From a virus: DNA of 34,909 bases. Under the pieces are notes generated by a model. The model had not been told where the DNA came from. It saw only the letters and a list, made by a program, of their open reading frames with translations, and searched no databases. Each line of letters begins with the position of its first letter. The stretch's first letter is position 1. The translations under genes were made by a program, and so were the position numbers. Shown here one piece after another: positions 1 through 34,909 of the stretch. Where the stretch lies: positions 1 through 34,909 of the IMG/VR virus record IMGVR_UViG_3300034283_000153. One strand, 5' to 3'.

Positions 1-70
1 GACTATGTCGGCAGCACCAAGGTGGCGACCGTTAACATCCCATTTTCTCCAGCACCAAACGGAACCAGCA
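1..70. repeat. Left copy of 70-bp terminal redundancy
   Basis: Bases 1-70 are identical to bases 34840-34909. The reading frame entering at base 1 continues the gene that leaves at base 34909. This is the usual signature of an assembler closing a circle, so it most likely marks a circular or circularly permuted phage genome and not a biological 70-bp repeat. Confidence 0.95.
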
Positions 71-1482
71 ACTACCAGGTGACGACCTGGACGACTCAAT
101 CGGTTAACCAGTACATCAATGCGCAGCCGCAGGGCCGCGCCAGGATTACCCGGTATGTGTCCTCTACTGTGGTCGAGGCTGTAACTGAATATCCGTTCTT
201 CAACACCACAGTGATTGATGCTGGCCGTTGGGAACTTGAGCATGGATACGAAGATGTTTGGTCAAGCACAAGAGGCTGGCCACGCAGTGTGACGTTCCAC
301 GAAGGCCGTCTGTATTTTGGCGGCAGCAAGTCTCGCCCTGCCACAATCTGGGCCAGCCGCATTGGCTTGTTCTTTGACTTTCAGCCAACCGAGTCGCTGG
401 ACGACGATGCCTTGGAAGCCACGCTGGAAACCAACCAGCTCAACGTGATCGTGGACATGATCTCTGGCCGCGACCTGCAGGTGTTCACCACTGGCGCTGA
501 GTTTTATGTGCCACAGGCTGGCACCGAGCCGATCACACCAACGACCATTGCATTCAAGGCTGTGAGCCGTAACGGCACAAAGATCGGCACCAGGGTGCAA
601 ACCATTGAGACTGGCACGGTCTATGTGCAGCGCCAAGGAAAAGCGCTCAATGAGTTCTTGTACAGCGACACGCAGGCGACCTATGTGACCCAGCGGATCT
701 CTTTGCTGGCTGGACATTTGTTGAAGACCCCGTACCGTTTGGCGCTGCGCCGTGCGACCAGTACAGACGAAGGCGATCTTCTGCTGTCGGTCAACGAGCA
801 AGATGGCACCATGGCGGTGTTCTCTGTGCTGCGGTCCCAGCAGATCACAGCCCCATCGGAATACACAACAGACGGCCTGTTCTTGGATGTCAACGTGGAT
901 GTGACCGATATTTACACAGTGACACGGCGCACATTCAATGGCGTGAACAGGTTTTTCATTGAGCTGTTTGACAATGCTTTATTCACAGATTGTGCGTTTA
1001 TTGGTGGCGCTGCTAGTGGTGTTGGCTCTGGCCTCCCACACATTGGCAAGAGCCTGAATGTGATCACAGACGGTGTGCCACAGTCAAACGAGACAGTAAG
1101 TGGTGGTGGTGCTGTGACATTTGATCGGGCCAGCACCACGGCGTATGAGGTGGGCCTGCCGATTTCTGTGTATGTCAGGACCATGCCTGTCGAGGTTAAA
1201 TTGCAGACAGGCACCCGCATGGCATTCAAGAAGCGCATTGTGGAAATCAACGCAATCGTTGACGATACACAGCACATGCAAATCAACAACAACCCAGTTC
1301 CATTCCGAACTTTTGACAATCCTCTTTTGGATGAGCCGGTTCCTGAGTTCACTGGTATCAAGCGGGTCAACGGCGTGCTTGGTTATGATCGTGAGCAAGC
1401 AATTGAGGTCAGTCAAAACCTGCCGCTGAAAATGACGCTGCTTGGTCTTGAGTACAAGGTCGCTGTGTCTGGAGGTACATGA
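1..1482 (+). CDS. Tail tubular protein B-like (nozzle) protein, C-terminal two thirds (gene wraps from 34102)
   Basis: This is the second part of a gene whose start lies at 34102. Codon 246 ends at 34839, and base 1 (Asp-Tyr-Val) continues in the same frame, giving a joined protein of about 739 residues. The family, typified by T7 gp12, forms the distal nozzle of the short tail, and its length (T7 gp12 is 794 aa) fits. This portion is beta-rich with repeated short strands. It contains a segment around bases 340-480 (FFDFQPTESLDDDALEATL, then NVIVDMISGRDLQVFTTGAE) typical of these proteins. It is followed by the gp14-like gene with a one-base overlap. The family call rests on the N-terminal half and on gene order. 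A start codon inside this window at base 22 (GTG) is not needed. Confidence 0.85.
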   Translation, partial: DYVGSTKVATVNIPFSPAPNGTSNYQVTTWTTQSVNQYINAQPQGRARITRYVSSTVVEAVTEYPFFNTTVIDAGRWELEHGYEDVWSSTRGWPRSVTFHEGRLYFGGSKSRPATIWASRIGLFFDFQPTESLDDDALEATLETNQLNVIVDMISGRDLQVFTTGAEFYVPQAGTEPITPTTIAFKAVSRNGTKIGTRVQTIETGTVYVQRQGKALNEFLYSDTQATYVTQRISLLAGHLLKTPYRLALRRATSTDEGDLLLSVNEQDGTMAVFSVLRSQQITAPSEYTTDGLFLDVNVDVTDIYTVTRRTFNGVNRFFIELFDNALFTDCAFIGGAASGVGSGLPHIGKSLNVITDGVPQSNETVSGGGAVTFDRASTTAYEVGLPISVYVRTMPVEVKLQTGTRMAFKKRIVEINAIVDDTQHMQINNNPVPFRTFDNPLLDEPVPEFTGIKRVNGVLGYDREQAIEVSQNLPLKMTLLGLEYKVAVSGGT

Positions 1483-2090
1483 TGGCATTGACAACACAAC
1501 AAACTGCAAACATCTATGCTGGTGCCGGACTGCTATCTGGCATCAGCACAGGCATAGCGCAACAGGCTGCGGCCATTAACCAGCAGACTGGTTACATGGT
1601 CAACGCCATCAACACGCTGGCCATTGCCAACGTAAGGGCAGACCAAGAGGAGCGATATGCGGCCATCCAGGCTGGGCGTCTGCTCAAGCGTGCAGAGAAT
1701 GAAAGCCTGAATTACAAGATGGCTGGCAACGCTCTGATCCGTAACCTAGAGAAGGTAAACGCCTCGGCCCGTGCGCGTGCTGCGGCCAACGGTGTTGCAT
1801 TCAATGAGGGTTCCGCTGCGTTTGTGCAGGACGCCAACGCTCGGGCAACATTCCGCGATGTCGGCTTGACTGACTACAACTCACTGATGGCTCGGGTGCT
1901 TGGGTTTGAAGACGCCAGTTCTATGTTGAACAATGCAGAGATTCAAGCTCAGATGACACGCGCAGGAGCAAGGATGCAGGCTGGTCAGTTCCAGACAGCG
2001 GCATCGGCAGCGCGCGCAACGGGTGGTTTGTTGGCAGGCGCTTCCCTGACAGAAAGCGCTGTGAAGTTCAGCAAAACATACAAACCATAA
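1482..2090 (+). CDS. Internal virion protein, T7 gp14-like
   Basis: This is a 202-residue Ala/Gln/Asn-rich helical protein. An N-terminal Gly/Ala hydrophobic stretch (about residues 10-30, AGAGLLSGISTGIAQQ) is followed by amphipathic helices, as expected for the small ejection protein that inserts into the host outer membrane. T7 gp14 is 196 aa and sits in the same place, after the nozzle gene. GGAGG at 1471-1475 lies 6 bases before ATG 1482 and only 3 before ATG 1479, so I chose 1482; its A overlaps the TGA of the nozzle gene. The assignment is by size, composition and position, because this family is weakly conserved. Confidence 0.7.
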   Translation: MALTTQQTANIYAGAGLLSGISTGIAQQAAAINQQTGYMVNAINTLAIANVRADQEERYAAIQAGRLLKRAENESLNYKMAGNALIRNLEKVNASARARAAANGVAFNEGSAAFVQDANARATFRDVGLTDYNSLMARVLGFEDASSMLNNAEIQAQMTRAGARMQAGQFQTAASAARATGGLLAGASLTESAVKFSKTYKP

Positions 2091-2099
2091 GGCAACAGC

Positions 2100-3872
2100 A
2101 TGGCAACACTTCCGCAAATTGAATCGGGCCGAGTGCAGCTGGCAAGTGTGCCAGGTGCGCAGCTGCCGACCATCAACGTCCCGCAGATCAATATGATCGG
2201 CACGCAGGTGCAGGCCCAACAGGCCAGCACGCTGGCGCAGCTGCTTGACCGCATGAGCCAGAGCGCCTTTGGCGAAGCTGGCAAGTTGCAGGAGAAGGCT
2301 GGTGTCCAGTTTGCCGCCGAGAATCCGATCACCAATGAGCAGCTGGAGCTGGCCAAGAATGGCGACATGAGTTTTGTTGGTGCCGCCAACAGTCAAAACA
2401 TTTTTGACATGGCACTGCGCAAAGCTCGCAGCCTGGAGGTTGCATCGCATTTTGAGGCAGAGGGTCGCACTGAGCTGACGAAGCTGCTTGCCCAAGTCGA
2501 AACCGGCAAGGTGACATCGCAAGATGTGGCCACAAAAATCAGGTCTATGACCGATGGTTTGGCCAAGTCGCTGGCCCCGGTGGATGCCGATGCCGCGCTG
2601 AAGTTCCGCGCCAGCATGGGAACGTATGGCAGCACCGTGCTGAAGGCTGCGTTTGATGCCGAGCAAAAGCGTGCCAAAGAGCAGCGCAAAATCAAATTTG
2701 ATGTTTCTTACAACGACATCACAAGGCTGATGGAGGAGACTGTCAAGCAAGGCGGCTGGATGGATTCCAATGGCCAGATGCGCTCCATTGATGAGTTGGC
2801 CGGCGTAATGCGCGAGAACGTCAAGAATGAGGCTTTGCTGCTTGGCGATGCGGCTTTGCAAAAGCAGTACAGCGACGATTTTGAAAAGCGCTTTTCTGCT
2901 GCAAAGATCAATGCTGTGTCTGAGCATGTTGCGGATACTGCTTTTGCGCCAGATGCGATGACGGCCATTTCCAATTTGGACAAGGGCAACGCAGGCAAGA
3001 TGACAGCTGTCTGGAGCAAGATGACGTTTGACGAAAAGGCCAAGGTCCGCAGCAACTTGCGCACCGTGCAGATTGAGCGTCAGACCACCAAAGACCAAAA
3101 CGAAAAAGAGGCACTGACAGCTGACACCCAGCGCGTGGCCACGCTGCAGTCCGAGTTCTTCAGGTCAGGCAGCAAGTCAGCTCTTGATGAACTGCGTGCC
3201 ATCAGCATCCGCAACCCCAAGGCAATCAGCCCAGAGACCGTCTTTGACTTGCCCAAGAAGCGCAGCGAGGGCGAGATCGCAAACCCACGCGCTGAGTTTG
3301 TAATCAAGACTGAGATCTTGCAGGGCTTGCACTCAGATGCGGCATCTATTGAGCGCAGAGCCAGGCAGCTTGGCATTGGTTACAAGCGATTGAGTGAGGA
3401 AATTTTGCCTTTTCAACTTAAGCGAGGCGATAAAGATGAGAGCGACATCGAGCGCATGTTCCGCACTGAGTCCAAAATCGTGCCTGGACAGTTCAACATC
3501 AGCCAGCGCCAAAATGCTGCTTACGCCAAGCTGACCACAGATTTCGCCCGTGAGTACCCGCTGCGCGTGGCTCAAGCCGAGGCTGCCAGAAAGCCAGTAC
3601 CAACGCGCATGCAAGTGGCCAAAGATCTGCTTTCTGTGCGACAAACCAGCGAGCAAAACAGGGCCATCAAGCTCAACCTTGATGCGCTGAACAATCAATT
3701 CGGGGTTGCTGGAACTTTGCGCAAGACTGGCATTGTGTTTACCGATGAGTCGGATTACGGCGAGATCGCCAGCCAGGCAAAGAAACTGGGACTTAGTACT
3801 GATGACTTGCGCAGCATTGAACAACGCATGAAAATCATCAAGCAACAACGTGAAGCATTGGACGCACAATGA
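2100..3872 (+). CDS. Internal virion (ejection) protein, gp15-position
   Basis: This 590-residue, highly charged, almost wholly helical protein is rich in Ala, Lys, Glu and Gln, with long heptad-like runs (for example residues 300-340) and no signal peptide or membrane segment. It sits between the gp14-like gene and two very large proteins, the position of T7 gp15, which forms part of the trans-envelope ejection conduit. No enzymatic motif is visible. ATG 2100 starts 9 bases after the upstream stop. The gene overlaps the next one by ATGA at 3869-3872, so the two are translationally coupled. Function is inferred from position and composition only. Confidence 0.6.
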   Translation: MATLPQIESGRVQLASVPGAQLPTINVPQINMIGTQVQAQQASTLAQLLDRMSQSAFGEAGKLQEKAGVQFAAENPITNEQLELAKNGDMSFVGAANSQNIFDMALRKARSLEVASHFEAEGRTELTKLLAQVETGKVTSQDVATKIRSMTDGLAKSLAPVDADAALKFRASMGTYGSTVLKAAFDAEQKRAKEQRKIKFDVSYNDITRLMEETVKQGGWMDSNGQMRSIDELAGVMRENVKNEALLLGDAALQKQYSDDFEKRFSAAKINAVSEHVADTAFAPDAMTAISNLDKGNAGKMTAVWSKMTFDEKAKVRSNLRTVQIERQTTKDQNEKEALTADTQRVATLQSEFFRSGSKSALDELRAISIRNPKAISPETVFDLPKKRSEGEIANPRAEFVIKTEILQGLHSDAASIERRARQLGIGYKRLSEEILPFQLKRGDKDESDIERMFRTESKIVPGQFNISQRQNAAYAKLTTDFAREYPLRVAQAEAARKPVPTRMQVAKDLLSVRQTSEQNRAIKLNLDALNNQFGVAGTLRKTGIVFTDESDYGEIASQAKKLGLSTDDLRSIEQRMKIIKQQREALDAQ

Positions 3873-6235
3873 GCATCAATTTTGATCAGCGCTATATTGA
3901 CTTCAACCTGGCTCGGGATTACCCGCCTGCGCCACCAGAAGAGCAGCCAGATGAGATGCCCATGATGGAGGATGTGCAGCTGGCCGCTGGCCCGTCTGGC
4001 ACAGTGTCTGATGCTGGCGCTGCTTTTGGTGTGTTCCCGCAAATGAAGCCTCGCAGGGGTGGCCGCAGCGACATTGGTGAGCGCGTAATCACTGGCGCAC
4101 CAGACTTTGCTGCCGGGACTGCTCGCGGCGCAGCGACGGCTGCCCTTGGCTTTGGTGGTGACATCCAAAAAATTGGCAGGTTCATTTCTGCGCTGGCCAC
4201 CGACAACCAAGGCGGCAGCATTGCTGACAGATTGGGCCGAGCTGCCCAGACTATGGACAACCCCACATTGCTGCCATCCAGTGAAGATGTGAGCAAAGGC
4301 GGTTACACCATCCCAGGCACCAGCATCACATTGCCAGGCTTGCCGCCTGCCGTGCCTGCTGGCCAAGCTGGATTTGGTATGACACCAGAGCAACGTCAAT
4401 CGGCAGCAGAGGCTGGCCAGTTTACTGGCGAGCTGGTTGGCGATCCGTTTATCTTTGCCAAAGGTGGACAGCTTGCAGCAAAAGCCATTCAGTCCACCAA
4501 AAACATGCCTGTGGGTATGAGTACACAAGCAGTTGGCGGCATGGAAAATGTATTGATTCCTCCAGCAAGTGGAATAGTTACACCTCAAGCCGACTTGCAG
4601 CCTGGTTTAAATGTTGCTGCTGGAAACAAGATCGGAGTTGAGCAAGATTTGCGGGTAAAGGTTCCATCGCCAGACCTCGAAATGCCAGACAAGCCACTGC
4701 TTCTTTTGTCTACTGACGAAAAGAACGTAGGCAGACAAATCGAAAACCTTGACGCGATTTTTGCAAAATTCCCAGAACCTGTGTTGACGCAAGATTCTTG
4801 GACAAAAATGTTGGGCTATGCATTCAAGTCGGACGAAGTTCCAGTTCCTCCATATGCAGCCATCAAAGCTCTTGAGTCGCCAGAAAACTTGGCAGCACCT
4901 TTGCGCAAATTGACGCAAGGACAAATTGATGATGCAAGTGCAGGATTCAAAAATGCTGGGCAGTTTAAAGAGCTGTACACATCTGGCAAGGCCGATGTGG
5001 TTACCACTGGTAAATTGTTCTTGTGGTCTTTCTTGTCTCGCGGTGTAAGCCCGTATGTGCAAGAAGGTTTGTTCATGGATGCAATCAGTGGAATTGAACC
5101 ATTTCTGCAAAAAGCCGCATCTGGAAAATTTGACAAAACAGATTTGGATGAGTATTTGGCCTGGGCATCAACTGTTGCAGGCAAGGGTTCTGGCCAACCA
5201 GGCTCTGGTGCCATGCACAACCTCAATGCATTTGGCAAAAACTTTTTGACAAAGCTGGCCACCAAAGACGCAGAAGGCATCACTGGTCTGCAAAAAGTCC
5301 ATGAAATGATGGCCAACCCGAACATGAGTGGACCACAGATCAGACGCGAATTTGCAAAGATCGGCACAGGTGTTGGCATTGACAACAAGGTTGTCAGCTT
5401 TACGTTACTGGTCAGTGGTCGCGATGATGTGCTTGTGATTGACCGGGTGCAATTGCGAAACCTTTGGGACGATGGAAGGTTTTCCGGCAAAAACTTGTGG
5501 GATGGCCGATCTGAGAAAAAGATGGTCAAGCAAAAAGATGGCACAGAAATTGAGAAAAGCGCACAAATTGCTGGCACAGCGCTTTCTGAAATAACCTATG
5601 GCGCTAAAGGTTTGCTTGTGTACGAGGCTCTTGAACGAGCAATGGCGCAACAGCTCAAAGATGCGTACAGATTGGTTGGCCGCGAAGGTGATGCTTCACT
5701 TGGCCGTTATCACTGGGAGACATGGGTCGCAGGATCTCAGCAAGAAGCCAGCCATGGAACCATTGATGCAATCATGCGCGAGGCTGCTGGAGTGCCGGAG
5801 CCGTTTAAAGGCGTAACCGCAAAGCAAGGTGAATATGGGATGTATGACTATGGCGCAAAGTATGGCGTTGATAAATCTGGACCATACTTTATCTACGACA
5901 ATTCCAAAGGCGAACAATTCAGGTTTACCGTGCCAGAATACCGTGATATGCTGACGGCAATAAAAGATCCCAAGTCGGGTATTGTCCCAAAGAATTTCAG
6001 AGTTTCTGCCAGTGGTAACGCCCCATGGTTTGAACGCTCTGAGGTTAACAGGAGTAAATTAGATGAACTCATTGCCTCAAGAGGACTCAAAATTGGAAAC
6101 TCGCAATCTGGAAAACAACTTGTTTCAACAGATGGCGAAGGTTCAGCAGCCAATGCAACCAGAAGCAGAGCAGCCAGAGCAAAAAGTACAGTCGTAACAG
6201 GGAGCGCTGTAGCTCCAGAACAAGGAGCTAAGTGA
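3869..6235 (+). CDS. Large ejection-type virion protein with a DUF7178-like, HhH-GPD glycosylase-resembling core
   Basis: The protein has 788 residues. Residues 1-250 are low-complexity, Pro/Gly/Ala rich and GC-rich in codon use. Residues about 290-640 form a compact domain that I associate, from memory, with phage DUF7178 proteins. Inside it, GVGIDNK (501-507) is followed by a hydrophobic helix and then VLVIDR with Asp525. The GVG..K...(18)...D spacing resembles the hairpin-Lys/Asp active site of OGG-type DNA glycosylases. A later conserved-looking stretch is YHWETWVAGSQQEASHGT (614-631). From about base 4500 the DNA is clearly AT-richer than the flanks, suggesting separate ancestry of the core. 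The gene lies among internal virion genes, so the protein is probably packaged and ejected. The enzyme idea is inference; the virion location is by context. Confidence 0.55.
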   Translation: MSINFDQRYIDFNLARDYPPAPPEEQPDEMPMMEDVQLAAGPSGTVSDAGAAFGVFPQMKPRRGGRSDIGERVITGAPDFAAGTARGAATAALGFGGDIQKIGRFISALATDNQGGSIADRLGRAAQTMDNPTLLPSSEDVSKGGYTIPGTSITLPGLPPAVPAGQAGFGMTPEQRQSAAEAGQFTGELVGDPFIFAKGGQLAAKAIQSTKNMPVGMSTQAVGGMENVLIPPASGIVTPQADLQPGLNVAAGNKIGVEQDLRVKVPSPDLEMPDKPLLLLSTDEKNVGRQIENLDAIFAKFPEPVLTQDSWTKMLGYAFKSDEVPVPPYAAIKALESPENLAAPLRKLTQGQIDDASAGFKNAGQFKELYTSGKADVVTTGKLFLWSFLSRGVSPYVQEGLFMDAISGIEPFLQKAASGKFDKTDLDEYLAWASTVAGKGSGQPGSGAMHNLNAFGKNFLTKLATKDAEGITGLQKVHEMMANPNMSGPQIRREFAKIGTGVGIDNKVVSFTLLVSGRDDVLVIDRVQLRNLWDDGRFSGKNLWDGRSEKKMVKQKDGTEIEKSAQIAGTALSEITYGAKGLLVYEALERAMAQQLKDAYRLVGREGDASLGRYHWETWVAGSQQEASHGTIDAIMREAAGVPEPFKGVTAKQGEYGMYDYGAKYGVDKSGPYFIYDNSKGEQFRFTVPEYRDMLTAIKDPKSGIVPKNFRVSASGNAPWFERSEVNRSKLDELIASRGLKIGNSQSGKQLVSTDGEGSAANATRSRAARAKSTVVTGSAVAPEQGAK

Positions 6236-9200
6236 TGGCGATTCAACCCCTCGACCAACGTCTGGACAGCATGGTTGCGTCACCAGATGCGACCGACATT
6301 GACCCATCACTGCCTGGCACTCCACAGCTTGGCGCGCCAGACATGCCGCAAGAAGAGGGCACACAGGTCGCCGGTCTTGGCATTGGCATTCTCAAGGGTT
6401 TGACCAAGGCTGGCGCTCGCGCAACCAAAGAACCCAAGCTGATTGATGAGGTGGTGCAAGTCACGCCGCCTGGTGCCACAAAGCCTGTGGCCACGCCTGT
6501 TGCGCCTGTGCCCGTAACACCGGCCAAAAAGCCTGCAGCGCCCAAGCCTCGCCCGGTCGATGTGACCGAGATGAACACCATTGCTGATGAGCGCCTGTTC
6601 TTGCAGACGGAAGGCATCGCCCAGGCATCGCCACCTGACACACCGATCAGCAGCGCATGGACAGACAACGATGGCCTGGCCGCCACCATCCGCGCTGCTG
6701 GTGACAACTTCGCTACCCAAGACCCCAGCATGTCGCTGCGCTCAATCTACACAAACGCAATCAACGCTGGTGTTCCTGAGCAGTTCCTGAAGACAGCGCT
6801 GGCTGGCGAGAGCATGGAGGCCACCGTGGGCGGCAGCAGCCTGGCCAAGCAGTTGGCCGGTGCCGTGGTGGTGCATGACGAAAGCGCCAAGAAGCTGGAC
6901 GGCTTGTTCCAGCAGATGGCCTCCGGCAGCTTGGATGATCAGGGCAAACTCAACCTGCGCCTGCAACTGGCCCAGCACAAGATCATTGTTGACCAGCTCA
7001 AGGGCATCCAGACCGATGTGGCCCGTTCTCTTAACGTGTTCAAGCGCGTGAAGGATGCAGGCCCAGGGCTGGATACACGCACCGTGCGTGCTGCCCTGGA
7101 TGAGCTGGGTGCCAACCAGTCCGACCAAGTGCTGTTCCAGCTTGCCACCGACTACATCAACACCCCGACCCGCGCTGGCAAAAACCGCATGATTGAGGCT
7201 GGCCTAGGTGCCAAGCTACGCGATGTCTGGTTCCACACCTACCAAGCCAACCTGCTGAACGACCCACAGACACATGCCTACAACTTGGTGGGCAGTGGCG
7301 TGTTTGGGGCTTTGGCACCCATTGAGCGCACTGTGGCCGTTGGCATTGGCAAGGCTCGCCAGATGATCCCTGGTGCAGACCCTGACCGCTACAGAATGGA
7401 CGACATTCAGGCTGGCTTGTCTGGCCTGAAGAATGGCATCTTGGACGGCTGGGAGCTGGCAGCCAAAGCGCTTAAAGAAGGCGGCGAGTCGAAGATGACT
7501 GACGTTGGTGCGCGTCTTAACCCTGTGTCCTCTGAGTATCTGTCCGACACCCCGCTGCGTTTGTTTGGCAAAGAGGTTTACCGCACGCCAGATCTGCGCG
7601 ACACATGGATGGGCCGCGCCATTGATGGCCTTGGCTTTGTGCAAGACGCTATGAGCTTCAGGCCAATCGCTGCAGCTGACGAGTTTGTCGGCTCAATCGT
7701 TGGCCGCTACCAGTTGCACGAAGAAGCCTATCGCTTTGCCAACAAAGAGTATGACCGCCTGATTGCCAATGGCATGAATGATGTCGCAGCCCGTGCCGAG
7801 GTGGAGGGCAAGGTTGGCCAGCTGCTTATTGAGCGCCCACGCGAAATGCAAGAGAGCGTCGAGGGCATGCGCCGCATGGTGACTCTGCAGGAAACCATCA
7901 GCAAAGAGGGAGCGCTTGGCGAGACCTACTGGTGGAGCAACCAGATCCTGAACCTGGCCCCCATCAAAGTGATCGTGCCTTTTGCCAGAACAGTGACCAA
8001 CCTGTTTATTGAGGGCAGCAGCTACATCCCAATGCTCAATACCCTGTCGCCCAGGTTTTACGACTTGTGGAGCAAGGGCGGTCGCCACCGCGATGTGGCC
8101 ATTGCTCGCCTGTCCATGGGTGGCACGGCCATCACTGGTGCTGCGATGCTGACGCTGGACAACCGATTGACCGGCTCCGGCCCATCTCAAACCGAAGACC
8201 GCCAGGCTTTGCAGAACTTGGGTTGGCAGCCTTACTCCATGGTATTCGACAAGGGCGAGATTAGCGAGGAGAACATTGAGCGCCTGAGTGCCATCACCAA
8301 GGTCGGTGTTGGCCCGGATAAGGTGTATGTCAGCTATGCCCGATTCGACCCCATCAGCATGATCTTATCCATGGGTTCAGACATGGCCGATGCCAGCAAG
8401 TTCGACCGCCACCCAGACCGCGAGGACTGGCAGGTTATGGCCATGGCTGGCATGACGGCTGTGGGCGAATACATGAGCAACCTGCCACTGATGCAGGGTA
8501 TTGGCGAGCTGATGGCTGTGGCCAGATCTCGGTCAACTGACACGGGCGAAAAGATCGTCCAGATGTTTGATGCGCTGGCCAAGCAATACACCAACTTCCT
8601 GTACACAGGCACACCCGGCGTGGGCATCAGCAATAGCACGCTGATGGCACACATTGAGCGCTTAATTGACCCAACCAGGTCCAACACCAAGTCGCCCGAG
8701 ATGAACACGCCACCCGGCCTGCGCGCTTTCTACGAGGCACGCCAGCGGGTTATGTCGCGCATCCCAGGCCTGTCCGAGAATGTGCCACCGCTGCTGGACA
8801 ACTTGGGCCGCGAGTCTGTCGTCCGCAACCGTGGCCTAGATTATTGGGCCAACTGGTCGCCAATTGTCCAGGCGACAGAGGGCAGAAGCTCCGAGGTGGA
8901 TGAGATCTTGGCCAGCCTGAACTTTGGCATTGCCAACCCCAGCGAGACATGGGACGGCGTGCGCCTGTCGTCTGGCCAGATCAATCGCTTCAAGCGCCTG
9001 TATGGCCAAGAGATCTTGGACGAAGGCATGAACCTTGAGCAGCGCATCCCGTATGAACTCAAGCAGGCCGAGGCTGACGCCAATGCGTCTGGTGAACCAC
9101 TGCTGGTCGGCGACAAGCAAAAGCTGATCAGCTCAATCGTAGAGCGCTATCGTTCCATGGCCAAGTTCAAGATGGTTGGTGGCCCTGATGGTGAGGTTGA

Positions 9201-9282
9201 CGAAGAGGGTGGGATTGAGTTCCCAGATCTGTCGTCGGCTATGCAGCGCAACCGCGATATCTCAAGGACATACGGCAAGTAA
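6235..9282 (+). CDS. Very large ejection-type virion protein (gp16 position)
   Basis: This 1015-residue protein has a Pro/Ala/Lys-rich N terminus (residues 40-110). A long mainly helical body includes WFHTYQANLLNDPQTHAYN (about 330-350) and VIVPFARTVTNLF (about 580), patterns seen in large phage virion and polyvalent proteins that handle DNA entry. It occupies the slot of T7 gp16 (1318 aa), but I see no lytic transglycosylase signature at its N terminus, so cell-wall cutting must be elsewhere or absent. AAGGAG at 6222-6227 is 7 bases from ATG 6235 and 4 from GTG 6232, which favours ATG 6235, overlapping the previous TGA. It is the last gene before a probable new promoter. Confidence 0.6.
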   Translation: MAIQPLDQRLDSMVASPDATDIDPSLPGTPQLGAPDMPQEEGTQVAGLGIGILKGLTKAGARATKEPKLIDEVVQVTPPGATKPVATPVAPVPVTPAKKPAAPKPRPVDVTEMNTIADERLFLQTEGIAQASPPDTPISSAWTDNDGLAATIRAAGDNFATQDPSMSLRSIYTNAINAGVPEQFLKTALAGESMEATVGGSSLAKQLAGAVVVHDESAKKLDGLFQQMASGSLDDQGKLNLRLQLAQHKIIVDQLKGIQTDVARSLNVFKRVKDAGPGLDTRTVRAALDELGANQSDQVLFQLATDYINTPTRAGKNRMIEAGLGAKLRDVWFHTYQANLLNDPQTHAYNLVGSGVFGALAPIERTVAVGIGKARQMIPGADPDRYRMDDIQAGLSGLKNGILDGWELAAKALKEGGESKMTDVGARLNPVSSEYLSDTPLRLFGKEVYRTPDLRDTWMGRAIDGLGFVQDAMSFRPIAAADEFVGSIVGRYQLHEEAYRFANKEYDRLIANGMNDVAARAEVEGKVGQLLIERPREMQESVEGMRRMVTLQETISKEGALGETYWWSNQILNLAPIKVIVPFARTVTNLFIEGSSYIPMLNTLSPRFYDLWSKGGRHRDVAIARLSMGGTAITGAAMLTLDNRLTGSGPSQTEDRQALQNLGWQPYSMVFDKGEISEENIERLSAITKVGVGPDKVYVSYARFDPISMILSMGSDMADASKFDRHPDREDWQVMAMAGMTAVGEYMSNLPLMQGIGELMAVARSRSTDTGEKIVQMFDALAKQYTNFLYTGTPGVGISNSTLMAHIERLIDPTRSNTKSPEMNTPPGLRAFYEARQRVMSRIPGLSENVPPLLDNLGRESVVRNRGLDYWANWSPIVQATEGRSSEVDEILASLNFGIANPSETWDGVRLSSGQINRFKRLYGQEILDEGMNLEQRIPYELKQAEADANASGEPLLVGDKQKLISSIVERYRSMAKFKMVGGPDGEVDEEGGIEFPDLSSAMQRNRDISRTYGK

Positions 9283-9293
9283 TTCCGTACAAT
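9265..9293 (+). promoter_or_regulatory. Candidate sigma70 promoter for the tail fibre
   Basis: AGGACA (9265-9270, four of six matches to TTGACA) lies 17 bases from TACAAT (9288-9293, five of six matches to TATAAT). It spans the end of the preceding gene and the only gap (33 bases) in this part of the operon. The predicted transcript would start near 9300, just before the AAGGA ribosome site of the fibre gene. Confidence 0.45.
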
Positions 9294-9315
9294 TTACAAC
9301 TGAAAGGATTGAGCC

Positions 9316-11130
9316 ATGGGCGTCCCAATTTCTAACGTGACCCGCCGGGTGGTGTATGTGGCCAGTGGCACTGGTCCGTATAACTTCACCTTTGAAATCT
9401 TGGCGGCAACTGACATCGCGGTTTACCGTGATGACACGCTGCTGACGTTGACCACTGACTACTCGGTGACCATCAACAGCAACGGCACAGGCTTTGTCAC
9501 GCTGGTGGCCACACCAACTGGCGCGACCCAGATTGCCATTGTCGGCAACCGCACCATCCAGCGCACGACAGACTTCGTGACAGGCGGTGACTTCTTTGCC
9601 AACACGGTCAACGACGAAATGGACCAGCAAACCATCTTTGCGCAGCAAAACGCAGAGGCGATTCAGCGTGCGTTGATTGCTCCTCAGACTGACCCGACCA
9701 GCATCAACATGACGCTGCCCCGCGCATCAGAAAGGGCGAGCAAGTATCTTGGATTTGATGCAAACGGTAATCCAATCGCAACTGCCGGAACATCAGAGAC
9801 TCCAGATCTTGGAACGATGTCTGCACAAAACGCAAACAATGTTTCCATCAGTGGCGGCACCATTGCAGGCATTACAGATCTCGCGATTGCTGATGGTGGC
9901 ACTGGCGCATCAAGCGCATCACAAGCCAGAACCAATCTTGGGCTTGGCACTATAGCAACTCAGAACGCCAACTCTGTTGCTGTTACAGGTGGATCGTTGG
10001 ACAATGTTTCTATTGGTGGAACATCAACTATCCCTGCAGCAAGTATTACAGGCCAGACTGCGATTGCAAATGGTGGTACTGGATCAAACACCGCAGGCAA
10101 TGCGCTTGTAAATTTATTGAACGGTAGCAGCTTCGGCTTCCGCAACCGCATCATCAACGGCGATATGCGGATTGACCAGAGGAACGCTGGGGCGAGTGTG
10201 ACTCAAGGGACTGGAATTTTGTATACGGTTGATCGTTGGGGGATTGACGGATCAGCCAACAGTAAATTTACAGCGCAACAAAGTTCGGTTTTTCCAACGG
10301 GGTTTGTTAAGTCGTTGCTTATTACTTCGTCTGCTGCCACGACAGTCGGTTCTGGCGATTACTACTATTTGCGACAAGCCGTTGAAGGGTTTAATTTTGC
10401 CGACCTTGGTTGGGGTGCTGCTGGCGCTCAATCTGTCACGCTGTCGTTTTGGGTTCGCAGTTCTTTAACTGGCACGTTTGGTGGGTCTTTACGCAACAAC
10501 GATAACACGAGGTCATACCCGTTTACCTACGCAATCAGTGCGGCAAACACATGGGAGCAAAAAACTGTAACCATTGCAGGTGATACCAGCGGCACTTGGT
10601 CAACCACAAACACCACAGGTGTCCAACTTAATTTCGGCTTTGGTGTCGGCTCCACATACAGCGGAACTGCTGGTGCATGGGCGGGTACAAACTATCTTTC
10701 AGCCACAGGAGCAACCTCAGTTGTCGGCACCTCTGGAGCCACCTTCTACGTCACAGGCGTCCAACTGGAAGCAGGCTCTGTCGCCACGCCGTTTGAGCGC
10801 AGGGACTACGGGCGTGAGTTGATGATGTGTCAGCGGTATTATTACGAAAACCCATCAATTGCGGGGACAGGACTTGGCGCTAATACCATTGCCAGAGCAA
10901 ATGGAGTGCATCCTGTGGAAATGAGAGCCGGACCAAGTGTTACCGTTTCAAACGCCGTTCAGTTTTTTAATGGGAACGCGACAGTGACCTGTACTGGAGG
11001 GATTACAAACTACAGCTCAACCAGAATGTTCAGTGCTGATTTGGTAATTGGCGGGAGTGGTGCTTCAGGGGACGCAACAATAATTGTGCAGCCCTCTACC
11101 GGGAAAATCACTGTGAGTGCGGAGCTATAA
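9316..11130 (+). CDS. Tail fibre protein with T7-type N-terminal anchor
   Basis: The protein has 604 residues. Residues 1-125 match the T7 gp17 N-terminal anchor pattern: VVYVASGTGPYNFTFEIL, then an Asp-rich beta unit, TTDYSV, and NRTIQRTTDFV leading into NDEMDQQTIFAQQN. That region fixes the fibre to the tail. The middle has repeated GGTG units (IADGGTGAS, IANGGTGSN) and near-duplicate segments GTMSAQNANNVSISGG and GTIATQNANSVAVTGG, typical of trimeric fibre shafts. From about residue 279 a NGDMRIDQRNAG module begins, followed by a beta-sandwich-like region with VDRW and QLEAGSVATPFERR. This module is common in environmental phage fibres and is probably the receptor-binding or carbohydrate-binding part. 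ATG 9316 has AAGGA upstream. Confidence 0.9.
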   Translation: MGVPISNVTRRVVYVASGTGPYNFTFEILAATDIAVYRDDTLLTLTTDYSVTINSNGTGFVTLVATPTGATQIAIVGNRTIQRTTDFVTGGDFFANTVNDEMDQQTIFAQQNAEAIQRALIAPQTDPTSINMTLPRASERASKYLGFDANGNPIATAGTSETPDLGTMSAQNANNVSISGGTIAGITDLAIADGGTGASSASQARTNLGLGTIATQNANSVAVTGGSLDNVSIGGTSTIPAASITGQTAIANGGTGSNTAGNALVNLLNGSSFGFRNRIINGDMRIDQRNAGASVTQGTGILYTVDRWGIDGSANSKFTAQQSSVFPTGFVKSLLITSSAATTVGSGDYYYLRQAVEGFNFADLGWGAAGAQSVTLSFWVRSSLTGTFGGSLRNNDNTRSYPFTYAISAANTWEQKTVTIAGDTSGTWSTTNTTGVQLNFGFGVGSTYSGTAGAWAGTNYLSATGATSVVGTSGATFYVTGVQLEAGSVATPFERRDYGRELMMCQRYYYENPSIAGTGLGANTIARANGVHPVEMRAGPSVTVSNAVQFFNGNATVTCTGGITNYSSTRMFSADLVIGGSGASGDATIIVQPSTGKITVSAEL

Positions 11131-11131
11131 G

Positions 11132-11311
11132 ATGACTTACAAAATTGTAAAAAATTACTTTGGGCAAGAAGTGGGTGTTAACAAGCTTCAAGACAACGGC
11201 ACAATTCTTGGCATCCCCTTCGACCCCGCCAACACGGACTATCAAAAGTACCTGAAATGGCTGGCCGAGGGCAACGAGCCATTGCCTGCTGATGCACCGG
11301 AGCAAGCATGA
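11132..11311 (+). CDS. Small fibre-linked protein, XkdW-like
   Basis: This 59-residue soluble protein has the pattern IPFDPANTDYQKYLKWLAEG followed by Asn-Glu-Pro and an acidic Pro-rich tail. It resembles small proteins (XkdW-type) often encoded directly after tail fibre genes. Its role is not known; fibre assembly or attachment is a guess from position. A GTG start at 11117 would overlap the fibre gene by 14 bases. ATG 11132, one base after the fibre stop, is the simpler choice. The end overlaps the next gene by ATGA. Confidence 0.7.
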   Translation: MTYKIVKNYFGQEVGVNKLQDNGTILGIPFDPANTDYQKYLKWLAEGNEPLPADAPEQA

Positions 11312-11487
11312 CAACGATTGACGCAACAGAGGCAAGACTGTCAACACATGAGGAAGTCTGTGCTATCCGTTATGAGCAAATCAATGCCAGGCTCAAGCGC
11401 ATTGAGGGCATTCTGATGAAGACTGCTGGACTGATGATCGTGTCTATGGCTGGCACAATCTTTTCGGCTGTGTGGATACTCAAATGA
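11308..11487 (+). CDS. Small membrane protein, XhlA/hemolysin-like
   Basis: The 59 residues are arranged as a charged coiled-coil-like N-terminal half (THEEVCAIRYEQINARLKRI) followed by one membrane helix (about residues 38-58, AGLMIVSMAGTIFSAVWIL). This is the layout of XhlA-type proteins, which associate with membranes and accompany holins in phage lysis cassettes. It overlaps the preceding gene by ATGA (11308-11311) and the following one by ATGA (11484-11487), so it is embedded in a coupled operon. Family membership is a pattern match and weak for so short a protein; that it is a real gene is well supported by the overlaps. Confidence 0.65.
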   Translation: MTTIDATEARLSTHEEVCAIRYEQINARLKRIEGILMKTAGLMIVSMAGTIFSAVWILK

Positions 11488-11573
11488 AAGATTGGGCCGA
11501 AGCATTTATTGCTGCGGTCCTTCTTACTGGAGTTGTTGTTTGGTGTGCCAAGATATTTGTTGAGATGTTGTAA
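11484..11573 (+). CDS. 29-residue single-helix membrane peptide
   Basis: The frame is ATG to TAA with 29 residues (MKDWAEAFIAAVLLTGVVVW, then CAKIFVEML). Nearly the whole peptide is one hydrophobic helix preceded by a short charged start. It overlaps the XhlA-like gene by four bases and the next gene by one base (TAATG), the same coupling as its neighbours, which argues that it is translated. Its location in the lysis cassette suggests a holin accessory or antiholin-like role, but nothing in the sequence proves this. Confidence 0.5.
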   Translation: MKDWAEAFIAAVLLTGVVVWCAKIFVEML

Positions 11574-12061
11574 TGATTGATCCTATCAGCGCAATGGCCG
11601 CAGTCAGCGCTACGGTTGACATGATTAAAAAGGCATCGGCTACTGTCGATGATGTGGCAAGTCTCGGCCCTTTGATTGGCAAATACTTTGACGCCAAGCA
11701 CACGGCCACCAAAGCAGCAAATCAGGCCAAAAAGTCTGGCGGTTCCAACATGGGAAAAGCCATCGAGATCGAACTGGCGCTCAAAGCTCAAAAAGATTTT
11801 GAAAACGAATTAAAAAACTTGTTTTTTTCCACAAACAACATGGATGTTTGGAACCAGATTCAAGTTCGTGTGATGGAGATGAACAAAGAGGACCGAGAGG
11901 AAGAACGCAGAGAGGCAGCCCGTGCTGTAAACGCTGCCAAAAAGCGCAAAGAGATGACAGAACTGGTGATTGGCATTACGCTTATTACTGTCATCACTGT
12001 TATCGTTTTGTGGGGTCTGCTTGAACTTGTCATTTACTGCGCAGCTGTGGGATGCGGTTGA
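11573..12061 (+). CDS. Membrane-anchored helical protein of the lysis cassette
   Basis: This 162-residue protein starts with IDPISAMAAVSATVDMIKKA, a pattern I have seen in uncharacterised phage proteins. A charged helical region (residues 80-125, rich in Lys/Glu/Arg) follows, then a C-terminal membrane helix (about 128-158, LVIGITLITVITVIVLWGLL). Topology would put the large N-terminal part in the cytoplasm. No enzymatic motif is visible. It is coupled to the 29-residue peptide upstream (TAATG). Its place among holin and spanin genes suggests a membrane role in lysis or virion release; the family is unknown to me. Confidence 0.65.
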   Translation: MIDPISAMAAVSATVDMIKKASATVDDVASLGPLIGKYFDAKHTATKAANQAKKSGGSNMGKAIEIELALKAQKDFENELKNLFFSTNNMDVWNQIQVRVMEMNKEDREEERREAARAVNAAKKRKEMTELVIGITLITVITVIVLWGLLELVIYCAAVGCG

Positions 12062-12062
12062 T

Positions 12063-12221
12063 GTGGATAAATGGAAGGAAGTCAGAGAAGGTTTTGACAA
12101 ATGGCTCAAAATCAACTGCTACCTTGCCTTCATTTGGGTCGGGTTCAAGGTGCTTCAGTTTTTGCCTCCAGAAATTGCCAACCGAGTCATTGAAATATTC
12201 TTGGAGAAACTAGGCATATGA
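12063..12221 (+). CDS. Small amphipathic/membrane-associated protein, GTG start
   Basis: The 52 residues begin VDKWKEVREGFDKWLKINCY and are followed by a hydrophobic stretch (LAFIWVGFKVLQFLPPEIA) and an amphipathic C terminus. I chose GTG 12063 because it abuts the upstream stop (12059-12061). Longer versions would overlap the previous gene by up to 90 bases, and no ATG in this frame lies near the junction. The end overlaps the lipoprotein gene by ATGA, supporting real coding. The start is uncertain (CTG 12045 is an alternative) and the function is unknown. Confidence 0.5.
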   Translation: MDKWKEVREGFDKWLKINCYLAFIWVGFKVLQFLPPEIANRVIEIFLEKLGI

Positions 12222-12436
12222 AAACTGCGCTGCTTGTTTTTTCGTTACTGGCGCTGGTTGGTTGTGAGGACCGATACAGATACCCATGCCAAAACCCTGA
12301 CAACTTTCACAAACCAGACTGCATAAAGCCTAAGTGTCTATTCACACAACAGTGTCCCGAGTATCTAGTAGCCCCTATCTTGGAGAAACAAATTGATCAA
12401 ACTAGACAACCCACAGACACCAAAACTGACCGCTGA
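12218..12436 (+). CDS. Small Cys-rich lipoprotein
   Basis: The 72 residues have a classic lipoprotein signal: MKTALLVFSLLALVGC, with the lipobox Cys at residue 16. The mature part is short and Cys-rich (CQNP, DCIKPKCLF, QCPEYLVAP), giving five further cysteines that could form disulphides in the periplasm. Similar CEDRY...CQ-type lipoproteins occur near lysis genes of aquatic phages (from memory). It is not the o-spanin, because a separate nested Rz1 gene exists. Its role is unknown. It overlaps the next gene by 44 bases in another frame. Confidence 0.7.
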   Translation: MKTALLVFSLLALVGCEDRYRYPCQNPDNFHKPDCIKPKCLFTQQCPEYLVAPILEKQIDQTRQPTDTKTDR

Positions 12437-12911
12437 AGAATTAGAGGTCAGGGTGTGGGGCTTTGTGGTCGTGATGATCACATTGATCCTGGCTGGCATT
12501 GTGTTTGCGTTGCTGTACTCAGTGACCTTTGTCACCCAGCCGATCAAATCAATGGCGCCCATTGACCAGGCTTACACCAAGATGCTGAACGACATTGTGC
12601 TGCTGATCGTTGGCGGCATTGGCGGCATTGTTGGCAAGCGTGCTGTCAGTGGTGTGATCAACAACAAGCCACCGGCCAACTCCGCTGTTGCCACCAACAC
12701 AGCAACGCAGACCACCACAGCAGCGCCACAGGCTTACTGCGCCCCATCGACCACTGTGTCAATGCCTGATTTCAACTGGATGGGCTACAAGAACCCAGAG
12801 CTTGATGAGTCGTGGACCCCCGGTCCACCACCGACAACGCCGCCAGAGCATATGGAAGATGACGCCGAGCGTGAGATCTTGGCAGCAGCTCGCCAAGAGG
12901 CAAAGTCGTGA
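12393..12911 (+). CDS. Holin-like protein with two membrane helices, TTG start
   Basis: This 172-residue protein has a first membrane helix at about residues 24-48 (FVVVMITLILAGIVFALLYS) and a second Gly-rich helix at about 69-88 (IVLLIVGGIGGIVGKRAVSG). A Pro/Thr-rich and then acidic cytoplasmic-type tail follows. Two helices with a Gly-zipper fit a class II-like holin, although the tail is longer than usual. The start is TTG 12393, supported by GGAG at 12382-12385 seven bases upstream; it lies inside the lipoprotein gene. It sits directly before the spanins and endolysin. The holin call is inference from topology and neighbours. Confidence 0.55.
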   Translation: MIKLDNPQTPKLTAEELEVRVWGFVVVMITLILAGIVFALLYSVTFVTQPIKSMAPIDQAYTKMLNDIVLLIVGGIGGIVGKRAVSGVINNKPPANSAVATNTATQTTTAAPQAYCAPSTTVSMPDFNWMGYKNPELDESWTPGPPPTTPPEHMEDDAEREILAAARQEAKS

Positions 12912-13411
12912 ACAAGTATCTGATCGCTGCAGCTGTGGGTGTGGTGGCCGTGGTGGGTCTGTACAAGTACGGCTACCACAATGGCTGGGCAGATCGCAAT
13001 ACTGAGATGCAGGCCGAGATCGCCAAGAAGAATGAAGAGGCTCGCAGCAAAGAACAAGAGATGGCCAAGGCTGTCGCTGATAAAGAAACCGAACTGAGAA
13101 AGGTCAACGATGTTGTCTCTCAAAAGCAAACTGATCTCAATCGCCTCATTGCTGCTGGCAGGGTGCGCCTCCCCGCCGCAAGTTGCGTACAAGCCCCCGC
13201 AAGTGCCCCCGTTGCCACCGGAAATAGCAACCAAGCGCCAAGCCAACCTGACCGAGCGCCTGACCCAGATCCTGGTGCCAGCGAATCCGAGCGCGAAACC
13301 CTCCGACTCATCGCCCAGATCGCAGCAGACGGGGACCGCGCCATCAACCAGCTCAACGCCTGCATCGCAGCCTACGACGAAATGAGGAGCATTGTGAATG
13401 GTCAACGCTGA
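12908..13411 (+). CDS. Rz: Rz-like inner-membrane spanin
   Basis: This 167-residue protein has an N-terminal membrane anchor (residues 4-20, YLIAAAVGVVAVVGLYK) and a long charged coiled coil (about 30-75). A Pro/Ala linker and a C-terminal helical part ending NACIAAYDEMRSIVNGQR follow. This is the design of an i-spanin, which spans the periplasm and pulls the two membranes together at the end of lysis. The proof of identity is the second lipoprotein gene nested in another frame at 13110. GTG 12908 overlaps the holin-like stop (GTGA). The 3' end overlaps the endolysin start by 14 bases. Confidence 0.85.
   Translation: MNKYLIAAAVGVVAVVGLYKYGYHNGWADRNTEMQAEIAKKNEEARSKEQEMAKAVADKETELRKVNDVVSQKQTDLNRLIAAGRVRLPAASCVQAPASAPVATGNSNQAPSQPDRAPDPDPGASESERETLRLIAQIAADGDRAINQLNACIAAYDEMRSIVNGQR
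13110..13385 (+). CDS. Rz1: Rz1-like outer-membrane spanin lipoprotein nested in Rz
   Basis: The 91-residue reading frame lies wholly inside Rz, shifted by one base. It starts with a lipoprotein signal (ISIASLLLAGC, lipobox Cys19), and the mature part is Pro-rich (PPQVAYKPPQVPPLPPEI), a hallmark of Rz1 o-spanins. AAAGG at 13099-13103 precedes ATG 13110. Nested Rz/Rz1 pairs are known from lambda and many Gram-negative phages. The product would be anchored in the outer membrane and pair with Rz through the periplasm. Confidence 0.85.
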   Translation: MLSLKSKLISIASLLLAGCASPPQVAYKPPQVPPLPPEIATKRQANLTERLTQILVPANPSAKPSDSSPRSQQTGTAPSTSSTPASQPTTK

Positions 13412-13997
13412 ACAACTCAAGCAGCTGCACATCGACGTTAAGTGGGTCGAGCCGCTTAATGAAGCCTTTGAACGCTTTGGCATTTTGACGCCACGGCAGC
13501 AGGCTGCATTCATTGGCCAATGTGGCCACGAATGCGGAAACTTCAGGGTGCTGGAAGAGAATCTGAACTATCGTGCCGAAACGCTGATGAAACTCTGGCC
13601 AAGGCGCTTTCCTACGCTGGAATTTGCCAAGACGTTTGAGCGCAACCCCAAGAAGATCGCTAACACGGTTTATGCTAACCGCATGGGCAATCGCGACGAG
13701 GCATCTGGTGATGGGTATCGTTTTAGGGGCAGGGGTTGCATTCAGCTCACTGGCTCTGCCAACTATCACCACGCCGGCAAGGCATTGGGTGTTGATCTGA
13801 TCATGGAACCCGAGCTGGTTGCTACTCCGCAGTACGCTGCACTGACCGCTGGTTTTTTCTGGCACACCCAAAAGCTCAACAATATTGCTGAGTCTGGTAA
13901 CAACCTAGCGCTGACCAAGAAGATCAACGGGGGCACGATTGGCCTTGATGACCGCATCAAGCACACCAACCATGCCCTCCAAGTTTTAGGTCATTGA
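13398..13997 (+). CDS. Endolysin, glycoside hydrolase family 19 (chitinase-like)
   Basis: The protein has 199 residues. It contains GQCGHECGNF (40-49), where Glu45 is the likely general acid, an Asn-Tyr-Arg substrate segment (LNYRAETL), and YRFRGRGCIQLTGSANY (about 108-124), the signature of GH19 phage lysozymes. These cut the glycan strands of peptidoglycan. No signal peptide is present, so export depends on the holin-like proteins upstream. GAGGAG at 13384-13389 is 8 bases before ATG 13398. The stop overlaps by 7 bases the end of the convergent recT gene. Confidence 0.9.
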   Translation: MVNAEQLKQLHIDVKWVEPLNEAFERFGILTPRQQAAFIGQCGHECGNFRVLEENLNYRAETLMKLWPRRFPTLEFAKTFERNPKKIANTVYANRMGNRDEASGDGYRFRGRGCIQLTGSANYHHAGKALGVDLIMEPELVATPQYAALTAGFFWHTQKLNNIAESGNNLALTKKINGGTIGLDDRIKHTNHALQVLGH

Positions 13998-15082
13998 GCA
14001 GCGCCCAAAGCCTTCAGACGCTTTTGGTAGTTGGCTGTGTGCCTGATGCGCTTGACCATGTCCACGCGCTTGATGGTCTCTTCATTGACATCCTTAAACT
14101 CTCGCAAGATGGTCATGCGTTCGCGTGCTGACCGCTTGCCTGCTTTGGCGATCCTGTCAGCCATGTCCTCATAGGCATCCTGCCAATCGTCCAAGCTGGC
14201 ATGCACGCTGGTGGGCGTGGTCTTGCCAGGCACAAACACCGCAAAGCCATCGCCCACCACCATGGGCTCTGGCACCCAAGACTTGTCGTCCTCGCTTGGC
14301 ACGCTCTCCAACATCTCAGCCACAGGCTCTGGCTGTTGCGTTTCTGCAACAGTCTCTGTCGCCTCGGTGACTTCAGGAATATCAACCACCTCTGTTCCAG
14401 GCATCACTACGGCATCCACGGTGTCGGCCATCAGGTTTTCAATCTGGGCGCGGTCGTTGGTCGCTTCAATGGCTGGTGCGGCCACCAAATCCAACGGGTT
14501 GGCGGGCTTGGGTTGTAATTTAATCGCCGTGGAATTTTTTGACAATTCATCGGGGTAATCCTGAGCCTCCTCGGCGGTGATCAGACCCTTGAGCACATCG
14601 GGGAACGCATCACGCAGGGCAAAGCCACGGGCACGCATCTGCATCATGCGCTTGGGGTATGCCTGCCACGGGCCTTGCTTGCCCCACAAGCCAGCTCGCT
14701 TGGCGTCCTCGACCGAGAACTTGGCCACCACGGGCTTGCGGCCCTTGCGCTTGGCCACACACACTGCCACCGGGTTGGGCGTGCCCTCGGCTTCAAAGTA
14801 TTCCTCAACGTCCTCGCACACGGGGCTTGCCTGCACCAGCGCCATGGCTGCGTCACCGTACACGCTGGGCTTGCCATTGATCACGGCGATGTTCTGCAGC
14901 GCTTGCATGGGTGCCAGGCCGATTTCATAGCCCCACTGCACGCAGACCATGATGTCCTGGGGCTTGCCCTGGTATGCCTTGGGAACCATGGCGCTGCTGG
15001 CCAGCATCTCGCTGAACTGGATGGCCTCGGTGATGGTGGCCGGGGCAAAGCCTTGGCGATTAGTGGTGGTCAGTGCGGTCAT
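13991..15082 (-). CDS. recT: RecT-family single-strand annealing protein
   Basis: This 363-residue protein has core features WGYEIGLAPMQALQNIAVI, KPSVYGDAA, then GLWGKQGPWQAYPKRMMQMR and ARGFALRDAFPDVLKG, characteristic of RecT/Bet-type annealases. These proteins pair complementary single strands during phage recombination. An acidic Pro/Glu/Val-rich linker (about 195-270) leads to a C-terminal helical domain with MADRIAKAGKRSARERMT. Its partner exonuclease is encoded two genes upstream in the same operon. It overlaps the 65-aa gene by 23 bases. It is the last gene of the leftward operon, and its stop is interlocked with the endolysin stop. Confidence 0.9.
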   Translation of the reverse strand: MTALTTTNRQGFAPATITEAIQFSEMLASSAMVPKAYQGKPQDIMVCVQWGYEIGLAPMQALQNIAVINGKPSVYGDAAMALVQASPVCEDVEEYFEAEGTPNPVAVCVAKRKGRKPVVAKFSVEDAKRAGLWGKQGPWQAYPKRMMQMRARGFALRDAFPDVLKGLITAEEAQDYPDELSKNSTAIKLQPKPANPLDLVAAPAIEATNDRAQIENLMADTVDAVVMPGTEVVDIPEVTEATETVAETQQPEPVAEMLESVPSEDDKSWVPEPMVVGDGFAVFVPGKTTPTSVHASLDDWQDAYEDMADRIAKAGKRSARERMTILREFKDVNEETIKRVDMVKRIRHTANYQKRLKALGAAQ

Positions 15083-15257
15083 GGTTTTCCTCGACGTATG
15101 TTTTCAGGGTGGTGATGATCAGATCGGCCATGGCTTCGACGAATGCCTCGGCCTGGTCTTCGGCTATCTCTGTGCGCTTGGGTGCGTTGATGGCGTTGAG
15201 CAGCGCGACAACGGCTGCCTCATACCGTGGTGCAATGACTGGGTGTTCTATATTCAC
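15060..15257 (-). CDS. Small acidic protein between exonuclease and annealase
   Basis: The 65 residues start NIEHPVIAPRYEAAVVALLN and end with a His/Asp-rich tail (VEENHDRTDHH). It looks soluble and helical, with no recognised domain. GTG 15257 overlaps the exonuclease stop (GTGA) and has AAGGAG ten bases before it, so translation is well supported. Being sandwiched between exonuclease and RecT suggests a link to recombination, but I do not recognise the family. Confidence 0.65.
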   Translation of the reverse strand: MNIEHPVIAPRYEAAVVALLNAINAPKRTEIAEDQAEAFVEAMADLIITTLKTYVEENHDRTDHH

Positions 15258-16207
15258 GGCAGCTCCTTCACGGTCAAGCTGGACTGGCGCACGCTGTAGG
15301 CTTTTTTGGCTGGCACCAATCGCTCGGGCGAGTCTTTGTAGTTGCGCATTGGCCAGCTGATCACAACATTGCCAGCTCGGCCACGCTCTGCATCACCCAA
15401 CATTTTTTTTATCTGTATCTCGGCCTTTCCGATAGACTCCTCGGCCTCTCGGATGTCGGCCTTGGCCTGCAAGATCACGCCAGCCCACTGCTCTGCTTCG
15501 GATGGCAGCTGGACCTCTTCTTTGGCAGCGGCATAGGGATAGATGCGATCCAACTCTTTGCTGCTTGCTGGTGGGTACCAGTCAATCGCGCCGTCCTTGA
15601 CGTATGTGTCAAGCTTATTCTGAAACTCACCCACGGCTTTGACAATGGCGTCTTGGGTCTGCTTGTGTGGGGCGAACAGGAACACGCGCAGCTCAATTCC
15701 TTGGTACAGCACGCACACGCAGCCCCACTTGTGGCCAGTGACCAGCATCTGGCCCTGCAGCTGGATCGGGCCACGCGCCAGGTGCGGTGTCTCCTCGGGC
15801 ATGGTCTTGGTCAGCTTGGCTTCCAGCACGCCTGGACCGTCCAGCACGATGCTGTCTTGACCAACCACAAAGATGCCCTTGTCTGGGTCGGTGGTGATCT
15901 CTTGGCCCTCGCCAAAGCCTATGCCGTCCAGGCTGCACTGCAGCGCGATTTCGTGGTGCTTGTATGGCTTGTCAATCCGAAAGTCACCAGTGATGCCAAG
16001 CCTCACGCAGGCCTCGGACAAGATCACGGGCTCAAGGGTGTTGCCCCAGCCCATCGCTTCGTTGCCTATGTCGGGGCGCTCCTTGCCGTCGATGGCGTTG
16101 ATGCTGTACTGCAGCTCATCATTGGGCGTGCTGTACTTGCTGAAGCCCATCAGGCCCGGCAGGCGCGAGGCAGACATCTCGCGGTCATCAGTTAATTTTC
16201 CGGCCAT
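15254..16207 (-). CDS. YqaJ-type phage recombination exonuclease (PD-(D/E)XK)
   Basis: This 317-residue protein has EAMGWGNTLEPVIL (Glu59), CSLDG (Asp94), VLEAKLTK (Glu129-x-Lys131) and QLQGQM (Gln150/Gln152), the ordered active-site residues of the YqaJ/lambda-exonuclease fold. It would resect double-stranded ends 5'-to-3' to give single strands for RecT. The C-terminal part carries a charged coiled coil (about 245-275) and an added Arg/Lys-rich end. ATG 16207 lies inside the 3' end of the winged-helix gene (20-base overlap). Confidence 0.88.
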   Translation of the reverse strand: MAGKLTDDREMSASRLPGLMGFSKYSTPNDELQYSINAIDGKERPDIGNEAMGWGNTLEPVILSEACVRLGITGDFRIDKPYKHHEIALQCSLDGIGFGEGQEITTDPDKGIFVVGQDSIVLDGPGVLEAKLTKTMPEETPHLARGPIQLQGQMLVTGHKWGCVCVLYQGIELRVFLFAPHKQTQDAIVKAVGEFQNKLDTYVKDGAIDWYPPASSKELDRIYPYAAAKEEVQLPSEAEQWAGVILQAKADIREAEESIGKAEIQIKKMLGDAERGRAGNVVISWPMRNYKDSPERLVPAKKAYSVRQSSLTVKELP

Positions 16208-16406
16208 CGCTGGCTCCTTTCAGTTGATAGCTGGCAATGTGCTTGCCAGTTGGGGTGGTGATCGTGTCGGTGATGATTTCGTGGCCTTGCTGGCGCAGGT
16301 CAGCGATGCGTGCGGCCAGCCTGAAGCAGCCAGCATTTTGCAGGGCGTCCATGGCCGTGACAGGGCCGCGCTTGAGCATGTCAAGGATCTCTGTGGTCTG
16401 GCTCAT
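16188..16406 (-). CDS. Small winged-helix (HTH_39-like) DNA-binding protein
   Basis: The 72 residues contain ILDMLKRGPVTAMDALQNAG, then FRLAARIADLRQQGHEIITD and a Tyr-x-Leu end. This is the compact pattern of the helix-turn-helix family often found in phage early regions beside recombination genes. It probably binds DNA, as a regulator or recombination accessory. ATG 16406 overlaps the stop of the preceding 57-aa gene (ATGA). Confidence 0.8.
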   Translation of the reverse strand: MSQTTEILDMLKRGPVTAMDALQNAGCFRLAARIADLRQQGHEIITDTITTPTGKHIASYQLKGASDGRKIN

Positions 16407-16576
16407 GCTGGCACCCCCATGGGGTTCAACCTGACCTTGGCCTCATCCTGGGATTGGCGGCTTGGTGGCTGCCACCCATGGCGCAGCCAGGTCTTGGTGA
16501 CGTCGGTGGCTGCCGCAGGTGTGTATGGCCTGCCCTGCAGCAATGGCTGGGTGGGTTCTATTCGCTTGTTGTTCAT
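16403..16576 (-). CDS. Small Pro/Thr-rich protein
   Basis: The 57 residues from ATG 16576 include PLLQGRPYTPAAATDVTKTW followed by a basic-Trp motif (LRHGWQPPSRQ). I have seen similar YxPAxxTDVxxTWxxxGWxPP patterns in other uncharacterised early phage proteins (from memory). An in-frame upstream start at 16630 would overlap the membrane peptide and lacks support. ATG 16576 follows that gene's stop by two bases. Function unknown. Confidence 0.6.
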   Translation of the reverse strand: MNNKRIEPTQPLLQGRPYTPAAATDVTKTWLRHGWQPPSRQSQDEAKVRLNPMGVPA

Positions 16577-16578
16577 GG

Positions 16579-16662
16579 TCAAACCCCCATGGCCAGCATG
16601 ACGCCCCAGCCAGCAAAGATGGCAAAGCACAGGGCAGCTTCAAGAAAGTTTTTAATGTTCAT
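16579..16662 (-). CDS. 27-residue membrane peptide
   Basis: The peptide starts MNIKNFLEAALCFAIFAGWG and ends VMLAMGV, a single hydrophobic helix with a short basic N terminus. It has a strong ribosome site on the minus strand (AAGGAG at 16669-16674, six bases before ATG 16662). Its stop is two bases from the next start. The strong site and tight packing argue that it is a true gene. A role at the inner membrane early in infection, such as exclusion or host-takeover, is possible but not shown. Confidence 0.5.
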   Translation of the reverse strand: MNIKNFLEAALCFAIFAGWGVMLAMGV

Positions 16663-16706
16663 CTCATTCTCCTTTTGCCACCGTCAAGCCCCGGTGGCGT
16701 GGGCAT

Positions 16707-17354
16707 TCAAATGCGCTTGAGCAAGTTGGCGACCTGGCTGGGATGCCAGACACAGCCACCGCGAGGTGTCTCGATGCCACGGGCCTCCAGCACCTCGGCA
16801 ATGTCTCGCATGGTCTTGGCGCCAGTCTTGGCGATGATCTCGCGCACCACTGGACCCACGCGCTCGGCGTAACGATCAGCCTTGGCCTGCAGCTTGGCAA
16901 TGCCAGCAGCGCTGCCCAGCTCGGGTGTCGGGCAGCCCAGCTTGCGACCCTGTGCCTTGATCTGTGCCAACGCTGCCTTGGTCCGCTCGCTGATCTTGCG
17001 TGCCTCCAGCTCGGCGAACACGGCCATCATCTGCAAGAAAGTGCGGTCAGCCTCGGGCATGTCAGCGCACACAAACGGCACGCCTGACTCCAGCAGGCCG
17101 CTGATGAAGTGGACGTTACGGGCCAGACGGTCCAGCTTGGCGATCACCAAGATGGACTTTGTACGCTTGGCCAGGCTCAGTGCATGAGCCAGCTGCTCGC
17201 GGTCGTTCTTGCGGCCAGACTCCACCTCAGTGAACTCGGCCACCAGTTCGGCCTGGCCGATGTGCTTGGCCACAGCTGCACGCTGGGCATCCAAGCCCAA
17301 GCCGGACATGCCTTGGCGGTCTGTGGAAACGCGATAGTAAGCGACGAATTTCAT
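16707..17354 (-). CDS. Small serine recombinase (resolvase/invertase family)
   Basis: The protein has 215 residues. YYRVSTDRQ places the nucleophile at Ser10. The later motifs ILVIAKLDRLARN and FAELEARKISERTKAAL are the arginine and helix-E regions of serine recombinases. The C-terminal part (about 150-215) ends TMRDIAEVLEARGIETPRGG, then a Trp-containing helix-turn-helix-like unit. It is far shorter than large serine integrases (450 aa or more) and close to resolvases. It could resolve genome multimers, invert a segment or mediate a rare integration. I saw no inverted crossover sites near it. Its ribosome site AAGGAG overlaps the TAA of the upstream gene. Confidence 0.85.
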   Translation of the reverse strand: MKFVAYYRVSTDRQGMSGLGLDAQRAAVAKHIGQAELVAEFTEVESGRKNDREQLAHALSLAKRTKSILVIAKLDRLARNVHFISGLLESGVPFVCADMPEADRTFLQMMAVFAELEARKISERTKAALAQIKAQGRKLGCPTPELGSAAGIAKLQAKADRYAERVGPVVREIIAKTGAKTMRDIAEVLEARGIETPRGGCVWHPSQVANLLKRI

Positions 17355-17364
17355 GGTGATCTCC

Positions 17365-17592
17365 TTATGTTCCGCGAGTGCCCCATTCGGGCATGTTCAT
17401 GGTCAACTCAATGGCAGTCCAGCACATCTGGTGGCGCTGGATCTCGCCTGCCATGAACCGACGATAGTCGGCCAGGGCGCGGGTCAGCTCGGCCACTCTG
17501 GTCAGGTTCCAGTCGGTGGGCTTGGCCAGGGCGTAACCCTGAGCGCGTTTGAGGTTGCCCTCAAGGGTCTGCAGGTTGCGGATGTGGCACAT
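17365..17592 (-). CDS. Small helical protein of the leftward operon
   Basis: The 75 residues start CHIRNLQTLEGNLKRAQGYA and are helical and basic, with Trp-containing segments (TDWNLTR, QMCWTAIEL). No known domain. ATG 17592 follows the preceding stop by one base (TGACATG), and the TAA stop merges with the ribosome site of the serine recombinase gene, tying the two in expression. Function unknown. Confidence 0.6.
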   Translation of the reverse strand: MCHIRNLQTLEGNLKRAQGYALAKPTDWNLTRVAELTRALADYRRFMAGEIQRHQMCWTAIELTMNMPEWGTRGT

Positions 17593-17593
17593 G

Positions 17594-17785
17594 TCAGACG
17601 CCCTGCTGCAGAATGCTCTGCAGGTTCTCGATAGTGCTGCGACGACCCAGCCACACAGACCGCTGGCTGACGCTGTTCTTTCGGGTGATGGCGATGATCA
17701 CAGCGCCGCCAGTGCTGCCAGGGAAGACCTGGTGGCCAGGCAGCGCCTTGATGGCGTTGATGAGTTGCTGCTCTTGGTTGGTCAT
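17594..17785 (-). CDS. Small protein of the leftward operon
   Basis: This is a 63-residue product from ATG 17785 (MTNQEQQLINAIKALPGHQV, ending TIENLQSILQQGV). The middle is a short beta-like stretch (GGAVIIAITRKN) followed by basic residues. A longer form starting at 17887 would run back into the upstream gene and has no ribosome site. ATG 17785 is two bases past the previous stop. I do not recognise the family. Confidence 0.6.
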   Translation of the reverse strand: MTNQEQQLINAIKALPGHQVFPGSTGGAVIIAITRKNSVSQRSVWLGRRSTIENLQSILQQGV

Positions 17786-17787
17786 GA

Positions 17788-18048
17788 TTAAGCCTCCAAC
17801 TTGTAGCCGAACATGAAGGCTGGCAAGGACTGCTTGCGGATCAGGCTGGCGCGTGTGCTGGGGTGCATAAGCGCGACATCCATCCATTTGTTGTGGGCTT
17901 CGATGGCGACATCATGCTCAAGCATTGCGGCTTGGGTCAGCTTGTCATTGCCACCGAATGTGACGGCGTACAGGGCATGGCGTGTCAGTGCCAATTTGGC
18001 AGCGTGGCGTGCTGCTATAGCGCGGTTGATGGCTTGAGTCTTGGTCAT
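17788..18048 (-). CDS. First gene of the leftward early operon, unknown
   Basis: The 86 residues start MTKTQAINRAIAARHAAKLA, are Ala/His-rich and helical, and end AFMFGYKLEA. ATG 18048 is preceded on the minus strand by AAGGAG about 5-6 bases away. It is the first gene after the candidate leftward promoter (18093-18120). Being first suggests an immediate-early function such as host takeover or regulation, but no motif is visible. Confidence 0.65.
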   Translation of the reverse strand: MTKTQAINRAIAARHAAKLALTRHALYAVTFGGNDKLTQAAMLEHDVAIEAHNKWMDVALMHPSTRASLIRKQSLPAFMFGYKLEA

Positions 18049-18092
18049 CGTCTTCTCCTTGTGAGCGTCATCTGCTCGGTTGCGATGGACGT

Positions 18093-18120
18093 ATCTTAAC
18101 ACATAACCGATATCGGTCAA
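18093..18120 (-). promoter_or_regulatory. Leftward early promoter (sigma70-like)
   Basis: Read on the minus strand: TTGACC (18120-18115, five of six matches), a 16-base spacer, then TAAGAT (18098-18093, four of six). It lies 45 bases before the first leftward start codon and is the only good match in the divergent gap. Confidence 0.65.
18106..18117. promoter_or_regulatory. Perfect 12-bp palindrome (candidate operator)
   Basis: ACCGATATCGGT is its own reverse complement and lies between, and partly over, the -35 and -10 of the leftward promoter. A dimeric repressor bound here would block that promoter. The ribbon-helix-helix protein encoded at 18223 or the winged-helix protein at 16188 are candidate binders. 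Confidence 0.6.
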
Positions 18121-18188
18121 CAACCACCCAAACAAACTATTTTCTAGGTGCTTACCCTAATAAACCGACAAATCTGCGATGCCCCATG

Positions 18189-18215
18189 TTGCCCCCGCTA
18201 TCACGCCGCTATACT
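18189..18215 (+). promoter_or_regulatory. Rightward early promoter, apparently giving a leaderless mRNA
   Basis: TATACT (18210-18215, five of six matches) has TTGCCC (18189-18194) 15 bases upstream, a slightly short spacer. A start 7-8 bases downstream of the -10 falls on or next to the A of ATG 18223. No Shine-Dalgarno sequence sits before that ATG. Confidence 0.45.
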
Positions 18216-18222
18216 TCTGGGC

Positions 18223-18414
18223 ATGGAAAACAAACGCATCCCGTTTCTTGTGCGGTTACACAAGGACAGCCGTGAGCTGCTCACCAAGGCCGCTGAAGAC
18301 CAGCGCCGCAGTGTCAGCTCAATCATTGACCAGTGTGTGCGCGACCAGCTGCAGACCAAGTACGGAGAGCTGCAGCCGCGCCTGCAGCGCTTTCTGATGG
18401 GGGCCAAGCAGTGA
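18223..18414 (+). CDS. Ribbon-helix-helix (Arc/CopG-like) protein
   Basis: The 63 residues are arranged as a beta strand (RIPFLVRLHKD) followed by two helices (SRELLTKAAEDQRRSVSSII, then DQCVRDQL). This is the order of a ribbon-helix-helix DNA-binding dimer, including the turn RRSVSS. It is the first gene of the rightward operon and next to a palindromic operator, so autoregulation or control of the divergent promoter is likely. Starts upstream (TTG 18148) would run through the promoter. ATG 18223 is preferred although it has no ribosome site. Confidence 0.8.
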   Translation: MENKRIPFLVRLHKDSRELLTKAAEDQRRSVSSIIDQCVRDQLQTKYGELQPRLQRFLMGAKQ

Positions 18415-18587
18415 CACACGACGAAGCCACCAAGCTGCTGGACATGGCCAAGGATGGCCAGCCAGTGCCAGAGGATGTTCTCACCGAGGCGCTCTACATG
18501 ACTGGGGACGGTGCCTGCTGGCGCGACATGCCCTGCGCTGACATCGAAGAATTCCTGGCCGACATGCGCAAGGCAGGCTTGCTGTGA
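18411..18587 (+). CDS. Small acidic protein, rightward operon
   Basis: The 58 residues from GTG 18411 overlap the RHH stop as GTGA (THDEATKLLDMAKDGQPVPE, ending FLADMRKAGLL). Helical and acidic, with a CWRDMPC segment. No known domain. Coupling on both sides (GTGA 18411 and GTGA 18584) supports translation. Function unknown. Confidence 0.6.
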   Translation: MTHDEATKLLDMAKDGQPVPEDVLTEALYMTGDGACWRDMPCADIEEFLADMRKAGLL

Positions 18588-19009
18588 GCGCCGCCATCTA
18601 CTTTGTGGTGCCCGGCGCACCGCATGGCAAGGGCAGGCCCAGAGCAAGCAGCCGGGGCGGCTTTGTGCGCATGTACACGCCTGCAGCAACGCAGGCATAC
18701 GAAACACTGATCGCCAAGCAGGCAGCATTTGCGCGTGGTGACTGGCCCGTGATGGCCACACCCATGAGCCTGCGCGTGGCGGCCTATCATCCCATCCCTG
18801 CCAGCTGGAGCAAGCGCAAGCAGCAGCAGGCTTTGGCCGGCGATCTGATACCCGGCAAGCCAGACCTGGACAACGTGGCCAAGGCCGTGCTGGACGCGCT
18901 CAACGGCGTGGTCTACCTGGACGACAAGCAGGTGGTGCGCCTGGTGGCCGAGAAGAGATACAGCTTTGAGCCTCGGGTCGAAGTCTATGTGCATGAGGTA
19001 CTGAAGTGA
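18584..19009 (+). CDS. rusA: RusA-type Holliday junction resolvase
   Basis: The protein has 141 residues. VPGAPHGKGRPRAS near the N terminus, KPDLDNVAKAVLDALNG (92-108) and YLDDKQVV (111-118) are the RusA signature. Asp94, Asp96 and Asp113/114 are the likely metal ligands. RusA enzymes are dimers that cut four-way junctions symmetrically; here it would process recombination intermediates made by RecT and the exonuclease, or debranch DNA before packaging. GTG 18584 overlaps the previous stop. Confidence 0.92.
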   Translation: MSAAIYFVVPGAPHGKGRPRASSRGGFVRMYTPAATQAYETLIAKQAAFARGDWPVMATPMSLRVAAYHPIPASWSKRKQQQALAGDLIPGKPDLDNVAKAVLDALNGVVYLDDKQVVRLVAEKRYSFEPRVEVYVHEVLK

Positions 19010-19185
19010 AGAACATCAATTTGAACGGCTCGCCCAAGCACTCGCACCAGCTCAAGTTCTGCGACAAGTGCGAGACAAAGCAGCCACCAGAGGGCGGCGT
19101 GCAGATGAGGCCTGGCCGCTGGTACTGCGCCCAATGCTGGCTCAGACGCAACCGCAAGGAAGAGAAACTGAAAGGCAAGCCATGA
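19006..19185 (+). CDS. Small zinc-ribbon protein
   Basis: The 59 residues from GTG 19006 overlap the rusA stop (GTGA). Two Cys pairs, CDKC (19-22) and CAQC (41-44), are separated by 18 residues with GGVQMRPGRWY between them, a treble-clef or ribbon-like zinc site. A basic tail follows (LRRNRKEEKLKGKP). It probably binds nucleic acid or a polymerase partner. It overlaps the next gene by ATGA (19182-19185). Confidence 0.7.
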   Translation: MKNINLNGSPKHSHQLKFCDKCETKQPPEGGVQMRPGRWYCAQCWLRRNRKEEKLKGKP

Positions 19186-19349
19186 ACTGCTGTGACGATT
19201 ACGGCAATTGCCGACAGGGCCGTGATTGCCCGATACGCAAGCAATTGGAAAACGAAAAGCCAACCCCGGCTGATGGGCAGTTGGTATGGGCTGTGCTGGG
19301 ATTCATTGTCCTGATGCTTGGGCTGTTGACATTGAGGAGTTGTTTGTGA
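19182..19349 (+). CDS. Cys-rich small membrane protein
   Basis: The 55 residues begin MNCCDDYGNCRQGRDCPIRK, with five cysteines in the first 16 residues. A short linker leads to one membrane helix (about 36-50, VWAVLGFIVLMLGLL) and a final Cys. ATG 19182 overlaps the zinc-ribbon gene stop. Similar NCxxGxxCP headings occur in small phage proteins near replication genes (from memory). Function unknown; a membrane-tethered metal- or thiol-binding head is the visible design. Confidence 0.6.
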   Translation: MNCCDDYGNCRQGRDCPIRKQLENEKPTPADGQLVWAVLGFIVLMLGLLTLRSCL

Positions 19350-19552
19350 GAGACACGATAGAACTATGCAAAACAGTTGGTTTTCCGTTGATGTCCTTTG
19401 AGGGCGTGACATACGTTTCACCCGAACTGGAGCGCCTTGTTGCCCTTGTTCGTGCTGATGAGCGTGAGGCGTGTGCTGCTTTGGCTGAAAAGCTGGAGTG
19501 GGCGGACAACAAAGGAGTGGCAAGCGCCATTCAAGCAAGGGGACAGGCATGA
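19346..19552 (+). CDS. Small protein with EREACA motif
   Basis: The 68 residues from GTG 19346 overlap the previous stop as GTGA. It contains SPELERLVALVRADEREACA and then LAEKLEW. The ADEREACA helix recurs in many uncharacterised Gram-negative phage proteins. No function is known to me. The stop overlaps the next start (ATGA 19549). Confidence 0.6.
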   Translation: MRDTIELCKTVGFPLMSFEGVTYVSPELERLVALVRADEREACAALAEKLEWADNKGVASAIQARGQA

Positions 19553-20013
19553 GAAAGCGCAGCAAGTACAAGCCCCGGCCAATGCTGGCCAACCCGGTGC
19601 AGTGGGTGCTTGGAGGCTTCCAGCCCATGCGTGAGAACGAACACATCACCAGCCTGCAGATCAAGAACCACGCAGCGCTGCTCGACATGGCGCAGGGCCG
19701 TGGCAACAGGGACAGCATTGACGTGCTGATCGCGTGCATGAACGTGGCCGAGGCGCTGTACCGGATCAACCCAGAGCTGGGCCTGCAGTATTGCGTTGAG
19801 ATCCGTGCAGCCCAAGACGCCATCGTGGCCATGTCACGCCGTGGCATTGAGAAGGGCAAGTTCCTGTTCACCGGGCCAGAGCTGCAGGCCATGAACACGG
19901 GCATGGAGGTGCATGACGCCCAGCTGGACGCCTGCGTCATTGCCGAGCTGGAGAAGGCGCTCGACCTGGTGGCCAGAGAGATTCGCTACAAGAAAGTGAG
20001 GGTGATCGCATGA
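19549..20013 (+). CDS. Conserved phage protein of unknown function (about 154 aa)
   Basis: It has 154 residues from ATG 19549 (RKRSKYKPRPMLANPVQWVL), with a very basic N terminus and then a helical body (RDSIDVLIACMNVAEALYRI, ALDLVAREIRYKK). I recognise it only as a family of hypothetical proteins seen in proteobacterial phages and prophages. An upstream start at 19498 overlaps the previous gene and is not needed. The ATGA overlap with the sigma-like gene at 20010 links their expression. Confidence 0.65.
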   Translation: MRKRSKYKPRPMLANPVQWVLGGFQPMRENEHITSLQIKNHAALLDMAQGRGNRDSIDVLIACMNVAEALYRINPELGLQYCVEIRAAQDAIVAMSRRGIEKGKFLFTGPELQAMNTGMEVHDAQLDACVIAELEKALDLVAREIRYKKVRVIA

Positions 20014-20453
20014 CCGGCTTTGCATCGCCCTATTACGGCAAGCTGATGACCGCGCAACTGCCAAGCGAGGTCAAGCGCATTTGGTACACCCGCGACGATG
20101 AGCTGCCAGAGTTGCCACGCCACCGCTGGTCATTTGAGCTGCAGTCCGACATGGAGCAGGTCGAGCAGCGCGAGCTGGTCGTCAAGCTGCTGGAGACAAT
20201 CTGCTTCACCGACCGTGAGGATCTGGTCGTGCAAATGCTTGTGATGGACGGAGCAACCTTAGAAGAAGCCGGGCAAGAGCTTGGCGTCACCAAGGAGCGC
20301 ATCAGGCAGATCTACATGAAGGCCATGCGAAAGGCCAGAACCCGGCAAAAATCAGTCACCGGGGCCCAGCTGTGGCACATGGACTGCGAGGTGACAACCT
20401 GGCGGCACTACAGCTGGGAGCAACAACAAAACAGACGGAGAACAAACACATGA
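20010..20453 (+). CDS. Sigma-70 region 4-like DNA-binding protein
   Basis: The protein has 147 residues. Residues about 64-112 (ICFTDREDLVVQMLVMDGAT, LEEAGQELGVTKERIRQIYM, KAMRKAR) match sigma region 4, including the helix-turn-helix that reads the -35 element and the ERIRQI turn. Regions 2 and 3 are absent, so it cannot be a complete sigma factor. Such stand-alone proteins can act as promoter-specific activators. It ends the front half of the early operon and could switch on late genes. The C-terminal tail is basic and Gln/Arg-rich. Confidence 0.8.
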   Translation: MTGFASPYYGKLMTAQLPSEVKRIWYTRDDELPELPRHRWSFELQSDMEQVEQRELVVKLLETICFTDREDLVVQMLVMDGATLEEAGQELGVTKERIRQIYMKAMRKARTRQKSVTGAQLWHMDCEVTTWRHYSWEQQQNRRRTNT

Positions 20454-20674
20454 GCAAGCTCAAGACAGCAACCATTCCTGACCACCACAAGGTGCAGGCA
20501 AAAATCATCCTGAACGAAGCTATCGACGAGCAGCCAGACACCGTGATCGTGCTGTGCTTCTGGAAGGACAAGGGCCAGTTCAAGATCAAGAGCTCCACCG
20601 CATCCGACCGGCTCATGGTCATTGGTGCGCTGGAGGAAGCCAAGAGCAAATTCATCCTGGACGGCTACGCATGA
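20450..20674 (+). CDS. Small protein of early operon
   Basis: The 74 residues from ATG 20450 overlap the previous stop (ATGA). The order is a short basic start, a helix (KVQAKIILNEAIDEQ), a beta hairpin (TVIVLCFWKDKGQFKIKSS) and a final helix. It looks like a small alpha/beta fold. No family recognised. It is coupled to the next gene by ATGA at 20671. Confidence 0.6.
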   Translation: MSKLKTATIPDHHKVQAKIILNEAIDEQPDTVIVLCFWKDKGQFKIKSSTASDRLMVIGALEEAKSKFILDGYA

Positions 20675-20883
20675 GCCTCTCGCATCACCAGGTTTTCATG
20701 CTCAAGCACTTCGCCATGGGCTGGAAGTTCAAGCTGGACAACAAGGTCAACGGCAGCTGGACAACGTACTGGTCGCTGCGCCGCCGTGGCTTGGTTGACG
20801 CTGGCAGCGTGGTCACCGCGCTCGGTCGCAAAGTGCTGGCCAAACAGCTGCAGCTGCAGGCCAAGCGCGAGGCTGGAAAATGA
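20671..20883 (+). CDS. Small winged-helix-like protein
   Basis: The 70 residues are: helix (HHQVFMLKHFAMGWKF), then TYWSLRRRGLVDAGSVVTAL followed by GRKVLAKQLQ. The pattern 'W-x-L-x-R-R-G-L-V ... V-T-x-L-G-R' is typical of the recognition helix and wing of small winged-helix proteins used for DNA binding. ATG 20671 overlaps the previous stop. Proposed as a DNA-binding accessory of replication or regulation; moderate confidence in the fold. Confidence 0.6.
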   Translation: MSLSHHQVFMLKHFAMGWKFKLDNKVNGSWTTYWSLRRRGLVDAGSVVTALGRKVLAKQLQLQAKREAGK

Positions 20884-21113
20884 AGCGACCATGGAAACCA
20901 GACAGACCAAAGCACACAGGGCCGCTGGAGCCCGACATGACCATCATCTTGATGGGACACGCACGCGAGCTGCTGACAACTTGGGAATTTACCAAGGACA
21001 AGCAGCTGGTGGACAGGCACCTGGCCACAATGGACAAGCGCCATGGCAAGGGAGCCGAGGAGCGCGTGCGGCAGTACATGCGACAGGTGGCCAAGCATGA
21101 GCGCTGTGCCTGA
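20880..21113 (+). CDS. Small basic protein preceding the replication gene
   Basis: This 77-residue basic protein (KRPWKPDRPKHTGPLEPDMT start; DKRHGKGAEERVRQYMRQVA near the end) is predicted helical. It overlaps the previous gene by ATGA and the next one by 17 bases. No domain recognised. Position just before the initiator suggests an early replication-linked role, by context only. Confidence 0.55.
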   Translation: MKRPWKPDRPKHTGPLEPDMTIILMGHARELLTTWEFTKDKQLVDRHLATMDKRHGKGAEERVRQYMRQVAKHERCA

Positions 21114-22068
21114 CAACATCGTGCCATTTGCGCTGCCCAAGAAGCCGCGCATCAAGGAAAAGGACGCGCCGCCAGACCAGCGCAAGGTGGCCGTGCTGCC
21201 GATCAGGGCTGTGTTTGACAAGGAGCTGACCCACGGCGCTCTGACGGCGCTGGCGGCTCTGTGCGCGTACTGCAACCGGGCAGGCATCACATGGGTCAGC
21301 CAGACCAGGCTGGCCAGCGAGCTTGGCATCACCCAGCAAGCCGTGGCCAAGCAGTTCAGGCAGCTCAAGGACAGGGGTTACCTGCAGATCGTCAAGCAAG
21401 GGTTCAAGGGCCAAAGGACAGCCACCCTGCGCGTGATCTATGACCCATCAATCACAGCCGAGGATGCCATCACCATGGTGTCCAACAAAGAGGACGCCAG
21501 GCCACCGTACATGAAGGAGGAGCAAGCCAAACAGATGCAAGAACAATCAGACCCAGAAGGACAGCGGCGCATCGCACAGCTGATCGCCAAAGCACTCAAG
21601 AACCCCAACCCCAAACCGGAGAGAACCATGCCCAAATCAGGCGAAACCAGAGCAGTCAGAGAGGTCAAAGAAGCCATGGCCAAAGCCAAATCCAAGCGTC
21701 AACAGCCTGTGGATAAGTCGTCCATTCACAACCCCCAGGTTGTACAACTGAAAGACCAATCAGAACCCTCCATTCACAACCTGGAGGTTGTAGCTAATAA
21801 CAACCTGGGAGTTGTGCTTAACACGGATATTGAACATAGAGAAGAGTATATAAAGAGTAAAGGTAAAGATAAGGTTTTTAATAAACTTAATGTTCTGCAC
21901 AACCTTGAAGTTTCTGACTTCGACTTTCTGATTGACAGCAAGATGAAGCCCGACCAGATCGAAGATGCGCTGGCCACACTGCTGCCGCTGTTCTCAGCCG
22001 AGGGTCTGACGCCGACCAGCAAGGTGCTGACCGACAGCATCCTGCAACTGCACCGGGACACGCGATGA
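21097..22068 (+). CDS. Replication initiator-like protein (lambda O-like organisation)
   Basis: The protein has 323 residues from ATG 21097. The N-terminal winged helix (about 35-115) contains GITWVSQTRLASELGITQQA, then VAKQFRQLKDRGYLQIVKQG, a clear DNA-binding module. The middle (about 120-240) is polar and repetitive, with HNPQVV, HNLEVV, NNLGVV and HNLEV encoded by DNA repeats. The C-terminal part (about 270-323) is a helical domain (MKPDQIEDALATLLPLFSAE). No ATPase or polymerase motif is present. The DNA inside the gene carries a DnaA box, palindromic iterons and an AT-rich stretch, the arrangement of lambda O. It is the last convincing gene of the early operon. I see no separate helicase-loader gene. 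Confidence 0.75.
   Translation: MSAVPDNIVPFALPKKPRIKEKDAPPDQRKVAVLPIRAVFDKELTHGALTALAALCAYCNRAGITWVSQTRLASELGITQQAVAKQFRQLKDRGYLQIVKQGFKGQRTATLRVIYDPSITAEDAITMVSNKEDARPPYMKEEQAKQMQEQSDPEGQRRIAQLIAKALKNPNPKPERTMPKSGETRAVREVKEAMAKAKSKRQQPVDKSSIHNPQVVQLKDQSEPSIHNLEVVANNNLGVVLNTDIEHREEYIKSKGKDKVFNKLNVLHNLEVSDFDFLIDSKMKPDQIEDALATLLPLFSAEGLTPTSKVLTDSILQLHRDTR
21708..21914. other. Predicted replication origin inside the initiator gene
   Basis: Order: TGTGGATAA (21708-21716), a perfect reverse DnaA box; then 16-bp palindromic iterons ACAACC-N4-GGTTGT at 21728-21743 and 21776-21791, with a one-mismatch copy (ACAACC-N4-AGTTGT) at 21800-21815, spaced 48 and 24 bases. An AT-rich, purine-skewed stretch (about 21830-21893) follows, then a degenerate fourth copy at 21899. 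Lambda ori has the same logic: iterons within O followed by an AT-rich, purine-asymmetric unwinding zone. Confidence 0.7.
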
Positions 22069-22178
22069 GCAAAGCCTCAGCAAGGCCTCTAATCGGGCCT
22101 ACAAGCCACGATCACCACATAGGCAAGGCATGGGTAGCCACGCAATGCGTTAAGCGCTCCTGCGGCCTTGTGTCGTGT

Positions 22179-22216
22179 TTGTCCAGAACCCAAACGAACG
22201 TATGGGAATTGGACAA
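22179..22216 (+). other. Two-tier hairpin
   Basis: TTGTCCA (22179-22185) pairs with TGGACAA (22210-22216). Inside it CCCA (22189-22192) pairs with TGGG (22203-22206), leaving a symmetrical 3x3 internal loop and a 10-base apical loop. It may be a regulatory RNA structure, a single-strand initiation site or a protein-binding inverted repeat. Confidence 0.5.
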
Positions 22217-22317
22217 GACCCGGTGCCACCTCAACGCGCGCGTCAGCCTGCGCGGTATCGCCTGCGGGTGCGGCTGCGCGAGGACACCCCTTGCCCCCCC
22301 GGTCCGGCCTGGGTCGG

Positions 22318-22338
22318 TGGGGGCCTCCCCCAATTTTT
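22318..22338 (+). terminator. Rho-independent terminator of the early operon
   Basis: TGGGGG (22318-22323), loop CCT, CCCCCA (22327-22332), then ATTTTT. It follows the rightward early operon and precedes the SSB-like/terminase genes, so it would separate early from late transcription. The stem is short but all G-C. Confidence 0.6.
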
Positions 22339-22389
22339 CCCCAGCTTTTCCTAAAAAAGGTAAAGCCTGGACTTTTCCCCACTTTTTCC
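22335..22389 (+). repeat. Pair of 17-bp direct repeats
   Basis: TTTTCCCCAGCTTTTCC (22335-22351) and TTTTCCCCACTTTTTCC (22373-22389) agree at 15 of 17 positions, 38 bases apart. The second runs into the DnaA-box match TTTTCCACA. Between them GCTTT (22344-22348) can pair with AAAGC (22362-22366). They may be protein-binding iterons controlling the next operon. Confidence 0.45.
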
Positions 22390-22424
22390 ACAACTTTGTA
22401 AACTAGCCAAACGAAAGGATTTTT

Positions 22425-22700
22425 ATGGCATACGAGATGAAGCCTGGTCAGGGTTCTGCTTTTAAGAACGACAAGAAGACTGAGGACTGGCACCCTGCCT
22501 ACAAGGGTAAGGTGATGTTGCCTGATGGCTCGACGCATTGGTTGGACATCACGCCGAAGAAGACCAAGGCTGGAGACACATGGGTGGCGATCAAGATTGG
22601 CAACCAGATTGAGGCCGCTGCTGCCAAGCCATTGGATGCGCACAATGCGGCCAAGGCCAATGCGTTTGTGGCTGATGACGACTCGGATATTCCCTTCTGA
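22425..22700 (+). CDS. Small protein with SSB-like acidic C-terminal tip
   Basis: The 91 residues comprise a beta-rich N-terminal region with YKGKVMLPDGSTHWLDITPK and WVAIKIGNQI. An Ala/Asn-rich linker follows, and the exact C terminus is DDDSDIPF. Bacterial SSB proteins end in a similar acidic-Pro-Phe tip (DDDIPF), which recruits replication and recombination partners. The small beta domain could be an OB-like or DUF736-like fold. I therefore read it as a candidate single-strand-binding or partner-recruiting protein. AAAGGA lies 6-7 bases before ATG 22425. It is first after the terminator and is coupled to the small terminase (TGATG). Confidence 0.6.
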   Translation: MAYEMKPGQGSAFKNDKKTEDWHPAYKGKVMLPDGSTHWLDITPKKTKAGDTWVAIKIGNQIEAAAAKPLDAHNAAKANAFVADDDSDIPF

Positions 22701-23152
22701 TGGCAACCCGTAAGCAGCCCACGCAGATCCCCAGCGTGGCTGGCTGGGGTGGGACGCGCTCAATTGAGCGGCGTCTGGAGAGATCGGCCACCCTGGCTGG
22801 CAACCGGGAGGCTGTGGCTTATGCGCTGCTGTGCATGGCCAACACGAAGATTACCGACATCATGTCCTGGGACGAGGACGGCAATGTGAGGGTCAAGCCC
22901 TCGCACCAGATCCCAGAGCATGCGCTGACGGCGATCAAGAACATCAAGGTCAAGTCTGACCGCGATGGCAACAGCACGTTGGAGATCGAGCTGTATGACA
23001 AGGTGGGGGTGCTGCGGATCTTGGCCAAGGCCAGTGGTCTGCTGGACAACCCTGAAGAGTCGGACAAGCCGAGCGTGATCGGGATCAACGTGAAAGCGCC
23101 GCCCCGGTCAAACGTGGGTGACATTGTGGATATGGACGGGAATGACACATGA
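22700..23152 (+). CDS. terS: Terminase small subunit
   Basis: The protein has 150 residues. The region ALLCMANTKITDIMSWDEDG, VRVKPSHQIPEHALTAIKNI and EIELYDKVGVLRILAKASGL is the conserved body of many phage small terminases, which recognise the packaging site and regulate the large subunit. The usual N-terminal helix-turn-helix is short or absent here. The gene lies directly before the large subunit with an ATGA overlap at 23149. It overlaps the SSB-like gene stop by one base. Confidence 0.85.
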   Translation: MATRKQPTQIPSVAGWGGTRSIERRLERSATLAGNREAVAYALLCMANTKITDIMSWDEDGNVRVKPSHQIPEHALTAIKNIKVKSDRDGNSTLEIELYDKVGVLRILAKASGLLDNPEESDKPSVIGINVKAPPRSNVGDIVDMDGNDT

Positions 23153-24699
23153 GCAAGACCAAAGAGCAAAGCCAAAAGACCATCCCCTCCTCGGGCATCA
23201 ACCTGGACTTCAGCACCAGCCCGGTGGTGTATGACTACTTCCAAAACAACGCCTTTGTGCAGGGTTTGATGGGGCCGGTGGGCAGCGGCAAGTCCTATGC
23301 GTGTGCATCCAAGATCTTTAAAAAGGCGGTGGAGCAAAAGCCCTCACCCATTGACGGCATCAAGTACAGCCGCTGGGCGATTGTGCGAAACAGCTACCCC
23401 ATGCTGAAGACCACAACCATCAAGACCTGGCTGGATCTGTTCCCAGAGTCCACGTTTGGCCCGATGCTGTGGACGCCGCCGATCACGCACCACATCCGGC
23501 TGCCTGCCCGTGAGGGTGCGGCTGGCATTGACTGCGAGGTGATCTTCTTGGCCCTTGACCAGCCCAAAGACGTTCGCAAACTACTGTCGCTGGAGCTGAC
23601 CGGGGCATGGGTTAACGAGGCGCGTGAGCTGCCAAAGGCAGTGATCGACGGACTGACCCACCGGGTTGGCCGCTACCCCACCAAGCGGGATGGCGGGGCC
23701 ACATGGCACGGCATTCTGATGGACACCAACCCCATGGACGACGATCACTGGTGGCACAACATGGCCGAGAAGGAGAAGATGACCGGGCCGTATGCCTGGA
23801 AGTTCTGGAAGCAGCCCGGCGGTGTGGTGGTGGTGGACCCCGAGGAGCTGCCGGACAACCCCGAGGCCAACGACCACATCTTCTCGGCTAACAAGTGGTG
23901 GAAGATCAACCCGCATGCAGAGAACCTGTCCAACTTGCCGCCCGGCTACTACCCTCAGATGCTGCTGGGCAAGAACTTGGACTGGATTCGCTGCTATGCC
24001 GGGGGCGAGTACACCTATGTGCAAGAGGGCAGACCCGTCTGGCCAGAGTATCAGGACTCGGTCATGTCTGGCGACACGGTTGTTGACCCCACAGTGCCCA
24101 TCCAGGTGGGGCTTGACTTCGGTTTGACCCCTGCGGCCACCATTGGCCAGCGTTTGCCCAATGGCCAGTGGGTGATTCACAAGGAAATCGTGACGTTTGA
24201 CATGGGTCTGGAGCGTTTTGGCCTGCAGCTGCTGGCCGATCTGAACGCGCTGTACCCAAACCACCAGGTTTTGCTGTGGGGCGACCCGGCAGGCATGGCC
24301 AGAGATGCCATCTATGAGGTGACAAGCTTTGATTTCCTGCGGACACTGGGGCTGCGTGCCCAGCCGACAGCGTCAAACGACTTCAAAGTGCGACGAGAGG
24401 CCAGCGCCGCACCCATGCAGCGCTTGATTCAGGGCAAACCGGGGCTGATTGTGAACAGGGAATGCAAGCTCCTCCGCAAAGCCCTCGGCGGCGGCTACCA
24501 TTTTAAGCGTGTGGCGGTCGGCGCGGGGCAAGAACGCTTCCGCGATGCGCCAAACAAGAACGAACACTCGCACATTGGCGACTCTTTTGGCTACCTGATG
24601 CTGGGCGGCGGGGAATACAACCGCATGACCCGCACGCAAACGCTGGGCGGCTCTGCCCCCAAGCAAACCACGGCCACAACCGACTTTGACGTTTTCTGA
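23149..24699 (+). CDS. terL: Terminase large subunit (packaging ATPase/nuclease)
   Basis: The protein has 516 residues. The Walker A motif is GPVGSGKS (42-49), and an ATPase-region motif LTGAWVNEARELP lies at about 150-162. The RNase H-like nuclease domain has GLDFG (Asp323), GDPAG (Asp379) and HIGDSFGY (Asp478), the expected three acidic residues. It drives DNA into the prohead through the portal and cuts the concatemer. The circularly closed assembly is compatible with headful packaging, but the sequence alone does not settle the mechanism. The next gene overlaps it by one base. Confidence 0.95.
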   Translation: MSKTKEQSQKTIPSSGINLDFSTSPVVYDYFQNNAFVQGLMGPVGSGKSYACASKIFKKAVEQKPSPIDGIKYSRWAIVRNSYPMLKTTTIKTWLDLFPESTFGPMLWTPPITHHIRLPAREGAAGIDCEVIFLALDQPKDVRKLLSLELTGAWVNEARELPKAVIDGLTHRVGRYPTKRDGGATWHGILMDTNPMDDDHWWHNMAEKEKMTGPYAWKFWKQPGGVVVVDPEELPDNPEANDHIFSANKWWKINPHAENLSNLPPGYYPQMLLGKNLDWIRCYAGGEYTYVQEGRPVWPEYQDSVMSGDTVVDPTVPIQVGLDFGLTPAATIGQRLPNGQWVIHKEIVTFDMGLERFGLQLLADLNALYPNHQVLLWGDPAGMARDAIYEVTSFDFLRTLGLRAQPTASNDFKVRREASAAPMQRLIQGKPGLIVNRECKLLRKALGGGYHFKRVAVGAGQERFRDAPNKNEHSHIGDSFGYLMLGGGEYNRMTRTQTLGGSAPKQTTATTDFDVF

Positions 24700-25157
24700 T
24701 GCACCACCTGCTCAACCAAATGCCGCTGCCTGCCGGGGTGCTGTGGCTGCCGTTTGAGCCTGGCCACCTTGATGGCATTGACGACAGCGTGGCCGCCGAT
24801 GTTGGCATGCGAGTGGTGGACCAATCAGGCCGTGGCCCAGCTTGCACCCTGACTGTTGACGGCCAGCCCCTGCTTTCTGTGGGCATCATGGACTGCCGAA
24901 ACGGGGACGGCGAGGTGTGGGCTGTCATTGACCGAAATCGCCGCCACAAACACCCGTTGCTGGTGACCCGTGCTGTCAAAAAAGCAGTCAATATCGCTTG
25001 TATATCGATGGGTTTGTCGTCTGCACACATGTTCGTACAATGCGCCCGAATAGATGCTGTGCGCTGGGCGATGGCTCTTGGGTTTGCTGAGATCGGCAAG
25101 CTGACAATCTACAACCAGCCAGAGCAAGACCACTTTATTTTTTCAAGGAGTTTGTGA
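24699..25157 (+). CDS. GNAT-like phage protein (T7 gp13-related)
   Basis: The 152 residues end in an acetyltransferase-like half: AVKKAVNIACISMGLSSAHM, then DAVRWAMALGFAEIGKLTIY and QDHFIFSRS. It resembles the GNAT-like DUF2833/T7 gp13 family found in podovirus morphogenesis regions. T7 gp13 is needed for virion assembly, and no substrate is established. ATG 24699 overlaps the terL stop. The gene end carries a strong ribosome site (AAGGAG 25145-25150) for the next gene. Confidence 0.7.
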   Translation: MHHLLNQMPLPAGVLWLPFEPGHLDGIDDSVAADVGMRVVDQSGRGPACTLTVDGQPLLSVGIMDCRNGDGEVWAVIDRNRRHKHPLLVTRAVKKAVNIACISMGLSSAHMFVQCARIDAVRWAMALGFAEIGKLTIYNQPEQDHFIFSRSL

Positions 25158-25600
25158 TGGCCGCAGCTATCCCATTTATTGTCAAAGCGCTTCCCGCTGT
25201 GACTGCCGCCGCAGCGGTCAAATCCACCTACGATGCGTCAAAAGCCCGAGGTGAGGCCAAAGCAGCGCAAGCACAAAACGTGGCTCAAGCGCAACAGCAG
25301 GCTTCAATGATGGAAGCCCAGATGGCCGAGCAAACCAAGACGCAGCAAGAGGCTGCCGCAGCGTCCAAGGCCAGACTTGAGCTTGAGCAAGCCAAATACG
25401 GCGAAGAAAAAGCCGCCGCCGACAAGCAGGCATCGGACCTGGCTGCGCGTGTTGAGCAAGAGCGCCGCGAGTCTGGCCAGCGCATGTCGGCATCCATTCG
25501 TGCGCGAACCCGTGGCGGTCGCCGCGCTTTGCTATCTGAAGCCCGTTTGACGCCAGAGGTTGGCGTGCTGGGTGGCAGCAGCACTTTAGGTGGGATGTGA
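25157..25600 (+). CDS. Coiled-coil structural-type protein
   Basis: The protein has 147 residues. A hydrophobic Ala/Val start (AAAIPFIVKALPAVTAAAAV) precedes a long Gln/Glu/Lys/Ala coiled coil (about 30-115). An Arg/Gly-rich end (RARTRGGRRALLSEARLTPE) follows. Comparable small proteins with a GGRRALLS-like tail sit between terminase and portal in several podoviruses (from memory) and may be minor virion or tail-assembly factors. AAGGAG is 6 bases before ATG 25157, better placed than GTG 25154. Confidence 0.6.
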   Translation: MAAAIPFIVKALPAVTAAAAVKSTYDASKARGEAKAAQAQNVAQAQQQASMMEAQMAEQTKTQQEAAAASKARLELEQAKYGEEKAAADKQASDLAARVEQERRESGQRMSASIRARTRGGRRALLSEARLTPEVGVLGGSSTLGGM

Positions 25601-25602
25601 TC

Positions 25603-25791
25603 ATGGACGCCGCGCAAAAGAAAGTCGGCAAGGTCATGGGCGAGTACAAGGCCGGAACCCTGCACTCTGGCAAGGGCGGCAAGGTCGTCAAAAGCCGCGA
25701 GCAAGCCGTGGCCATTGCCATGTCTGAGGCCGAGCGTGTGCGCAAGCGCCGCAAGGGTGGGTTGATGTCTGACGCAAAAATGAAAGACTGA
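25603..25791 (+). CDS. Small basic DUF6496-like protein
   Basis: The 62 residues start MDAAQKKVGKVMGEYKAGTL and continue HSGKGGKVVKSREQAVAIAM with SEAERVRKRRKGG. The pattern AAQKKVxKVMxEYKxGxLHSGKGG...A.AIAxSEA is that of DUF6496, a small lysine-rich protein widespread in phages and bacteria without known function. GTG 25597 (GTGA overlap) is an alternative start. AGGTGG upstream is nine bases from ATG 25603 and three from GTG. Confidence 0.75.
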   Translation: MDAAQKKVGKVMGEYKAGTLHSGKGGKVVKSREQAVAIAMSEAERVRKRRKGGLMSDAKMKD

Positions 25792-25792
25792 C

Positions 25793-25951
25793 ATGAAAGA
25801 AGTCTGGGATAAACCAAGGCCCAAAGATGTTGGCAAGCCAAAAGAGCTGACCTCTGCGGAAAAAGCAAACGCTATGCGCAGGGCCAAGAAAGCTGGCAGA
25901 CCCTATCCCAACCTGGTGGACAACATGATCGCCGCAAGGGATAAGAAGTGA
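25793..25951 (+). CDS. 52-residue basic protein
   Basis: The frame runs from ATG 25793 to TGA 25951: MKEVWDKPRPKDVGKPKELT, then a basic helix (SAEKANAMRRAKKAGRPYPN) and LVDNMIAARDKK. It starts two bases after the previous stop and overlaps the next gene by GTGA. Lys/Arg-rich like its two neighbours, so the three form a set of small basic proteins next to the portal gene. DNA or head binding is plausible but unproven. Confidence 0.6.
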   Translation: MKEVWDKPRPKDVGKPKELTSAEKANAMRRAKKAGRPYPNLVDNMIAARDKK

Positions 25952-26271
25952 GCAAGTACAAAGACCCCGACGGCGGCTTGACCGAAGCCGGTCGGCGCAA
26001 GTTTGAGCGCTCTGGTGAGAGCAAGAACTTGCAGCCTGGCGTCAAGGAAAGCTCACCGACTGGAGAGCGTGCCCGTCGAAAGGGATCTTTTTTAACTCGC
26101 TTTTACACCAACCCAAGTGGGCCATTGGTGGACAAAGACGGTGAGCCGACCCGGCTGGCCAAAGCAGCAAATGCTTGGGGCGAGCCAGTCCCGCGCACGG
26201 CTGGGGCTGCAGCGCGTTTGGCCGCCAAGGGTCGAAATCTATTGGAAAAGTACAAGCTGCAGAAGGACTGA
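25948..26271 (+). CDS. Small basic DUF6321-like protein
   Basis: The 107 residues include YKDPDGGLTEAGRRKFERSG, LQPGVKESS, RRKGSFLTRFYTNPSGPLVD and LAKAANAWGEPVPRTAGAAA, which is the DUF6321 pattern. That family is common in phages, often beside structural or packaging genes, and has no established function. GTG 25948 overlaps the preceding stop. The portal gene follows three bases later. Confidence 0.75.
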   Translation: MSKYKDPDGGLTEAGRRKFERSGESKNLQPGVKESSPTGERARRKGSFLTRFYTNPSGPLVDKDGEPTRLAKAANAWGEPVPRTAGAAARLAAKGRNLLEKYKLQKD

Positions 26272-26274
26272 CAA

Positions 26275-27903
26275 ATGCAATACTCAAAAGATGCGCCAGG
26301 CGGCATGCGCTTGGCACCAGACGAAATTATCAAGCGACAAGCTGCAGCTCAGACCAAAAAGGATGAGTTCCAGCAGCTGTATCAGGACGCATACGAATTT
26401 GCCCTGCCCCAGCGCCAGCTGTATGGCGTTTGGGAGGGCGGCGCCACTGGCAGCAAGAAGATGCAGCGGGTCTTTGACTCCACCGCGATCAACAGCACCC
26501 AGCGCTTTGCAAACCGACTGCAGTCTGCTGTGTTCCCGCCCCAGCAAAAGTGGTGCAGGCTTGAGTCTGGCAGCCTGATCCCAATGGATCGAAAGCAGGC
26601 CGCACAGGCCGCGCTTGATGTTTACAGCGAGAAGATGTTTGCTGTTCTCAAGCAGTCCAACTTTGACATCGCCATTGGCGAGTTCTTGCTGGACATGGCC
26701 GTCGGCACAGCCTGCATGATGGTGCAGCCTGGCGACGATGTGACGCCAATCAACTTTATCCCCGTGCCGCTGTTCTTGGTGAGCTACGAGGAAGGCGCAA
26801 ACGGCCAGGTGGACAATGTTTACCGCCGCATGCGCATGAAGGCCGAAAGCATCTCACGCCAGTGGCCAGACGCACAGATCCCCGATGCGCTCAAGCGCCT
26901 GATTGCTGACAAGCCGACAGAAGACGTTGAGCTGCTGGAGGCTGTCATTCACGACCACAAGCGTGGCGATTATTGCTACCACGTTATCTGGAAGACAGGC
27001 AAAGAAGAGCTGGTTTATCGCCGCCGCAAGAGCAGCCCATGGGTGATCTCACGCTACATGAAGGTGGCCGGCGAGATCTATGGCCGTGGTCCGCTGATGA
27101 CGGCCCTGCCCGACATCAAGACGCTGAACAAGACCAAAGAGCTGTTGCTCAAAAACGCATCACTGGCCGTGGCTGGGGTGTACACCGCTGCCGACGATGG
27201 CGTGCTGAACCCCAACACGGTCAAGATCGTGCCTGGTGGCATCATCCCCGTAGCACGCAACGGTGGCCCACAGGGTCCAAGCCTGCAGTCTCTGCCGCGC
27301 TCGGGGGACTTCAACGTCAGCCAGCTGGTCATCAACGATCTGGTGCAGAACATCAAGCGCATTTTGCTGGACGAGTCTTTGCCGCCAGACAACATGAGCG
27401 CACGCTCGGCCACCGAGATCGTGGAGCGCATGAAAGAGCTGGCCCAAAACTTGGGTTCTGCCTTCGGTCGCTTGATCAATGAAACCATGATCCCGCTGGT
27501 GGCCAAGATCCTGGAGGTCATGGATGAGAAGGGCTTGATTGACTTGCCGCTGCGCGTCAACGGCCTTGAGGTCAAAGTCACGCCTGTGTCCCCACTGGCT
27601 CAAGCCCAGAGCATGGAAGAGGTCAACGCCATCATCCAGTTTACACAGCTCATGCAGTCTGGCCAGTTTGGCCAAGACGGCGCTTTGGCCATCAAGACAG
27701 ATGCGGCGGTGGATTACATCGCCGACAAGATGGGTGTGCCAGCCGCTGTGCGCAACGACACGACCGAGCGTGCTGTTTTGATGGAAGAGATGCAGGCCAG
27801 GCAAGAGGCCGCGATGGCCGCGCAAGTGAGTGCGCAGGCCACAATTGCCGCAGCGCAAGGCAGTGACGATCAGCAACTCTTGGAGGCTATCAATGCGGGA
27901 TGA
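26275..27903 (+). CDS. Portal (head-to-tail connecting) protein, T7-like
   Basis: The protein has 542 residues, close to T7 gp8 (536). Features of the podovirus connector family include FDSTAINSTQRFANRLQSAV near residue 65, then ISRYMKVAGEIYGRGPLMTA (about 258-278) and LPDIKTLNKTKELLLKNASL, and TEIVERMKELAQNLGSAFGR (about 380-400). It would form the dodecameric channel at the capsid vertex, bind terminase during packaging and later the tail. ATG 26275 has AAGGA upstream. The end overlaps the collagen-like gene by 11 bases. Confidence 0.92.
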   Translation: MQYSKDAPGGMRLAPDEIIKRQAAAQTKKDEFQQLYQDAYEFALPQRQLYGVWEGGATGSKKMQRVFDSTAINSTQRFANRLQSAVFPPQQKWCRLESGSLIPMDRKQAAQAALDVYSEKMFAVLKQSNFDIAIGEFLLDMAVGTACMMVQPGDDVTPINFIPVPLFLVSYEEGANGQVDNVYRRMRMKAESISRQWPDAQIPDALKRLIADKPTEDVELLEAVIHDHKRGDYCYHVIWKTGKEELVYRRRKSSPWVISRYMKVAGEIYGRGPLMTALPDIKTLNKTKELLLKNASLAVAGVYTAADDGVLNPNTVKIVPGGIIPVARNGGPQGPSLQSLPRSGDFNVSQLVINDLVQNIKRILLDESLPPDNMSARSATEIVERMKELAQNLGSAFGRLINETMIPLVAKILEVMDEKGLIDLPLRVNGLEVKVTPVSPLAQAQSMEEVNAIIQFTQLMQSGQFGQDGALAIKTDAAVDYIADKMGVPAAVRNDTTERAVLMEEMQARQEAAMAAQVSAQATIAAAQGSDDQQLLEAINAG

Positions 27904-29032
27904 TGTAGCACGCGCAGCGGCTTTGCGTGCGTTAGAAATCGCACGCGAAGCAAAAGCTATGAAGTCCGAAAAGGGCGACAAGGGCGATCCTGGTGAAATC
28001 AAGGTGATACACATCCCCGTGCCAGGTGAGCAAGGGCCAAAGGGTTCATTTGGCCCAAGAGGCGCTCAAGGCGAGCGCGGAGATCCTGGCTTACAGGGTC
28101 CAGAGGGTAGACAAGGCCCAGTTGGTCCTGCTGGCAAAGATGGACTTGATGGCTCTGTTGGCCCCAAGGGTGAGCGCGGGTTAAAAGGCGACAAGGGCGA
28201 CAAAGGCGACAAAGGCGAAAAGGGAGACACCGGCGATCTTGGCCCAATGCCAAAATTTGAGCGCAAGGGCTTGATGTTTCGCTTTGAAAAGTCGCCTGGC
28301 GTATGGGGCGATTGGATTGTTGTTCCTACTGGTGGCGGTGGTGGCGGTGGCCGCGATGACAAGCTGACGGACCGTCAAAAGCAACTGGTCGAAATTGCGG
28401 AGCTAATCAAGTCCAAAGAAGCCAATGGCGGCAAAGTAATTGGCAGCGATGGCACCAACTTAATTTGGACTGAAGGTGGTGGTGGCGGTGGCTCTGTCAC
28501 TGATGTTACAGGGACATTACCTGTAGTTTCTAGCGGCGGGGCTACACCTGCCATTAGTTTGGCGTCAGGATACGGGGATACACAAAACCCATACGCCAGC
28601 AAAACAGCCAACTTTGTTTTGGCAGCACCGAACGGTTCGTCAGGTGTTCCAACATTCCGCGCCGTAGTTGCTGCGGATATTCCTACACTTAATCAAAACA
28701 CCACGGGCACAGCGGCAAACGTCACGGGTGTTGTGGCTGTTGCCAACGGTGGTACAGGGACTGCAACCCCGTCTTTGGTGGCTGGCACGAACATTACAAT
28801 CTCTGGGACTTTCCCGAACCAAACCATTAACTCTACTGGTGGTGGTGGCTCGCTAATTGTGCAAGACGAAGGCTCCACGCTCACAAGCGCAGCGACTTCT
28901 CTGAACTTCACAGGTGCTGGAGTCACAGCCACAAACACAGGCGGCGCTGTTACAGTTGCTGTTACTGGCGGTGGTGGCGGTGATTCATCACCTATCCCCA
29001 AACTTCAATCTTGGTCAATCGGAGCAATGTAA
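27893..29032 (+). CDS. Collagen-like fibre protein
   Basis: The 379 residues begin with a short helical, charged lead. Gly-X-Y repeats follow, in an unbroken set of about 25 triplets at residues 45-119 (for example GPKGERGLKGDKGDKGDKGE). After a KFERKGLMFRFEKSPG linker come Gly-rich hinges (GGGGGGG twice), a helical segment and a beta-rich tail with VANGGTGTATPSLVAGTNIT typical of phage fibre tips. GGAG at 27882-27885 supports ATG 27893. It follows the portal gene, so it may be a head or neck fibre in place of a tail fibre. The triple-helix part would form a trimeric rod. Confidence 0.85.
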   Translation: MRDDVARAAALRALEIAREAKAMKSEKGDKGDPGEIKVIHIPVPGEQGPKGSFGPRGAQGERGDPGLQGPEGRQGPVGPAGKDGLDGSVGPKGERGLKGDKGDKGDKGEKGDTGDLGPMPKFERKGLMFRFEKSPGVWGDWIVVPTGGGGGGGRDDKLTDRQKQLVEIAELIKSKEANGGKVIGSDGTNLIWTEGGGGGGSVTDVTGTLPVVSSGGATPAISLASGYGDTQNPYASKTANFVLAAPNGSSGVPTFRAVVAADIPTLNQNTTGTAANVTGVVAVANGGTGTATPSLVAGTNITISGTFPNQTINSTGGGGSLIVQDEGSTLTSAATSLNFTGAGVTATNTGGAVTVAVTGGGGGDSSPIPKLQSWSIGAM

Positions 29033-29476
29033 ATGGCACAGAACACAAACCCTATTTTTCCGCTAATCCCTGTTAACTCTTGGGTAAGCGGAACAGCCGC
29101 AACTGCGGGTACTCCCGGCTTGTCAGCCAACACCACCACAGACCTGACCAGCGGCACGATCTACGGCCCGATTGAAACGGCTGATGCCACTGACGGTTCA
29201 CGGCTGGACTTCATCAAGGTCAGGTCGCTTGGCACTAACGTGGCGACTGTTGTCCGCATCTGGATCAACAACGGTTCTGTAACCACAACAGCCGCCAACA
29301 ACACGCTGTATATGGAACGTACTTTGTCCTCAACTACTGTTTCACAAACATCTGAACTAGCAGACGTAATAATTCCAATGAACATTAGTTTGGCAGCAGG
29401 TTATCGTGTGTACGCCACATTTGGCACAGCAGTGGCGGCGGGGTTCCACCTGACTGCTATTGGCGGGGATTACTGA
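29033..29476 (+). CDS. Beta-rich virion surface-type protein
   Basis: The 147 residues begin AQNTNPIFPLIPVNSWVSGT and have a beta-sandwich-like pattern with many Thr/Ala/Asn (VVRIWINNGS, TLYMERTLSS, IIPMNISLAAGYRVYATFGT). It starts immediately after the collagen-like gene and overlaps the next gene by one base. A decoration or fibre-associated role fits its neighbours; no family is firmly recognised. Confidence 0.65.
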   Translation: MAQNTNPIFPLIPVNSWVSGTAATAGTPGLSANTTTDLTSGTIYGPIETADATDGSRLDFIKVRSLGTNVATVVRIWINNGSVTTTAANNTLYMERTLSSTTVSQTSELADVIIPMNISLAAGYRVYATFGTAVAAGFHLTAIGGDY

Positions 29477-30702
29477 TGTTTACGGGGTTTGCATCCGAAA
29501 ACACGCCCGGCGTAAAAGTATGGGATTACACAAGAACAACCGCAGGTACTATCCGAATTGCTCTTGAAGATGATTGCGCTCCATTCCAATTATTTTTAAC
29601 TGGCGGATCATCAAACACCATAATATTGCAACTCCCAACAGGGTCGCCAAGTGGAAAGCAAATAATTATTAAAAATGAGCCTTTTTCTACATTTAACATT
29701 CCAGTTATTGAAATTTACGATTCAGTTTCTGGCAGTAGTGGTTCTGGAGCTAGATATATTCTTGGGATGGGGCAAAAACTAACATTTGTTTGCGTACCTA
29801 ATTTAACAATTAGAAGTGGCAGCAGTATTAGTTCTGTGCAATGGGTTCCATTAGAACAAGGTGGGTTAGAAACCGTAACGCAAAATAGTTCCGTTTTGTC
29901 TGGCGAATCTAACCGCGTTCAAAGTTCATTTTCTGTAATTACAGGTGGTCTTAATAATACTACTGCCCTTTCTTATAGTTCTGTTAATGGCGGTTTTAAT
30001 AATTACGCATACGGTCAATATTCTGTTGTTGATGGTGGTCAAAGCAACACAGCAGGCGATACAAATGCTGCTGTCATTGGCGGCTCAGGCAACACAGCAA
30101 ACGGTCAAAATGCTGTTGCCATTGGTGGTTCAAACAACATAGCAGGCAGTACAAGTGCTGTAACTGTGGGCGGCAGTACTAATAACGCAAATGGCGCTTT
30201 TTCTGTTGTGCTTGGTGGCTTTAGAGGAATAGCAAGGTCTATTGTTGGTAATGCAGTTTTACCTGCAAATAATGGGGCTGTTGCTTTTAGCACGGGTGTT
30301 TGTCAATCTTCTTTATTAGTGCTTGGGCGACAAACCGTAGATGCAACTGCGACAAGGCTTACAAGCGATTCAAGCGGCGCAGGCACAACCAACCAAGTAA
30401 TCTTGCCCAACAACAGCGCATACACGTTTCAAGGCACTTGCATTGCAGCAAGAACTGCTGCTGGCGACACTTCTTCATGGAAGTTTGAGGGTGCAATCAA
30501 GCGCGGTGCAAACGCTGCGTCCACAGTGCTAGTTGCGGCTGTTACTCCAATTGTTATCGCACAGGACGTTGGCGCTGTCACTTGGGTCTTGGCAATCACT
30601 GCTGACACCACCAACGGCGGCATCGCTGTGACTGTCACTGGAGCAGCAGCAACCACAATTCGCTGGGTATGCAAAATCGAAACAACTGAGGTGACCTTCT
30701 AA
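29476..30702 (+). CDS. Adhesin-like fibre with YadA-head-type repeats
   Basis: The protein has 408 residues. After a beta-rich N-terminal domain, residues about 138-253 hold about eight 14-15-residue repeats of the form S-V-x-x-G-G-x-x-N-x-A-x-G (SVVDGGQSNTAGDTNAAVIG, AVAIGGSNNIAGSTSAVTVG). This is the left-handed beta-roll of trimeric autotransporter heads such as YadA. A C-terminal beta domain follows (about 285-408, VLVAAVTPIVIAQDVG, WVCKIETTEV). The DNA of the repeat region is visibly AT-richer than its neighbours, hinting at acquisition. Likely a trimeric host-contact fibre. Confidence 0.8.
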   Translation: MFTGFASENTPGVKVWDYTRTTAGTIRIALEDDCAPFQLFLTGGSSNTIILQLPTGSPSGKQIIIKNEPFSTFNIPVIEIYDSVSGSSGSGARYILGMGQKLTFVCVPNLTIRSGSSISSVQWVPLEQGGLETVTQNSSVLSGESNRVQSSFSVITGGLNNTTALSYSSVNGGFNNYAYGQYSVVDGGQSNTAGDTNAAVIGGSGNTANGQNAVAIGGSNNIAGSTSAVTVGGSTNNANGAFSVVLGGFRGIARSIVGNAVLPANNGAVAFSTGVCQSSLLVLGRQTVDATATRLTSDSSGAGTTNQVILPNNSAYTFQGTCIAARTAAGDTSSWKFEGAIKRGANAASTVLVAAVTPIVIAQDVGAVTWVLAITADTTNGGIAVTVTGAAATTIRWVCKIETTEVTF

Positions 30703-30965
30703 TGGCTCTGAAAATCTCTATCCCCACAAGCAACGTAGGCGTTCCATTCACAGACGCATACGCCCGTATCACCAACATCTTTGGCAACAAAGATCAGGTG
30801 CAATACCAAGTGTCTGTGTCTGCCAATGCTGATGCTCGCCACGCAAACGCACAGGAAGTGGCACAACACGCTTTCTACTGCCCAACCCCGCAAGGCAACT
30901 TGATGGATGGGTTGTACGCCGATCTCAAGCAGCAGGCTGGCTTTGAAGACGCAGAGGACTGCTGA
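30702..30965 (+). CDS. Small protein of the fibre cassette
   Basis: The 87 residues begin ALKISIPTSNVGVPFTDAYA, with alternating beta strands (YARITNIFGNKDQVQYQVSV) and a helical acidic end (DLKQQAGFEDAEDC). Similar small proteins follow fibre genes in several aquatic phages (from memory). Overlaps on both sides (TAATG and TGATG) show coupling. Function not known; assembly or attachment of the fibres is a guess. Confidence 0.6.
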   Translation: MALKISIPTSNVGVPFTDAYARITNIFGNKDQVQYQVSVSANADARHANAQEVAQHAFYCPTPQGNLMDGLYADLKQQAGFEDAEDC

Positions 30966-31228
30966 TGTCATGGGACGAACTGGAAGCCATCGGCAAAACC
31001 GATGACATCCGTGATGTGACGCAGGCCCGCGAGGACTTGGCCAGGCTGTGCCTTCGGGTGTTTGGCACTGAGGACGGCCAGAAGATGCTGGACTGGATGC
31101 GCCAGATGTATGTGAATGTGCCCATCGCCGTGCCGGGCACAGACCCATCTCATGCTTTCTATGCCGAAGGGTGCAGAAGTGTGGTGAGGGACATTGAGGC
31201 ACGGTTAATTCAATCAAGGAAAATATGA
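30965..31228 (+). CDS. Bbp19-like small structural-region protein
   Basis: The 87 residues include LARLCLRVFGTEDGQKMLDW, MRQMY, and then HAFYAEGCRSVVRDIEARLI. The pattern 'F.T.dGq..Ld.lr ... A...EG.R..vr.I...i' matches the Bbp19 family named from Bordetella phage BPP-1 and found beside podovirus head genes. Role unknown. It overlaps the scaffold gene by ATGA (31225). Confidence 0.7.
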   Translation: MSWDELEAIGKTDDIRDVTQAREDLARLCLRVFGTEDGQKMLDWMRQMYVNVPIAVPGTDPSHAFYAEGCRSVVRDIEARLIQSRKI

Positions 31229-32019
31229 CTGACACAAATGACCAACCCGGTGGCAGCACCGGCCTATTGGACAGCGTGACCGTTGAAGACACCAACGCAG
31301 CAGCAGCTGCCAACCCCGCAGCTGCAGAGATCGACCACAAGGGCGCAGACACACCTGTGGAGCCAGGCAAGATCCCTGGCGCTCCAATTGACCGCCCAGA
31401 GTGGCTGCCAGAAAACTTTTGGAACGGCGACAAGGGCGAGGCCAACTACGAGGCCATGGCCAAGAGTTGGGGCGACATGCGCAAGCTGGTCAGCACCGGC
31501 AAGCACAAAGCCCCAGATGGCGGCAAGTACGACACAACCTCGCTGGCTTGGGCTGGTGACGTCGAGCAAGACCCGCTGGCCAAGAATTACGTTGGCTGGG
31601 CGCAGAAGTGGGGTATTTCCCAAGCAGCCTTTGACGAGCTGGCCACCCAGGTCAACGAGATGGCCGTTGCCAATCAGGAGCCTGCCATTGACACGGCTGC
31701 CGAGCTGAAGGCTCTTGGCCCCAATGCCAACGCCGTGGTGGATGGCATGGTTAATTGGGCGCGTGGCATGGTCCAAAAGGGCATTTGGGGCGCTGATGAT
31801 TTTGAGGAATTCAAGATTATGGGCGGCACAGCCAACGGCATGCGTGCCTTGATGAAGATCCGCGAAGCCTACGAGGGGCGCATTCCCTTGCAGTCTGCGC
31901 CGACTGAGGGTGCGCCCAGCAAGGAAGAGCTGTACCAGATGGTTGGCGATCCAAAGTACAAGACAGACGCAGCGTATCGCCAAAAGGTTGAACGTATGTT
32001 CCAGCAGTACGCTGGCTGA
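31225..32019 (+). CDS. Capsid assembly scaffolding protein
   Basis: This 264-residue acidic protein has a disordered Asp/Thr/Ala-rich N terminus, then RPEWLPENFWNGDKGEANYE and AMAKSWGDMRKLV. That motif is shared by podovirus scaffolds and assembly proteins. It is otherwise helical, with a charged C-terminal segment (YRQKVERMFQQYAG) of the type that touches the capsid. It sits right before the capsid gene, as in T7 (gp9, gp10). A double-hairpin terminator follows. It is present in the prohead and lost on maturation. Confidence 0.85.
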   Translation: MTDTNDQPGGSTGLLDSVTVEDTNAAAAANPAAAEIDHKGADTPVEPGKIPGAPIDRPEWLPENFWNGDKGEANYEAMAKSWGDMRKLVSTGKHKAPDGGKYDTTSLAWAGDVEQDPLAKNYVGWAQKWGISQAAFDELATQVNEMAVANQEPAIDTAAELKALGPNANAVVDGMVNWARGMVQKGIWGADDFEEFKIMGGTANGMRALMKIREAYEGRIPLQSAPTEGAPSKEELYQMVGDPKYKTDAAYRQKVERMFQQYAG

Positions 32020-32030
32020 TTCTCCAAGGA

Positions 32031-32078
32031 GGCCGCGCAAGCGGTTGCCACTTGACCCGCTTCGGCGGGTCTTTTTTT
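32031..32078 (+). terminator. Tandem tetraloop hairpins and U tract after the scaffold gene
   Basis: The first hairpin is GGCCGC (32031-32036), loop GCAA, GCGGTT (32041-32046). The second is GACCCGC (32054-32060), loop TTCG, GCGGGTC (32065-32071), followed by seven T residues. The second is a textbook intrinsic terminator with a stable UUCG loop; the first has a GNRA loop. Confidence 0.85.
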
Positions 32079-32097
32079 GTCTTGTCAAGTGCTGCGT

Positions 32098-32125
32098 TTG
32101 CGTTTTGTACAAACTGTCCTACAAT
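32098..32125 (+). promoter_or_regulatory. Candidate promoter for the capsid gene
   Basis: TTGCGT (32098-32103), 16-base spacer, TACAAT (32120-32125). It lies just downstream of the terminator and about 145 bases before the capsid start, so it would restart transcription at high level for the capsid genes. The -10 is identical to that proposed for the tail fibre. Confidence 0.5.
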
Positions 32126-32268
32126 TACCACAAGGACTACCGGGTAACCGGCCCCGACCGCAGTGACGATGCTGACGATTGGCTGGCGTAAGCAGCAAGC
32201 GAAGGCCCAGGCGACTGGCTCACCGAGGCGATAAACCCTGATCCAACTAACCGAATGAGGTAAATCAA
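32126..32268 (+). promoter_or_regulatory. Capsid gene 5' leader
   Basis: About 140 bases between the candidate promoter and ATG 32269 show no convincing gene. The stretch includes CCGGGTAACCGG (32140-32151, self-complementary ends) and ends with GAGGT before the start. A long untranslated leader on the most abundant virion protein may control stability or translation. Confidence 0.45.
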
Positions 32269-33123
32269 ATGGCTGTTTCTCTGTCAAACGCCTTTGTCAC
32301 GCTCTTCGATGCAGAGGTCAAACAGGCTTACCAGGGCAAAGCAATGCTGGTGGGTGCTGTTCGTCAGCGTCGAGGCGTCGAAGGTTCTTCCGTCCGTTTC
32401 CCTAAAGTGGGCCGTGGTGTTGCCACCGCTCGCGTCACTCAGACCGATGTGACTCCAATGAACGTTGGCTTCTCCAACGTCACCTGCACTCTGTCCGACT
32501 GGAACGCCGCTGAATACAGCGACATCTTCAGCCAGCAGAAAGTCAACTTTGACGAGCGCTCTGAGCTTGTGCAAGTGGTTGGTGCTGCCATCGGTCGTCG
32601 CCAGGATCAGCTGATCCTCGACGCACTGAACGCTGCAACCAGCACCGGCACAGTGGCAAACAGCATTGGTGGTGCAAACACCAACATGAACATTGCCAAG
32701 CTGCGCGAAGCTGCAAAGATCTTGAACCAGAAGAACGTGCCTTCCGAGGGCCGCAACATCATCATCCACGCCAACTCTTTGGCTTCGATGTTGGAGCAAA
32801 CCTCGGTGACCAGCTCGGACTTCAACAGCGTCAAGGCTTTGGTCCAAGGTGAGATCAACCAGTTCATGGGCTTCACATTCCATGTGTTGGGTGACCGTTC
32901 CGAAGGTGGCCTGCCCATCGACGGCTCCAGCGACCGCACTCTGTTCGCCTTCCACCGTGACGCCATTGGCTACGCTGAAGGCATCGCCCCTCGCACTGAG
33001 ATCAACTACATCGCCGAAAAGACCAGCTGGCTTGTTAACGCCCTGTTCTCTGCCGGTTCTGTGGCGATTGACAGTGAAGGTATTGTCAAAATCACAGCAC
33101 GCGACACAGCGGCTGCGGCTTAA
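32269..33123 (+). CDS. Major capsid protein
   Basis: This 284-residue protein lies directly after the scaffold. It has an N-arm (SNAFVTLFDAEVKQAYQGKA), a segment FPKVGRGVATARVTQTDVTP, then AAIGRRQDQLILDALNAATS (spine-helix-like) and a beta-rich P-domain. It ends YIAEKTSWLVNALFSAGSVA, typical of the podovirus HK97-fold capsid family. It is expected to form the icosahedral shell. GAGGT lies before ATG 32269, with a private promoter and terminators on both sides suggesting high expression. Confidence 0.9.
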   Translation: MAVSLSNAFVTLFDAEVKQAYQGKAMLVGAVRQRRGVEGSSVRFPKVGRGVATARVTQTDVTPMNVGFSNVTCTLSDWNAAEYSDIFSQQKVNFDERSELVQVVGAAIGRRQDQLILDALNAATSTGTVANSIGGANTNMNIAKLREAAKILNQKNVPSEGRNIIIHANSLASMLEQTSVTSSDFNSVKALVQGEINQFMGFTFHVLGDRSEGGLPIDGSSDRTLFAFHRDAIGYAEGIAPRTEINYIAEKTSWLVNALFSAGSVAIDSEGIVKITARDTAAAA

Positions 33124-33136
33124 TTAGGAGGTCAAA

Positions 33137-33415
33137 ATGGCTTTTATTGCTGACGGCTTCAACACACACGGCGCTTCTAAGGCCGGTAACGCTCCCTCGG
33201 TGCATACTTACAGCACGGCTGATGCCATTGCTGATGTGAACACCTCGGGCTACTTCAACGCCATTGCCTCCATCTTGCGTGTTGGCGATGTCATTTTCTG
33301 CTACACCAGCACTGGTGGCACCGCCGCGATGAGCATCGTGTGGGTGAACTCCAACACTGGCACCGTGGTGGATGTGACCAACGGCACGACCGTTGACGCG
33401 ACCGACTCTGATTAA
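33137..33415 (+). CDS. Small head protein (decoration-like)
   Basis: The 92 residues begin AFIADGFNTHGASKAGNAPS and are beta-rich with Thr/Val/Asp (FNAIASILRVGDVIFCYTST, VWVNSNTGTVVDVTNGTTVD). AGGAGG 6-7 bases before ATG 33137 is the strongest ribosome site in the region, so it is made in quantity alongside capsid. Small beta-rich proteins after the capsid gene often decorate the shell. No exact family assigned. Confidence 0.7.
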   Translation: MAFIADGFNTHGASKAGNAPSVHTYSTADAIADVNTSGYFNAIASILRVGDVIFCYTSTGGTAAMSIVWVNSNTGTVVDVTNGTTVDATDSD

Positions 33416-33433
33416 TTAGAGTTTTAAGGAATG

Positions 33434-33469
33434 GGCCAGCCACTGAGTATTCGGAGGCTGGCCTTTCTT
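33434..33469 (+). terminator. Terminator-like hairpin after the capsid pair
   Basis: GGCCAGCC (33434-33441) pairs perfectly with GGCTGGCC (33456-33463) around a 14-base loop and is followed by TTTCTT. The interrupted T tract suggests a leaky terminator that lowers tail-gene expression relative to capsid. Confidence 0.65.
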
Positions 33470-33485
33470 ACATTGAGAGGTTCAT

Positions 33486-34100
33486 ATGGCAGCCGGAGAC
33501 ACCGCAATCACTATCTGCTCAGACGCCTTGCTTATGCTTGGTGCGAAAGCCATCACATCATTCAACGATGGCACAGATGCGTCCAGTGTGTGCGACCGTC
33601 TGTATCCAGACATCCGCGACTCCACGCTGTCAACGTACCCGTGGAGCTTTACGCTCAAAAAAATCCAGCTTGCACAGCTGATCACCACGCCAACCAGCGT
33701 GTGGAAATACGAATACTTGCTGCCGGGTGACAGACTGTCTGGTCCCCGTGCGGTCTATGACAGCGCATCGCCTGGTGCTCCAGTCCAAAAGGATTGGGAA
33801 ATCCAGGGCGATAAGCTGTTGACCAACTCGCCCACAGTCTTCATTGACTACCAATTCCAAACGCCTGAGTATGCGATGCCAAAGTATTTTGTGCAGCTGC
33901 TCAAGTACATGATGGCCTGGCACTTGGCGCTGCCGATCACCGAACAATCTGACCGCGCTCAATACTGGCAGGGCATTGCCACTGGGGTTGTCGGGGAAAA
34001 CGCTCGCGGTGGCTACATGCGTACAGCCATGAACATTGATGGCCAGGGTCAGCCAACGCGCATAATTGAAGATTACACGCTTATCGCGGTAAGGGGCTGA
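33486..34100 (+). CDS. Tail tubular protein A-like (adaptor)
   Basis: The protein has 204 residues, close to T7 gp11 (196). The typical start ITICSDALLMLGAKAITSFN is followed by CDRLYPDIRDSTLSTYPWSF, then YEYLLPGDRL, FIDYQFQTPEYAMPKYFVQL and ITEQSDRAQYW. It forms the ring joining portal to nozzle. The ribosome site is GAGAGG shortly before ATG 33486. The nozzle gene starts one base after its stop. Confidence 0.92.
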   Translation: MAAGDTAITICSDALLMLGAKAITSFNDGTDASSVCDRLYPDIRDSTLSTYPWSFTLKKIQLAQLITTPTSVWKYEYLLPGDRLSGPRAVYDSASPGAPVQKDWEIQGDKLLTNSPTVFIDYQFQTPEYAMPKYFVQLLKYMMAWHLALPITEQSDRAQYWQGIATGVVGENARGGYMRTAMNIDGQGQPTRIIEDYTLIAVRG

Positions 34101-34101
34101 G

Positions 34102-34909
34102 ATGCCACGTTTCGTCGATATTCAGAGCAACTTCACCACGGGTGAGCTTGACCCGCTGCTGCGTGCGCGGGTTGATCTGCAGCAATACAACAATGCGTTG
34201 TCCAAAGCCACAAACGTTGTAATTCAGCCACAAGGTGGCTTGCGCCGCAGGCCGGGGACAAAGCACATCATTGAGCTGCCAAACACCAGCACACCATCTG
34301 CTGGCAATGGTGTGCGCCTTGTCCCGTTTGAGTTTTCCGTTGATGACTCCTACATGCTTTGCTTTACGCATCAGCGCATGTACATCATCAAGAACGGGGT
34401 TGTGCAAGCCAACATCAACGGCGGTGGCTTAAGCTACCTGGCTGTGTCGTCGATCACCAGCGCCATGCTGGATGACATGTGCTGGACGCAATCTGCCGAC
34501 ACCTTGATTGTGGTGCATCCCGATCTGCAGCCTGTGCGTATTACGCGCACCAGCGACACAGCGTGGACGGCCACAGCCATCACATTTGATAGCATCCCCA
34601 AGTACGCATACAACATCGACTTCCACACAAACAATGGATCGACACTGACACCATCTGCGGTGTCTGGCAATGTGACGCTGACCGCCTCAACAACGCACCA
34701 CGACAGTGGTTCAGCGCAAGCTGGAAGCAGCACCACCATCACGCTCAAAAACACTTCCAGTGCAACTGATGATATCTACAACGGCATGTATGTCACCATC
34801 ACCAGTGGCACAGGTGCTGGACAGATTAGGATCATTGAGGACTATGTCGGCAGCACCAAGGTGGCGACCGTTAACATCCCATTTTCTCCAGCACCAAACG
34901 GAACCAGCA
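34102..34909 (+). CDS. Tail tubular protein B-like (nozzle) protein, N-terminal part (continues at base 1)
   Basis: The N terminus reads PRFVDIQSNFTTGELDPLLR, ARVDLQQYNNAL, then a Gly-Gly-Leu-Arg-Arg-Arg-Pro-Gly-Thr run and VRLVPFEFSVDDSYMLCFTH. The Phe-x-x-GEL-x-P-L-x-x-R-VDL...GGLRRRPGT pattern marks the podovirus nozzle family. 246 codons lie before the repeated 70 bases; the frame is open at 34909 and continues through 1-1482 to give about 739 residues. It follows tail tubular protein A by one base, as in T7-type tails. Confidence 0.9.
   Translation, partial: MPRFVDIQSNFTTGELDPLLRARVDLQQYNNALSKATNVVIQPQGGLRRRPGTKHIIELPNTSTPSAGNGVRLVPFEFSVDDSYMLCFTHQRMYIIKNGVVQANINGGGLSYLAVSSITSAMLDDMCWTQSADTLIVVHPDLQPVRITRTSDTAWTATAITFDSIPKYAYNIDFHTNNGSTLTPSAVSGNVTLTASTTHHDSGSAQAGSSTTITLKNTSSATDDIYNGMYVTITSGTGAGQIRIIEDYVGSTKVATVNIPFSPAPNGTS
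34840..34909. repeat. Right copy of 70-bp terminal redundancy
   Basis: Identical to 1-70. Removing one copy closes the nozzle gene in frame, the expected result for a complete circular contig. Confidence 0.95.

Follow-up and report, generated by a model that had tools for sequence, protein, structure and literature searches.

The C-terminal two thirds of a 788-amino-acid phage protein appears to be a DNA glycosylase/AP lyase of the HhH-GPD fold, OGG2-like, that travels in the virion and reaches the cell together with the phage DNA, an explanation to which we assign a probability of roughly 0.74. The protein is encoded in a 34,909-nucleotide stretch of viral DNA (hereafter the window), and the module forms part of a mobile cassette, which we regard as a novel family, OGG2-like and found in a novel setting; a complete DNA-base-removing fold with both catalytic residues was previously undescribed in such phage proteins. 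Computational support covers the fold, the catalytic pair, strong purifying selection and a gene position among those for virion proteins; packaging and ejection, catalysis and the choice of base are inferred.

Predicted fold of the cassette

The gene (3869..6235, + strand) is a real ORF whose ATG overlaps the stop codon of the upstream gene (ATGA; gene at 2100-3872) and whose end overlaps the start of the gene at 6232-9282. Its product has only two recognisable parts, an N-terminal region (residues 1-223; 3869..4537, + strand) and the cassette (residues 245-740; 4601..6088, + strand), the latter recurring inside phage proteins of ~800-3,190 aa. An AlphaFold2 model of the cassette, generated with a 63-sequence family alignment, reached a pLDDT of 91.3 and a pTM of 0.89; an earlier model built from 8 near-identical sequences (pLDDT 47) was discarded. 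The predicted structure has the hallmarks of the HhH-GPD superfamily, namely an all-helical two-domain fold, a helix-hairpin-helix and a conserved Asp, and its overall fold lacks the A-domain of OGG1, as in OGG2. The helix-hairpin-helix spans residues 488-515 (5330..5413, + strand) and consists of a helix (488-498), the loop GTGVGID and a second helix (506-515) starting at Asn506.

Comparison of this model with known structures using VIA-align placed the four OGG2 enzymes in ranks 1-4 (3knt, Z 14.6; 3n0u, 14.1; 3fhg, 13.9; 3fhf, 13.6), with 203 of 206 residues of 3knt, its whole length, aligned at an rmsd of 2.9 Å. The matched model range (88-385) delimits an OGG2-like core at residues about 332-629 (4862..5755, + strand), close to the domain limits of 290-640 guessed in the initial sequence-only reading. 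OGG1 followed at Z 10.0, and then EndoIII-3, ROS1, MagIII, MutY and AGOG (Z about 6); after the four OGG2 structures, the next 35 of the top 39 matches were nearly all HhH-GPD enzymes or derived from them. Foldseek against the PDB likewise returned 3n0u first with a probability of 1.00, the E-value of this best match being only 0.035. AlphaFold2, Foldseek and VIA-align thus agree on an HhH-GPD fold of the OGG2 type.

Outside the HhH-GPD enzymes only two proteins reached a Z of 4, Qng1 (DUF2419; Z 8.9), the queuine salvage enzyme, and gp46 of phage PaMx11 (Z 4.3), a glycinyltransferase. One may postulate from these matches that the domain hypermodifies bases as gp46 does or acts on nucleotides or RNA as Qng1 does; both structures lie far below OGG2 (Z 14.6), however, and the Lys-Asp pair described below, with its spacing, is that of bifunctional OGG2 enzymes, so that we regard this scenario as very unlikely.

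Sequence profiles point to the same family. For the window protein itself, scans of Pfam, NCBIfam and PADLOC returned nothing up to an E-value of 10, and a PHROG scan gave one meaningless match (E 0.25). A profile of the family searched against the whole PDB ranked MjaOGG2 in the top two places (E 0.056 and 0.19) with the catalytic residues aligned, and hhalign of the family against an OGG2 alignment, which includes the hairpin, gave a score of 33.8 (E 4e-4) with Lys and Asp in register; the maximum among 100 column-shuffled controls was 22.2. PF22175 (Ogg-HhH) was the sole Pfam family with two or more of the 63 members matching it, weakly and in five of them (best E 0.0024), and at its curated cut-off (27 bits) the window gives no match. 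The cassette family is unnamed in the Pfam, PHROG, NCBIfam and PADLOC libraries searched.

Catalytic pair and proposed base pocket

The initial reading had been drawn to a GVG...Lys...Asp motif resembling that of OGG-type enzymes, and the ORF indeed reads GTGVGIDNKVVSFTLLVSGRDDVLVIDRVQ, with Lys507 (codon 5387..5389, + strand) and Asp525 (codon 5441..5443, + strand) at the positions given. It had placed 18 residues between the two; 18 is the offset, and 17 residues lie between them. It had also drawn its comparison with human OGG1, whose offset is 19, whereas it is exactly 18 in each of the four solved OGG2 enzymes, as in all 63 family members. Lys507, the predicted nucleophile, aligns with the OGG2 catalytic lysine (Lys129 in MjaOGG2), and Asp525, the predicted catalytic aspartate, corresponds to MjaOGG2 Asp147. 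For the fold and the catalytic residues the OGG-type assignment holds, with OGG2 rather than OGG1 or AGOG as the nearest relatives. The latter two belong to the same superfamily and use a Lys/Asp pair of this type; in OGG1, however, the offset is 19 and an additional domain lies at the N-terminus, and AGOG has an offset of 32 (Lys140/Asp172), a different hairpin and a long second helix (PMC3397491). Spacing and fold rank rule out both as the nearest family.

A loose version of the motif occurs four times among the six-frame ORFs of the window and 0.04 times per shuffle of the 788-aa protein; the motif alone is insufficient, and it stands above chance because it is conserved. Conservation of the pair in homologues had been set beforehand, along with the fold, as one of two tests on which the idea would stand or fall, and it passed both. 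Both residues are kept without exception: in 63/63 family members, in 69/69 distinct sequences overall, and in 81/81 sequences retrieved by search words lying outside the motif. A scan with the search word GVGIDNK is biased towards Lys507, and the conservation claim rests on the motif-free words. Lys507 is the only invariant lysine among the 40 of the protein, and a dN/dS of ~0.04 (0.035-0.05) indicates strong purifying selection.

These observations bear on whether the domain could be a DNA-binding scaffold that has lost catalysis and serves to hold DNA within the capsid or as it is ejected. Helix-hairpin-helix motifs bind the DNA backbone irrespective of sequence (PMC3397491) and the genes are located in the virion region, both of which would suit such a part; a scaffold, however, needs neither a catalytic lysine nor a catalytic aspartate, and both are invariant down to ~43% identity, Lys507 being the sole lysine so kept. 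We consider a purely structural part improbable. Given the fold and the catalytic residues, the domain is probably a glycosylase/AP lyase that works in the manner of OGG2, with 8-oxoG as no more than a possible substrate. In the mechanism this would imply, the hairpin would grip the DNA backbone and the target nucleotide would flip into the pocket; Asp525 would activate Lys507 for attack on the deoxyribose C1', the base would leave through a Schiff-base intermediate, and beta-elimination could then cut the strand.

OGG2 (MjaOGG2, 3knt/3fhf; SsOgg, 3fhg; Tm1821, 3n0u) is the best match by both fold and sequence profile, sharing the all-helical fold without an A-domain and the Lys/Asp offset of 18, but the phage domain departs from it in several respects. 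Identity is ~11-17%, the hairpin is two residues longer, a beta hairpin is inserted after the catalytic Asp, and the domain is embedded in large phage proteins and falls below the PF22175 cut-off. The cassette continues into a C-terminal extension (residues 630-740; 5756..6088, + strand) that is partly beta, conserved in relatives and without counterpart in OGG2. In OGG2 the carboxylate of the C-terminal Lys senses the N7-H of 8-oxoG (PMC3397491); in all 63 sequences the chain extends beyond the OGG2 C-terminus by at least 74 residues, and this terminal sensor is therefore absent.

Where OGG2 has its last helix and its tail, the elements of its base pocket, the phage domain carries an invariant segment, H615-W-E-T-W619...S623-x-Q-E-A-x-H629 (5711..5755, + strand), which by its conservation and structural range we propose as the base-recognition site. 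Invariant H615, W616 and W619 fall in the last-helix region that holds the OGG2 pocket Asp194 and the stacking Trp198, the residue register being approximate; Asp194 itself is not evidently kept. Side chains of this segment, with E626 or Q625 the best candidates, probably replace the C-terminal lysine of OGG2 as the base sensor, and the substrate may therefore not be 8-oxoG.

Virion genes and polyvalent proteins around the cassette

In the window the glycosylase-like gene lies among internal virion protein genes on the same strand: upstream are a phrog_418 protein (1479..2090; E 1.4e-5) and a 590-aa protein (2100..3872) located where an internal virion protein would be expected, related to MEP301 gp26 (E 5e-12), and downstream is a 1016-aa phrog_6651 protein (6232..9282; E 9e-18). 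Internal virion protein genes also flank it in one relative (L060), and in others the gene adjoins terminase and portal genes. Judging by this gene order, the virus particle probably carries the 788-aa protein and injects it along with the phage DNA. The N-terminal region is common to phage proteins with other C-terminal cargo, which is ART-PolyVal in one (L015) and unnamed domains in others (L011, L013, L016-L019). The idea that MEP301 gp25 is this N-terminal part alone was tried, and the comparison gave no support.

Across the viral contig collection the cassette occurs at 113-136 sites, in most cases within giant "polyvalent" phage proteins that reach 3,190 aa and are encoded next to virion genes. 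Four relatives (L045, L049, L056, L095) carry it on the same chains as ART-PolyVal, LPD22 and LPD38 domains and so combine several unrelated domains per chain near virion genes, as do the giant multidomain polyvalent proteins of Iyer et al. 2017 (PMC5512222); the window version, by comparison, is a short two-part protein. A DNA glycosylase is mentioned nowhere in that paper's text on 131 domains (PMC5512222). A scan of genome contigs gave one Opitutae MAG contig with a cassette match, and searches of cultured phages and plasmids gave no match beyond chance.

Possible roles on entry

The enzyme may repair the incoming phage genome, removing lesions that oxidation or base loss left in the DNA while it was outside the cell, before the first transcription and replication, and we hold this to be quite possible, at somewhat less than even odds. 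The OGG2-type predicted fold with its catalytic pair would suit repair, the virion-gene position suggests delivery with the DNA, and in one relative (L192) a gene for Endonuclease V, a repair-type nuclease, lies directly downstream. Hosts already own glycosylases, however; a lyase would nick the genome meant to be protected, the 8-oxoG-sensing carboxylate of OGG2 cannot be present, and an Endonuclease V neighbour was observed in that relative alone.

Alternatively, the domain may be an effector of attack or counter-defence that excises bases of host or rival DNA, or a defence-relevant modified base, leaving abasic sites and strand breaks. Sharing chains with ART-PolyVal, LPD22 and LPD38 places the cassette in a class read as invasion effectors (PMC5512222); the same N-terminal region carries ART in L015, as if it were an effector slot, and the altered pocket points away from plain 8-oxoG. 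Glycosylases are known in phage-host conflict, as with Brig1 and restriction glycosylases (PMC11078745, PMC10273834), and bacteria wield Brig1 against phage DNA (PMC11078745); Brig1, however, is a host-encoded member of the uracil-DNA-glycosylase superfamily, whereas the phage domain is phage-encoded with an HhH-GPD fold. Against an effector, a Pfam scan of window ORFs recognised no gene for DNA modification, no target can be named, and effector domains usually diversify faster than a dN/dS of 0.04 suggests. We hold this role, too, to be possible at less than even odds, and we lean towards early action on a damaged or abasic base of the incoming phage genome, only slightly ahead of attack on modified DNA. 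The bolder proposal, that a widespread class of phages injects a base-specific glycosylase/lyase whose pocket no longer suits 8-oxoG after rebuilding, and that they use it to remove a modified or defence-related base from DNA in the cell in the first minutes of infection, strikes us as speculative and on the unlikely side.

If true, an injected glycosylase with a rebuilt pocket would stand beside the injected anti-restriction proteins as their counterpart in base excision. The family, which is large and strongly constrained by purifying selection, has no name in the libraries searched; with it the polyvalent-protein toolkit would gain a DNA glycosylase, and base-excision chemistry would join the activities probably delivered into cells by phages along with their DNA.

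Predicted fold of the module

The sequence-only reading had proposed that the 788-aa ORF at 3869-6235 (+) encodes an ejected virion protein with an OGG-type DNA glycosylase, and the ORF, its residue numbering and the GVG...Lys...Asp pattern were all as it had described them. On its own the pattern counts for little, since a loose version occurs four times among the window ORFs in all frames. Structure prediction for the module (residues ~245-740), based on an alignment of 63 diverse sequences, gave a pLDDT of 91.3 and a pTM of 0.89. When this model was compared with known structures, four OGG2 enzymes ranked first (Z 14.6-13.6, almost the full length matched), followed by OGG1, EndoIII, ROS1, Qng1, MagIII, MutY and AGOG, while unrelated chains scored Z <4; the Foldseek ranking concurred, with a modest E-value of 0.035. 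Good matches in the viral structure library were limited to two unnamed relatives. There is also a weak match there to BFVD G8EYE9, a 198-aa protein of Synechococcus phage S-CBP42 (probability 0.92; TM 0.53 by target length), which may be a cyanophage's free-standing HhH-GPD protein.

Searches made independently of structure pointed the same way. A family profile run against all PDB sequences placed MjaOGG2, a solved OGG2 8-oxoguanine glycosylase, first and second with the catalytic residues aligned; among 24,736 Pfam families, Ogg-HhH was the only one matched by more than one member; and hhalign of the family against an OGG2 alignment kept K and D in register and scored 33.8, whereas none of 100 shuffled controls exceeded 22.2. 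These scores are individually modest, but they agree with one another and with the fold. At the level of fold, the OGG-type proposal is very likely to be correct (estimated at about 0.97), with OGG2 as the nearest structures, and glycosylase or lyase activity on DNA is likely. Among plasmids (PLSDB, hits H21-H40), those of rhizobia, Pseudomonas and other bacteria commonly carry 8-oxoguanine glycosylase genes of the PF22175 type, in two cases adjoining a DNA adenine methylase gene.

Predicted catalytic residues and departures from OGG2

Lys507 and Asp525 were invariant without exception: in 81/81 sequences retrieved by search words outside the motif, in 63/63 aligned representatives with identity down to about 43%, and in 69/69 distinct sequences across all loci. 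Lys507 is the only invariant lysine of the module's 40, and dN/dS among close relatives is 0.035-0.05. The Lys-Asp offset is 18, as in four solved OGG2 enzymes, whereas in human OGG1 it is 19.

OGG2 reads 8-oxoG through Asp194, the stacking Trp198 and chiefly the carboxylate of its final residue, a lysine, and truncated OGG2 loses 8-oxoG excision while retaining AP-lyase activity (PMC3397491). In the phage module, by contrast, the match stops at about residue 629 and the chain runs at least 74 residues further in every member; the position of the OGG2 C-terminus is occupied by an invariant H615-W616-x-x-W619...S623-x-Q625-E626-A-x-H629. The terminal carboxylate would be replaced by a side chain, with Glu626 and Gln625 as the simplest candidates. 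The module's hairpin is also two residues longer, and a beta hairpin is inserted. Given these departures, AP-lyase chemistry can be predicted with more confidence than specificity for 8-oxoG. One relative (loci L008/L043) lacks the 38 residues that follow VQLR in the Asp525 motif, inserted hairpin included, which reflects either a real deletion or an assembly error. The module is predicted to act in the manner of OGG2, yet it should not be classed as a member, because the protein fell below the family cut-off and the module lacked the C-terminal sensor when both were tested.

Modular build and distribution

Residues 1-223 are common to viral-collection proteins with differing C-termini, and the region that follows looks like a swappable cargo slot. 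This N-terminal region, usually ending at a conserved KNMPVGMS junction, is carried at relative loci L011, L013, L014, L015 and L016-L019; the cargo is ART-PolyVal (a polyvalent-type ADP-ribosyltransferase) in L015, an unnamed VEEVQSDWHQ-type domain in L013/L014/L016-L019 and a different unnamed domain in L011. The module recurs independently of it, at 113, 136 and 124 encoding places in the viral collection (first, second and third set of search words, respectively) and on one MAG contig; the cultured-phage and plasmid collections gave no match. Most relatives carry it within proteins of 1,000-3,190 aa, some of which also hold ART-PolyVal, LPD22 or LPD38 domains; the neighbouring genes encode internal virion, tail, terminase or portal proteins. 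These giant proteins are the polyvalent proteins of PMC5512222, a text in which we found no mention of a glycosylase. On an Opitutae MAG contig (L192, 8001-11056), the module gene sits between terminase and portal genes and is directly followed by an Endonuclease V gene.

Phage context and possible role

The 34.9-kb contig has a podovirus-type gene order, and its large terminase is closest to that of Methylophilales phage MEP301 (74.5% identity across full length). At the equivalent position MEP301 encodes a protein of 162 aa, for which no relation to the 788-aa protein could be detected. Elsewhere in the window, a 167-aa ORF (12908-13411) encloses, in another frame, a small ORF (13110-13385) whose product begins like a lipoprotein; the two lie next to a GH19-type lysis gene and resemble an Rz/Rz1 spanin pair. 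Pfam matches point to serine resolvase, RecT and YqaJ genes on the minus strand at 16707-17354 and 13991-16207, and the resolvase gene suggests that the phage may be temperate. A 400-aa ORF at 27830-29032 contains collagen-like Gly-x-x repeats.

The 788-aa ORF is preceded by a phrog_418 internal virion protein gene and a 590-aa gene, and the gene downstream encodes an internal virion protein of 1016 aa (phrog_6651); from this gene order we infer that its product is packaged in the virion and ejected. The module may then serve to repair the incoming phage genome, a tentative reading that ranks slightly ahead of the other possible role, in which it would attack modified or host DNA.
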